A stretch of DNA of 33,456 nt from positions 1 through 33,456 of IMG/VR virus record IMGVR_UViG_3300009082_000957. One strand, written 5' to 3'. The position numbers were made by a program, and so were the translations under genes. Source of the stretch: a virus. Below are positions 1 to 33,456 of this stretch, in pieces. The notes under the pieces are model-generated. The model did no database searches and was not told the DNA's origin. It saw only the letters and a program-made list of their open reading frames with translations. Numbering within the stretch: the first letter of the stretch is position 1; the number at the start of each line of letters is the position of its first letter.

Positions 1-252
1 TACAGTTTCAAAATCATCTTTGAGATTGATTCTGTCTTTAACCAATTCCTTCTTGAAAAAATCATACTCATAATGATTCGCTTTATCAGGATTGATCTGA
101 TAATAAGCTGCAATTTCGCTATGCGAATCTGCCTCTTTTACGGTTTGATTAGATATAAGTTTTAACTCGCCCTTCAGTATCTTTTGCCGCTGTTCCCAAT
201 TAAAATAAAACAGCTTGCCTTTTATAGAGCATAAACTAAAAAAATCACACAT
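1..252 (-). CDS. Partial gene, MCDF-type small phage protein of unknown function
   Basis: The reading frame starts at 252 (MCDFFSLCSIKGKLFYF) behind a strong TAGGAGGA ribosome site and runs off the left edge of the window, leaving 84 codons. The start resembles a family of phage proteins that open with Met-Cys-Asp-Phe and often lie near DUF7666 or pentapeptide-repeat proteins, as here; that likeness is from memory and unproven. The visible part is mixed alpha/beta with many charged residues and no membrane segment or catalytic motif. It is the last visible gene of the leftward operon, and the C-terminal part is missing, so no function is assigned. Confidence 0.7.
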   Translation of the reverse strand, partial: MCDFFSLCSIKGKLFYFNWEQRQKILKGELKLISNQTVKEADSHSEIAAYYQINPDKANHYEYDFFKKELVKDRINLKDDFETV

Positions 253-260
253 ATATCCTC

Positions 261-509
261 CTATATTTTAATGCACTTAAAAACTATTATATCTTGATCT
301 ATCCAGAATGCTTCCCCATACTGATTATGATGATCTGGCAATTTATACGCTGGTTCACCTTCAATCTTATATATTATGTTTCTGCCTGTTTTTAACCCCC
401 ACGCCATAGCAGCCATGATTGTATCAAATCCACGAACAGGTTTTTCAATATATCCGGTTTCTCTATATTGTCTTGCCTTTTTGGGCGTTGTTACATGATA
501 AAGAATCAT
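261..509 (-). CDS. Small conserved-looking phage protein, unknown function
   Basis: This 82-residue protein starts at 509 behind AGAGGAA with normal spacing and ends eight bases before the next gene's start. The N-terminus (YHVTTPKKARQYRETGYI) followed by a Gly-Phe-Asp segment loosely recalls the first strands of small ADP-ribosyltransferase-fold proteins, which open with a Tyr-His and a Gly-Tyr/Leu-Ile pattern. It is far too short for a complete enzyme of that fold. No signal peptide or membrane segment is visible. It belongs to the leftward accessory operon. The coding call is firm from ribosome site and tight packing; the function is unknown. Confidence 0.7.
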   Translation of the reverse strand: MILYHVTTPKKARQYRETGYIEKPVRGFDTIMAAMAWGLKTGRNIIYKIEGEPAYKLPDHHNQYGEAFWIDQDIIVFKCIKI

Positions 510-554
510 TATAGTATTCCTCTTTGTGCTACAACCATTTTTATTAAATAAGAT

Positions 555-1556
555 TTATTCTTTCTTGTCCTCATTTTCCATCTCCTGAATAAATATATTT
601 TTTGAGAATAATGCATATGTTGCTTTGCCGTTAACGGCAATTAGCCCCTTGTCCCTGGCAGTTTTCATTTTATTTAAAAACCACAAAGGGAATGCAGCCG
701 CCTTCACTGCCGGATGAGTAAACCCAAGAAGTTTAGTTGAGCCATTAAAACTACCATCATAGTTTCTAAAAACTATGTCAGCATATTCTTTCAGATATTC
801 AATATATGATTTTTCTTTATGAGGTAAAGTTATTTGCTTCCCTGATTTCTGCTGAATAGCAAGCGCATTGTTTTTTTGTTTCTCAAATATCCATAGAAAT
901 AATGTTAATATACACCCGCCCATATCAACGATAAAATCTAAAATTATTGCAATTGTGTATTTTATTGCTGGAGACAATTCACCAGATTCATTTATTCCTA
1001 TTTCCGATGCCTTTATTTTTTGCGATTGAGTTTTTAGTATAGCTTTTTTTTCTTCATACAGTCTAGATAATTCGATCTTAGCCTTTTCTATCTCTGGTTG
1101 TATCTTTGCATATGCCACCCATGAATTCTCTTCATCATTATATTTATCCTGATATCCTTCGATATTAATAGTTATTGCATTAATCTGATTATTAAGTATT
1201 TCTATTTCAGGACTTATAAGGATTGAAGAAATAGCTATTCGTTCTCTATTTATTCTTGCTTTGTCCATTTTATACCACATACCAAAAACTGTAAACGCCA
1301 TAGAAGCACAGAAAAAAATAAACCATACAATAAAAAGGAATATAGAAATAATCTTTCTTTTGTGTAGAAAAAAATTTACTGCTACCTGAAAAGTACTATC
1401 CATCATGCCTACGGTTATAATAGGGAATAACCAGACAAATAATAAATCAAAGCCTATCCACTCAAAAAAACCTGTATTAAAATATATAGAAGTAGCAAGC
1501 GTTGCTATAATCCCAAAAACTAAAATAATTTTAATAAGATTGATTTTTATATGCAT
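555..1556 (-). CDS. Four-helix membrane protein with central coiled coil
   Basis: This 333-residue protein has hydrophobic segments at about residues 6-25, 33-51, 68-95 and 200-224. Between the third and fourth lies a charged, heptad-like helical region of roughly 100 residues that should form a coiled coil. The C-terminal hundred residues are soluble and mixed. The layout fits an inner-membrane protein with an extended domain on one side. A weak CAGGAT ribosome site precedes the start. It follows the winged-helix gene in the leftward operon. I do not recognise the family. A role in altering the host envelope, such as superinfection exclusion, is possible from topology alone, but nothing in the sequence proves it. 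Confidence 0.75.
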   Translation of the reverse strand: MHIKINLIKIILVFGIIATLATSIYFNTGFFEWIGFDLLFVWLFPIITVGMMDSTFQVAVNFFLHKRKIISIFLFIVWFIFFCASMAFTVFGMWYKMDKARINRERIAISSILISPEIEILNNQINAITINIEGYQDKYNDEENSWVAYAKIQPEIEKAKIELSRLYEEKKAILKTQSQKIKASEIGINESGELSPAIKYTIAIILDFIVDMGGCILTLFLWIFEKQKNNALAIQQKSGKQITLPHKEKSYIEYLKEYADIVFRNYDGSFNGSTKLLGFTHPAVKAAAFPLWFLNKMKTARDKGLIAVNGKATYALFSKNIFIQEMENEDKKE

Positions 1557-1588
1557 AAAATTAAATTATCCTGCTTATTTATTAAATA

Positions 1589-1882
1589 TCAAGCCCATAT
1601 AGCCTTTTCCCAATTCTTACTAATAATTTCTATATCACTATAGCGCACGCCTTTTATTTTCTTTTTCACCTTATAGGTTATAATACCTGATTGTTTTAAT
1701 TGTCTTAAGTGGTATAGAATTCCTGCATGATGGAATTTTTTATTTTCCTTCTTACTGATCTCTGCGGTTATTCTGCTAATTGTTAATCTATTACCCATCC
1801 CTTTAGCTTTATATTCAGCTATAATTAGCATTATCTTCTCTTTTAATTCCCTATTCATTCTTTCTTGCTTTAATAATATCAT
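1589..1882 (-). CDS. Small winged-helix DNA-binding-like protein
   Basis: This 97-residue basic protein has the pattern of a winged helix. A first helix (residues 9-25) is followed by a short helix with ISRITAEIS. A recognition-type helix (HHAGILYHLRQLKQSGII) then runs into a beta hairpin (TYKVKKKIKGVRYSDI). It resembles the LysR/MarR-like or FaeA-like small winged helices that many phages use as regulators. The ribosome site AAGGAGT lies inside the last codons of the upstream pentapeptide gene and the start is one base past that stop, so the two are translationally linked. It could regulate the divergent promoters at 2995-3079, which is inference from position only. Confidence 0.65.
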   Translation of the reverse strand: MILLKQERMNRELKEKIMLIIAEYKAKGMGNRLTISRITAEISKKENKKFHHAGILYHLRQLKQSGIITYKVKKKIKGVRYSDIEIISKNWEKAIWA

Positions 1883-1883
1883 A

Positions 1884-2768
1884 TTATTTTACTCCTTGAA
1901 GTTTAATTCCGGTAATTTCGTAAAATACTTCCTTATCAAAATATGGAATTTCAAGTATTTCCTTTCTATTACGCACAGACAAATTACGCCAAAAATACTT
2001 AAAACTTTCTTTAAATGATAAATATTTATAATCCCCCGATTTACCTGTGGAAGCTTTCACTCTATATTTTATGAATTTAAAAGTATTTAAAACTTTATAG
2101 GCTGTTGAATTTCTTATTTTTAAAAATTCGTTAAAATTTATTAATTTATTAAAGAAATATATTTTTTTAGGACAATCTGTATTCCAGTCGCCACTGTTCC
2201 GGTTGCCACTGTTCCAGCTGCCACTGTTCTGGTTGCCACTGTTCCAGTCGCCACTGTTCCAGCTGCCACTGTTCTGGTTGCCACTGTTCCGGTTGCCACT
2301 GTTCCAGCTGCCACTGTTCTGGTTGCCACTGTTCCAGCTGCCACTGTTCCAGCTGCCACTGTTCCAGCTGCCACTGTTCTGGTTGCCACTGTTCCGGTAG
2401 CCACTGTTCCGGTAGCCACTGTTCCGGTTGCCACTGTTCTGGTTGCCACTGTTCCGGTAGCCACTGTTCCCATCTCCCGTATTAACAATTGATAATAATT
2501 CGTGCCAAGATATTTCCCTAACAATTTTAATTTTATTTGTTACCTGTTTAGAATCATTGATCCCCAATATGTCTCCTATTAAATCAACTTCTGCCACTTT
2601 ATTTTTACTATCGAATGTATAGTAATTAAAACAATTTATTGCTTTAATACATGCGTGAAAACCATTATCACACAATTTTATACGCTCACTCGTTTCATAA
2701 GTTTCTCCGACTTTATATTGGAATCCTCTGCATGTCCAATCATGGTTAAAAACCTTATACGCTTTCAT
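1884..2768 (-). CDS. DUF7666-like protein with 19 pentapeptide repeats
   Basis: The 294-residue protein has three parts. Residues 1-82 match the pattern of DUF7666 (MKAYKVFNHDWTCRGFQY, then Gly-Phe-His and Phe-Asn-Tyr-Tyr), a domain frequent in phages and fused to repeats. Residues about 101-194 are 19 tandem Asn-Ser-Gly-x-x units, of the Asn-x-Gly class rather than the classical Ala-Asp-Leu class. Such units should form a beta-solenoid. The C-terminus ends in a short helical domain with IPYFDKEVFYEITGI, also typical of this phage family. GGAGGAG precedes the start. The function is unknown; pentapeptide solenoids can mimic DNA or act as binding scaffolds, but neither role is shown here. Confidence 0.8.
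   Translation of the reverse strand: MKAYKVFNHDWTCRGFQYKVGETYETSERIKLCDNGFHACIKAINCFNYYTFDSKNKVAEVDLIGDILGINDSKQVTNKIKIVREISWHELLSIVNTGDGNSGYRNSGNQNSGNRNSGYRNSGYRNSGNQNSGSWNSGSWNSGSWNSGNQNSGSWNSGNRNSGNQNSGSWNSGDWNSGNQNSGSWNSGNRNSGDWNTDCPKKIYFFNKLINFNEFLKIRNSTAYKVLNTFKFIKYRVKASTGKSGDYKYLSFKESFKYFWRNLSVRNRKEILEIPYFDKEVFYEITGIKLQGVK
2190..2468 (-). repeat. 15-base tandem repeat, 19 units, coding
   Basis: Nineteen units lie head to tail, each encoding Asn-Ser-Gly plus two variable residues. On the plus strand the nine bases gccactgtt occur 19 times at exact 15-base spacing with no substitution. The remaining six bases take only five forms, encoding YR, NQ, NR, SW or DW. Because 15 is a multiple of three, gain or loss of units keeps the frame. 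The low complexity also leaves other frames on both strands open, producing spurious overlapping ORFs. Confidence 0.97.
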
Positions 2769-2874
2769 TTGTTATCTCCTCCGGTTTTCTTACTATATTT
2801 CAACGAATACAGTTAAATTAGCCATACAAAAACCACCCCTATAATAGAAGCTATTGATATTATCATTGCTATCC

Positions 2875-2973
2875 CTATTTCTTTTTTACTGCGCCCCCCT
2901 GTATATATACACCGACAAGTACTGCATAAAGTAAACTGAAACAAAAAAGAAATAAGCTTAAATATATTTTCAT
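2875..2973 (-). CDS. Tiny single-pass membrane peptide
   Basis: This is a 32-residue frame, MKIYLSLFLFCFSLLYAVLV and onwards, ending in a short basic tail (AVKKK). Residues 3-24 are almost purely hydrophobic, so it is either a membrane-anchored peptide or a signal-like sequence. It has an AAGGAG ribosome site at good distance. It begins about 15 bases after the expected start point of the promoter at 2995-3023, making it the first gene of the leftward transcript. The longer overlapping frame to 3004 was rejected because its start lies inside the -10 box. The function is unknown; many small phage membrane peptides act at the host membrane. Confidence 0.5.
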   Translation of the reverse strand: MKIYLSLFLFCFSLLYAVLVGVYIQGGAVKKK

Positions 2974-2994
2974 ATTTAAATTCTCCTTGATTGT

Positions 2995-3023
2995 AATATA
3001 TCATAACTAATTTTATATGTCAA
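2995..3023 (-). promoter_or_regulatory. Leftward sigma70-type promoter
   Basis: On the minus strand TTGACA (3023-3018) is followed by a 17-base spacer and TATATT (3000-2995), with TG one base before the -10 box (extended -10). It is oriented into the leftward accessory operon and lies back to back with the rightward promoter at 3051-3079. Confidence 0.75.
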
Positions 3024-3050
3024 GAGAAAAAAAATATATTTTTAAAATAC

Positions 3051-3079
3051 TTGACAAAATTTTTTAATTGTGTTAATGT
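3051..3079 (+). promoter_or_regulatory. Rightward promoter of the recombination operon
   Basis: TTGACA (3051-3056), a 17-base spacer and TAATGT (3074-3079), with TGT directly before the -10 hexamer giving an extended -10. The spacer ends in AATTGTGT, a motif also placed at the -10 of the promoter at 17809-17837. The first gene starts at 3108 behind AGGAGG. Confidence 0.65.
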
Positions 3080-3107
3080 ATTAAAAGAATAGTTTAGGAG
3101 GATTTAA

Positions 3108-4481
3108 ATGGAAGAAAAGAATCTAGTTACTTGCCCTAGCCTTGGAGATATTACAAGTTTAACAAAAGCGGCAGAAGCTTTTTCAAAAAGTACTATAGTC
3201 CCAAAAGCCTATAGGGGTAATGCCTCTAATTGTTTTGTTGCTATTGATCTTGCGGCTAGGTTGAACTACTCACCACTTATGATAATGCAGAATATGTATA
3301 TTTTACATGGTGAGCCAAGCTGGAAAGCGCAATTTGTTATTGCGCAGCTTAATCGCTCAAGCAAATATGAATCATTACAATATAAGAAAATAAATCTTGG
3401 GATTGTTACAAAATTAAAATATATTATATATAAATATGAAAATGGAGAAAGCCGTTCTACAAAATATGAAAAAGAAGCGCCTGATTTTGAGAATATTGCA
3501 TATATAGCATATGCTAAAAATAAGCAGACAGGAGAAATTGTAGAAAGTACTCCGGTAACAATTGAAATGGCCATAAAAGAAGGTTGGTATTTTAAGGACG
3601 GGTCTAAATGGCAGACTATGCAGGATCAAATGGGTTATTATAGAGCTGCTTGTTTTTTTGCGAGGCTATATGACCCTGAAAGCCTTCAGGGAATGTATAC
3701 AGTAGAAGAAATGGAAGATATGGGGAAACATGAACGGATAAGAGATATTACACCAAAAAAAGATAATAAAAATAATAAAGATCAATCAGATAATAGTAAT
3801 ACGCAAAACTCTATGAAAAAAGATAAGAAGGATATAAAGCAAAATGAGAATATTGAGAATAATATTATTATTAATACAGAAGATGCGAATATCGCTGATA
3901 AAACAATAAATTGTTATGATATAAAAGTTGAAAACATATACTCATTTATATCTCAAATAAAAGATGCCGAAGTAAAAACAGCTATCGCAAAAAAATATAG
4001 ACAAAATTTAAGTGACACGAATATGGTGCAAAGCATTATTAAAGAAATAGAAAGCATATTACAAAATCAAAATGCTGATATTGATAACATAGCCGATGCT
4101 GGATTTAATGCTGCAATATCTTCAGAAGCGAAATCAGAAGAAAATAATTTAATCCCTCCTGAATATATGCTAAAAGACAAGAATGGGAAAGAGCACAATT
4201 TTTATGACTATATAAAAGCAGTTATTGATGATAACAAAAATCACAGTTCTGATCTACCAAAAATTTCACTTAACCTTATTTATTCAGCATTCGACAAATC
4301 AGATGAAGAGAAAGCGTATACTCTTCTAGTAATATTTAGCAGCCATTCAGCTGTAAAGGATAAAATGCTTGACGAAAAAACATCGCTCAAATCAACAATT
4401 GCTAATGCATTAGAGAGAAAAAATATAGAACAAATTAAAGCGATGATAAAAGCATGTATGCCATTAATTATTCCGAGGTAA
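3108..4481 (+). CDS. RecT-like single-strand annealing protein (probable)
   Basis: The N-terminal 205 residues follow the pattern of phage RecT/Bet-type annealing proteins. There is an opening helix (AAEAFSKSTIVPKAY), then CFVAIDLAARLNYSPLMIMQ, a hydrophobic strand with HGEPSWKAQFV, and a closing block (WQTMQDQMGYYRAACFFARL, followed by DPESLQGMYTVEEME). Residues about 210-265 are a Lys/Asn/Asp-rich linker, and a second helical domain fills 266-457, making the protein longer than a typical RecT of about 270 residues. Such proteins coat single-stranded DNA and anneal it to homologous strands. Its place at the head of an operon with an HNH protein and SbcD-SbcC supports a recombination role. 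The alternative is an unrelated DNA-binding protein. Confidence 0.65.
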   Translation: MEEKNLVTCPSLGDITSLTKAAEAFSKSTIVPKAYRGNASNCFVAIDLAARLNYSPLMIMQNMYILHGEPSWKAQFVIAQLNRSSKYESLQYKKINLGIVTKLKYIIYKYENGESRSTKYEKEAPDFENIAYIAYAKNKQTGEIVESTPVTIEMAIKEGWYFKDGSKWQTMQDQMGYYRAACFFARLYDPESLQGMYTVEEMEDMGKHERIRDITPKKDNKNNKDQSDNSNTQNSMKKDKKDIKQNENIENNIIINTEDANIADKTINCYDIKVENIYSFISQIKDAEVKTAIAKKYRQNLSDTNMVQSIIKEIESILQNQNADIDNIADAGFNAAISSEAKSEENNLIPPEYMLKDKNGKEHNFYDYIKAVIDDNKNHSSDLPKISLNLIYSAFDKSDEEKAYTLLVIFSSHSAVKDKMLDEKTSLKSTIANALERKNIEQIKAMIKACMPLIIPR

Positions 4482-4544
4482 TAATAAATAATGGTGTTAC
4501 GAATATTCTGTAAAATAGTTAATATTGTTTTCGGTGATGATAGC

Positions 4545-4988
4545 ATGACTATTAATATAAAATATGCTGGCGATAGATTTTCTTTTCTTAAGAATAGCCT
4601 AACTAGACTAATAACAGATAGAAGGAAAAAACTTATAGAAATTTCTACATATCCTTCTGATAAATGGGAAGCCGCATTTAAGTTTTGGCATAAATGTATT
4701 GATATGATTTGTAACGAGCTATCAGCCCGGAAAATAAATGTTATTTATGATACAATTCCATTAACGAAGTTAAATTTTAAAGAATATTTGAAAGCAGAAT
4801 TTGGGCGTCATAAAATATTATATAAAAAAGATGGAAAGGTGATAATCCAAAATGCTTCATCAACTACATATACCTTTGATGAACTTATGGATATTATCAA
4901 TAATACTCTTCAGTATGCAAGAGATAACCAGCTTGATATAGATAAATTTATAGATGAATATAAGGAGATAAAATATGATAAGTCTTAA
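4545..4988 (+). CDS. Unknown protein in recombination operon
   Basis: A 147-residue protein is read from the ATG at 4545 (MTINIKYAGDRFSFLKNSL), which has GGTGAT six bases upstream. An earlier in-frame ATG at 4491 would add an unlikely hydrophobic leader and was not chosen. The protein is mostly helical and basic, with a conserved-looking core (SDKWEAAFKFWHKCIDMICN) and a C-terminal helix. No catalytic or metal-binding motif is visible. It overlaps the HNH gene by 14 bases, so the two are probably translationally coupled. A DNA-processing accessory role is inferred from neighbours only. Confidence 0.65.
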   Translation: MTINIKYAGDRFSFLKNSLTRLITDRRKKLIEISTYPSDKWEAAFKFWHKCIDMICNELSARKINVIYDTIPLTKLNFKEYLKAEFGRHKILYKKDGKVIIQNASSTTYTFDELMDIINNTLQYARDNQLDIDKFIDEYKEIKYDKS

Positions 4989-5367
4989 TGATATACCACC
5001 CAAAAAAATACCCAATCTTGAAACAGTCGTTAATCAACTGGTAATTATTCAAGATAGATTGTGCGGTAGATGCGGACAATGGTTGGTTGATCTTCCATAT
5101 CCACATCATGGGCTTGCCCACAACAAACAGGAGAATAGGCGGAGATTCCCTTTACTAATACATAATATAGTTAATTTATTTCTACTTTGTGATAAATGCC
5201 ATTCTCAATACGGTATGTACTTGCAAATTCAAAATTTATCAATAATAGATGAAATTGAAAAAATAATAAAAGAAGAATATTATGAGATGTCAATTAAAGA
5301 ATTGTCTTTATTTAAATGCAAGCTACTGAATAAATATGTCGATTATATTAATTGGCAGACATATTAA
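4975..5367 (+). CDS. HNH-like zinc protein, putative recombination endonuclease
   Basis: This 130-residue protein carries an HNH-type layout. C30-x-x-C33 is followed by Pro-His-His (44-45), H49, then NLFLLCDKCH with C72, C75 and H76. In this fold the two Cys pairs bind zinc while the His cluster forms the beta-beta-alpha metal site that cuts DNA. An Asn (N67) lies before the second Cys pair as in HNH proteins. The start at 4975 is preceded by AAGGAG. Position between an annealing protein and SbcD-SbcC suggests a junction- or end-processing role like that of phage recombination nucleases (NinG-type by analogy). Activity is not proven. Confidence 0.65.
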   Translation: MISLNDIPPKKIPNLETVVNQLVIIQDRLCGRCGQWLVDLPYPHHGLAHNKQENRRRFPLLIHNIVNLFLLCDKCHSQYGMYLQIQNLSIIDEIEKIIKEEYYEMSIKELSLFKCKLLNKYVDYINWQTY

Positions 5368-5377
5368 GGAGATGGAC

Positions 5378-5731
5378 ATGGCTGATAAATGTATTAAGTT
5401 TAAAGAGACAAAGGCAATAATTAAAAGGAAAAACGAGATAAATGAATTAAAAAATTTGTTAACTAAAAAAGAAACAGAGCTAAAAGCGATTGTCCAAAAA
5501 CAATTCGATAAACAAACTGGATTGACCGTAGGGAAAAGTATTGTGCTTTGTGACTGTATTGAATATTTATATATGGGGCTCAAGTCTCCGTTGTATATTC
5601 AAGATGGTGACTGTGTAAATGATGAAAAGCTTATAGGTTGTAGAATAAACAGAAATGGATTGTTATCAAAATATATTGAAAATACATATTTTAAATGGAT
5701 TAAATTAAAGAAGGAATATACAAATAAATAA
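5378..5731 (+). CDS. Unknown protein with N-terminal coiled coil
   Basis: The protein of 117 residues starts at 5378 (MADKCIKFKETKAIIKRK). AAGGAG lies seven bases upstream, while the nearer ATG at 5372 is too close to that site and the ATG further upstream at 5336 falls inside the HNH gene. The first 50 residues form a strongly charged helix with heptad character, followed by a mixed part containing GKSIVLCDCIEYLYMGLKSP. No motif identifies a function. It lies within the recombination operon, 10 bases after the HNH gene. Confidence 0.65.
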   Translation: MADKCIKFKETKAIIKRKNEINELKNLLTKKETELKAIVQKQFDKQTGLTVGKSIVLCDCIEYLYMGLKSPLYIQDGDCVNDEKLIGCRINRNGLLSKYIENTYFKWIKLKKEYTNK

Positions 5732-5778
5732 TATTTTTATTAAAATATTATAAATCAATAAGAAGGAGAATATAATTT

Positions 5779-6276
5779 ATGACAAAAGATGAACAGAAAT
5801 TATTTAACGATATGCATAAATTTTTATCAGACATGAAAAGAGAAAATGAAATATTTAAAAATTTACTTTCTGAGAAAGTACTTCAAATTGATGAAAAAGT
5901 AAATGCAAAATATATACCTATCAATTTAGAAAATGATATCTTGCATAGTGTGCAAGATGGAATTAATAAGATTCTGCATGATATATTAAGTAGTTATAAT
6001 TCTCCACTTTCTAAACTTGTTTCAAAAGTAATAGAAAAACATAAAGAAACAATTGAAGAGGCGTTTGACGCAGTTGTTTCTGAAGAAATAAATAATAATA
6101 ATTTTTCAGATAGTATTAAACAAGAGTTTATTAAAAAGATTGCTAAGTCTGTTTTATCTGGCATTGATGGAACAATTGATAAAACTGTTAATGCTATGAA
6201 GCAAGATTCTATATTCAGGGCGAAGTTAACATTGATGATAAATATTTTAATAGATGAATGGAAAGGCGGTAAATAA
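5779..6276 (+). CDS. Unknown helical protein preceding SbcD-SbcC
   Basis: This 165-residue protein is predicted almost wholly helical from its residue pattern and has an AGAAGGAG ribosome site. Its stop codon shares a base with the start of the SbcD-SbcC gene (TAATG), so translation is coupled. There are no Cys clusters, nucleotide-binding loops or membrane segments. A helper or regulatory role for the nuclease-ATPase is inferred from coupling only. Confidence 0.7.
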   Translation: MTKDEQKLFNDMHKFLSDMKRENEIFKNLLSEKVLQIDEKVNAKYIPINLENDILHSVQDGINKILHDILSSYNSPLSKLVSKVIEKHKETIEEAFDAVVSEEINNNNFSDSIKQEFIKKIAKSVLSGIDGTIDKTVNAMKQDSIFRAKLTLMINILIDEWKGGK

Positions 6277-9200
6277 TGAAACAAATTAAACTTTTATCTT
6301 TTGCAGATTTGCATAATTGCAAAGATTACGCAGATAAGTGCTCAAAAATTCTTGACTTTGTAGGAGAAAAAGCATTACAAATTAAGCCGGATTTTATTAC
6401 AATATCAGGCGATATAAATAATAATGCCATTTTAAATTCTGATAGCCACCGGTTACCCGAGTTTAAGACTAAACTTGATTTTTTATCTGGTATAGCAAAA
6501 ATTATTATGATATATGGCACACCTTCCCATGATGCTGCTGGAAGCCTGGAAATATTCAGGAATGATAAAACAATATTTATTGTGCGTCCAGAGAAGCCTC
6601 TAATAATTGACGGCTGTATATTTTATTGTATTCCTGATTATCGCGTATGTGATAGCGATAAGAAATCTCATAAAGAAGCCGGGCAAGATATGAATCAATA
6701 TCTTTTTGACTTATGTAAAATGTATGGTGACCATAGGAAAGTAAATGTAGATTTGCCGGCCGTTATACTTGGGCATGGTAATGTAAGAAGCACAGCAACA
6801 GAAAACCATGAAGCGATAAAAAGAGCGTCCATATATTTGACAGAACAAATACTTGCAGAGACACAAGCAAATGCTATCTTGTTTGGGCATATTCATCAAC
6901 GAATAAATTTTGCAACAATACCCGGTTGCTATCTTGGCGGGATGGCTCATAACTGGAAAGACTTGAATTATAAACCTGCTATTCAGGAGGTAATAATTAA
7001 TAAAACAGGGGAGGCAGAATTTAAATCACATGAAATACCGTTTATTCCCAGGCGTATAGAAATTAGTAGTTTCATTATTAATACTGTCCCTACTAATGAA
7101 TTTAATGGTGATATGGTATGCCTCAAAAAAAAGAAAAATGAACCAGGGACAAAGGCTGATTTAATTGAAGCCGGGGCTCATTCAGACAGTAAGGTTGTTA
7201 TAATACCAGAAGTTAAAAACATTATTCGTAAAAAAGATATGGATAAACTGGAAGGCTATAAAGAGCTATATAAAGCCTATCAAATAGATGCTACAGAAGA
7301 GGAGCTTGCCATATGCGATGAAATTGAAAAGATAGAAATAAAAGAAGGACGGCTATCTGTAAAGAAAATTATTAAGCCTCTTTCTACACATATAAAGGGC
7401 CTTAAACAATTATTTAACGGAATTGGCAAAGAAGAAATATATATAGATTGGTCAAAACATAATGGCATATTAGGATTGCTTGCACCAGGCGGGATGGGTA
7501 AATCAGCGATTGTAGGATGTATCCCTCCTCATTCTGCTTGTATAACCCAGGGCAATTCGCTTGCTTCAATGTTCGCAGATGGTGGATTTATTATTCAGAA
7601 TTGGCAGGTAAATAATCAAGTCATAACGACAGAAAGGCTCTTTAAGATCAATAATAAAAAATCAGAAACATCTTACAAGGTGTCTATAGATGGAGTAAAG
7701 CTTGATGTTGCATCTGGCTCTATTTCATCATATGATAATTATATTAACTTTGCTTTTGGGAGTCCTCGGGTGTGCGCTTTAACTGTTCTGCGTTCACAAT
7801 TCCCCAATTTCTCTACCTGGAATAAAGTAGCAATTAACCCGGATATTTTTACTATGCCTAATGCAGAGTTTAAAACAATTGTTGCGGAGTTAACAAATTG
7901 CTCAAAAGAATTTGCCTATTTATATTGCAAAAACAATCTTGATCAAAAAACAGTCGAACTAAAATCAATTGAAACAACAATAAACGGGATTAAGGATAAT
8001 ATCGGGAACAAGAAAGAGATAGAAGAAACTATCATTAAATTAAAAGAGCTGCTCAAGGAATTAGAGAATGATTTATTAATAAACAATAGTATCCTATTAC
8101 AAAAGAAAAGCGAAATTGATATTTTAAATACGGAGTTTCTTGAATCAGAAAAAGCACGATCTGCAATGATTTTGTATGATAGTCAGCTTGAAACAAACAA
8201 TATAAAACTTTCTGAACTTAAAGCATTAATAAATCGCAGACCAATTATAACGGAAGAGCAAATAAAAGGTAATATCTTTAAGATAGAAAATCAAAAAGCT
8301 AAGCAAGAAGAAGCTGAAAAAAGAAATAACGAGTTACAAAAAAAGCACACGGAGGTATTGATTAGTTACAATACAGAATTATCTGCATTTAATAAATTGA
8401 AAAAAGAGCACGAAGAGAAGGAAAGAGTAATAATCAATTTAATGAATGAAAGGAATTCTGAACTTAAAAACCAATATACCCAAAGGCTTATTACTTATAA
8501 CAATGAATATAAAGAATATAGAAAAAAACAATATGAATTTGATATACAAAAGGCAAATATTGATAAAGAATTAAATCAGATAGTACAGCATAAAGAATCT
8601 TTGTTAAAAGAAATAAAGGACGCTGAAAGCAAAATAGAATTTTACAATAAACCATGTGAATATTGTGGGAAAATCGCATCCTCATCAAAGACGCATATAG
8701 AAACTTTAAATAATAGCATTGTCCTCTCTATGGGCGAGATTGATAAGGCAGATGAGAAAATTTATTTTAAAACTAATAAATTACAATTTTTTGTATTTGA
8801 TAAGGCAGAACCTAAAGAGCCCATTGAGCCAACATATGAAAAACAATCTGACCTTAAAGAATTACAAGATTTGTCTTTCAATGCAATTGAGCCTACTATG
8901 CCCATAGAACCTGAGTATGAACAGATAGATAAAACAATTCAAATTACACTTGATATAGAAAATAAAAAATTATCTGATTATCAATTAACCATAGAAAAGA
9001 TAAAAAATGCTGAATTAGAATATTCTAAAATTGCAGCAGAAAATGAAGAAATAAATATCAAACATTTTGCAGAATCTTGTAAGGTTAAAATAAACTTGTC
9101 TTCATCGCTCCATGAGAAGAAAAAGGAAATCCTTAATACAGAGACACGTGGCGAAGAGATAGCAGGTAAAATTAGTAATGAAAAAGCTAATATAAAATCA

Positions 9201-9785
9201 TGTTCTGATAAAATAACAGATATTGACGAAGCAAACGCAAAATTATTAAAACTTGAAGGTAATCTTGAAGCAAGCAAGAAAGAATATCTTAAATGGGACA
9301 GGCTGTCTGCCGCATGGCACAGGGATGGTATTCCTGCAATGATCCTTGAGAATATAGCACCTACTATAGATCAAGGTATAAATGATCTTCTGCAAGTATA
9401 TTATCCGAAACTTATGATACAAACAGAGACAATAAGTAAATATGCAAACAAAAAAGAGTTTTATGAAAATTATCACATAGATATAATAAATAATGATACC
9501 GGGAACATACAGCCGTTTAATTCATTATCAGGGGAAGAAAGAGATTTTATCGCGGCAGCATTTAGAGAGATATGCAGAAATATATATGAAGGGAATTCTA
9601 ATATTATTTATCAGCTTGGGATAGATGATGAGCCAGATGCTCATGTATCTGAAGAAAGGCTTCAAGATTTCTGGAATATGAAAAGACAGCTTGATGAAGG
9701 GAAAGAGCGATTAAGAATCTGTATAAGTCATTCGCCTTTGGTCAAGACAATCTTTGATAATAGTATAGACCTAATGTCTATATAG
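6276..9785 (+). CDS. Single-chain SbcD-SbcC (Mre11-Rad50-like) nuclease-ATPase
   Basis: The 1169-residue protein joins both halves of the Mre11-Rad50 complex. Residues 1-260 are a calcineurin-like phosphoesterase: D11-L-H13, G45-D46, GTPSHD (81-86), GHG (H167) and GHIH (H205, H207), the metal ligands of SbcD. Residues from about 375 are Rad50/SbcC-like: a P-loop (APGGMGKS, K409), long charged coiled coil from about 555 to 1010, a zinc hook C794-E-Y-C797, signature SLSGEER (about 1083), an acidic Walker B (D1117-D-E1119) and a terminal ISHSP loop (H1152). The family resects and trims DNA ends. Related phage systems such as T4 gp46/gp47 use two chains; here one frame carries all motifs. Confidence 0.9.
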   Translation: MKQIKLLSFADLHNCKDYADKCSKILDFVGEKALQIKPDFITISGDINNNAILNSDSHRLPEFKTKLDFLSGIAKIIMIYGTPSHDAAGSLEIFRNDKTIFIVRPEKPLIIDGCIFYCIPDYRVCDSDKKSHKEAGQDMNQYLFDLCKMYGDHRKVNVDLPAVILGHGNVRSTATENHEAIKRASIYLTEQILAETQANAILFGHIHQRINFATIPGCYLGGMAHNWKDLNYKPAIQEVIINKTGEAEFKSHEIPFIPRRIEISSFIINTVPTNEFNGDMVCLKKKKNEPGTKADLIEAGAHSDSKVVIIPEVKNIIRKKDMDKLEGYKELYKAYQIDATEEELAICDEIEKIEIKEGRLSVKKIIKPLSTHIKGLKQLFNGIGKEEIYIDWSKHNGILGLLAPGGMGKSAIVGCIPPHSACITQGNSLASMFADGGFIIQNWQVNNQVITTERLFKINNKKSETSYKVSIDGVKLDVASGSISSYDNYINFAFGSPRVCALTVLRSQFPNFSTWNKVAINPDIFTMPNAEFKTIVAELTNCSKEFAYLYCKNNLDQKTVELKSIETTINGIKDNIGNKKEIEETIIKLKELLKELENDLLINNSILLQKKSEIDILNTEFLESEKARSAMILYDSQLETNNIKLSELKALINRRPIITEEQIKGNIFKIENQKAKQEEAEKRNNELQKKHTEVLISYNTELSAFNKLKKEHEEKERVIINLMNERNSELKNQYTQRLITYNNEYKEYRKKQYEFDIQKANIDKELNQIVQHKESLLKEIKDAESKIEFYNKPCEYCGKIASSSKTHIETLNNSIVLSMGEIDKADEKIYFKTNKLQFFVFDKAEPKEPIEPTYEKQSDLKELQDLSFNAIEPTMPIEPEYEQIDKTIQITLDIENKKLSDYQLTIEKIKNAELEYSKIAAENEEINIKHFAESCKVKINLSSSLHEKKKEILNTETRGEEIAGKISNEKANIKSCSDKITDIDEANAKLLKLEGNLEASKKEYLKWDRLSAAWHRDGIPAMILENIAPTIDQGINDLLQVYYPKLMIQTETISKYANKKEFYENYHIDIINNDTGNIQPFNSLSGEERDFIAAAFREICRNIYEGNSNIIYQLGIDDEPDAHVSEERLQDFWNMKRQLDEGKERLRICISHSPLVKTIFDNSIDLMSI

Positions 9786-9800
9786 AAGCCTCCAAAACCA

Positions 9801-9826
9801 GCCCAGGCATAAGCCTGGGCACTTTT
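9801..9826 (+). terminator. Intrinsic terminator after the recombination operon
   Basis: A perfect 8-base stem (GCCCAGGC / GCCTGGGC) closes a four-base ATAA loop and is followed by ACTTTT. It lies 15 bases after the SbcD-SbcC stop. The opposite strand also has TGGTTTT after the stem, so weak two-way activity is possible. Confidence 0.8.
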
Positions 9827-9842
9827 AAATGGGAATGATAAA

Positions 9843-10040
9843 ATGATAGGGTATAGTATATTATTATCTGTTAATAAAGATAGAATTAATATTATAAGCA
9901 ATGATGAAAAGGTAATTATGGATGCAATGGTTGGTGCTGAAACTCTTTATAGTTGTGAGGGGATAACAATATTGGGAAAATACCCAAAGAATGGCGAAGC
10001 TATTGAAAAACAAATTATTATTATAAAGGATTCCGAATAA
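9843..10040 (+). CDS. Small unknown protein
   Basis: This 65-residue, mostly beta-strand protein (MIGYSILLSVNKDRINIISN) starts 17 bases after the terminator, with a modest GGGA ribosome site. The stop shares a base with the start of the VRR-NUC gene (TAATG), which supports it being real and coupled to that gene. No motif is recognised. Confidence 0.55.
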   Translation: MIGYSILLSVNKDRINIISNDEKVIMDAMVGAETLYSCEGITILGKYPKNGEAIEKQIIIIKDSE

Positions 10041-10393
10041 TGGGAAAACCTGAAAACAGCTTAACTTCAAAAATTATAGAGTACATAACAAGAAATAGGT
10101 TTGAATGGCATTGGCGTAATCAGGTTTTACATGGAACATTTAAAGGCTATTGGATTAATCAAGGCAAGGCAGGCATTGGTGATTATATTGTTATATTCCC
10201 TGACGGGAAAACATGTTATATTGAAATTAAAGTACCAGGGAAGAAACGTTCTAAAGAGCAAATTGAATTTGCAGATTTCTGCATTATGCACAATGTTCCT
10301 TATGTCTATGCCCATACTGTTATGGATGTATCTCTTTATTTTAAAGAATATTTCAGTAATACCAAATGGGCAGAGAGGCTGTTTTATTTATGA
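10040..10393 (+). CDS. VRR-NUC domain nuclease
   Basis: This 117-residue protein fits the PD-(D/E)xK fold of VRR-NUC nucleases. An N-terminal helix (SKIIEYITRNRF) is followed by GIGDYIVI with D48, then YIEIK with E62 and K64, and Q74 in the helix after KKRSKEQIEF. These are the metal-binding and catalytic positions of the family. Stand-alone VRR-NUC proteins are common in phages and act as structure-specific nucleases or in genome processing. It is coupled to both neighbours by overlaps of one and four bases. Family assignment is firm; the substrate is not known. Confidence 0.85.
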   Translation: MGKPENSLTSKIIEYITRNRFEWHWRNQVLHGTFKGYWINQGKAGIGDYIVIFPDGKTCYIEIKVPGKKRSKEQIEFADFCIMHNVPYVYAHTVMDVSLYFKEYFSNTKWAERLFYL

Positions 10394-10578
10394 ACAATGT
10401 CAATAAAGCAATTATAGGATTAAAAGAATTAAAAGCATATCTAAATGACACCTTGATTGGTTGTCAAGAAAGTGATAAACTTGATAAATTAGTGATGGAT
10501 GAAATCGCAGGAGTAAAAGATATAATAGATACTATAAGGAAAGATATTGATTCTGATCAAGGCGAATTTGTTTGGTAA
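10390..10578 (+). CDS. Small acidic helical protein
   Basis: The frame of 62 residues starts at 10390, overlapping the VRR-NUC stop by ATGA, with GAGG nine bases upstream. An upstream in-frame ATG at 10366 lies inside the VRR-NUC gene and has no better ribosome site. The sequence (MNNVNKAIIGLKELKAYLND and onwards) should form two helices and is acidic at the end. It may be a small partner of the nuclease, as overlap implies, but there is no direct evidence. Confidence 0.6.
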   Translation: MNNVNKAIIGLKELKAYLNDTLIGCQESDKLDKLVMDEIAGVKDIIDTIRKDIDSDQGEFVW

Positions 10579-10619
10579 TACTATACATTATATAGTGAAT
10601 ATAAATAAGGGGATTAAAT

Positions 10620-11444
10620 ATGGAGCGTATACAATTATATCATGATCATTTTCAAAATTATAAAGTATATGGAATCCCAAAGGCGCAGCTTGTAATTGCT
10701 GATATACCATATAATATAGGTAAAAATGCATATGGCAGCAATCCAATGTGGTATAAAGGAGGTGATAATAAAAACGGAGAAAGCGAATTTGCTGGTAAAA
10801 CGTTTTTTAATACAGATGAAAGTTTTAAAATTCCTGAGTTTTTTCATTTTTGTGGTACTTTATTAAAAAAAGAGCCCAAAGAAACAGGACAAGCCCCTTG
10901 TATGATTGTTTTTTGTTCTTTTGAACAGCAATTTGAACTCATAGAGCATGGCAAAAAACACGGCTTCCCTAATTTTATAAATTTAGTTTTCAGAAAAAAC
11001 TTTTCGCCTCAGGTATTAAAAGCAAATATGCGAATAGTTGGTAATGCAGAATATGGTCTTTTATTCTATAGAAATAAATTGCCTAAATTTAATAATAAGG
11101 GGAGGATGATTTATAACATTATAGATGTTATAAGAGATAACAAGACCCCTAAAATACACCCAACACAGAAACCGATTGGGCTTATAGAATTTCTAATTGA
11201 AACATTTACAGATGAGAATGAAGTTGTAATTGACCCTGTTGCTGGAAGTGGAGTAACATTACTCGCAGCTGGCAATCTTAATCGGAAAGCCTATGGTTTT
11301 GAAATTGATAAGAAGTTTTTTACTCAAGCAAATAATATTATACTTTCTTTTTTTCAGAAAAGATTATCTTTTGGTGATGAAGAAAACATTGAAAATAAAG
11401 ATATTATACAAAATGTATATGAAGAAAAAGAATTTATTATATGA
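10620..11444 (+). CDS. DNA methyltransferase (N6-adenine or N4-cytosine)
   Basis: The 274-residue enzyme has the order of a beta-class amino-methyltransferase. The catalytic motif IV appears first (ADIPYN, D28-I-P-Y31, a variant of DPPY). The HPTQKP block follows (H180), and the AdoMet-binding motif I (DPVAGSG, from D205) comes last with FEID after it. A variable stretch between is the expected target-recognition part. Such enzymes methylate adenine N6 or cytosine N4 in short sites and in phages usually protect the genome from host restriction. No cognate restriction endonuclease is adjacent, so it looks like an orphan. DIPY is compatible with adenine but does not settle the base. Confidence 0.88.
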   Translation: MERIQLYHDHFQNYKVYGIPKAQLVIADIPYNIGKNAYGSNPMWYKGGDNKNGESEFAGKTFFNTDESFKIPEFFHFCGTLLKKEPKETGQAPCMIVFCSFEQQFELIEHGKKHGFPNFINLVFRKNFSPQVLKANMRIVGNAEYGLLFYRNKLPKFNNKGRMIYNIIDVIRDNKTPKIHPTQKPIGLIEFLIETFTDENEVVIDPVAGSGVTLLAAGNLNRKAYGFEIDKKFFTQANNIILSFFQKRLSFGDEENIENKDIIQNVYEEKEFII

Positions 11445-11474
11445 GTAATATAATGTTAATTTTAGGAGTGTACT

Positions 11475-11885
11475 ATGAAGACTGATACAAAAATTTTATT
11501 AACAAGGTGGGCAATTTTTTTGTCTGTACTTACCGTTACATTGGTTTTGTTTAATGGGTTTTATTTTAAATTTACAAAAACGATCGATTATCTATACATG
11601 GCTATTGTTAGCGCTCTAATTATATCAAGCTTTGTTACTGGCTTATGTTTAGCAAATATTAAAAAGCCGCTTTCCCCCATTGCTTATTTCTATGAACAGG
11701 AAGCAGGAACACTCCGGCTACTTGCTAGGGAAGCTATAAGTATAGCGGTACTCAAGGATATGAAATTAGCTGATAAAGACAAGGGAATGGAAAAACAGAT
11801 TGACAATTTATATCAACATATATATAATGATATAAAAGATAGTATGGATAAACAAACTACTTTAATAAAGGAGAGTAAGAAATAA
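11475..11885 (+). CDS. Two-helix membrane protein with cytoplasmic tail
   Basis: This 136-residue protein has two hydrophobic segments, at about 8-31 and 39-60, joined by a short polar loop. A charged, helical tail of about 75 residues follows. AGGAG precedes the start and the stop shares a base with the next start (TAATG). The topology is that of a small inner-membrane hairpin protein. The family is unrecognised; holin-like roles are possible for such shapes, but it is not near lysis genes and the long tail is unlike a holin. Confidence 0.7.
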   Translation: MKTDTKILLTRWAIFLSVLTVTLVLFNGFYFKFTKTIDYLYMAIVSALIISSFVTGLCLANIKKPLSPIAYFYEQEAGTLRLLAREAISIAVLKDMKLADKDKGMEKQIDNLYQHIYNDIKDSMDKQTTLIKESKK

Positions 11886-12271
11886 TGAGCAATGAAATAG
11901 AAATTATATATGTTGCAAGTCCATTCAGGCCGATATATAAAAAATCAAAAATTCTTTTTTGGGGGTTATTAATAAATAACATAAAGTATAACAGGCTATT
12001 AAAGCGGAATATTAAATATGCTATTAAATGTGTCAAATGGTGCGTTAATGAAAGTTATTCTCCATATGCTCCGCATTTAGTTTTGCCATTAGTGCTTGAT
12101 GAAGAAAAGGAAAAAGAAAGAAATAAAGGGATGCGCCTTTCTTCATCATTTATAAAAAAATGCGATGCTGTAATTATGTTTACTGATTATGGAAAATCAG
12201 ATGGCATGATTGCTGAAGAGAAAACAGCTAGAGAAAATAACATCGAAGTAATAGAAATTAAAATATTGTAA
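11885..12271 (+). CDS. DUF7768/deoxyribosyltransferase-fold-like protein
   Basis: This 128-residue protein fits the pattern of small phage proteins of the DUF7768/DUF4406 kind. It opens with a strand, IIYVASPFRP. A helix NIKYAIKCVKWCVNESYSPY follows, then APHLVLP. The protein ends with a glycine-containing SDGMIAEEKTA stretch after CDAVIMF. The fold is that of nucleoside 2-deoxyribosyltransferases, which cleave or transfer the N-glycosidic bond of nucleosides. A glutamate in the GMxxE position (E216-equivalent by pattern) is consistent with that catalytic site. A role in nucleotide or NAD-related metabolism is plausible, and it lies just upstream of a nicotinamidase-like gene. Substrate is unknown. 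Confidence 0.6.
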   Translation: MSNEIEIIYVASPFRPIYKKSKILFWGLLINNIKYNRLLKRNIKYAIKCVKWCVNESYSPYAPHLVLPLVLDEEKEKERNKGMRLSSSFIKKCDAVIMFTDYGKSDGMIAEEKTARENNIEVIEIKIL

Positions 12272-12289
12272 GACAAAAAGGAGATTACT

Positions 12290-12448
12290 ATGGAAATAAG
12301 AATTTATATTGCAGCTATAAGAGAAGTGGTTATAATAGACAATGTGAAACATTATCAGAAAACCGATGACCGATCATATACATTTTATGATAAAAATGGT
12401 CAAGGGAGAATTGATCTTGGAGATAATGATACTATCATAATAACTTAA
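12290..12448 (+). CDS. Small unknown protein
   Basis: This 52-residue frame starts at 12290 (MEIRIYIAAIREVVIIDNVK) with AAAGGAG seven bases upstream. It ends before the promoter-like sequence at 12469. The pattern is beta-rich with a Gly-Gln-Gly turn. The good ribosome site and tight spacing after the DUF7768-like gene support translation; function is unknown. Confidence 0.55.
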   Translation: MEIRIYIAAIREVVIIDNVKHYQKTDDRSYTFYDKNGQGRIDLGDNDTIIIT

Positions 12449-12468
12449 TTTTTAAATATATAAAAAGC

Positions 12469-12497
12469 TTGACATGATTTAAATATATATATATTAG
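12469..12497 (+). promoter_or_regulatory. Possible promoter of the nicotinamidase-kinase cassette
   Basis: TTGACA (12469-12474) is exact, but the AT repeat after it offers only imperfect -10 boxes: TATATT at a 15-base spacing or TATTAG at 17. The expected start would fall almost on the ribosome site, giving a very short leader, so the call is tentative. Confidence 0.35.
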
Positions 12498-12508
12498 AGG
12501 AGGAATTT

Positions 12509-13342
12509 ATGAAATACGATCTTTTATTAATTGACCCACAAGTAGATTTTTGTGATCCTTCTGGTGCCTTGTTTGTGCCAGGTGCAGATGACGACAGCAA
12601 AAAACTCGCGGCTATGATTTTAAGAGTAAAATCAAAAATAAATGATATTCATGTGACGTTAGACACGCATCATTATTTTGATATAGCTCATCCGTGCTTC
12701 TGGCTTGATCAATCAGGGAGACATCCTGATCCATTTACTTTGATTTCTTATTCCGATATCAAGGTAGGTAAATGGAAAACATCAATTCCTGCATACCAAA
12801 ACAGAAAAACATTGCAAGCGCACGGGATTGATCGGGATGGCGCAGAAGAGTATGTATTGTCCTTGGAGAAAAATAACAGGTATATGCTTTGTATATGGCC
12901 GCCACATTGTTTAATCGGGAGTATAGGCGCATCAATCCAGCCGGATGTTTACAGTGCTCTCCAGACATGGGAAACTGAAAAGGTTACGGCCTTTGTTGAT
13001 TATGTCACAAAAGGAAGTAATTTTTGGACAGAGCATTATTCGGCTGTACAGGCAGATGTTCCCGATCCTAGTGATCCGACAACACAATTAAATATTGGAT
13101 TGATTGAATTACTCAAGCAAGTCGATTTGATAGGAATATCAGGGCAAGCACTTTCTCATTGTGTCGCAAATACGATCCGGGATATTTCTAATAATTTTGG
13201 GGATGAGAATATAAAGAAATTTGTATTGCTTAAAGATACAAGTTCTAATGTTCCGAGATTTGAAAAGCTTGGCGAAGATTTCATAACTGAAATGACATCA
13301 AGGGGAATGCAAGTAATGAACTCTACGGAGTTTTTAGCATAA
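12509..13342 (+). CDS. Nicotinamidase-like cysteine hydrolase
   Basis: The 277-residue protein follows the isochorismatase/nicotinamidase pattern. LLIDPQVDFC places the catalytic Asp at D9. LDTHHYFDIAHP supplies metal ligands D52, H54 and H61. WPPHCLIGS matches the WPxHC segment of nicotinamidases, and the nucleophile is C218 in ISGQALSHCV. The family hydrolyses nicotinamide to nicotinate and ammonia in NAD salvage. At 277 residues it is longer than PncA (about 190-215), with extra sequence between 65 and 130 and around 175-190. The start has AGGAGGAA. It heads the cassette with vWA, PP2C and kinase genes. Substrate could also be another amide. Confidence 0.8.
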   Translation: MKYDLLLIDPQVDFCDPSGALFVPGADDDSKKLAAMILRVKSKINDIHVTLDTHHYFDIAHPCFWLDQSGRHPDPFTLISYSDIKVGKWKTSIPAYQNRKTLQAHGIDRDGAEEYVLSLEKNNRYMLCIWPPHCLIGSIGASIQPDVYSALQTWETEKVTAFVDYVTKGSNFWTEHYSAVQADVPDPSDPTTQLNIGLIELLKQVDLIGISGQALSHCVANTIRDISNNFGDENIKKFVLLKDTSSNVPRFEKLGEDFITEMTSRGMQVMNSTEFLA

Positions 13343-13351
13343 GGAGGGATT

Positions 13352-14086
13352 ATGCCTATTATTACAAATGAAGAAATAAATAAAATACCTGGTAGTAATT
13401 TTCAATTTTCGGCAGTTAAGCCAGAAAATTTAGGAGCTACTGAATATACTCTTGTTACGGTAGTTATTGATGTTACTGGAAGCGTATATATGTTTTCTAA
13501 AGCTTTATTAACTATGTTACAAGAAGTTATCAAGGCTTGTCAAAAAAATCCACGATCTGAAAATCTTATGGTTAGGGTTGCTACGTTTAACAATCGCATA
13601 CATGAAGAGCATGGCTTTAGATTACTATCTGATATTAATCCGGCAGACTATACAGAATTTAACTGTGACGGAAATACAGCTTTGTATGATGCAACTTATT
13701 CATCTATTGCAGCTACACTTGCCTATGCGGATACTTTAATGAAAAATGATTTTAATGTTAATGGTTGTATTTATATTATTACAGACGGAGAGGATAATGA
13801 ATCAAACACTACAAGAAAAATGATCGCTGATGAAATCTTAAAATCCAAAAAAGGCGAATTAATTGAATCTCTTATTACTGTTCTAATCGGAATAAATACT
13901 GCTGGCTGCAAAAATTATCTTGATAATTTTAAAGACGAAGCTGGACTAACGCAATTCATAGATATGGGCGAGGTTACACCTGGTAAACTTGCAAAGCTTG
14001 CAGGATTCGTATCTAAATCCATAAGTAGCCAAAGCCAGTCTGTTGGTACTGGATCGGCAGCAGCGGCTACGCCTTTAATTTTTTAA
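13352..14086 (+). CDS. vWA domain protein, TerY-like
   Basis: This 244-residue protein carries a full metal-ion-dependent adhesion site. VVIDVTGSV gives D40, T42 and S44, DGNTALYDA gives T109, and ITDGEDNES gives D145. The flanking strands fit a complete vWA fold. TerY-type vWA proteins act inside the cell with a PP2C phosphatase and a protein kinase in so-called TerY-P triads, for example E. coli yegL-pphC-yegI, and the next two genes here are exactly those types. The C-terminus (from residue 222) is Ser/Ala/Gly-rich and flexible. AAGGAGG precedes the start, 10 bases after the nicotinamidase. The family is secure; what it binds is unknown. Confidence 0.85.
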   Translation: MPIITNEEINKIPGSNFQFSAVKPENLGATEYTLVTVVIDVTGSVYMFSKALLTMLQEVIKACQKNPRSENLMVRVATFNNRIHEEHGFRLLSDINPADYTEFNCDGNTALYDATYSSIAATLAYADTLMKNDFNVNGCIYIITDGEDNESNTTRKMIADEILKSKKGELIESLITVLIGINTAGCKNYLDNFKDEAGLTQFIDMGEVTPGKLAKLAGFVSKSISSQSQSVGTGSAAAATPLIF

Positions 14087-14100
14087 AATAGGAGAGGAAC

Positions 14101-14898
14101 ATGCTATTAGATAATGTTATAACGATTGGAAAATCACATAATATATGTGAAGATTATTCTTTAATCGGAGATAAGGATAATCCGTTCTTATGCGTATCAG
14201 ATGGCTGTTCCTCTTCTAAAAATACAGATATGGGCGCCCGGTTATTATGCTGGGCGTTTAAGGATTTTTTAACTTCATGGCATGATGAAATAAAAATATT
14301 TAATAATAAAAGCGTCGGCAGATATATCATTTCTCAAGCCCAAAAAATAGCCAAAGAAATAAATCTTAATTTTAACGCATTAGATTCTACTCTTATCACT
14401 ACAAGAATATTTAATAATGATATTATGATTGATTTTTTTGGCGATGGATATCTAATAGTAAAATATAAAGCTGGCGCCGTTTATTTATTTAAAATAAGCT
14501 ATACAGAAAACGCTCCGTTTTATTTAAATGTATTCAATGATCCAGTGATAACCAAAAAATGGCAGACGTTATATCCTGATAATATATTACAAATTGAAAT
14601 ATTCGATATTTGTGATAATGATATGAAAATACAAACCCCGTCATCTCTGGATTATTATTCTTTTAATTGGGATTGCGAATCAATAGATTCTGTTTTTATA
14701 GCTACAGACGGATTGGGCTCTTTTATAAATAATACCGGCGCCTCTCTTGGCATTAAAGAAATTGTAAAAGATTTACTTGATATTAAAATCCGCAACGGGG
14801 AATATTTAAAACGAAGAATGAAAAAGATGCTATTTAAATATCAAGCATTAGGTTACACTAACTATGATGATATTGCAGTTGCATCTATAATATTTTAG
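14101..14898 (+). CDS. PP2C-type protein phosphatase
   Basis: The 265-residue protein has the key acidic positions of metal-dependent PPM/PP2C phosphatases. CEDYS gives E17 and D18, VSDGCSS gives D34 and G35, FFGDGYL lies near 120, ATDGLGS gives D203, and YDDIAVASI at the C-terminus gives D256/D257. These bind the two metal ions that activate water for removal of phosphate from Ser/Thr. It begins 15 bases after the vWA gene behind AGGAGAGG and is followed 9 bases later by the kinase. The phosphatase-kinase pair suggests a reversible phosphorylation switch. Compact atypical PP2Cs of this kind belong to TerY-P triads. Confidence 0.85.
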   Translation: MLLDNVITIGKSHNICEDYSLIGDKDNPFLCVSDGCSSSKNTDMGARLLCWAFKDFLTSWHDEIKIFNNKSVGRYIISQAQKIAKEINLNFNALDSTLITTRIFNNDIMIDFFGDGYLIVKYKAGAVYLFKISYTENAPFYLNVFNDPVITKKWQTLYPDNILQIEIFDICDNDMKIQTPSSLDYYSFNWDCESIDSVFIATDGLGSFINNTGASLGIKEIVKDLLDIKIRNGEYLKRRMKKMLFKYQALGYTNYDDIAVASIIF

Positions 14899-14906
14899 GA
14901 ATTAAA

Positions 14907-16580
14907 ATGAGTATAAATATTGTAGTAGATGGAAAAGAAATTAAACTTGATAAACAAGATTATATTCAGGAAGGCGGCGAGGGAATTATTTATGCTAAAG
15001 GCGGGATAGTCTATAAAATATACCATAATTTGCAAGATGTTTTGCCAGTTAAAAAATATAATGAATTGTCGGTATTAAATAAAGATAATATCTTAATACC
15101 TCGAAAATTTATACAGGATAAAAAAAATAATCCCATAGGGTTTACCATGCGGCAAGTATCAAATACCGTTCCACTTGCAAGAGTATTTACAACAGGCTAT
15201 AGAGACAGAAATAATATCACTCCTGACAAATCAATTTCATTAGTTCAAAATATGGCAGAAACAATCCAGTACATTCATGAAAAAAATATTTTAATTATCG
15301 ACGGGAATGAATTTAATTATTTAATTGATGGCAAAGATTTTATAATTCCATATTTTATAGATGTTAATTCTTATCAAACCCCATCATTTAAGGCAACTGT
15401 TATTATGCCATCGATTAGAGATTGGCTAAATAGTTCATTTACAAAAGAAAGCGACTGGTTTTCTTTTGCAATTATAGCCACCCAAATATTTATTGGTATT
15501 CATCCATTTAAAGGATCACATAAAGACTTTGATCGAACGGATTTAAAAGGAAGAATGACAAAATACAAATCAATATTTAATAAAGAAGTTAATTTGCCGC
15601 CCATCACAAGGGATTTCGGGTTGATACCAACAGAATACAGAGACTGGTTTATATCATTATTTGAGAAAGGCAAAAGAAGTCCGGCGCCAACAATTAAAAC
15701 CAAACTAATTCAAAAAGCGCAAACAATAATCGTGACAGGAAAGGATAAATTTAGTATAGATAATATTTTTAGCACTACTGATATAATTACTGGGTGTGAT
15801 TTTATTTTAGGAAATAAAATTATTTATACAAGCAAAAATATTTACTTGAATAAAAATAAATATTTGTTACCATCAAGCACTGCTGGAATAATTTATTGTG
15901 ATAATATCCCGTATTTGATTGACATAGAAAATGGAAAGTTAAAAGTTGATAGCTTGCAGTCTAATAAAATTATCGATTGTAATATTTTAGCTGAAAAAAA
16001 ACTTATTATTAATAATAGATTATATATTATAGCGGGCGGCAAGTTTTCTGAAATCAATATTAAAACTTTTAATAATAAATTATTTATAAGTTTCAAAACC
16101 GCATGGGATATTCTGGCCAATTCTATAAATATCCTCAGAAATATAATTTCTTCTGATATTTTAGGCACCTGTTATTTATATATTCCTTATCAGGAAAATT
16201 ATTGCAGCATAATACCTATCCCTGAATTGAATAAACACAAAATAATAGATGCAAAATATGAAAACAGGGTATGTGTTTTGATAACTTTTTTTGATTCGGT
16301 TTATAATAGAGTAACTATAAAATTTAACGAGTCTATGAATGCTTATAGTTTACAAAGGGAAAATGATATAATTTTAACAAGTGTTAATTTTATATGCTTG
16401 CCTAATGGGGTATATCTAATTTATACCGGCGAAGGTGATTTAATAATAGGCAACAAAAAAATAGATCAAATCAAAATATTAACTAATATAAAAATTGATA
16501 ATATTATGAATTTATGTCATAATGGAAATGACGTATATTACTATAATAATAATAATTTGTTCGCACTAAAGATGAAATAA
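14907..16580 (+). CDS. Ser/Thr protein kinase-like protein with beta-rich C-terminal domain
   Basis: This 557-residue protein opens with a kinase fold. The glycine loop is GGEGIIY (G23-G26) and the ATP lysine K37 lies in VYKIY. The catalytic loop has D132 and N137 (NILIIDGNEFNYL), with HRD altered to IID. A metal Asp D152 lies in FIDVNSY, replacing DFG. SDWFSFAIIATQIF forms the F-helix Asp segment. The catalytic Asp and Asn are kept, so it may be active despite altered surrounding motifs. Residues about 280-557 are a run of short strands separated by turns, resembling a beta-propeller sensor. It is the third member of the vWA-PP2C-kinase set. Confidence 0.8.
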   Translation: MSINIVVDGKEIKLDKQDYIQEGGEGIIYAKGGIVYKIYHNLQDVLPVKKYNELSVLNKDNILIPRKFIQDKKNNPIGFTMRQVSNTVPLARVFTTGYRDRNNITPDKSISLVQNMAETIQYIHEKNILIIDGNEFNYLIDGKDFIIPYFIDVNSYQTPSFKATVIMPSIRDWLNSSFTKESDWFSFAIIATQIFIGIHPFKGSHKDFDRTDLKGRMTKYKSIFNKEVNLPPITRDFGLIPTEYRDWFISLFEKGKRSPAPTIKTKLIQKAQTIIVTGKDKFSIDNIFSTTDIITGCDFILGNKIIYTSKNIYLNKNKYLLPSSTAGIIYCDNIPYLIDIENGKLKVDSLQSNKIIDCNILAEKKLIINNRLYIIAGGKFSEINIKTFNNKLFISFKTAWDILANSINILRNIISSDILGTCYLYIPYQENYCSIIPIPELNKHKIIDAKYENRVCVLITFFDSVYNRVTIKFNESMNAYSLQRENDIILTSVNFICLPNGVYLIYTGEGDLIIGNKKIDQIKILTNIKIDNIMNLCHNGNDVYYYNNNNLFALKMK

Positions 16581-16609
16581 TACATGATTTATATATTAAG
16601 GAGAATCTA

Positions 16610-16810
16610 ATGCAAAGATCAGATTATAATCCACCATGTAGAGCGGCAAGACCATTACACAAGATTATAATACATTTTGGTGAATCCGGCAATAATAAAG
16701 CTATTTGCGGGAATTTAACAAGCAGGTTAATAACTGATAGAGACAAATTTTTAAAAATTCCAAATGCTTGCAAAAAATGTATAGCAGCCCTGGAGGCAAA
16801 AAATGTGTGA
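16610..16810 (+). CDS. Small zinc-binding-like protein
   Basis: The protein of 66 residues has KIIIHFGES, then ICGNLTS, then NACKKCIAAL. That is a His, a single Cys-Gly and a final C-x-x-C, a layout seen in many small phage proteins thought to bind one zinc ion. AAGGAG precedes the start. The gene overlaps the next by eight bases. Function is unknown; it may bind nucleic acid or another protein of the cassette. Confidence 0.65.
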   Translation: MQRSDYNPPCRAARPLHKIIIHFGESGNNKAICGNLTSRLITDRDKFLKIPNACKKCIAALEAKNV

Positions 16811-16961
16811 TAATTGTAATATTGATGGCATGGAACATCCCTATTGTGATATATGTATTAGGAAAGAATATGAAGCCGATAAAAATATTACAGTAAGAGA
16901 AATAATCGTACAAAAGCTTATTAAAGATAATAAGTCAAAACACATAAAGGGAAAAACTTAA
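16803..16961 (+). CDS. Small treble-clef-like zinc protein
   Basis: A 52-residue frame starts at 16803, inside the end of the preceding gene with GGAGG upstream. It has two C-x-x-C pairs, C2/C5 and C15/C18 (MCDNCNIDGMEHPYCDICIR), followed by a basic helix. That pattern fits a small zinc ribbon or treble clef. It is the last gene before the hairpin at 16979-17010. Function is unknown. Confidence 0.6.
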   Translation: MCDNCNIDGMEHPYCDICIRKEYEADKNITVREIIVQKLIKDNKSKHIKGKT

Positions 16962-16978
16962 TTATGATAGGTGGGAAT

Positions 16979-17010
16979 CCCTGGGAAGGATCAACGCTGC
17001 CTTCCCAGGG
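16979..17010. terminator. GC-rich hairpin between convergent genes
   Basis: A perfect 11-base stem (CCCTGGGAAGG / CCTTCCCAGGG) closes a 10-base loop, between the last plus-strand gene (stop at 16961) and the minus-strand gene ending at 17026. Position suggests a two-way terminator, but neither strand has a T tract after the stem, so it may instead block read-through by another means or protect RNA ends. Confidence 0.55.
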
Positions 17011-17025
17011 GAATAGGGGAATTAG

Positions 17026-17565
17026 TTATGCCTTAAGCACAGGACATATGCTGTAGCGCCCTTCAGGATAACAATTTTCTGTGTCTTGGTAAATATGTAT
17101 TTTGACCGTTTTTACTGAATCACTATCTTTTAAAGTAATAGTTTTTTCAGTGCGTTTAATAACGGTATAAGAGAAAATACATTCATGATCGCCTATTGAT
17201 CTTGTAGAGTATGTTTCCCCTACTTTAAAAAGCTTTGTTGCTTCTGTTTTTTCAGATTCACAATTATATTTATTTTTATAGATGATTTTTTTATATTCAC
17301 TTTGTGCCCTGATTTTAAAAATTGTTTCATTAAAAATATCTACAATTTCATTATCCCATTCAGGGATATATTTACAAATGATATTAGGATTTCTTTTTAT
17401 TTGATTATACGTAAGATCAGAGGCTTCTATAGAGATTTTTGTCTTTTCATTAAAAAAATATCTTATTTTTCTAAATGTACTGCATTCAGCAATAATAATA
17501 TTATTATCATAAAAAAATAAAGTATTTGCATTATTTCTTGTAACCTTATACTTCATATTTTTCAT
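17026..17565 (-). CDS. Lone minus-strand protein with beta-rich C-terminal phage domain
   Basis: This 179-residue protein starts at 17565 behind GGGGAGG. The N-terminal 100 residues are mixed alpha/beta (TLFFYDNNIIIAECSTFRKI). The last 70 residues (FKVGETYSTRSIGDHECIFSY to EGRYSICPVLKA) form a small beta domain that I recall in many phage hypothetical proteins. Those proteins share the pattern VGxTxxxRSxxDxxCIF, a conserved Thr-x-Lys-Thr turn and a closing GRYS. Its function is unknown. It is the only leftward gene between 3.1 and 22.6 kb and has its own promoter divergent from the next rightward operon. That is how a repressor or early regulator gene is often placed, but I see no clear helix-turn-helix. 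Confidence 0.75.
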   Translation of the reverse strand: MKNMKYKVTRNNANTLFFYDNNIIIAECSTFRKIRYFFNEKTKISIEASDLTYNQIKRNPNIICKYIPEWDNEIVDIFNETIFKIRAQSEYKKIIYKNKYNCESEKTEATKLFKVGETYSTRSIGDHECIFSYTVIKRTEKTITLKDSDSVKTVKIHIYQDTENCYPEGRYSICPVLKA

Positions 17566-17624
17566 TTTAAACCTCCCCAGTTCGTGAGTTTTATTTTTGA
17601 GCTATGCTCAATCTCACTATATAT

Positions 17625-17653
17625 ATAATAATACAATTGATTATAATTGTCAA
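17625..17653 (-). promoter_or_regulatory. Leftward promoter for the lone gene
   Basis: On the minus strand TTGACA (17653-17648), a 17-base spacer and TATTAT (17630-17625). The spacer ends CAATTGTAT just before the -10 box. It drives the gene starting at 17565. Confidence 0.7.
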
Positions 17654-17808
17654 GCAGATTTTTACTAAAATAAAAATAATTTAACAATTAATTTTATTTG
17701 AAGCGCTATATAATAGAAGACTTCTATCATATTATATATTATGTTAACTTATGTTAAGTAAAACAATCTAAAAAATCGAAAAATAATTAAAAATATTCTA
17801 AAAAACAC

Positions 17809-17837
17809 TTGACTTATATTATACAATTGTGTATATT
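17809..17837 (+). promoter_or_regulatory. Rightward promoter of the 17.9-22.6 kb operon
   Basis: TTGACT (17809-17814), a 17-base spacer and TATATT (17832-17837). The spacer ends ACAATTGTG. The first gene begins at 17884 behind TTAGGAGG. Confidence 0.7.
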
Positions 17838-17883
17838 ATATATAGAGATTGTGAGGAAATCAATCGAGCTTAGGAGGCTAAAT

Positions 17884-18240
17884 ATGTATAGAGCAAGTGC
17901 ACCAACCGGAAGAATTCTCGGAGAAAACAAATCAAAAGAAAAGCTTGTCGAAGAACTAAATGAAATTTATGCTGGGTATTTTCATATAAGCGAAATTGCA
18001 GATGAGCCGGTTAATGCCGCCGACCCGGAGCAGCCGAAAACCGAGGCAGATTTTGGTCGGGAAACCGCCCTGGATTATCTGGAGCATGCTCAGGAATGGG
18101 CAGTAATTCAAAAAAATCTTGGGGATGATATCCCTGATGGCGACTATGTGGAGATGAGACGGGCCGGGATTGCAAACCCCGACTCCCGGAAATACTGGGA
18201 GGGGTTTAATTCGGCACTCACCGACCCAGAGGCTGAATAA
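17884..18240 (+). CDS. Acidic, GC-rich first gene of the operon, unknown function
   Basis: The 118-residue protein starts at 17884 (MYRASAPTGRILGENKSKEK) behind TTAGGAGG; an in-frame ATG at 17809 lies inside the promoter and is rejected. It is strongly acidic, with 26 Asp/Glu against 12 Lys/Arg by hand count, and has no Cys. The bases 18001-18240 are about 54% GC by hand count, while neighbouring genes are near 30% or lower. Base use therefore points to recent arrival from another source. Being first behind a regulated promoter and highly acidic are traits of some anti-defence or DNA-mimic proteins, but that is a guess. I do not recognise the family. Confidence 0.7.
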   Translation: MYRASAPTGRILGENKSKEKLVEELNEIYAGYFHISEIADEPVNAADPEQPKTEADFGRETALDYLEHAQEWAVIQKNLGDDIPDGDYVEMRRAGIANPDSRKYWEGFNSALTDPEAE

Positions 18241-18261
18241 TCTTAAACATAGTATCTAATA

Positions 18262-18320
18262 GGAGCGGAATACGTAACCGCTCCTACGGCCCCCGGTTAG
18301 GTGTCAAAGCCTGGCCGGGG
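18262..18320 (+). other. Tandem GC-rich hairpins in an intergenic spacer
   Basis: Two hairpins lie seven bases or fewer apart. The first is GGAGCGG / CCGCTCC (18262-18268, 18278-18284) with a nine-base loop. The second has an 11-pair stem, CCCCGGTTAGG / CCTGGCCGGGG (18291-18301, 18310-18320), with two G-U pairs if transcribed and the loop TGTCAAAG. No T tract follows; a ribosome site AAGGAGG begins about nine bases later, before the gene at 18342. It could be a structured leader, a processing site or an imported terminator remnant. Confidence 0.6.
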
Positions 18321-18341
18321 AATATTTAAGGAGGAAGGCAA

Positions 18342-18485
18342 ATGGCAAGGAAAATTATAACAGAACCGGAAGCTAAAAAACTTTTGGATAAAGGGAAGGC
18401 CCGATTGGTTGGTTATGAAAAAAATAATGGCAGCATTCTTGTTATTCTTGACAGAACAAGACAGGTTATTGTATACTGTAAATAA
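18342..18485 (+). CDS. Small basic unknown protein
   Basis: The frame of 47 residues starts at 18342 (MARKIITEPEAKKLLDKGKA) behind AAGGAGGAAGG, with the double hairpin just upstream. It is basic, with a helix then two strands (SILVILDRTRQVIVYC). Ribosome site and tight spacing to the next gene support it. Function is unknown. Confidence 0.6.
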   Translation: MARKIITEPEAKKLLDKGKARLVGYEKNNGSILVILDRTRQVIVYCK

Positions 18486-18493
18486 GGGGATAT

Positions 18494-18745
18494 ATGATGA
18501 AAATTAAACAGATTGATTTTTATATAAATGAAGATCACAGAAGAAGTGGATTAGCTCCTGTCATGATTGATACAACAATGGATTGTAAAGATTTCCATGA
18601 TTTACAGGAAGCAGCTATTTATAGAGATTATTTTGAGTTACGATTATTCAAGACACAATATGCATTACCAGATGCTGTAGCCGCTATGCATATAGCAACT
18701 GATGTATGTCATAATGAGTGTGAATGCGCAAACGAAGGAGATTAA
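18494..18745 (+). CDS. Small unknown protein
   Basis: This 83-residue protein begins with two Met codons at 18494 and 18497 after AAGGGGA. It has an N-terminal strand (KIKQIDFYINEDHRR) and ends with HNECECANEGD, which holds two Cys next to His and acidic residues but no full zinc motif. It is one of a run of small genes with good ribosome sites. Function is unknown. Confidence 0.6.
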   Translation: MMKIKQIDFYINEDHRRSGLAPVMIDTTMDCKDFHDLQEAAIYRDYFELRLFKTQYALPDAVAAMHIATDVCHNECECANEGD

Positions 18746-18751
18746 TATACC

Positions 18752-18928
18752 ATGCAAATAATCAGAGAATATACTGATAGTGACGGAATAAGAATTTGCA
18801 TGTTTTATGATAACAATCAGCATATACATATCTGGATATATGATCCACATGATATAGCTTCAAGGATAGATAACAGTTATCCAACATTAGAAGCTGCTGA
18901 AAAAGATTTTAATGCATATTTATCTTGA
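18752..18928 (+). CDS. Small unknown protein
   Basis: A 58-residue frame runs from 18752 (MQIIREYTDSDGIRICMFYD) with GAAGGAG upstream. It looks like three short strands and a C-terminal helix (LEAAEKDFNAYL). No family is recognised; the frame is supported by its ribosome site and by filling the gap between two other genes. Confidence 0.55.
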   Translation: MQIIREYTDSDGIRICMFYDNNQHIHIWIYDPHDIASRIDNSYPTLEAAEKDFNAYLS

Positions 18929-18948
18929 ATAGAAGAAGGAGAATGATT

Positions 18949-19155
18949 ATGGAAAACATTTTTAATTGTGATTGGAACAGCCCTAATACATGGCCTATTA
19001 TCAATGCAAATGGTGATATAATAGGTAGCATGGCGCCCGGTGAAGAAACCTATAATTATTTGCCTGTTATGGTGGATAAAATTACAAAACAGCTGTATAG
19101 GGATATGACTCAGAATCCAACAGCTTACATTGCCGAAGATGATTATAAGGAATAA
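18949..19155 (+). CDS. Small unknown protein
   Basis: The protein has 68 residues from the ATG at 18949 (MENIFNCDWNSPNTWPIINA). AAGAAGGAG lies eight bases upstream, and the ATG at 18943 is too close to that site. It is aromatic-rich and acidic. The next gene starts two bases after its stop. Function is unknown. Confidence 0.6.
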   Translation: MENIFNCDWNSPNTWPIINANGDIIGSMAPGEETYNYLPVMVDKITKQLYRDMTQNPTAYIAEDDYKE

Positions 19156-19157
19156 AT

Positions 19158-19853
19158 ATGAAAGCAGTTGAATATATTAATAAATATAAATTAGAAACTG
19201 TTGTCAATTTTAATAAACCTGAATTTATCAAGGATTTTAATTCAGATTTTATTACTGAATTAACAAAACGGAAAAATAAAACAGGTTATATCCCTATTAC
19301 TGGTTTTGAGAATGCAGCAAAATGCATGAGAGATAAATGGGAAGCAATCAATCTTCGACTAGAGAATAAACTGGATGAAAAATTATGGAAATATTTCTGG
19401 AAAATATATGTTGCTGATATAAGGGATGAATTATTTCCAGAAGAAATGGCAAAAAGAAAAGAATTAAAAGAAGAAATAAAACGACGCAAACAGGAATGGG
19501 AAGATTTGGATAACCATAATAGTCATTATTTTAACGGATTTAACTCAAGAGTTGATCATTCTTTTTTTAAATTATTTTCAGCCTTTATGGGATTTTCTTT
19601 TGATAATTTTCTGAAAGACTTTATCAGTACAAAGTATCGGGCACCAAGAGAAATATATAACCAATATTTTTATATACTTTCTCTTGATATAGATACTGCA
19701 AGTATTGACGATGTTAAAACAGCATATAGAAAATTAAGCAATATTTATCATCCTGATAAAGGCGCTATAAATTATAATGATTTTATAAAAATTACAGAAG
19801 CAAAAAATAAATGTTTAGAATATTTTGTTATTATTGGGGAAGGGAGTAAATAA
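19158..19853 (+). CDS. Protein with C-terminal J domain
   Basis: In this 231-residue protein the last 65 residues form a DnaJ-type J domain: YFYILSLDIDTASIDDVKTA, YRKLSNIYHPDKG with H198-P199-D200, then a closing helix. The HPD tripeptide is the part of J proteins that stimulates ATP use by Hsp70/DnaK. The N-terminal 165 residues are helical, charged and unique, with no Gly/Phe-rich linker or zinc domain. Phage J-domain proteins may direct host DnaK to phage targets. The stop shares a base with the next start (TAATG). The J domain is clear; its client is unknown. Confidence 0.85.
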   Translation: MKAVEYINKYKLETVVNFNKPEFIKDFNSDFITELTKRKNKTGYIPITGFENAAKCMRDKWEAINLRLENKLDEKLWKYFWKIYVADIRDELFPEEMAKRKELKEEIKRRKQEWEDLDNHNSHYFNGFNSRVDHSFFKLFSAFMGFSFDNFLKDFISTKYRAPREIYNQYFYILSLDIDTASIDDVKTAYRKLSNIYHPDKGAINYNDFIKITEAKNKCLEYFVIIGEGSK

Positions 19854-20083
19854 TGGAAGTAAAATTGGCTACTATAAAGCATTTACTTAAAGAAGCAAAA
19901 AAGTATGTAAAAGACCACGTAAAAGACAAAAAGGATATTTCAAGAGCAGTTAGTAGTTGCATTAAATTTATTAATTTGCATTATAAAAATCTTTATTGTT
20001 ATGTCAATGGTTCTTTCGCCGTTGACATTACTATTTCTGCTGCTGATGCGTTAAAACTTGTAAAAAGGTGGGGTTATAAATAA
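19853..20083 (+). CDS. Small basic helical protein
   Basis: This 76-residue basic protein is coupled to the J-domain gene by a one-base overlap and ends one base before the methyltransferase start. The first half is a Lys-rich helix (LLKEAKKYVKDHVKDKKDIS), followed by a second helix and a short C-terminal part. It could be a nucleic-acid-binding or partner protein; there is no diagnostic motif. Confidence 0.65.
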   Translation: MEVKLATIKHLLKEAKKYVKDHVKDKKDISRAVSSCIKFINLHYKNLYCYVNGSFAVDITISAADALKLVKRWGYK

Positions 20084-20084
20084 T

Positions 20085-21713
20085 ATGAATAAATTAACAG
20101 ATTATATAGAAAATGATACTTTTTATCCTACGCCTAACAATATTGTTCGTAGATTATTATCAGGAATAGAAATGGATACCATTGAGGATGTCCTAGAGCC
20201 TTCGGCAGGCAGTGGCGATATTGCAATGCACTTTATACCTAAGGATCAATATGATAATATCAGAAAAAATATTAGAATCGATTGTATAGAAATTAATTCT
20301 GATTTGCGAAATGTTTTAAGGGGTAAAGGGCTAAGAGTTATCTATGATGATTTTTTAACTTTCTATACTGCTAAGCGCTATGATTTAATTGTGATGAATC
20401 CACCCTTCAATAAAGGTGTTGATCACTTGCTTCATGCTATTGAATTATGTGTGCATGGTGGTAAAATTAGGTGTATTTTGAATGCTGCTACTATAGATCG
20501 TTGTTTTGATATTGAAAGTACCGGGAAATTAAAAATATTATCAAATACGCTTAAAGAATTAAACGCTAATATTGAATATGTAGATAATGCGTTTAAAGCG
20601 GCTGATAAAAAAACCAATGTACGGATTGCAATCATTTTTATTAATATCCCGGATGATCAAGATGAAATTAAAAGCGAATTGTTTGAACGTTTGCAAAAAG
20701 ATGATAGTTATAATGTAGTTGATAATATTAGCAATGAGAATACCCAGGTAACTTATAGTGATTTTGTTAAAGCTATTGTAAGTCATTATAGGTTTGAAAT
20801 TGAATTAGGTGCAAGCCTGATAAAAGAATTTTTTGCAACTGCTGGTAAAATAAATAAAGAATTCAAGCCGGACAAATATGATGATGCAAAAAGTTTGTTT
20901 ACTTTAAAGATTGGTTATGATGAAGTAGGGGGCGTGAAGTTAGCTATTAATGCACTTGTTAAAGCTATAAGATCAAAATACTGGGCCGCCCTTTTTAATT
21001 CAGAATCATTTGATAAAATTATGACAACCACTATTCGTGATAAGTTTATAGACAGAATAAAAGATTTATGTAATTATGATTTTAATGTTTTCAATATTGA
21101 AGAAATTCAATCAGAAATTAAACGTGATTACTCAAAGACAATAGAAAAAACTATATTGAATTTATTTGATATGTTATCAAGAAAACATAATTGGGATGAT
21201 AAGGATTCGCCTAATGTGCATTATTACAATGGATGGAAAACAAATAAGGCATGGAAAATAAATCATAAATGCATTATCCCTATGATAGGCATGGATACTT
21301 ATAGAAGATGGGAATGTGTAAGGGAGTTATCGGATATTGAAAAAACATTTAATTATTTATCCGGTCAAAGCAACAAGGATTGTACACTTTCTGAAATACT
21401 GGATAATGCAAAGAAAAATTGTCAAACAAAAAAAATACAATGTAAATATTTTAAATTAACATTTTATCTAAAAGGTACTTGCCATATAGAATTTACCGAT
21501 ATGGGATTACTTGATAAATTTAATATTTTTGGAAGTCAACGGGAAAATTGGTTGCCTCCTGGGTTTGGTAAAAAATCGTATAATATGATGAACCATGAAG
21601 AAAAATCTGTTGTTGATAATTTCTGTGGAGAAAATAAATATAAGGAATTTATGAATAAGCAGGATTATTATATTGTTAATGATGTTCAGTTGTTAACTGA
21701 TAATAATTATTAA
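20085..21713 (+). CDS. DNA methyltransferase with DUF4942 domain
   Basis: The 542-residue protein has an N-terminal N6-adenine-type methyltransferase. FYPTPNNIVRRLL is followed by AdoMet motif I (LEPSAGSGDIA, residues 37-47) and catalytic NPPF at 105-108. From about residue 235 the sequence follows DUF4942, a domain found fused or adjacent to phage methyltransferases. It includes HYYNGWKTNKAWKIN, a CKYFKLTFYLKGTCHIEF stretch and NIFGSQRENWLPPGFGKK. Gamma-class order (motif I before NPPF) differs from the enzyme at 10620, so the phage has two unrelated methyltransferases. It likely modifies phage DNA; target site unknown. Confidence 0.88.
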   Translation: MNKLTDYIENDTFYPTPNNIVRRLLSGIEMDTIEDVLEPSAGSGDIAMHFIPKDQYDNIRKNIRIDCIEINSDLRNVLRGKGLRVIYDDFLTFYTAKRYDLIVMNPPFNKGVDHLLHAIELCVHGGKIRCILNAATIDRCFDIESTGKLKILSNTLKELNANIEYVDNAFKAADKKTNVRIAIIFINIPDDQDEIKSELFERLQKDDSYNVVDNISNENTQVTYSDFVKAIVSHYRFEIELGASLIKEFFATAGKINKEFKPDKYDDAKSLFTLKIGYDEVGGVKLAINALVKAIRSKYWAALFNSESFDKIMTTTIRDKFIDRIKDLCNYDFNVFNIEEIQSEIKRDYSKTIEKTILNLFDMLSRKHNWDDKDSPNVHYYNGWKTNKAWKINHKCIIPMIGMDTYRRWECVRELSDIEKTFNYLSGQSNKDCTLSEILDNAKKNCQTKKIQCKYFKLTFYLKGTCHIEFTDMGLLDKFNIFGSQRENWLPPGFGKKSYNMMNHEEKSVVDNFCGENKYKEFMNKQDYYIVNDVQLLTDNNY

Positions 21714-21735
21714 AAGGGAGGGAGGTAAATAAATT

Positions 21736-21987
21736 ATGTTTATTCAAGATGATCTAGGAGTGTGTTGTTCTATTGATAATGTTATAACAATAAAAAAATT
21801 GGACAGCAATTTGATTGAAGTAATGTATGATAAGAGGGTTGTTACTGCTTTTTTTAACACACCTAAAAGAAGGGATATTATATTTGAAGCCATAGAGGGA
21901 TATCTTGATATTATTAAATTAGATGATAATGATGAAGTAACGTCAAATATCCTGGATATAGATGATAGCGAATTAGGAATGAATTGA
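21736..21987 (+). CDS. Small acidic unknown protein
   Basis: This 83-residue protein has two or three strands (CCSIDNVITIKKL, LIEVMYDKRVV) then a helix and an acidic tail. GGGAGGGAGG lies upstream. No family is recognised. It lies between the methyltransferase and two further small genes in one operon. Confidence 0.6.
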   Translation: MFIQDDLGVCCSIDNVITIKKLDSNLIEVMYDKRVVTAFFNTPKRRDIIFEAIEGYLDIIKLDDNDEVTSNILDIDDSELGMN

Positions 21988-21998
21988 AGGAGGATTCT

Positions 21999-22241
21999 AT
22001 GTTAAAAAAATACTTCAGTTTAAAAGACATTGATAGTCATTATTATCCTATGCCAGTACTAAAAAAGCCTATGATATTGTTTAAATCAGAAATAGAAGTT
22101 TATTCAAAAGAAACTATATATTATTCCATTACATTATTTTCTGATGATTATAAAGTATATGGGAATTTTAATTATACAGATAAAACATTAAGGGATACCA
22201 TCTTTGATAAAATTAAAAAGATAAAGGGAATAAAGGAGTAA
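21999..22241 (+). CDS. Small unknown protein
   Basis: The frame of 80 residues is taken from the ATG at 21999 (MLKKYFSLKDIDSHYYPMPV) because GAAGGAGG lies just upstream; the TTG at 21984 has no such site and overlaps the prior gene. Tyr-rich beta strands alternate in the second half. Function is unknown. Confidence 0.6.
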   Translation: MLKKYFSLKDIDSHYYPMPVLKKPMILFKSEIEVYSKETIYYSITLFSDDYKVYGNFNYTDKTLRDTIFDKIKKIKGIKE

Positions 22242-22244
22242 ATT

Positions 22245-22649
22245 ATGAACTTAGGTATAATACTTATTATTATGTCATTCCGTTTTGGCTATATTCCAGA
22301 TATGGGGATTAATTATGGAATCAATATGTATGAACAGCAATCACTTGATTTAGAAAATACTTTTCTTGCAGAATTCGCTATCGATATAATTATATGCCGG
22401 TATATATTTATAAGGGGCTCGTTAAATAATATTTTTCACAGACAATTAGGGCTATTTGCTTTTTCTCCTGACCATGATCAATATACTATAACGGGCGGAT
22501 TGCAATATGAAGGACTTGAAATAGGTTTAACGCATAAATGTTATCATCCAATATTTCCAGCAAAAAAACCTTTTGGCTATAATCTATCACTACTAGAAGG
22601 CGGATATGAAGAAATATATATTAAGGTTACTACAAAATTTGAATTATAG
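22245..22649 (+). CDS. Possible small beta-barrel or membrane-targeted protein
   Basis: This 134-residue protein has a short hydrophobic start (MNLGIILIIMSFRFGYIPDM). After it come alternating amphipathic strands rich in aromatic residues and Gly (ITGGLQYEGLEIGLTHKCY). The pattern resembles small outer-membrane beta-barrels or exported phage proteins, though the leader is too short for a sure signal peptide. It is the last gene of the rightward operon and its stop directly abuts the opposing stop at 22650. Family and function are unknown. Confidence 0.6.
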   Translation: MNLGIILIIMSFRFGYIPDMGINYGINMYEQQSLDLENTFLAEFAIDIIICRYIFIRGSLNNIFHRQLGLFAFSPDHDQYTITGGLQYEGLEIGLTHKCYHPIFPAKKPFGYNLSLLEGGYEEIYIKVTTKFEL

Positions 22650-22880
22650 TTATCTTGCCATTCTCCCTATATCAACTTCCGCCTGAGTTTTTGGGCGGAC
22701 TTTTTCTTTATCAAAGGTGTAATTACTGCTTTGTGATATAATCCCGTCCCTATCTTGGGGCCATTCATCATTGTGGATGATTACTTCTTCCCCTTCTATC
22801 GGCTTGTACATTGTCTGTGAAAATGTATGGCCTCTGACTGTCCCGGTTGCTTTATCAATCAATACATAATATCGCGGCAT
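22650..22880 (-). CDS. Small tail-module protein, unknown
   Basis: A 76-residue protein starts at 22880 behind a run of G (GGGGGG) and ends the leftward tail module. It begins with a strand (PRYYVLIDKATGTVRGHTFS) and closes with KTQAEVDIGRMAR. That closing pattern is reminiscent of short proteins that follow fibre genes in siphophages and carry a conserved Gln-Ala-Glu. A fibre accessory role is suggested by place only. The 3' end overlaps a plus-strand terminator. Confidence 0.65.
   Translation of the reverse strand: MPRYYVLIDKATGTVRGHTFSQTMYKPIEGEEVIIHNDEWPQDRDGIISQSSNYTFDKEKVRPKTQAEVDIGRMAR
22678..22709 (+). terminator. Rightward terminator inside the convergent gene
   Basis: Plus-strand stem TCCGCC (22678-22683) pairs with GGCGGA (22694-22699) around a 10-base loop, followed by CTTTTTCTTT. 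It lies about 30 bases past the stop of the last rightward gene and within the coding end of the minus-strand gene at 22650-22880. Confidence 0.6.
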
Positions 22881-22892
22881 CTAACCCCCCCG

Positions 22893-24302
22893 TTAATAAT
22901 ATTTCTTAACCTGGACAGAATAAGAATGGTCTTCATTATCCAATATAGATATACCACCATTGGCTGCCATCAAGACAATACCGCCTGATGCTGTCTGGAT
23001 ATAAAAAGAGGTCGTATTTATCCCCCACAAAGCGAATCCATAAACAACGCTTGCTGTATTTGTATCCCATTGCGCCCAGCCTATTTTTCTCGCAACGGAT
23101 AAATTCATTGTTGCATTTTCATAATAATATAAATCAGTATCAAATATTGTATAATCACAAGTAAGATTATGCCAAATATTAGAGTCATTGTTCTTAGTTG
23201 ATCCGTTAACAAGAGCTGCACCACCCCATGAACCTGTAATCGCTTCATTGTTAACTGCAATACCTGTACTAGTTGCCTTTTTGATGATCATAACAGTGGC
23301 TGTTAGCGATACAATTATTCCTGTTACACCAGAGGCCAAAGTAATCTTTTCACCAATTGCGAAAGCAGCTGTTTCTGTGTCATACGTTATTACTAAGTCA
23401 CCGAGGTGCCTATCTGTCCAGTCATTCGTATTGAGCCCGCCAGTCGAATAATCAAGCCAGCCTCCGGTTATGTGGTACTGTGTACCGTTACTTCTTAAGT
23501 TAACAAACTGTCTTTTTTCAAACAGCCATATATAATAATAGCTATCCTGAATAGTAAAATCATCTATCACCTGTGCTGATTTAAGTGTGACGGCGCTCTT
23601 ATTTGTGGCATAAGAGTCTGTTTTGTCTACCTCTATTTCCATGTAAGGATATGTTACGGCACTTGGTAATGTTATTACAAATCCATTTGCCCCGGCATCG
23701 CAATGTAAAGTGTATTTCCCCTTTATACCTGCTAATGTTTTATTGGCGGTTAAAGATAGCGTTATGGTTGATAAGAGTTCAGAATTCTTGAAATCATAAT
23801 CATAGATGTTGCTGCTATCTGTTATAATACCAGAATACCGGTTGCTGCCTGGATAACAGTTTAAAATTCCACCAAGAGCACTTAAAGAATCCTTCCATCC
23901 AATTCCAATTATCCTTTTAGTTGCTGTCTCATAATACCCACCTTTTTCTCCATCATATGCAGCAGAAAACGCGGCTGGTATACTTTCCACATTATTCTCA
24001 CCTGTAAAATCCAATACTGTTATTGATGGCGTAGTCCCTACGGTAGATAACTCTATCTTAAACCAATTACTATCTGTTATGGTTGCTATTGAAATAGTTT
24101 TAGCAGCCGTATTCTTATAGATACCGCGAGTATTGCCAGGGTCAAGACCAATCCTTCCGGGTGATAACGTTAATACTCCGCCATTATTATATAGCCTTGC
24201 GGATATAAGTCCTAAGTTAATTCTGTTCTGCTCTAATTCGTAAGGGCCCCAGATACCCTGATCAGCTCCATTAATACATTCTCTAATGAATTGTTCAGCC
24301 AT
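22893..24302 (-). CDS. Tail fibre-like protein 2
   Basis: In this 469-residue protein the first 160 residues are paralogous to the gene at 24460. Both share QF-[FI]-R at the N-terminus, the SPGR-[IV]-G block (TLSPGRIGLDPG), a GYY/GFY pair, and IGIGWKD before GGILNC. The middle and C-terminal parts are beta-strand-rich, with many Thr/Ser/Asn, typical of receptor-binding fibre proteins. It ends with SILDNEDHSYSVQVKKYY. It sits distal to the hub and Dit genes where siphophages keep fibres. The start at 24302 uses AAAGGAT inside a decayed homing endonuclease relic. Role as adhesin is inferred. Confidence 0.75.
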   Translation of the reverse strand: MAEQFIRECINGADQGIWGPYELEQNRINLGLISARLYNNGGVLTLSPGRIGLDPGNTRGIYKNTAAKTISIATITDSNWFKIELSTVGTTPSITVLDFTGENNVESIPAAFSAAYDGEKGGYYETATKRIIGIGWKDSLSALGGILNCYPGSNRYSGIITDSSNIYDYDFKNSELLSTITLSLTANKTLAGIKGKYTLHCDAGANGFVITLPSAVTYPYMEIEVDKTDSYATNKSAVTLKSAQVIDDFTIQDSYYYIWLFEKRQFVNLRSNGTQYHITGGWLDYSTGGLNTNDWTDRHLGDLVITYDTETAAFAIGEKITLASGVTGIIVSLTATVMIIKKATSTGIAVNNEAITGSWGGAALVNGSTKNNDSNIWHNLTCDYTIFDTDLYYYENATMNLSVARKIGWAQWDTNTASVVYGFALWGINTTSFYIQTASGGIVLMAANGGISILDNEDHSYSVQVKKYY

Positions 24303-24399
24303 TTACATGCATCCTTTCCCAATATGCAAAAGATTGTATAGTTTGATCTACGTAACATTTCCTGTTTATTTTATTTTCTAGCACATATACACAAGCCAT
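24295..24399 (-). pseudogene. Relic of a GIY-YIG homing endonuclease, internally deleted
   Basis: Minus-strand reading from 24399 gives MACVYVLENKINRKCYVDQT then IQSFAYWERM and a stop at 24295. The first 24 residues match the intact endonuclease at 25305-26315 except for two changes (S13R and G18D). AYW-x-R matches its C-terminal AYWKR. About 300 codons between are missing, with the frame kept. The GIY-YIG-region Gly is now Asp and the catalytic core is gone. The retained 3' end supplies the ribosome site of the following fibre gene. Confidence 0.85.
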
Positions 24400-24400
24400 A

Positions 24401-24451
24401 CTATTTTCGCCTTATTCTATTTATATATTCCATAGTAAAAGATTCTGCCAT
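24401..24451 (-). pseudogene. Short duplicate of the fibre 2 start
   Basis: A 16-residue frame MAESFTMEYINRIRRK ends two bases before the endonuclease relic. Seven of its first twelve residues match the start of fibre 2 (MAEQFIRECING). It has its own GTGAGG ribosome site. It looks like the original fibre start that was separated when the endonuclease inserted; a chance small ORF cannot be excluded. Confidence 0.5.
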
Positions 24452-24459
24452 GTATTGCC

Positions 24460-25308
24460 TCACATTGTTAATTCAACATTTGCTTTTAAAACAGCTGCAT
24501 CAAAACTAGCGGCAGCGTATCCACCTCCAGTCCTTCTTGCCCATAAAAACTTACCAGTTGCAGTATTAGCGGCAGTATACCCGGCTTTTAGTAAATCGGG
24601 ATCAGCTTGATCATCATAACTACCTATATCATATATTACGGTAACCGCATTATTTATTATTTGTGTTGATACGGATTTTATCTTAAATATTTCAGAACCT
24701 AAATAATGAGACGCTGTATATAGATTATTAGCATTCATATTCCATTTAGTACTTGGCGTATATTCAACCCATCTTCTATAACAATCTTGACACCAATCAT
24801 AATACATTTTTGCTTCATTCGTTGGGCTATCAAGATAAACATAGCCCCTGTACCCATTAACCATATTTTGACAATTTATAATTCCGCCTAATACTCCTGT
24901 AGCGTCCTTCCATGCTATGCCTAAAAGCCTTCTTGTTGCTATATGGTAAAATCCTTGTTTGGCTGTAACATAAGAAGCTGTTAAAGTAGCAGGGAGAAGA
25001 GCCGGGTCATTGTCTGCTAAAGCTGTAGCTGATAATGTAACAGCTGTACCAGATACTGTCATTTCTATTTTATACCAAAGACTGTTCGCGCCAGTTAATG
25101 TTATAGCCGTTACTGTATCAATTATAGATACCCCCTCATTAGTACCATCATTTATACCAACACGGCCCGGAGACAAGGTTACTGTTCCTGCATTATCATA
25201 AAGATAACTTGTATATTCACCAACGCTGTTTTTTATTTGAGCAAGCAAATAAGACGCCCAAACAGAATTATCCCCCCCAGCAATAGGATTGCGGAAAAAT
25301 TGGCTCAT
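24460..25308 (-). CDS. Tail fibre-like protein 1
   Basis: This 282-residue protein starts at 25308 (MSQFFRNPIAGGDNSVWASY). AGGAGG lies inside the last codons of the upstream endonuclease, and the start overlaps its stop by ATGA. Residues 1-160 are paralogous to fibre 2, sharing VTLSPGRVGIN, QGFYHIATRRLLGIAWKD and LGGIINCQN. The C-terminal part is different, with WCQDCYRRWVEY, and lacks the long beta-rich tail of fibre 2. A shared N-terminal attachment domain with divergent C-terminal receptor-binding parts is usual for fibre paralogues. Function is inferred from place and paralogy. Confidence 0.75.
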   Translation of the reverse strand: MSQFFRNPIAGGDNSVWASYLLAQIKNSVGEYTSYLYDNAGTVTLSPGRVGINDGTNEGVSIIDTVTAITLTGANSLWYKIEMTVSGTAVTLSATALADNDPALLPATLTASYVTAKQGFYHIATRRLLGIAWKDATGVLGGIINCQNMVNGYRGYVYLDSPTNEAKMYYDWCQDCYRRWVEYTPSTKWNMNANNLYTASHYLGSEIFKIKSVSTQIINNAVTVIYDIGSYDDQADPDLLKAGYTAANTATGKFLWARRTGGGYAAASFDAAVLKANVELTM

Positions 25309-26315
25309 AGACCTTTCCTCCTTTTCCAATAAGCTTTCGTTGCTTCACTCAATTTGTTTCTTGTTATATTTGATATACATGGTTTATTCTTAGCCGCTAT
25401 ACTCATTTTTAATCTACTTTCTTCTGATATTATTTTATTTTTATTTGATTCTGATATTTTTTTTCTTGTTTCTTCAGAATGGGAATATCCCTTCATTTTT
25501 TCTAACCTTTTTAAGATAGATTCTTTTGAAAGTTTTCTGCCAGTGGCAGCTTTCCCAATATTGATTTTTGCTTCTTCGGAATGTTTATATCCCTTTTTTG
25601 AATTTTTTAGTTTTTCTCTTATATCATCTCTTTTAGCAGGATTATTTTCTCCTGCCATTCTTTCTCTTAATCTCTCTTTAAATTCTATATTGTTATGCAT
25701 TTTTTTAAAATTATCACTTATTCTTTTTCGTTCTTCTAATGTATATTCTCTTTTTTTATTTGCTAATAATATTTTATTTTGTATTTCTTCTTCAGTCATT
25801 TTTAAATAATCTCCATAATATGCCCAAACCAATCTATTTCCATTTTTACCTTTCCCGGCACTATTCCTTTTCCCTTTACAAACAGCAGGTATTGTTTTTC
25901 TTAATCTATCGCCGAGAACCATTCCGCAATCATAAATCGTTTTTGTATTCAGGCATACAATTTTTTTTGCAGCATTTGATTGTCCTAAAGTTTTTCTCAT
26001 TTTGGCAGCACCCATTTTTTGCTTTACTATATCAGAAACTTTTTTATTTTTATTCCCACCAGTTTCAAGATTATATCCATTAGGGTATAATGAGTTTATT
26101 CTTTTAATCATTTCTATTTCATAATAATCTAATAAATTCTCTGGCAAATAATAAATATATTGATTAAAATTATACTGGCCATATTTTTTTAAAGCTCTGC
26201 TTATAAGCATATCGCTCTCCATATGTCTTTTAAATCTGCGTTTAAAAGATTGTATAGTCTGTCCAACATAACATTTACTATTTATTTTATTTTCTAATAC
26301 ATAAACACATGCCAT
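25305..26315 (-). CDS. GIY-YIG homing endonuclease with NUMOD-type repeats
   Basis: The 336-residue protein begins with the GIY-YIG nuclease fold: VYVLENKINSKCYVGQT carries the paired strands, with arginines in FKRRFKRH and a closing YNLETGG. From about residue 200 come repeated helix-rich modules (HSEEAKINIGKAATGRKLSK; HSEETRKKISESNK), like the NUMOD3 DNA-binding repeats of phage homing endonucleases. These are selfish genes that cut allelic sites to spread. It lies between the hub and fibre 1 genes, and its last codons form the ribosome site and the start overlap of fibre 1. Intact by reading; no intron is evident. Confidence 0.92.
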   Translation of the reverse strand: MACVYVLENKINSKCYVGQTIQSFKRRFKRHMESDMLISRALKKYGQYNFNQYIYYLPENLLDYYEIEMIKRINSLYPNGYNLETGGNKNKKVSDIVKQKMGAAKMRKTLGQSNAAKKIVCLNTKTIYDCGMVLGDRLRKTIPAVCKGKRNSAGKGKNGNRLVWAYYGDYLKMTEEEIQNKILLANKKREYTLEERKRISDNFKKMHNNIEFKERLRERMAGENNPAKRDDIREKLKNSKKGYKHSEEAKINIGKAATGRKLSKESILKRLEKMKGYSHSEETRKKISESNKNKIISEESRLKMSIAAKNKPCISNITRNKLSEATKAYWKRRKGL

Positions 26316-26331
26316 AAATCTTTATTTTGCC

Positions 26332-27558
26332 TCACAATGATAAACTTGTTTTTAAGTCTACCAATTCTTTATTTATTTTAATTATGCTTGCATCAAGACT
26401 TGCAGGCAAATTCCCTATTTCTATCTGCCTTAATGCTTGATCGGCATTTATAGAATATTTAATTTGCTTAACTTCCATAGTATCGTCACTGTCATAACCG
26501 GTATATGATTCACCGCCAAAAAGCCCACTACCAAATAATCCGTCACCAAATAAATCTACACTTTGAGTACTTGCTGTGGGCGGGATATTAGATATAATTC
26601 TTACATTTCCATCAGCAAATAAAGGCAAAGGGTCAATATTGTTAATTCTCCATTGTATTGTTGCCCGTTTATTACTTATTTCCTGCGCTCTCATTCGTCC
26701 AGCGGCCCACAAAGGGATTGTTACTGCATCAATATCTGGCGCAGTTATTTTTTCTTCAAATATATCATTCCCAATAACCCCCGTATTTATTGTAGTAATA
26801 TAATTCCCATCTTTATCAAGCACATAATAAATAGTTTTTGGCTCATTATCTTCTGTCGGTTCATAACCAGGTATCCCATAGCGTCCTTTCTTGCCAACAA
26901 TTAGCGTGCATTTTAAATCTTGTGAACGCGGTCTGAAAAAAAACTCGCCTTCTTGATCAACACCAAATACATAATAATTACCATCGCTTGCTGCGATTTC
27001 TTTTAATGTGTCCAGTACTTCAATCATCTGTGTATAATTTATATTTAAATCTATTGTTATACTAGGGATGTCTATTTTAGCTAAGTTCTTAACGACAGGA
27101 GTTTTTGCAGTTATAATTGAATCCAACAGGTCGATAATGATATCTTCTATGCTCTGTGCTGCATATGTTTGTGATTCTGCACTAATTCTATGTAAATAGT
27201 CATTGAACCCATAACCGGAGTAATTATATTCTTGTTTTGTGCTTCCTTCAATAGGCACCTCTCTAATTACTCCAGTAAAAAAATAATCAATACTATTAAA
27301 CAACTTGATTTTTATCTGGTCTTTTTTCTCTAAGTCCTGGAAACTGGCAAAAAATAAAATGAAATCTCTGCACCCGTTTTCATCATGGGAAAATTCGCAT
27401 CCTATAAATCCGCCCACTCCAGACTGAAATGTACCCTTCCTTGTCCCAAGTGAATCATAGGCTTCAACGATAACAGCTGCCGCTGTAGGCACATATGGAG
27501 TATCATAACCGCCATATACCCCTTCACTATATTTTCTTGATCCATAGTTATATGGCAT
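26332..27558 (-). CDS. Tail hub/baseplate protein
   Basis: This 408-residue protein follows Dit and shares one base with its stop (TAATG). The sequence has strand-rich N-terminal parts, TGVIREVPIEGSTKQEYNYS and a region of gp27-like hub proteins (DTLKEIAASDGNYYVFGVDQ, FFFRPRS). It then has a Gly/Phe-rich turn segment (LFGDGLFGSGLFGGES) before a C-terminal helix (ASIIKINKELVDLKTSLSL). Its order after Dit and before the fibres fits the siphophage tail hub that closes the tube and carries fibres. No lysozyme or peptidase motif is visible. Confidence 0.7.
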   Translation of the reverse strand: MPYNYGSRKYSEGVYGGYDTPYVPTAAAVIVEAYDSLGTRKGTFQSGVGGFIGCEFSHDENGCRDFILFFASFQDLEKKDQIKIKLFNSIDYFFTGVIREVPIEGSTKQEYNYSGYGFNDYLHRISAESQTYAAQSIEDIIIDLLDSIITAKTPVVKNLAKIDIPSITIDLNINYTQMIEVLDTLKEIAASDGNYYVFGVDQEGEFFFRPRSQDLKCTLIVGKKGRYGIPGYEPTEDNEPKTIYYVLDKDGNYITTINTGVIGNDIFEEKITAPDIDAVTIPLWAAGRMRAQEISNKRATIQWRINNIDPLPLFADGNVRIISNIPPTASTQSVDLFGDGLFGSGLFGGESYTGYDSDDTMEVKQIKYSINADQALRQIEIGNLPASLDASIIKINKELVDLKTSLSL

Positions 27559-28319
27559 TAATAATACACCTTTCTATACTTAATCCTAACCGTAGCTGCA
27601 TTCCCTTCATATACTATTTCATTAGAATTTAATTGTAGCCTTAAAAAAGAACCAGAGAAAAATTCTATAGCGTCATTACTATTTATTTTAACAGTTCCCA
27701 TATCACAATCAATCACGAGGATATCACCCTGAACAAATAAAGAATTATTATAAGTAAATCCAGCCCCACCGTCATTGTTATTCTTAATTAAAACACTAGG
27801 CAAATCAGCACCCTGGTCTGCTTCAATTTCAATTATAGGATATAAAATATATTCGCTTCCAGTTATATCGATTGTAAAATCATCATTACCTGTTAAGATA
27901 TTTTCATCTTCTGTCTCTGTTTCATCAAACCAGAAAACATCTTTTGCTGTAAAATCTTTTGATATGTCTTCCCGTAATTGTTGACCCATCTCAAAGCCTG
28001 GGTCTGCGGCAGATATCTCTACTTCTATGTATCGATTAACCGTATCCCCTACTTTACGTAATTTCCCACCCTTAATACAAGCAAGCTTTAGCGCGTGATA
28101 TGCTGTTTCAAATGCCGCCGCTGTATCTGCCTGTAATGTACCGCTAATAGTTATTACTCTAGAGTTCGGCATCTTATCTGCTATATTTATCGATCCAGGA
28201 GCATAACCCCTTTTTAGATAATTGTTATTAAAATCAAATCGTTCTGCCGTTATACAAAAAGCAGAAGGGAAGCTATATACATTCCCATTTGCATCCTCTA
28301 TTGATAAAGTGTAACTCAT
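27558..28319 (-). CDS. Distal tail protein (Dit-like)
   Basis: The 253-residue protein starts four bases before the end of the tape measure gene (ATGA overlap). The N-terminal region (YSFPSAFCITAERFDFNNNY and RVITISGTLQAD) fits the first domain of Dit-type tail proteins, which form a hexameric ring at the tube end. The second half is beta-rich and could be the galectin-like domain. Position directly after the tape measure protein is the usual one for Dit in siphophages. Confidence 0.7.
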   Translation of the reverse strand: MSYTLSIEDANGNVYSFPSAFCITAERFDFNNNYLKRGYAPGSINIADKMPNSRVITISGTLQADTAAAFETAYHALKLACIKGGKLRKVGDTVNRYIEVEISAADPGFEMGQQLREDISKDFTAKDVFWFDETETEDENILTGNDDFTIDITGSEYILYPIIEIEADQGADLPSVLIKNNNDGGAGFTYNNSLFVQGDILVIDCDMGTVKINSNDAIEFFSGSFLRLQLNSNEIVYEGNAATVRIKYRKVYY

Positions 28320-31270
28320 ATTCTACCTCTTGCGCTCTTACGTTGTTGATATGCTAACTTTCTCATCGCAAGTTCATAATCTATATCTTGCCGAATATTA
28401 AAATTATTGATTGTATCACCACCGAGCATCCGCCGCGATTCTTGATTAGAAAATACTCTTCCTGGTTGATCGAATTGTACCAACTCAGGCCCACGCTCTC
28501 CTACTATTGCAAGGCCACCATCAAAACTACCACCGGCAGCAAATTCTGGAACAGGCTGCGCCAATATAGCTGCAACCTCGGCCGCACCAAGTCCACCAAT
28601 TACAATTGATAGCGGGATACTTATCCAGGGCGGCAATCCAGGAGTAGCCAGTACATTCATAACTGCATTTGATGTTGCTATTGCTGCATTAACTGCTGCT
28701 GCTATTTGATTAGCTACAAATTCCTTTTTCTTCAGAGCTGCTCTCTTATCGGCGAATTCTTTTTCTAGAGCTTCAAGCTGTTTGGCTTTTTCTTCTTCAT
28801 CAGTTACATTCGCCTCTATATTTTCTTTTCTTTTTTTATACTCATTCTCTAACGCCGTTGACTCATTTTCTTGCAGTTGTGAAACAAGACTATTAATCGA
28901 AGAGAAAACTTGAGTTGCATATCCTACAATATCATCATATGTCTTTTTGTACAGGGCTATCTTATCTTCGAGGTCTTTTTTTTCTTTTTCTGCTTGTGCG
29001 CTTCGCTCTTCCTCTATTGTTTCATATAAATTCACATATATATCTTCTATTGCTTCCCCATAGCCAACTATTCCCGCCATGCTATTTTGTAATAAGGATT
29101 GTTCTTGACCATAAGTGTCAAGTAATCCCGTCCTATCTTTAATAAGAGTCTCTGTTGTTTCTACAAGTCCGCCTGTTACCCCCGCGAGCTCTTCTGTAGT
29201 CTGTACAAGTTTAGCAGTTTCTTCTTTTACTATTATTGTTTCTTTTTTCTCTTCTTTCTTGTTTTTTATAACTTGTGCACGATTAAATACTTCCTCAGCT
29301 ATCGCCTTATTTATCATGCGAATCTGACCGATTTCAATATATCCGCCATTTATCATTTCGGCCCATTGATCAATAGTATCCTGTCTATTTAAATTTGATT
29401 TTTCAAGTTCGGCAGTCTGCTTTGCAAGTTTTGTTGATACGCCAACAAGATTGCTTTCCGCTTCTTTTATCCTAGATGACCATTTTTGATCAACTTCTGA
29501 TTGCTGCATACCGTGTTGTAAATCTATTTTACGTAAGTCCTGAAGATTACTTAATATTTTAGCAACTTCATTATATCTCTGTTTTGTATTATCAACTTCT
29601 TTCTGCTGTTTTCCAGTTGCCGTAGTTAATTTAACTGTTAGATCAACCTCTTCTTTTAATGTAGCTACAATTTGATTTTTTAATAAACTTTGCCGCTGCT
29701 CTAGTGTTTTTCTTTCTTGCTCATTTAACATCCCTGTACTGCTAGCGAGTTTATCATTATTTTCTTTAAATTCTTTTGTTAAGGCTGATAATTTTTCAGT
29801 TGTCTCTTTTAGTTCATTCTGTATTTTTGTAGTATTCTTTGTTTCTGACCCCCATCCTACAATCGCACCAACAACTAGTGCGATTCCACCAGCAACAAGT
29901 AAATACGGTGCTGCCATCATAATAACATTTAAAGCACCTTGAGCAAGCGCCTGGGCTTTTAGCGCTATAGTTTGGACATTTGTTGCAATAGTATTTGCAG
30001 CTATAGCAATAGTCGATGATCCAGCGGCAGCAGCCTGGAATGCAAGTCCGGCTTTTATTGCTAATAAAATAGGCTGTAAGATTTGATATGCTTTTATTAT
30101 ATTAGTAATTACAGCGCCCATAGGGATAGCAACAGCAACAAAAGCAGCTATTCCTAAAACAAGCCGTTTTGTTCCTTCATCCCAATTCGCTACCCATTGC
30201 GTTACATCTGTTATAACCTTTACAACATCTTTTACTATTGGTAAAAATGACTGACCAAGAGTAATAAACGCTTTATTTATTGAATTCTTTAATGTTTCAA
30301 AAGTCAATTCTTGTTTTTCAAAAGCATTATTTGTAGCGCCAGTGCTCTGTTGTAGTGTATTTAATATATCATTAAAATCCGCAGCACCTTTCCCTGTCGA
30401 AGCAAGCACGCCTTGTAATGCCCGCACATTATTAAACATTTTAGCCAAGGATTCCTGGCTTCCATCTGTTGTAGCAATCAATCGTAAAAGTGTTTCATGT
30501 ACACCAAGGGTTTTAATAGCAGTTGAACCACTTTCAAATCCAATTTTTTTAATTGCCTCTGACAAATCTTCTGAAGGTTTTAGTATCTCATTAAGAATTC
30601 CATTAAATCTTGTAGTAGCTTCTGCAACATTTATACCCTGCCTAGTGTAAACAATCATATGGGCATTTAACTCTTCAAAAGTAACGCCCATAGATGCGGC
30701 CAGTGGGATACTATTACCTATAGACCCTGCTAATTGTTCACCAGTTACTTTACCAAGTTCTATAGTTTTAAATAAAACATCGCTTACTCTTCCAGCATAA
30801 TTAGCCGACATGCCATATGCATTTAAAGATGTTGTAATAACATCAACAGCGGTATTAGTAGAAGTTAGAGCAGCTCTTGCAAACTGAGCCGCTTCCCCAA
30901 CAAACTGAACAGCCTTAGTCGGTTCTACCGAAGCAGACAAAGCTTGATATAAACCTTCTGTAAGATCGGCAGCAGAGCCAAGTCTTGCATCAAGCCCAAG
31001 GAGTTCTGCTTTCATTTTATTAACATCAATAGTAGATGTTCCCAATACAGTAGTTACATTTGCAAATCCTTTCTCAAAATCATAAGCTGCCTTCCCCATA
31101 CCAACAAAGGCAGCTGTAATACCTACAGATACAGCAGCAGCCGCAACCTTCAGACCAGTCATGCCTTTCTTAAGCAGTTCTGTTTCTTTTTGCACCTGAG
31201 CTTGGGGCCCTGTCCATTGCGATGAATCAAGTACTATTTTACCTACTATTGCCCCGGCTAAAAAACTCAA
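28316..31270 (-). CDS. Tail tape measure protein
   Basis: This 984-residue protein is by far the longest of the tail module. Residues about 60-300 fit the TP901-type tape measure core (YDFEKGFANVTTVLGTS, GRVSDVLFKTIELGKVTGEQ, NAHMIVYTRQGINVAEA). Hydrophobic stretches lie near 38-57, 365-390, 450-475 and 890-920, as in tape measures that cross the membrane during DNA entry, and long charged helices fill 480-860. By the usual rule of about 1.5 angstrom per residue it predicts a tail near 150 nm. The start is a TTG at 31270, overlapping the upstream stop as TTGA and preceded by GAAGG. Confidence 0.93.
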   Translation of the reverse strand: MSFLAGAIVGKIVLDSSQWTGPQAQVQKETELLKKGMTGLKVAAAAVSVGITAAFVGMGKAAYDFEKGFANVTTVLGTSTIDVNKMKAELLGLDARLGSAADLTEGLYQALSASVEPTKAVQFVGEAAQFARAALTSTNTAVDVITTSLNAYGMSANYAGRVSDVLFKTIELGKVTGEQLAGSIGNSIPLAASMGVTFEELNAHMIVYTRQGINVAEATTRFNGILNEILKPSEDLSEAIKKIGFESGSTAIKTLGVHETLLRLIATTDGSQESLAKMFNNVRALQGVLASTGKGAADFNDILNTLQQSTGATNNAFEKQELTFETLKNSINKAFITLGQSFLPIVKDVVKVITDVTQWVANWDEGTKRLVLGIAAFVAVAIPMGAVITNIIKAYQILQPILLAIKAGLAFQAAAAGSSTIAIAANTIATNVQTIALKAQALAQGALNVIMMAAPYLLVAGGIALVVGAIVGWGSETKNTTKIQNELKETTEKLSALTKEFKENNDKLASSTGMLNEQERKTLEQRQSLLKNQIVATLKEEVDLTVKLTTATGKQQKEVDNTKQRYNEVAKILSNLQDLRKIDLQHGMQQSEVDQKWSSRIKEAESNLVGVSTKLAKQTAELEKSNLNRQDTIDQWAEMINGGYIEIGQIRMINKAIAEEVFNRAQVIKNKKEEKKETIIVKEETAKLVQTTEELAGVTGGLVETTETLIKDRTGLLDTYGQEQSLLQNSMAGIVGYGEAIEDIYVNLYETIEEERSAQAEKEKKDLEDKIALYKKTYDDIVGYATQVFSSINSLVSQLQENESTALENEYKKRKENIEANVTDEEEKAKQLEALEKEFADKRAALKKKEFVANQIAAAVNAAIATSNAVMNVLATPGLPPWISIPLSIVIGGLGAAEVAAILAQPVPEFAAGGSFDGGLAIVGERGPELVQFDQPGRVFSNQESRRMLGGDTINNFNIRQDIDYELAMRKLAYQQRKSARGRI

Positions 31271-31617
31271 ATATTAACCTTCTTTTGTTTTAACTTTATC
31301 TTTCTTCTTTTTATTTCTTCCTCTAATTTATTCCAGGCTGTAGCCTTCTGTATATTAACGCCCACTAATTCTGTTATCTGATTATTGGTTGCAGAAAACC
31401 AATTATTATATTGATTCTGATTGCTATGTTGTTTATCATAAGTAGAACCAATATTCCCCCACTTAACACCTTCTGCTATTGTTAACTTTAAACGCAATGC
31501 CGCTATTTGTTCCTGTTTCCAAATATTAGCATATATTGCATTTCTATATCTGATATCAAATTCTTTTTCTATCTTCTCTATATCAGATATACTAAAGCCA
31601 AATTTAATGAGAGTCAA
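31267..31617 (-). CDS. Tail assembly chaperone, frameshifted C-terminal part
   Basis: This open frame of 116 codons has no ATG or clear ribosome site; the only apparent start is a TTG at 31617. It remains open upstream into the end of the preceding chaperone gene, in the -1 frame. A slippery AAACCCT there would join it to that gene, giving a protein of about 216 residues with residues 1-89 from the first gene. The sequence is helical and basic (ATAWNKLEEEIKRRKIKLKQ). It lies directly before the tape measure gene, as in lambda G-GT. It is best read as the extension and not a separate gene. Confidence 0.75.
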   Translation of the reverse strand: MTLIKFGFSISDIEKIEKEFDIRYRNAIYANIWKQEQIAALRLKLTIAEGVKWGNIGSTYDKQHSNQNQYNNWFSATNNQITELVGVNIQKATAWNKLEEEIKRRKIKLKQKKVNI

Positions 31618-31625
31618 AAAAGAAT

Positions 31626-31916
31626 TTACTTCTCTTTGCTCTCCACAAGAGGGTTTACTAATTCAGCCTGCCAATCACTTAATACTGCCTTTATAATTCT
31701 TTGATCAATGTTTTCATAATCAGAATCCTTACCTCCGAATATTAGCGCCATTTGTTTTGTACCTTTAGAATACATATCAAGATTTTCATCAAGTGCAATT
31801 TTATCTAATTCCCTAAATTTCTTCGGTGCCATTAGTACTGTAGTCAAAACGATTGGCTTCCCATCAATATCTTCTATATTATATTGAAGTGGTGATGGAT
31901 TCTTAAAATTCTTCAT
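31626..31916 (-). CDS. Tail assembly chaperone (G-like)
   Basis: The 96-residue protein starts behind AGAAGG and lies between the tail tube gene and the tape measure gene, the fixed place of the tail chaperone. The content is mixed (IEDIDGKPIVLTTVLMAPKK, then helices) and it ends in KEK. Tail chaperones bind the tape measure protein and recruit tube subunits. In most siphophages a fraction of ribosomes shift frame near the 3' end to make a longer form, and the required slippery sequence is present at 31650-31656. Confidence 0.75.
   Translation of the reverse strand: MKNFKNPSPLQYNIEDIDGKPIVLTTVLMAPKKFRELDKIALDENLDMYSKGTKQMALIFGGKDSDYENIDQRIIKAVLSDWQAELVNPLVESKEK
31650..31656 (-). promoter_or_regulatory. 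Programmed -1 frameshift slippery site
   Basis: On the minus strand the codons GTA AAC CCT contain A-AAC-CCT, a perfect X-XXY-YYZ heptamer in the reading frame of the chaperone gene (codons 87-89). Slipping back one base enters a frame that is open from there through the next 127 codons to 31267. Confidence 0.75.
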
Positions 31917-31943
31917 ATTGTAAACCTTCTTTCTAATAATATT

Positions 31944-32489
31944 TTATGCCGTTAATCCTAACGAACTATTATAACCTAAATACCCAAACATTTTATTTGT
32001 TTCATCTTCAAAGATATACCATTCAACCGACATAACACGCTGACCATCAACCGTATAAGTTAATGGGGCAGTTATCCTCGGCATTGCTTTATAAAAATTA
32101 AGAATAAACATAGGGTCTGCGGATACAACGCCTGTACTATCAACCCTTTTTAAAACAAGTTTCTTTGCGAAGTTCTCTCTTCCTGAAATAAACATATTCT
32201 TGCCGAAAGAAACACTACCAGCACCAGCTATGGTAACGCCGCGCGTTATCTGCTGCAATCTGATAGCTGTTATCTCAGACAGAGGAGTACGTACTAACCA
32301 TGCCTGGCCGGTAGGTACCTTGTCATAAGGCTGCGTCCCATCTTGGTCATGCAGAATATCCTTGATATCTTCTATAAATTCAATTTCACAACCGCCCATG
32401 CTTTTACCCATATCAATACTGTTGAATGTAATTTTGCATACGCCAAGGCAACCTTCAAGAAAATCTAACCCAATCGGAGGATTTGCCAT
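31944..32489 (-). CDS. Major tail tube protein
   Basis: The 181-residue protein starts behind AGAGGT. It is beta-rich with a Gly-rich N-terminal region (KITFNSIDMGKSMGGCEIEF), a loop then DGTQPYDKVPTGQAW, and a final strand with MSVEWYIFEDE. These fit the tail tube fold with its N-terminal arm. The location between the terminator and the chaperone genes is that of the major tail protein in siphophages. No sheath gene is present, so the tail is non-contractile. Confidence 0.75.
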   Translation of the reverse strand: MANPPIGLDFLEGCLGVCKITFNSIDMGKSMGGCEIEFIEDIKDILHDQDGTQPYDKVPTGQAWLVRTPLSEITAIRLQQITRGVTIAGAGSVSFGKNMFISGRENFAKKLVLKRVDSTGVVSADPMFILNFYKAMPRITAPLTYTVDGQRVMSVEWYIFEDETNKMFGYLGYNSSLGLTA

Positions 32490-32524
32490 AATTAACCTCT
32501 TTAATATATAATCAGTATCTTCAT

Positions 32525-32953
32525 CTATTCATCTGTAAATGTTATCTCATAATTATTTGAATACTCTTCAAGTCCATTTTCATCCGTTCCTATACTTGCC
32601 GGTGACTGAATAGCATATATAGCCGCCGTTATAAGCTGCGGATAAACTGTCGCCCCTATAGTAACCGCTGGCAATATAAGCCCTAACCTGTTATGAATTT
32701 CCCGATATACTGCATAACTCATAGTCTGCGCATCTATGGCATCTATGGCCCTAGTCAAAACCTGGAAAGTATAGCGGTTAAATGCAAAATGCTTGCCTTC
32801 AATCCCGCCAGTCTGTTTAACTAAAATACAATTATCAGGAACAAACTCTTGTCCGGCAACAGCCTCCCTTTTTGTACTGTAAATAATATGCCCAGGCAGT
32901 TGACCCCGCAAATAAGCAACGAGATTATATATTATACCTTCGCTTTGATTCAT
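32525..32953 (-). CDS. Tail terminator/completion protein
   Basis: This 142-residue protein overlaps the upstream neck gene by four bases (ATGA). The start helix (SEGIIYNLVAYLRGQLPG), a strand containing ILVKQTGG, and FAFNRYTFQVLTRA with a later helix are characteristic of the small alpha/beta tail terminators and minor capsid proteins of siphophages. These form a ring at the top of the tail that stops tube growth and joins the head. Order before the tube gene supports it. Confidence 0.7.
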   Translation of the reverse strand: MNQSEGIIYNLVAYLRGQLPGHIIYSTKREAVAGQEFVPDNCILVKQTGGIEGKHFAFNRYTFQVLTRAIDAIDAQTMSYAVYREIHNRLGLILPAVTIGATVYPQLITAAIYAIQSPASIGTDENGLEEYSNNYEITFTDE

Positions 32954-33456
32954 CCGCCTGTTTCCTTTTTGAAAGTCTCGGCATATAATTGCATAACTGT
33001 TTCTCTGTCAGCTACTAAATGCTTTTCTAAATATTTGTTACCAACATTTCCTGCTTTTTTTGAAGCTGGGCCAGGATTCCATTCTGTCTCATGTAATTTA
33101 GTAGCATATGAAGTATTGAATCCAATAGTTATCGTATCTGGTTTTTCAGATATCCCGCCTATATTAGCACCTTCTCCTGTCTTTTCTTTTACAGGATATA
33201 AATTATTTCCACCGACAAATTCTCTGCCCACATGGACACTGCCAGCTGCCCTAAGATTTCCCCACTTTATAGGTGGCGTTACTGTTTCTTTACTTGAGCC
33301 ATTAACAACAAAATTTATAAATTGTAACCCGCAAACAGTCTTTGCTTTTTTATCTGCACCAATGGTAGTTAATTGTGATATACCAGCAGTCTTGAAATAT
33401 CGCTTCATTCCTTCCATCAATGTGTCTGTAACTGTCATTTGTAAAGCACTAGGCAT
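32950..33456 (-). CDS. Neck protein, HK97 gp10-like (start at window edge)
   Basis: The 168-residue frame has features of the gp10/neck family. SYATKLHETEWNPGP has the Tyr-Ala-x-x-x-His-Glu pattern, followed by KYLEKHLVADRETVMQLYAE, a C-terminal helix. A stretch VTPPIKWGNLRAAGSVHVG matches the earlier part of the fold. The proteins form the ring between head and tail tube. An ATG coincides with the last bases of the window, so the true start and ribosome site cannot be checked. Confidence 0.65.
   Translation of the reverse strand: MPSALQMTVTDTLMEGMKRYFKTAGISQLTTIGADKKAKTVCGLQFINFVVNGSSKETVTPPIKWGNLRAAGSVHVGREFVGGNNLYPVKEKTGEGANIGGISEKPDTITIGFNTSYATKLHETEWNPGPASKKAGNVGNKYLEKHLVADRETVMQLYAETFKKETGG

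Follow-up and report, generated by a model that had tools for sequence, protein, structure and literature searches.

Background

Polypeptides joining Mre11 and Rad50 were described in 2011 by Yoshida, Claverie and Ogata (PMC3175470) in Mimivirus, a Bacillus phage, plasmids and eukaryotes, among them Mimivirus R555, Bacillus phage 0305phi8-36, the C. kluyveri plasmids and the Deferribacter megaplasmid; this is the only report on such fusions found in a literature search with mostly open-access coverage and with subscription journals largely outside it. Like the locus analysed here, these fusions carry the nuclease and then the ATPase in one chain, are sporadically distributed on mobile elements and in most cases keep the capping/helix-loop-helix region between the two halves. 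The SbcCD/Mre11-Rad50 complex of E. coli, S. aureus and Thermotoga shares the domain order and the fold of the N-terminal half but is encoded by two genes, and the variants GTPSHD and LSGEE belong to the present protein. The SbcCD-like pair of Burkholderiales plasmids (pHG1, pBMC401 and others) gave the best tblastn matches (5e-10 for the C-terminal half and 8e-5 for the N-terminal half) and has a motif, GTxSHE, akin to GTPSHD, but its two genes are separated by a third, small ORF. RecET and lambda Red modules likewise place the genes for a nuclease and an annealase close together in a phage; they use RecE or lambda Exo whereas the nuclease here is SbcDC, in a pairing suggested by gene order.

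The window is the whole stretch of viral DNA that was analysed, 33,456 nt (IMG/VR record IMGVR_UViG_3300009082_000957). The original prediction had named, as a point that would refute it, that identical fusions might be common and already described. This applies to the kind but not to this sequence, for which a tblastn search of 50,697 phage records (E 1e-3) gave no match. The window fusion is a new, divergent example of a kind known since 2011. What is distinctive, judged from gene order and sequence, is that it belongs to a set of phage fusions that repeatedly adjoin the gene of a known or predicted DNA-annealing protein.

Results and discussion

Nuclease and ATPase in one chain

The ORF at 6276..9785 starts with ATG and continues for 1169 codons without an internal stop, in agreement with the single unbroken SbcD-SbcC frame first proposed, and D11, H13, D46, H85, H167, H205, H207, K409, C794, C797 and H1152 are all found at the positions given for them. 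The features of the chain are:

6276..9785, plus strand: single-chain SbcD-SbcC, 1169 aa (ORF, motif, profile and fold evidence)
6276..7040, plus strand: SbcD/Mre11 nuclease core, codons 1-255 (conserved metal-site residues; Foldseek Mre11/SbcD)
6516..6533, plus strand: GTPSHD replacing GNHD, codons 81-86 (G81-D86), with Ser84 for the Asn ligand
7041..7349, plus strand: SbcD capping (b-a-b) and helix-loop-helix Rad50-binding region, codons 256-358, the "spacer" of the original prediction (hhalign, AF2)
7356..7955, plus strand: SbcC/Rad50 ATPase lobe I, codons 361-560 with the end (560) approximate; P-loop APGGMGKS at 7482-7505
8655..8666, plus strand: zinc hook CEYC, codons 794-797, flanked by two putative coiled-coil arms
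9228..9782, plus strand: SbcC ATPase lobe II, start approximate; LSGEE at 9525-9539, Walker B D1118-E1119 at 9627-9632, and H1152

The N-terminal half aligned with six free-standing SbcD/metallophosphoesterase proteins at E 7e-48 (hhalign), and when an AlphaFold2 model of residues 1-575 was run through Foldseek all 50 of the listed PDB matches were Mre11/SbcD chains (best E 7.4e-16). This profile and fold evidence is strong. Family matches of the raw window protein are weak but consistent: Pfam Metallophos gave 18.5 bits, under its cut-off of 21.5, and the SbcC-like phrog_77 was matched at E 5.7e-8 by the full-length chain and at E 2.6e-11 by its last 228 residues alone. The C-terminal half contains the P-loop GGMGKS, SGEE, DDE and H1152, while the zinc hook lies within a long, putatively coiled-coil stretch separating the ATPase lobes. 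The first hook Cys is found in all eleven complete fusions considered below, followed by CxxC spacing in six and C-x7-C in five. A genuine single chain, with an SbcD/Mre11 nuclease followed by an SbcC/Rad50 ATPase and its zinc hook, is supported.

We consider it probable, from sequence and gene context, that this protein is a phage single-chain SbcCD (Mre11-Rad50) end-processing enzyme which hands the resected strand to a phage annealase (RecT). Its domains run from the nuclease core through the capping/Rad50-binding region, ATPase lobe I and the long zinc-hook stretch to ATPase lobe II, leaving space for a short connector at most. By analogy with SbcCD biochemistry two chains would dimerise via the ATPase heads and, just as in the complex of two proteins, would keep the nuclease at the coil base; hydrolysis of ATP would open the head, and the enzyme would cut ends that are broken or capped by a hairpin. 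Gene order suggests that the resected strand would pass to the annealase, here RecT, with SbcDC standing in for RecE or lambda Exo during phage recombination. The fusion is predicted to fix the stoichiometry of nuclease and ATPase and to tether them, an argument made along the same lines for the earlier fusions (PMC3175470).

The metal site and the ABC signature

The claim that all SbcD metal-binding motifs occur in the frame stands for the residues it named, as DLH, GD, H167 and GHIH are present, but the motif GNHD reads GTPSHD and its Asn is Ser84 (Tyr in L047, the fused relative from a viral contig). The corresponding claim for SbcC held for the P-loop K409, C794/C797, the signature, Walker B and H1152, with the reservation that the first P-loop residue is Ala403 and that the ABC signature, in the window and in L047, is LSGEE and not LSGGE, Glu replacing the second Gly. 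With both exchanges the nuclease or the ATPase could be altered or weak, and the fusion, although real, might then contain a degenerate or altered nuclease and act mainly as an ATP-driven tether or regulator of DNA ends. We find this unlikely, since the remaining metal-site residues are kept in all eleven complete fusions and GTPSHD looks like a subfamily form and not decay: GTxSH[DE] is common to the Burkholderiales plasmid proteins and one Fusobacterium phage protein, and five of the eleven fusions have the Asn in the same register, as GT[PD]NHD.

The connection between the halves

A special spacer of about 110 residues had been proposed to join the halves. When codons ~256-358 were compared with the C-termini of free-standing SbcD proteins the hhalign score was 79, whereas 20 column shuffles reached no more than 10.7, and the AF2 model contains strands at 280-285 and 306-309 and helices at 293-298, 328-335 and 341-356, the helices with low confidence. 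Comparing the linker among single-chain proteins, as had been suggested, revealed that Tyr219 and the P-loop Lys are separated by a nearly constant 190-213 residues in the eleven fusions, while the coil arms vary ~2.5-fold. The supposed spacer is, by homology and predicted structure, the capping/Rad50-binding part of an ordinary SbcD, leaving a true connector of ~10 residues.

Neighbouring genes

The genes and sites around sbcDC are:

3108..4481, plus strand: RecT-like annealase (SSAP; Pfam RecT 7.8e-11, phrog_561 5.7e-54)
5779..6276, plus strand: small ORF; its stop codon and the sbcDC start share one base (TAATG)
9801..9820, plus strand: terminator-like hairpin, 15 bases past the sbcDC stop codon
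10040..10393, plus strand: VRR-NUC/Holliday-junction-resolvase-like nuclease (phrog_93 3.4e-9; Pfam VRR_NUC 20.6 bits, below cut-off)

RecT lies on the same strand and in the same gene run as sbcDC, 1.8 kb upstream, and four small ORFs separate the two; the ORF at 5779..6276 had no PHROG match and most small ORFs of the window no family match. The VRR-NUC-like nuclease is 41% identical to its counterpart in L047. Terminator-like sites numbered 10 in the region 2600-12600, against a shuffle mean of 4.0. Tail-side genes beyond 22650 are on the minus strand. No RecE, lambda-Exo or YqaJ-type nuclease was matched in PHROGs by any of the 26 window proteins searched, which lie before 22650 and include the fusion; as the record is only a fragment of 33 kb, a further exonuclease may be encoded beyond its ends.

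It is quite improbable, in our judgement, that SbcDC is instead a replication and repair protein of the T4 gp46/47 kind which feeds a RecA-type or host pathway, RecT being close by only as a member of an early-gene cluster. The window RecT is indeed not adjacent to sbcDC, and excerpts of two articles on jumbo phages (PMC5105663, PMC7824862) present SbcCD pairs as essential or near-universal with RecT partners unmentioned in those excerpts, but upstream of all eleven complete fusions there is a RecT gene (two cases) or a phrog_13782-like gene (nine), mostly abutting or one gene away.

The predicted fold of the phrog_13782-like protein resembles RAD52 best, though weakly. Foldseek gave no match at E <=0.001, the best being RAD52 at E 0.012, and RAD52 held ranks 1-18 and 26 of the 50 matches listed. 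VIA-align gave Z 7.5 against RAD52 (rmsd 3.0 over 72 residues or 6.2 over 130), with Z up to 6.0 for unrelated LptE-type lipoproteins. Profile comparison by hhalign showed the phrog_13782-like proteins to be dissimilar to the RecT pair (score 11.0, with shuffles reaching 18.0) and barely similar to the plasmid/L024 upstream protein (21.3, with shuffles reaching 18.2), while the Leptospira LE1 upstream protein scored 36.0 (shuffles up to 17.8).

Relatives and origin of the fusion

Single-sequence searches with the window protein (viral and genome contigs) and with its RecT (viral contigs), a two-row ATPase alignment against viral contigs, and PADLOC run on the window protein all gave no match, and alignments of 5-6 distant rows gave no usable pattern. 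Profile searches revealed ten further complete single-chain frames, from viral contigs and Spirochaete draft genomes. The two halves share a frame in 14 of the 28 returned loci (repeats of the same contigs included), are separate genes in ten (L024, L025, L038-L045) and are cut by a contig end in four (L031, L032, L036, L037), L036 and L037 belonging to one draft genome and being possibly, but not necessarily, one gene. L047 is a version of 920 residues with coil arms about half as long. At E 1e-60 the fusion profile found, in 296 genomes of the phylum of G001, only G001 itself, the Treponema draft genome holding L033, so the single-chain gene is rare in that phylum.

The Deferribacter fusion (L014), the sole 2011 fusion compared, differs from the window in having GNHD and is not close in sequence; it matched the ATPase profile weakly (1e-3 to 2e-4) and the nuclease profile not at all, and groups apart. 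Four phages that it matched (L015-L018) turned out to have two genes.

A sequencing or assembly error joining separate sbcD and sbcC genes, such as a missing stop or frameshift near codon 260-380, is extremely improbable even though the two genes abut in many phages and share one frame with a single stop between them in all four inspected (L015-L018, which were picked from matches running across that junction), because no usable start for a separate SbcC exists near the junction in any frame (the sole in-frame start from codon 322 to the P-loop is TTG401, 8 codons before K409, and starts at 7100-7490 in the two remaining frames all run <=19 codons) and because independent fused relatives exist, of which L047, 44% identical, is fused in the same way.

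In the ATPase tree the complete fusions do not form one clade, and a single origin of the fusion was rejected for this half (AU p 8e-13 against, with L014 and L002 left out). The N-terminal half gives a tree of weak resolution, for which a single change suffices.

Returning to the end-processing enzyme, phages of Spirochaetes and other hosts could, as a tentative suggestion, possess a further exonuclease-annealase module in which a single-chain SbcDC, fused more than once, is combined with an interchangeable annealase (at least two RecT types and the RAD52-like phrog_13782 family). The fixed 1:1 chain is of modest size (920 residues in L047) and suited to structural work. Should the pairing hold, it would point to a role for phrog_13782, and SbcDC would be a compact ATP-controlled nuclease working with RecT-type annealases, which could be tried in recombineering and would help to explain where RecT phages that lack RecE get their single-stranded ends.

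The single-chain SbcD-SbcC gene

The record, an IMG/VR virus of 33,456 bases, is linear and probably a fragment. The original prediction of SbcD and SbcC halves in one frame was borne out, and the two genes central to this analysis are:

6276..9785, + strand, single-chain SbcDC, 1169 residues in one stop-free frame
1.8 kb upstream of SbcDC, + strand, RecT-like annealase (Pfam, 7.8e-11)

AAAGG precedes the ATG of SbcDC, which shares one base with the stop codon of the small ORF before it, and a terminator-like hairpin lies 15 bases past its stop. Family searches with the sequence alone recognise the protein weakly, with the N-terminal half matching Pfam Metallophos under the cut-off and the PHROGs comparison giving the SbcC-like phrog_77 (5.7e-8 for the whole protein, 2.6e-11 for the C-terminal 228 residues). 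A profile of the N-terminal half from 11 fusions matched six free-standing SbcD/metallophosphoesterase proteins (E 7e-48), and for an AlphaFold2 model of residues 1–575 (11-row alignment, mean pLDDT 70.2) all 50 of the PDB chains listed were Mre11/SbcD (best E 7.4e-16). Motifs and profiles point to an SbcC/Rad50 ATPase in the C-terminal half.

All residues named in advance are present at their places, but the motifs around them are not all canonical, since GNHD is replaced by GTPSHD and the ABC signature reads SGEE. The GNHD equivalent in the 11 fusions is GT[PD]xHD, x being Asn (5), Ser (3), Thr (2) or Tyr (1), and GTxSH[DE] is common to the SbcCD-like pair of Burkholderiales plasmids, encoded by two separate genes, and a Fusobacterium phage protein. 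SGEE is found in the window and in L047, the viral contig holding the closest relative, and SGGE or SGGQ in the remaining nine. The first Cys of the zinc hook is present in all 11, within CxxC in six and a longer C-x7-C in five. The window SbcDC is a real, well-formed and divergent fusion.

The region between the halves

A spacer of about 110 residues had been proposed, but both hhalign and the AlphaFold2 model identify this stretch as an ordinary SbcD region. Residues ~250–362 aligned to the C-termini of free-standing SbcD with an hhalign score of 79.2, against 6.6–10.7 for 20 column shuffles. The model places a beta-alpha-beta unit at 280–309 (pLDDT about 75–87) and helices at 328–335 and 341–356 (pLDDT about 50–58), ahead of the ATPase part, whose first strand is at 366. 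As modelled, this is the arrangement of Mre11 capping domain and Rad50-binding helix-loop-helix described in PMC3175470, and together with the alignment it leaves a real connector of about 10 residues. All 11 complete fusions have 190–213 residues between Tyr219 and the P-loop Lys, compared with coil arms of ~97 to 256.

A sequencing error could have merged two genes, but sbcC, once cut off by the restored stop, would have to begin at a start codon of its own. TTG401 is the sole in-frame start from codon 322 to the P-loop, starts in the other two frames from 7100 to 7490 run for at most 19 codons, and the 44% identical protein of L047 is fused likewise. The fusion is therefore not a sequencing error.

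Other fusions and their relationships

Relatives were reached with two- and three-row alignments and not with a single-sequence search. In 28 loci both halves were in one frame in 14, cut by contig ends in four and in separate genes in ten. With loci that repeat the same region or an identical one removed, there were 11 complete fusions, the window and ten others:

Viral contigs: L020, L021, L026, L027, L028, L029, L047
Draft genomes: L033 and L034 (Treponema), L035 (Spirochaetales)

L026 and L021 are 87% identical. A strict profile search of 296 genomes from the phylum of G001, the Treponema draft genome holding L033, gave no fusion beyond its own; G001 and G003 have separate SbcD-like and SbcC-like matches besides. 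The DUF4942 methyltransferase of the window (20085–21713) has relatives of ~42% identity in Fusobacterium phage phiFN37 and Bacillus phage SPR, while the window SbcDC had no match in that phage collection.

The tree of the ATPase half splits the fused proteins into two supported parts, one of which groups with unfused proteins, those of the plasmids and of L024 (support 100/100). Constraining all fused rows to one group was rejected (AU p 8e-13; 27 rows, with the Deferribacter fusion L014 and L002 left out), which implies at least two fusion events or one old fusion that was re-split; the nuclease tree has too little resolution to decide between these. The original prediction allowed that such fusions might already be described and, for the kind of protein, they are; PMC3175470 reports thirteen Mre11/Rad50 fusions, including those of a Bacillus phage, C. 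kluyveri plasmids and Deferribacter, finds that they are not one clade, in agreement with our tree, and makes the case for their spread by mobile elements. Neither the present phage group nor a fusion with the GTxxHD motif nor the phrog_13782 link described below was found in the literature covered, most subscription journals being outside it. The window SbcDC is a further, divergent case of a known protein type.

Annealase-type neighbours

The gene order RecT, SbcDC, VRR-NUC, methyltransferase is the same in L047 and the window. SbcDC is 44% and VRR-NUC 41% identical between them, whereas the RecT proteins belong to different PHROG families and share only 20% over 151 residues. In the other nine complete fusions a phrog_13782-like gene lies upstream; seven of the proteins were compared with PHROGs and all matched phrog_13782 (4.5e-4 to 1.1e-78), and those of L026 and L035 were matched by our own phrog_13782-like profile (4e-137 and 1e-24). 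A RecT or phrog_13782 family gene is thus upstream in 11 of 11 complete fusions, compared with a phrog_13782-like gene in one of ten unfused loci (L038, 3e-10); the two-gene Leptospira phage LE1 has a distant phrog_13782-like protein. This recurrent annealase-type neighbour is the interesting part. PMC8093625 places SMC-type genes close to recT/red-beta genes and sbcC adjoining sak4 in several streptococcal phages, which gives the pairing slight published backing.

Small genes also occur between the annealase-type gene and SbcDC, at L020 4542–5108 (weakly HNH, Pfam 0.00099, under the cut-off) and L033 984–1616 (no match). By eye, window 4975–5367 has a similar Cys/His pattern, and is without a match. 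In L047, RecT and SbcDC have between them a small P-loop ATPase-like gene (5818–6327), none being seen there in the window, and a Gly-Asn-Tyr repeat ORF lies directly ahead of SbcDC (6667–6945).

Elsewhere in the window, a minus-strand gene (1884–2768) contains a 15-base tandem repeat in 19 copies (2182–2470) encoding an Asn-Ser-Gly-rich run. Three adjoining genes (13352–16580) encode a von Willebrand-A-like protein (assigned by eye; phrog_7371, 5.6e-10, function unlisted), a phosphatase of the PP2C type (Pfam 6.4e-11) and a protein resembling protein kinases (Pfam 1e-5, under the cut-off), a set which we take to resemble the TerY-phosphatase-kinase triad.

The function of phrog_13782 is listed as unknown in PHROGs. 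A RAD52-like core is predicted for the phrog_13782-like proteins at:

L020 3577–4587
L021 4407–5486
L027 5756–6724
L028 4988–5974
L029 5939–6898

Cys-rich motifs occur in those of L021, L027, L028 and L029. For the AlphaFold2 model of the L028 protein (12 rows, mean pLDDT 68.7, residues 1–222 mostly >70), RAD52 took ranks 1–18 among the Foldseek matches listed, with a best E of 0.012 and none at 0.001. The first six rows in VIA-align were also RAD52, at Z 6.5–7.5, where Z below 8 may mean a mere common arrangement. The next row was an LptE-type lipoprotein (Z 6.0), and yeast Mgm101, a RAD52 relative, had Z 5.2. Taken together, predicted fold and gene position make an annealase a fair prediction for phrog_13782.

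None of the 26 window proteins before 22650 that were compared with PHROGs, the fusion included and most without assigned function, could be recognised as being of the lambda-Exo, RecE or YqaJ type. By homology, two SbcDC chains would dimerise via their ATPase heads, the nucleases would lie below these, and access to DNA ends would be under ATP control; gene order suggests that the strands produced may then pass to the annealase.

Follow-up and report, generated by a model that had tools for sequence, protein, structure and literature searches.

The four adjacent genes at positions 12509–16580 of the window (the whole stretch of viral DNA analyzed, 33,456 nucleotides long) are a real, co-inherited unit, known from about a hundred huge phages and several bacteria. 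They encode a nicotinamidase-like protein (NIC), a vWA protein (VWA), a PP2C-type phosphatase (PP2C) and a Ser/Thr kinase (KIN). The best explanation, which we consider fairly probable, is that this mobile, co-inherited cassette puts nicotinamidase-led (Preiss-Handler) NAD salvage under the control of a dedicated Ser/Thr phosphorylation switch.

Layout of the cassette and identity of its products

The four open reading frames are all on the + strand and closely spaced, as the sequence-only reading had described, with gaps of 9, 14 and 8 bp, each containing a purine-rich, ribosome-binding-like stretch, and with intact catalytic residues in the products. NIC (12509..13342) is a metal-dependent amidase of 277 aa by its likeness to nicotinamidases, VWA (13352..14086) is a TerY/YegL-like protein of 244 aa, the phosphatase (14101..14898) has 265 aa, and KIN (14907..16580), with 557 aa, combines a YegI-like Ser/Thr kinase (residues ~1–265) with a C-terminal beta-propeller (~280–557). 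A candidate promoter for the cassette (12469..12509, + strand) has an exact TTGACA, located 40 bp ahead of the start codon of NIC, and an AT-rich −10 region; the TTGACA was read by eye from the sequence and is not listed by the consensus scan.

NIC gave no significant match when compared to Pfam, and its best NCBIfam match, nicotinamidase PRK11609 (1.8e-6, 27.9 bits), was under the family cut-off of 174. The profile of the NIC family found yeast Pnc1 at 1.7e-17, and the 22 best PDB matches of the NIC structure model (pLDDT 96) in a fold search were all nicotinamidases. The Asp-Lys-Cys catalytic triad of these enzymes is present (D9, K168, C218), together with an Asp-His-His metal site (D52, H54, H61), which isochorismatases do not have. 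Considering 112 non-redundant four-gene loci, K168 and C218 were kept in all of them, D9, D52 and H54 in 111 (one gap each) and H61 in 106. So, by profile and fold, NIC is a nicotinamidase with a predicted activity, in agreement with the initial proposal of a nicotinamidase-like hydrolase. It shares with PncA/Pnc1 the catalytic triad, the metal site and the fold, but it represents a divergent family and is ~60–90 residues longer.

Concerning the other three proteins, the phosphatase scored above the Pfam cut-off (PP2C_2, 6.4e-11), while VWA (VWA_2, 0.0023) and KIN (Pkinase, 1e-5) were under it. VWA has a complete MIDAS (D40, T42, S44, T109, D145), with D40, S44, T109 and D145 conserved in 100% of the 112 loci, and a C-terminal tail FVSxSxSSxS of which Ser 221, 223, 225 and 228 are kept in 93–100%. 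The intact metal-binding aspartates of PP2C (D18, D34, D115, D203, D256, D257) are kept in 111–112 of these loci, and K37, D132, N137 and D152 of KIN in 108–110. Comparisons with the E. coli proteins matched KIN to YegI (profile, 2.5e-21 in a one-sequence search; hhalign, 98.7%), PP2C to PphC (profile, 5e-7 in a one-sequence search) and VWA to YegL (hhalign, probability 95.7, E 1e-8), the last match including the C-terminal Ser motif. This bears out the sequence-only assignments of the three proteins, i.e., vWA with its metal site complete, PP2C phosphatase and kinase. Its further suggestion, that this is the composition of TerY-P or yegL-pphC-yegI, holds for the three families. It does not extend to the C-terminus of the kinase, which in the TerY-P kinases described is a zinc ribbon or an OB fold (PMC11090510). 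Neither of these was found at the C-terminus of KIN with AlphaFold2 and Foldseek; the model (pLDDT 91.8) has an all-beta propeller at residues 280–557 instead, and its Foldseek matches are kinases and propellers. By sequence and model, the triad is YegL-PphC-YegI/TerY-P-like except for this region. As a MADS or BREX kinase (MAD6, PglW), KIN was rejected, the matches being short and weak.

Two small Cys-rich open reading frames on the + strand, of 66 aa (16610–16810) and 52 aa (16803–16961), and a hairpin (~16979–17010) do follow the cassette, as had been noticed, but they are not conserved parts of it. No relative of the 66-aa protein was found by tblastn in the fetched loci, and both frames were judged to be outside the cassette. 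The hairpin is stable (z −3.5) but has no T-tract, and was rejected as a terminator. The DUF7768 gene of the window (11885–12271) was also rejected as a partner, its only relative being a weak one in a single other phage.

Co-inheritance and neighborhood of NAD genes

Three independent scans of viral contigs found all four genes on one strand in 61 of 67, 42 of 45 and 55 of 64 non-redundant loci, mostly in the order seen in the window and among unrelated flanking genes. This gene order is far beyond chance, and it is seen on bacterial chromosomes as well. The four proteins diverge in step (Mantel r 0.51–0.73; the highest value in permutations was 0.26). Apart from the four families, no gene was common to more than six of the first 22 neighborhoods, and NadE (NAD synthase) was the sole family to reach six. 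In some loci there are extra genes between the four, which are then spread over up to 12 kb.

The link of the cassette to NAD genes in phages is strong. NAD synthase, NAPRT, NadD or NrtR was encoded within ~9 kb in 49/106 non-redundant viral loci, about half of the loci having no NAD gene within 9 kb. NadE was encoded by 20 of the 21 cassette-bearing viral records of at least 200 kb, compared to 50 of 50,697 phage records overall, and it was nearer to NIC than expected by chance (Fisher p 4e-4, viral records only). In most of the large relatives, NadE is accompanied by NAPRT and an NMNAT-like protein. A 619-kb phage contains, within 11.5 kb, the array NAPRT-NadE-NIC-VWA-PP2C-KIN-NadD-NrtR-ARG, i.e., the whole Preiss-Handler pathway plus NrtR and an ADP-ribosylglycohydrolase, and a 536-kb phage adds PRPP synthetase. 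NAPRT, NadD and NadE were not found in the 33-kb window, nor NadE in the relatives closest to it, of 106 and 114 kb, all of these being genome fragments. Some huge phages that lack the cassette, e.g., LR756501, also encode NadE.

The joining of these genes had been called unusual for a tail-phage genome. It is not restricted to phages, because the cassette is found also on bacterial chromosomes, where NrtR is often its neighbor, and on Variovorax megaplasmids (0.8 Mb), with NIC-VWA ~20 kb from PP2C-KIN. The layout of the bacterial operon is NrtR<>NIC-VWA-PP2C-KIN-NAPRT-NadE, and upstream of NIC there is a shared, operator-like palindrome, TTAGTTGCA-N3-TGCCACTAA, with 55 of 99 matches at this place versus 3 expected. 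In phages, the search for an NrtR-type operator gave only a 4-mismatch site in LR745208, 136 bp upstream of NIC, which is not above chance. NIC can work alone, since in 35 of 75 non-redundant bacteria it has no triad nearby. In Competibacter, NIC has SIR2 genes nearby, and in a Vibrio megaplasmid a TerD gene. The NAD genes of the phages and, independently, NrtR, NAPRT and NadE in bacteria tie the joining of nicotinamidase and triad to NAD metabolism, as had been suspected.

Proposed control of NAD salvage and alternative explanations

Since the cassette is conserved and often accompanied by NAD-making genes, protein phosphorylation probably controls the recycling of NAD. NIC would convert nicotinamide, a product of NAD-glycohydrolase reactions, to nicotinate, and this would be converted back to NAD by NAPRT, NadD and NadE, whose genes are close by in many relatives. 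KIN, with the beta-propeller as its sensor, and PP2C would set the phosphorylation of VWA as the adaptor, the conserved serines at its C-terminus being the most likely sites, and VWA would in turn engage or release NIC or pathway partners. The switch itself is not NAD-specific, because the Ser tail is found also in YegL, which has no nicotinamidase partner. ADP-ribose releases the NrtR repressor (PMC12735969), and so the bacterial operon, often beside NrtR and with NrtR presumably binding to the palindrome, would be switched on when NAD is being cleaved. In huge phages, the cassette may hold up the NAD supply while a long infection proceeds, and plausibly also when defences deplete NAD. A more far-reaching proposal, held tentatively and at somewhat less than even confidence, is that bacteria and huge phages have in common a self-contained kinase-phosphatase-vWA switch with direct control over nicotinamidase-led NAD salvage, that the propeller kinase senses a pyridine or ADP-ribose metabolite, and that this is an undescribed class of NAD homeostasis. 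The sensing of a metal or of host stress and the defence role put forward in the sequence-only reading were not supported by the analysis.

A special case of this explanation, possible but rather unlikely as the main function, is that the phage cassette mainly undoes the depletion caused by host NADases (Thoeris, DSR, SIR2-type), with the kinase arm tuned to infection, as a Preiss-Handler counterpart of the NARP pathways. Phage reconstitution of NAD is established for NARP1 (PMC12774641), and the additions in the 619-kb and 536-kb phages and the SIR2 genes of Competibacter point in the same direction. However, a housekeeping role is enough, because on bacterial chromosomes the cassette is an NrtR-linked metabolic operon, and PADLOC finds only weak kinase matches.

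It is improbable that signaling comes first, i.e., that the triad serves as a stress or antiphage signaling unit of TerY-P type and NIC as its effector or signal processor, with nicotinamide or some other small amide signal as the substrate, instead of supplying NAD synthesis. TerY-P-like triads are found together with restriction systems and can have an antiphage function (PMC11090510), the VWA and the kinase are of TerY-P type, and the Vibrio TerD gene would fit. Nevertheless, the neighbors NadE, NAPRT, NadD and NrtR point to synthesis, not degradation, KIN has no zinc ribbon or OB module, no Ter, restriction or DNA-processing gene recurs around the cassette, and NadE alone recurs in as many as six neighborhoods.

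Phages use kinases on host proteins, and some loci have genes inserted between the four, but the idea that KIN and PP2C target host proteins with no functional tie to NIC, all traveling jointly in phage cargo regions, is very improbable in view of the inheritance of the four genes together in genomes that are otherwise unrelated, among them bacterial chromosomes with the order unchanged, the fixed catalytic residues, and the NAD-repressor-type operator-like palindrome upstream of the bacterial cassette.

Comparison with known systems

The control of NAD salvage by phosphorylation would give TerY-P-like triads, which are widespread and have largely unknown inputs and outputs, a constant metabolic partner with an assayable output (nicotinamidase activity, NAD level), and the bacterial operon with its NrtR-type operator-like site offers a cultivable route to the mechanism. 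Compared to TerY-P and E. coli yegL-pphC-yegI, with which it has three families and the C-terminal Ser-rich motif of the vWA protein in common, the cassette differs in its constant fourth member, the nicotinamidase, in the beta-propeller of the kinase (the C-terminal half of YegI is unrelated), and in the linkage to NAD synthesis genes, not to Ter or restriction genes. In the literature searched, nicotinamidase, vWA, PP2C and kinase are not brought together in any paper, a mention in the primary Ter (2012), NrtR (2008) or NARP (2024) papers being possible.

The Preiss-Handler/NrtR regulons have, as here, NAPRT, NadD, NadE and NrtR as neighbors and, between nrtR and the operon it targets, an operator-like palindrome, but the vWA-phosphatase-kinase set was found in no description of NAD regulons in the literature searched. 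The ARG-centered systems with NrtR-like Nudix regulators and vWA chaperones (PMC9503650, section 3.8) have in common with the cassette the Nudix transcription factor, the vWA protein, a phosphatase and the ADP-ribose theme; their center is, however, an ADP-ribosylglycohydrolase and their phosphatases are of rhodanese type, while nicotinamidase, PP2C and kinase are not described there.

Surveys of phage NAD metabolism (PMC7824862, PMC9503650) name NadV, NadM and NadR and do not mention nicotinamidase, and the present results suggest that many huge phages may carry a regulated Preiss-Handler route to NAD that is absent from them. An NAD-salvage switch that is portable and exchanged between bacteria and phages would bear on defence and counter-defence, because NAD depletion is a common antiphage strategy. 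If the proposal is true, the cassette would be a further phage NAD supply, besides NARP1 and NadV/NadM/NadR. NARP1/NARP2 and NadV-NadM-NadR are likewise phage-encoded means of NAD replenishment, but they use ADP-ribose plus nicotinamide, or nicotinamide phosphoribosyltransferase, while the route proposed for the cassette would start with deamidation to nicotinate.

The four genes and their products

The window is a tailed-phage fragment of 33,456 bases (IMG/VR virus record), which encodes a tape-measure protein, minor head and head-tail connector proteins, RecT and an SbcC-like protein. The cassette is formed by a nicotinamidase-like gene (NIC, 12509-13342), a vWA protein gene (VWA, 13352-14086), a PP2C phosphatase gene (PP2C, 14101-14898) and a Ser/Thr kinase gene (KIN, 14907-16580), all on the plus strand and separated by 9, 14 and 8 bp. 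Curated models alone gave firm placement only for PP2C, and the other three were placed with profiles built from relatives. Yeast nicotinamidase Pnc1 matched the NIC profile at 1.7e-17, with isochorismatases weaker, and the best 22 PDB matches of the NIC structure model (pLDDT 96.1) were all nicotinamidases. The KIN, PP2C and VWA profiles matched E. coli YegI, PphC and YegL, respectively, with E-values taken from one-sequence searches. The succession of nicotinamidase-like, vWA, PP2C and kinase genes noticed in the sequence-only reading was thus borne out by the profiles and the NIC model.

Residue conservation was counted over 112 non-redundant four-gene loci. Conservation was about 95-100% for the D9-K168-C218 triad and the metal-site residues D52, H54 and H61 of NIC, for the metal site of VWA, for the acidic residues of PP2C and for K37, D132, N137 and D152 of KIN, and on these residues the four proteins are predicted to be catalytically competent. 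In the same loci, the VWA C-terminus reads FVSxSxSSxSxxxG, with serines 221, 223, 225 and 228 conserved at 93-100%. A similar stretch closes E. coli YegL, and these serines are a candidate phospho-acceptor.

In the KIN model (pLDDT 91.8), the kinase domain (about 1-265) is connected by a short linker of low confidence to a propeller (280-557) of about 27 strands, in which about seven blades were counted by reading the strand list. The Foldseek matches comprised both kinases and propellers, the latter of designed and WD40 types. The propeller half is common to bacterial KIN, since the profile spans it in loci L287, L312, L327 and others, and partially in L338, L347 and L356. The match of YegI is confined to the kinase domain.

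Other genes of the window can be mentioned. A single 1169-aa ORF (6276-9785) is an apparent fusion of an SbcD-like metallophosphoesterase with an SbcC-like part, usually two genes. A DUF7768/DUF4406 protein is encoded 240 bp upstream of NIC (11885-12271), a methyltransferase fused to DUF4942 at 20085-21713, and a GIY-YIG type homing endonuclease at 25305-26315, on the same strand as the structural genes. The protein encoded at 19158-19853 has a C-terminal J-domain-like stretch (YHPDKG) and is a possible DnaJ co-chaperone.

Occurrence of the cassette in phages, bacteria and megaplasmids

In a tblastn search of the annotated phage collection, relatives were limited to uncultured huge phages (595, 485 and 462 kb) and a gut fragment. 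Each of the four cassette families was present in 20-22 of the first 22 neighbourhoods, and the next commonest, NAD synthase (NadE), in 6. In three independent IMG/VR scans, all four genes lay on one strand in 61/67, 42/45 and 55/64 non-redundant loci; the scans require conserved motifs of the cassette families, so these figures cover this cassette and not every vWA-PP2C-kinase set. The order was mainly NIC-VWA-PP2C-KIN, with a few loci rotated. The four proteins diverge in a correlated manner, with a Mantel r of 0.51-0.73 between their pairwise distances versus a highest permuted value of 0.26. A terminase was found in 14 of the 28 records searched, among them the three public huge phages and the contigs of 536 and 619 kb; the three megaplasmids searched had none. 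At locus L011, a second, different vWA gene (3822-4856) directly precedes NIC, and at L017 a second NIC copy (12469-13389) lies downstream of the cassette.

Assemblies of bacteria and archaea gave 75 non-redundant NIC loci, of which 15 had the four genes complete, with the same order in 14 of these; other arrangements were NIC-VWA-KIN (5), NIC-PP2C (11) and NIC alone (35). Some of these contigs could be phage DNA that was binned together with a host, as is probably the case for the archaeal ones. Flanks at L338, L347 and L287 are cellular (e.g., ABC transporters, a molybdate transporter, MacB/FtsX). NIC is also carried by non-mobilizable megaplasmids of Variovorax (0.8-1.2 Mb) and Vibrio (0.9 Mb) (L024, L025, L026, L027). 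Competibacteraceae and relatives (L304, L314, L315, L319, L323, L337) have PP2C after NIC but neither vWA nor kinase, and immediately upstream, on the other strand, is a SIR2-family gene. NIC stands alone in Spirochaetes and Poribacteria (L331, L334, L336, L339, L341, L350; L318, L324, L325, L330, L333), where each group has its own conserved neighbourhood.

The NIC tree (FastTree, midpoint root, many weak forks) needs 22 virus/cell/plasmid changes, which argues for repeated phage-bacteria exchange. In it, the window clusters with two other viral loci, L044 and L052; L052 and L002 are the same contig.

NAD genes and an operator-like palindrome

Genes for NadE, an NMNAT-type protein and NAPRT occur in the large cassette records. 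NadE was found in 20 of the 21 viral cassette records of at least 200 kb (the exception being G008), against 50 of 50,697 records in the phage collection overall; several of these 50 are huge phages without the cassette, so the excess partly reflects genome size. In whole viral records, the NadE-NIC distance was shorter than expected (p 4e-4), and 49 of 106 non-redundant viral loci had NadE (30), NAPRT (40), the NAD repressor NrtR (16) or NadD (3) in the fetched flanks. In the 619-kb phage G023, NAPRT, NadE, NIC, VWA, PP2C, KIN, NadD, NrtR and an ADP-ribosylglycohydrolase (ARG) lie within 11.5 kb (L365, 77-11562), a region which holds a complete Preiss-Handler pathway (NAPRT, NadD, NadE, nicotinamidase). 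In the 536-kb phage G022 (L366), PRPP synthetase and NadE directly precede NIC, and NrtR follows KIN.

In the 75 bacterial and archaeal loci, NrtR (NrtR_WHD 3e-26, NCBIfam 1e-49) was present in 22 and NAPRT in 8. At L338, NrtR faces a clear operon, NIC-VWA-PP2C-KIN-NAPRT-NadE. In the 0.8-Mb Variovorax megaplasmids, NIC-VWA adjoin an NAD-related island (a Nudix regulator, an NAD kinase and a macro-domain gene), and PP2C and KIN are found at a distance of some 20 kb; in the 1.2-Mb one, about 4 kb contain NIC, NAPRT, NadE and an NMNAT-type gene. Variovorax megaplasmids further have a gene with a nucleoside 2-deoxyribosyltransferase domain close to NIC-VWA. The link to NAD metabolism proposed in the sequence-only reading is therefore strengthened, far outside the window, by these phage and bacterial neighbours.

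A palindrome, TTAGTTGCA-N3-TGCCACTAA, derived from six loci, lies between NrtR and NIC. Loci that share it upstream of NIC are L338 (8883-8903), L347 (8865-8885), L356 (8911-8931), L317 (4837-4880), L024 (10965-10985) and further bacterial ones. By reading, it overlaps the apparent -35 region at L338. When 82 bacterial and plasmid loci (1.11 Mb) were scanned on both strands with at most 5 mismatches allowed, 99 matches were obtained, and 55 of these lay immediately upstream of NIC versus 3 expected, with many sites counted on both strands. Outside the derivation set, it was matched in Thiotrichaceae, Competibacter and Variovorax SPNA7; in the Thiotrichaceae and Competibacter loci it is upstream of NIC, and no NrtR gene was seen beside NIC. 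Phage loci were without it, save one site no better than chance. The layout resembles that in mycobacteria, where a 23-bp NrtR palindrome lies between nrtR and nadABC (PMC6800001). It seems reasonable to interpret the palindrome as a likely operator to which NrtR would bind.

Proposed role and relation to known systems

Enzymes that cleave NAD set free nicotinamide and ADP-ribose. Repression by NrtR is relieved by ADP-ribose (PMC12735969), and the operon would then be made, so that NIC, NAPRT, NadD and NadE could rebuild NAD. The simplest proposal for why a kinase-phosphatase pair accompanies NIC, the first enzyme, would be a fast control at the post-translational level, in which the vWA protein serves as phosphorylated adaptor. 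The cassette would probably support NAD-hungry replication in phages and perhaps offset NADase defences.

Phage NAD synthesis has been described as NadV, NadM and NadR in a jumbo-phage survey (PMC7824862) and a virus NAD-ADPr survey (PMC9503650), neither of which mentions nicotinamidase; the huge-phage paper PMC7162821 makes no mention of NAD. The nearest relatives in theme are bacterial systems centred on ARG, in which a Nudix regulator and vWA chaperones occur (PMC9503650, section 3.8). The cassette is predicted to work like the TerY-P triad (vWA, PP2C and kinase). However, the C-terminal module of described TerY-P kinases is a zinc ribbon or, in a defence variant, an OB fold (PMC11090510), while that of KIN is a propeller. 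Because this module and the genetic context differ, the cassette should not be counted as a plain TerY-P member, and the most fitting description is that of a new, NAD-linked variant with a constant nicotinamidase.

Follow-up and report, generated by a model that had tools for sequence, protein, structure and literature searches.

The window analysed here is the whole 33,456-nt record of an uncultured virus (IMGVR_UViG_3300009082_000957), a siphovirus-like phage. Its tail-fibre locus lies on the minus strand and holds, in this order, a Tal gene, a GIY-YIG endonuclease gene, a first fibre gene, a short stretch at 24295-24459 and a second fibre gene. The features are as follows:

26332-27558, minus strand: Tal-like tail protein, preceding site 1; so named because it follows the tape measure and Dit genes
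25305-26315, minus strand: intact, predicted free-standing GIY-YIG homing endonuclease of 336 aa (site 1); assigned by Pfam and PHROG, with an orthologue at site 1 in the related phage L019
24460-25308, minus strand: fibre 1, putative tail-fibre-like protein of 282 aa, with its ATG at 25308; so named for its position, its paralogy with fibre 2 and the orthologues that all seven relatives have
24401-24451, minus strand: small 16-codon ORF, MAESFTMEYINRIRRK, following the fibre-1 stop and a GAGG; its first 11 codons (24419-24451) resemble a fibre-2 start and are read as a relic of it
24295-24399, minus strand: relic endonuclease ORF of 34 codons (site 2), of which 24328-24399 matches endonuclease codons 1-24
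24312-24327, minus strand: remnant of the endonuclease 3′ end (AYW-x-R), matching the end of the intact gene at 14/16 nt and holding the AAAGGA Shine-Dalgarno of fibre 2
22893-24302, minus strand: fibre 2, putative tail-fibre-like protein of 469 aa, whose ATG overlaps the end of the relic ORF; named from paralogy and from the second fibres of relatives at the same place

The Tal-like protein has no Pfam or PHROG match, and its orthologues, 43-56% identical, occupy the same place in seven related phages. The two fibres of the window likewise match no Pfam or PHROG family. We call them putative fibres from their position, their paralogy and the similarity of single relatives' fibres, one relative's second fibre among them, to tail-collar or tail-fibre families. 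That the two are paralogues, as a sequence-only reading of this DNA had proposed, is borne out by their N-terminal domains, which are 37% identical over 159 residues (E 1e-33). Elsewhere in the window, 20085-21713 encodes a protein with an N-terminal methyltransferase-like region and a DUF4942 domain (Pfam E 4.7e-31).

The intact endonuclease carries a GIY-YIG domain (PF01541, residues 2-82, 29.8 bits against a cut-off of 22.6, E 7.5e-7) and a NUMOD3 motif (PF07460, residues 276-305, 29.4 bits against a cut-off of 20.4, E 7.9e-7), and it matches PHROG homing endonuclease families (E 8.5e-21). Its score against TIGR01453, 55.1 bits, falls under the cut-off of 56.05. The alignment with the I-TevI catalytic domain (1mk0) is weak (E 0.008), with Tyr5, Tyr16, Gly18, Arg27 and Asn82 in register. 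A group I intron origin was rejected: apart from one chance match, Rfam gave no match in the window at the gathering score or around the locus at E up to 5. Site 1 is occupied in the window and in L019 and free of the endonuclease in L018, L017, L020, L022, L023 and L024. Family membership and this pattern of presence and absence suggest that the gene spreads by homing; its product is presumably active.

The intact gene is closely knit to the fibre that follows. The GGAGG Shine-Dalgarno of fibre 1 lies inside the last codons of the endonuclease, and the endonuclease stop overlaps the fibre-1 start (ATGA). In both the window and L019 this GGAGG in the endonuclease 3′ end is the only good Shine-Dalgarno of fibre 1, so that expression of the fibre would be expected to drop or cease if the endonuclease were cleanly lost.

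Remnants of genes ahead of fibre 2

The sequence-only reading held that the first 24 residues of the 34-codon ORF match the intact endonuclease, that its AYW-x-R matches the C-terminus of the same protein and that the segment as a whole is a deleted relic of the same endonuclease family. All three statements held. Aligned with the intact region, the relic segment shows similarity well above chance: its 5′ end is identical at 62/73 nt (85%, E 5e-20) and at 22/24 residues (92%). Apart from the intact gene and this relic, a search of the window found no further copy of the endonuclease.

Ten of the 24 relic codons differ from those of the intact gene, eight of them synonymously. At the nucleotide level 8/11 differences are synonymous, compared to 19-25% expected from random change (p about 0.001 without selection). 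This synonymous excess suggests that most of the divergence between the endonuclease copies arose while both were functional. In the relic, glycine 18 of the conserved catalytic motif is replaced by Asp, and after codon 24 the frame jumps to AYW-x-R. The C-terminal match (GCATATTGGGAAAGGA versus GCTTATTGGAAAAGGA) covers 14/16 nt in the same frame and stands 25 and 26 nt ahead of the ATG of the following fibre; a score this high was reached by 0 of 141 other upstream regions and by 0.04% of shuffles. This 16-nt match is short, yet above chance. It lies where the relic holds AAAGGA, 10-15 nt before the fibre-2 ATG. As the rest of the enzyme is missing, the relic can have no activity. A second contig of the same phage stops short of the relic, which is thus read from one assembly.

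A further remnant, overlooked in the sequence-only reading, lies between fibre 1 and the relic endonuclease. The sequence from the fibre-1 stop to the 16-codon ORF is TGAGGCAATAC-ATG, and the first 11 codons of this ORF (MAESFTMEYIN, 24419-24451), which have their own Shine-Dalgarno, resemble the present fibre-2 start (MAEQFIRECIN) at 7/11 residues and 23/33 nt. Compared with 1214 other ATG-anchored 33-mers in the window, this is the best match (next 20/33). Scored with a profile built from the fibre-2 starts of the relatives, it comes second in the window, behind the true fibre-2 start (p 1.5e-4, random peptides). It begins 8 nt past the fibre-1 stop, and fibre 2 begins 0, 9, 12 and 9 nt past fibre 1 in four insert-free relatives. 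The simplest reading is that 24419-24451 is the old fibre-2 start and that the endonuclease inserted past about codon 11. The present fibre-2 start either came along with the endonuclease or arose by duplication, the stranded copy then drifting.

The bases before both endonuclease copies had also been described as matching. The match itself is real, at 15/17 nt (26327-26343 versus 24455-24471), but it marks no shared unit. Ahead of TGA it covers the final codons of Tal (L-S-L) in one case and of fibre 1 (L-T-M) in the other; GGCAA comes next, and GAGG is the Shine-Dalgarno of the following gene. Relatives without the endonuclease retain (V/I)-S-L-G at the end of Tal and have the Shine-Dalgarno of fibre 1 after it, so that the letters of the repeat stem from the neighbouring genes. 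We therefore rejected the 17-nt repeat as part of a mobile unit; two unrelated genes contribute their inherited 3′ ends to it, and a Shine-Dalgarno makes up the rest. As a chance match it remains a good one: 36,585 stop-context pairs contain nine non-identical pairs at 15/17 or better.

Related phages and the age of the fibre pair

Relatives were reached stepwise, from a profile of the two fibre anchor domains to L014, from a Tal alignment to L017 and from an alignment of three Tal proteins to L019-L024. L021 includes L019, and the L018 record includes L014, which leaves seven distinct phages. Public phage records held no close relatives of the window phage: 50,697 phage records contained no relatives of Tal and both fibres. 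Genome-contig scans with the fibre and Tal alignments gave no relatives either. Single-sequence scans for close relatives, using the endonuclease, Tal and the fibres, returned only one contig (L003-L006), which matches the window at 100% identity over 8603 nt and is therefore uninformative on alleles. This contig (IMGVR_UViG_3300027726_000132, 10.3 kb) extends the window by 1746 nt beyond position 33456 (L004:1-1746), and an ORF at 737-1396 of the extension looks, by eye, like a small methyltransferase.

The order Tal, fibre 1, fibre 2 is kept in all seven related phages. Six of them (L014/L018, L017, L020, L022, L023 and L024) have both fibres and no endonuclease at either junction, and in L018, L017, L020 and L022 neither junction holds any insert; where no insert is present, fibre 2 follows fibre 1 at 0-23 nt. 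In the seventh, L019, Tal and fibre 1 are separated by a GIY-YIG/NUMOD3 gene of 237 aa, which shares 57% identity with the window gene over residues 1-113, and nothing stands before fibre 2. None of the seven carries an endonuclease before fibre 2. Comparison of the fibre loci thus yielded alleles with none (6/7) and with one endonuclease (L019), while an allele with two occurs in no relative. We found no allele of the window phage itself with an intact or an empty site 2.

Other inserts occur at both junctions. In L024 a 77-codon ORF (L024:9232-9465) sits between Tal and fibre 1, so that site 1 also accepts inserts other than endonucleases. The inserts between the fibres of L023 and L024 were considered as endonucleases and rejected; each is an unrelated antisense gene with a signal-peptide-like start (L023:9003-9440 and L024:10310-10771, both minus strand), the two being 40% identical to each other. 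A weak relative of this gene (24% identity, pairwise E 3e-8) lies in the window at 22245-22649 on the plus strand, antisense and just past fibre 2. Judged from sequence, this antisense gene beside the fibres may be of the superinfection-exclusion type. Based on the layouts of the relatives, both junctions accept insertions, and the fibre pair is older than the endonuclease and independent of it.

The divergence of the two pairs differs widely. The two window fibres share 40% of amino acids and 51% of nucleotides in their anchor domains, compared to 92% and 85% for the endonuclease pieces. We built a tree of 16 anchor domains from eight phages, which replaced an unresolved six-sequence tree. 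The best tree places every fibre 1 on one side and every fibre 2 on the other with moderate support (64/87), and none of 500 label shuffles was as clustered as this split. Constraining the two window fibres together costs 15.7 log units, which is formally not rejected (p-AU 0.124).

For the endonucleases, pairwise comparison over 72 nt gave 61 identities between relic and intact gene, 59 between intact gene and the L019 gene, and 52 between relic and the L019 gene. The distance between the two copies of the window is thus similar to that between the window and L019 genes (61/72 versus 59/72). These 72 nt are all that is left for dating the copies, too few to tell seeding of site 2 from site 1 from a source in another phage.

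Origin of the two endonuclease copies

The explanation that we favour, and consider probable, is that one family of free-standing endonucleases inserted at both fibre starts and that the copy at site 2 was later deleted in frame. Two homing events had been offered as the alternative in the sequence-only reading, and they fit the data best. Members of the GIY-YIG/NUMOD3 family would have entered an older tandem pair, Tal - fibre 1 - fibre 2, twice. At site 1 the endonuclease would have come to lie between the Tal end and the fibre-1 start codon, supplying the Shine-Dalgarno of fibre 1 from its own last codons. At site 2, where fibre 1 would previously have led straight into ATGGCAGAATCT... as full fibre 2, it would have entered past about codon 11 of this older start, leaving 24419-24451 behind as the relic; a complete fibre-2 start that has its own Shine-Dalgarno stands downstream. 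A later in-frame deletion of ~0.9 kb would have removed codons 25 to about 326 of the site-2 copy. The first 24 codons were presumably spared together with the terminal codons, the latter probably retained for the ribosome-binding site that keeps fibre 2 translatable.

The sequence-only reading had preferred duplication of a whole endonuclease-plus-fibre unit, followed by loss of most of the second endonuclease, and had made the endonuclease the cause of the fibre copying; the change of host range that it had drawn from this would be speculative. The fibres are indeed paralogous, a segment of the same endonuclease gene stands before each, and there is a precedent that makes the idea reasonable: SegB can drive copying of neighbouring genes, and in the segmental amplification seen in T6 and T4 the repeated unit contains a truncated endonuclease (PMC13096335). 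SegB is likewise a free-standing GIY-YIG enzyme; its repeats are recent, whereas the fibre pair of the window is old and exists without the endonuclease. Here the relatives argue against the duplication. Six of seven have tandem fibres and no endonuclease, which also speaks against the endonuclease as the cause of the second fibre, and the fibre copies are far more diverged than the endonuclease copies, when joint copying would give both pairs the same age. Mainly for these two reasons we reject unit duplication as highly unlikely. In addition, the split between fibre 1 and fibre 2 spans all phages, and a leftover fibre start ahead of the site-2 relic is not expected from copying of a unit. 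The locus is best read as an ordinary scar of a selfish gene, not as a copied gene-plus-fibre unit.

A closer competitor keeps both endonuclease copies within one lineage: off-target cutting and repair would have carried the gene from site 1 to site 2, or the other way round, and the new copy would then have decayed. Over the 72 nt the relic is closer to the intact gene of the window (61) than to that of L019 (52), and when L019 serves as outgroup, each of the seven codon changes that can be polarised maps to the relic. Yet the intact gene is nearly as close to the L019 gene (59) as to the relic, most relic changes are synonymous, which would make the split old for a local copy, and with three sequences the root is not placeable. 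We regard such local copying as a real possibility, though not the likelier course. It is also conceivable that 24295-24451, whatever its origin, works as a coupling chain, its two short ORFs (16 and 34 codons) handing ribosomes on from fibre 1 to fibre 2. The frames of both mini-ORFs are open, the second begins one nt past the stop of the first and overlaps the fibre-2 start with its end, and each has a Shine-Dalgarno-like sequence. However, the relatives have no such chain, uninterrupted ones beginning fibre 2 directly 0-23 nt past fibre 1, and a recent deletion accounts equally well for the open frames; a coupling role is unlikely.

Insertion followed by internal deletion has ample parallels. 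Phages are well known to carry free-standing GIY-YIG endonucleases and endonuclease relics left by deletion (PMC2988022, PMC2993671, PMC12724721). The Seg endonucleases of T4-like phages are likewise free-standing GIY-YIG enzymes between conserved genes, oriented with the operon and present or absent among relatives. The T4 seg genes contain embedded promoters of essential genes, which have been proposed to favour their retention (PMC2988022). SegG, for example, holds promoters of gene 32 (PMC2988022), and here too a signal for the downstream gene lies inside the endonuclease, but it is a ribosome-binding site. Unlike the Seg genes, the endonuclease described here sits between tail genes of an uncultured siphovirus-like phage. 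I-TevIII of T4 is inactive through a large deletion (PMC2988022), and in 89 Skunavirus genomes 56/268 HNH genes show signs of partial deletion (PMC12724721). These are likewise defunct relics of internal deletion; they are HNH enzymes, one of them intron-encoded, whereas the window relic is of the GIY-YIG type, keeps both gene ends and has an intact family member 0.9 kb away.

Read as two insertions and a deletion, the locus would neatly illustrate the whole course of a homing endonuclease in phages: it enters at gene starts, pushes the old start aside and finally decays to a stub, which is held in place by a signal that the neighbouring gene needs. A repeated endonuclease beside repeated fibres need not mean that the endonuclease copied the fibres. 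A bolder and quite improbable extension is that the family is specialised on the starts of receptor-binding fibres, its own 3′ end and flank bringing a replacement ribosome-binding site and fibre 5′ end, such that each homing event would swap the fibre allele and could not be cleanly reversed. If such co-conversion of fibre alleles took place, selfish endonucleases would be linked to the exchange of tail fibres.
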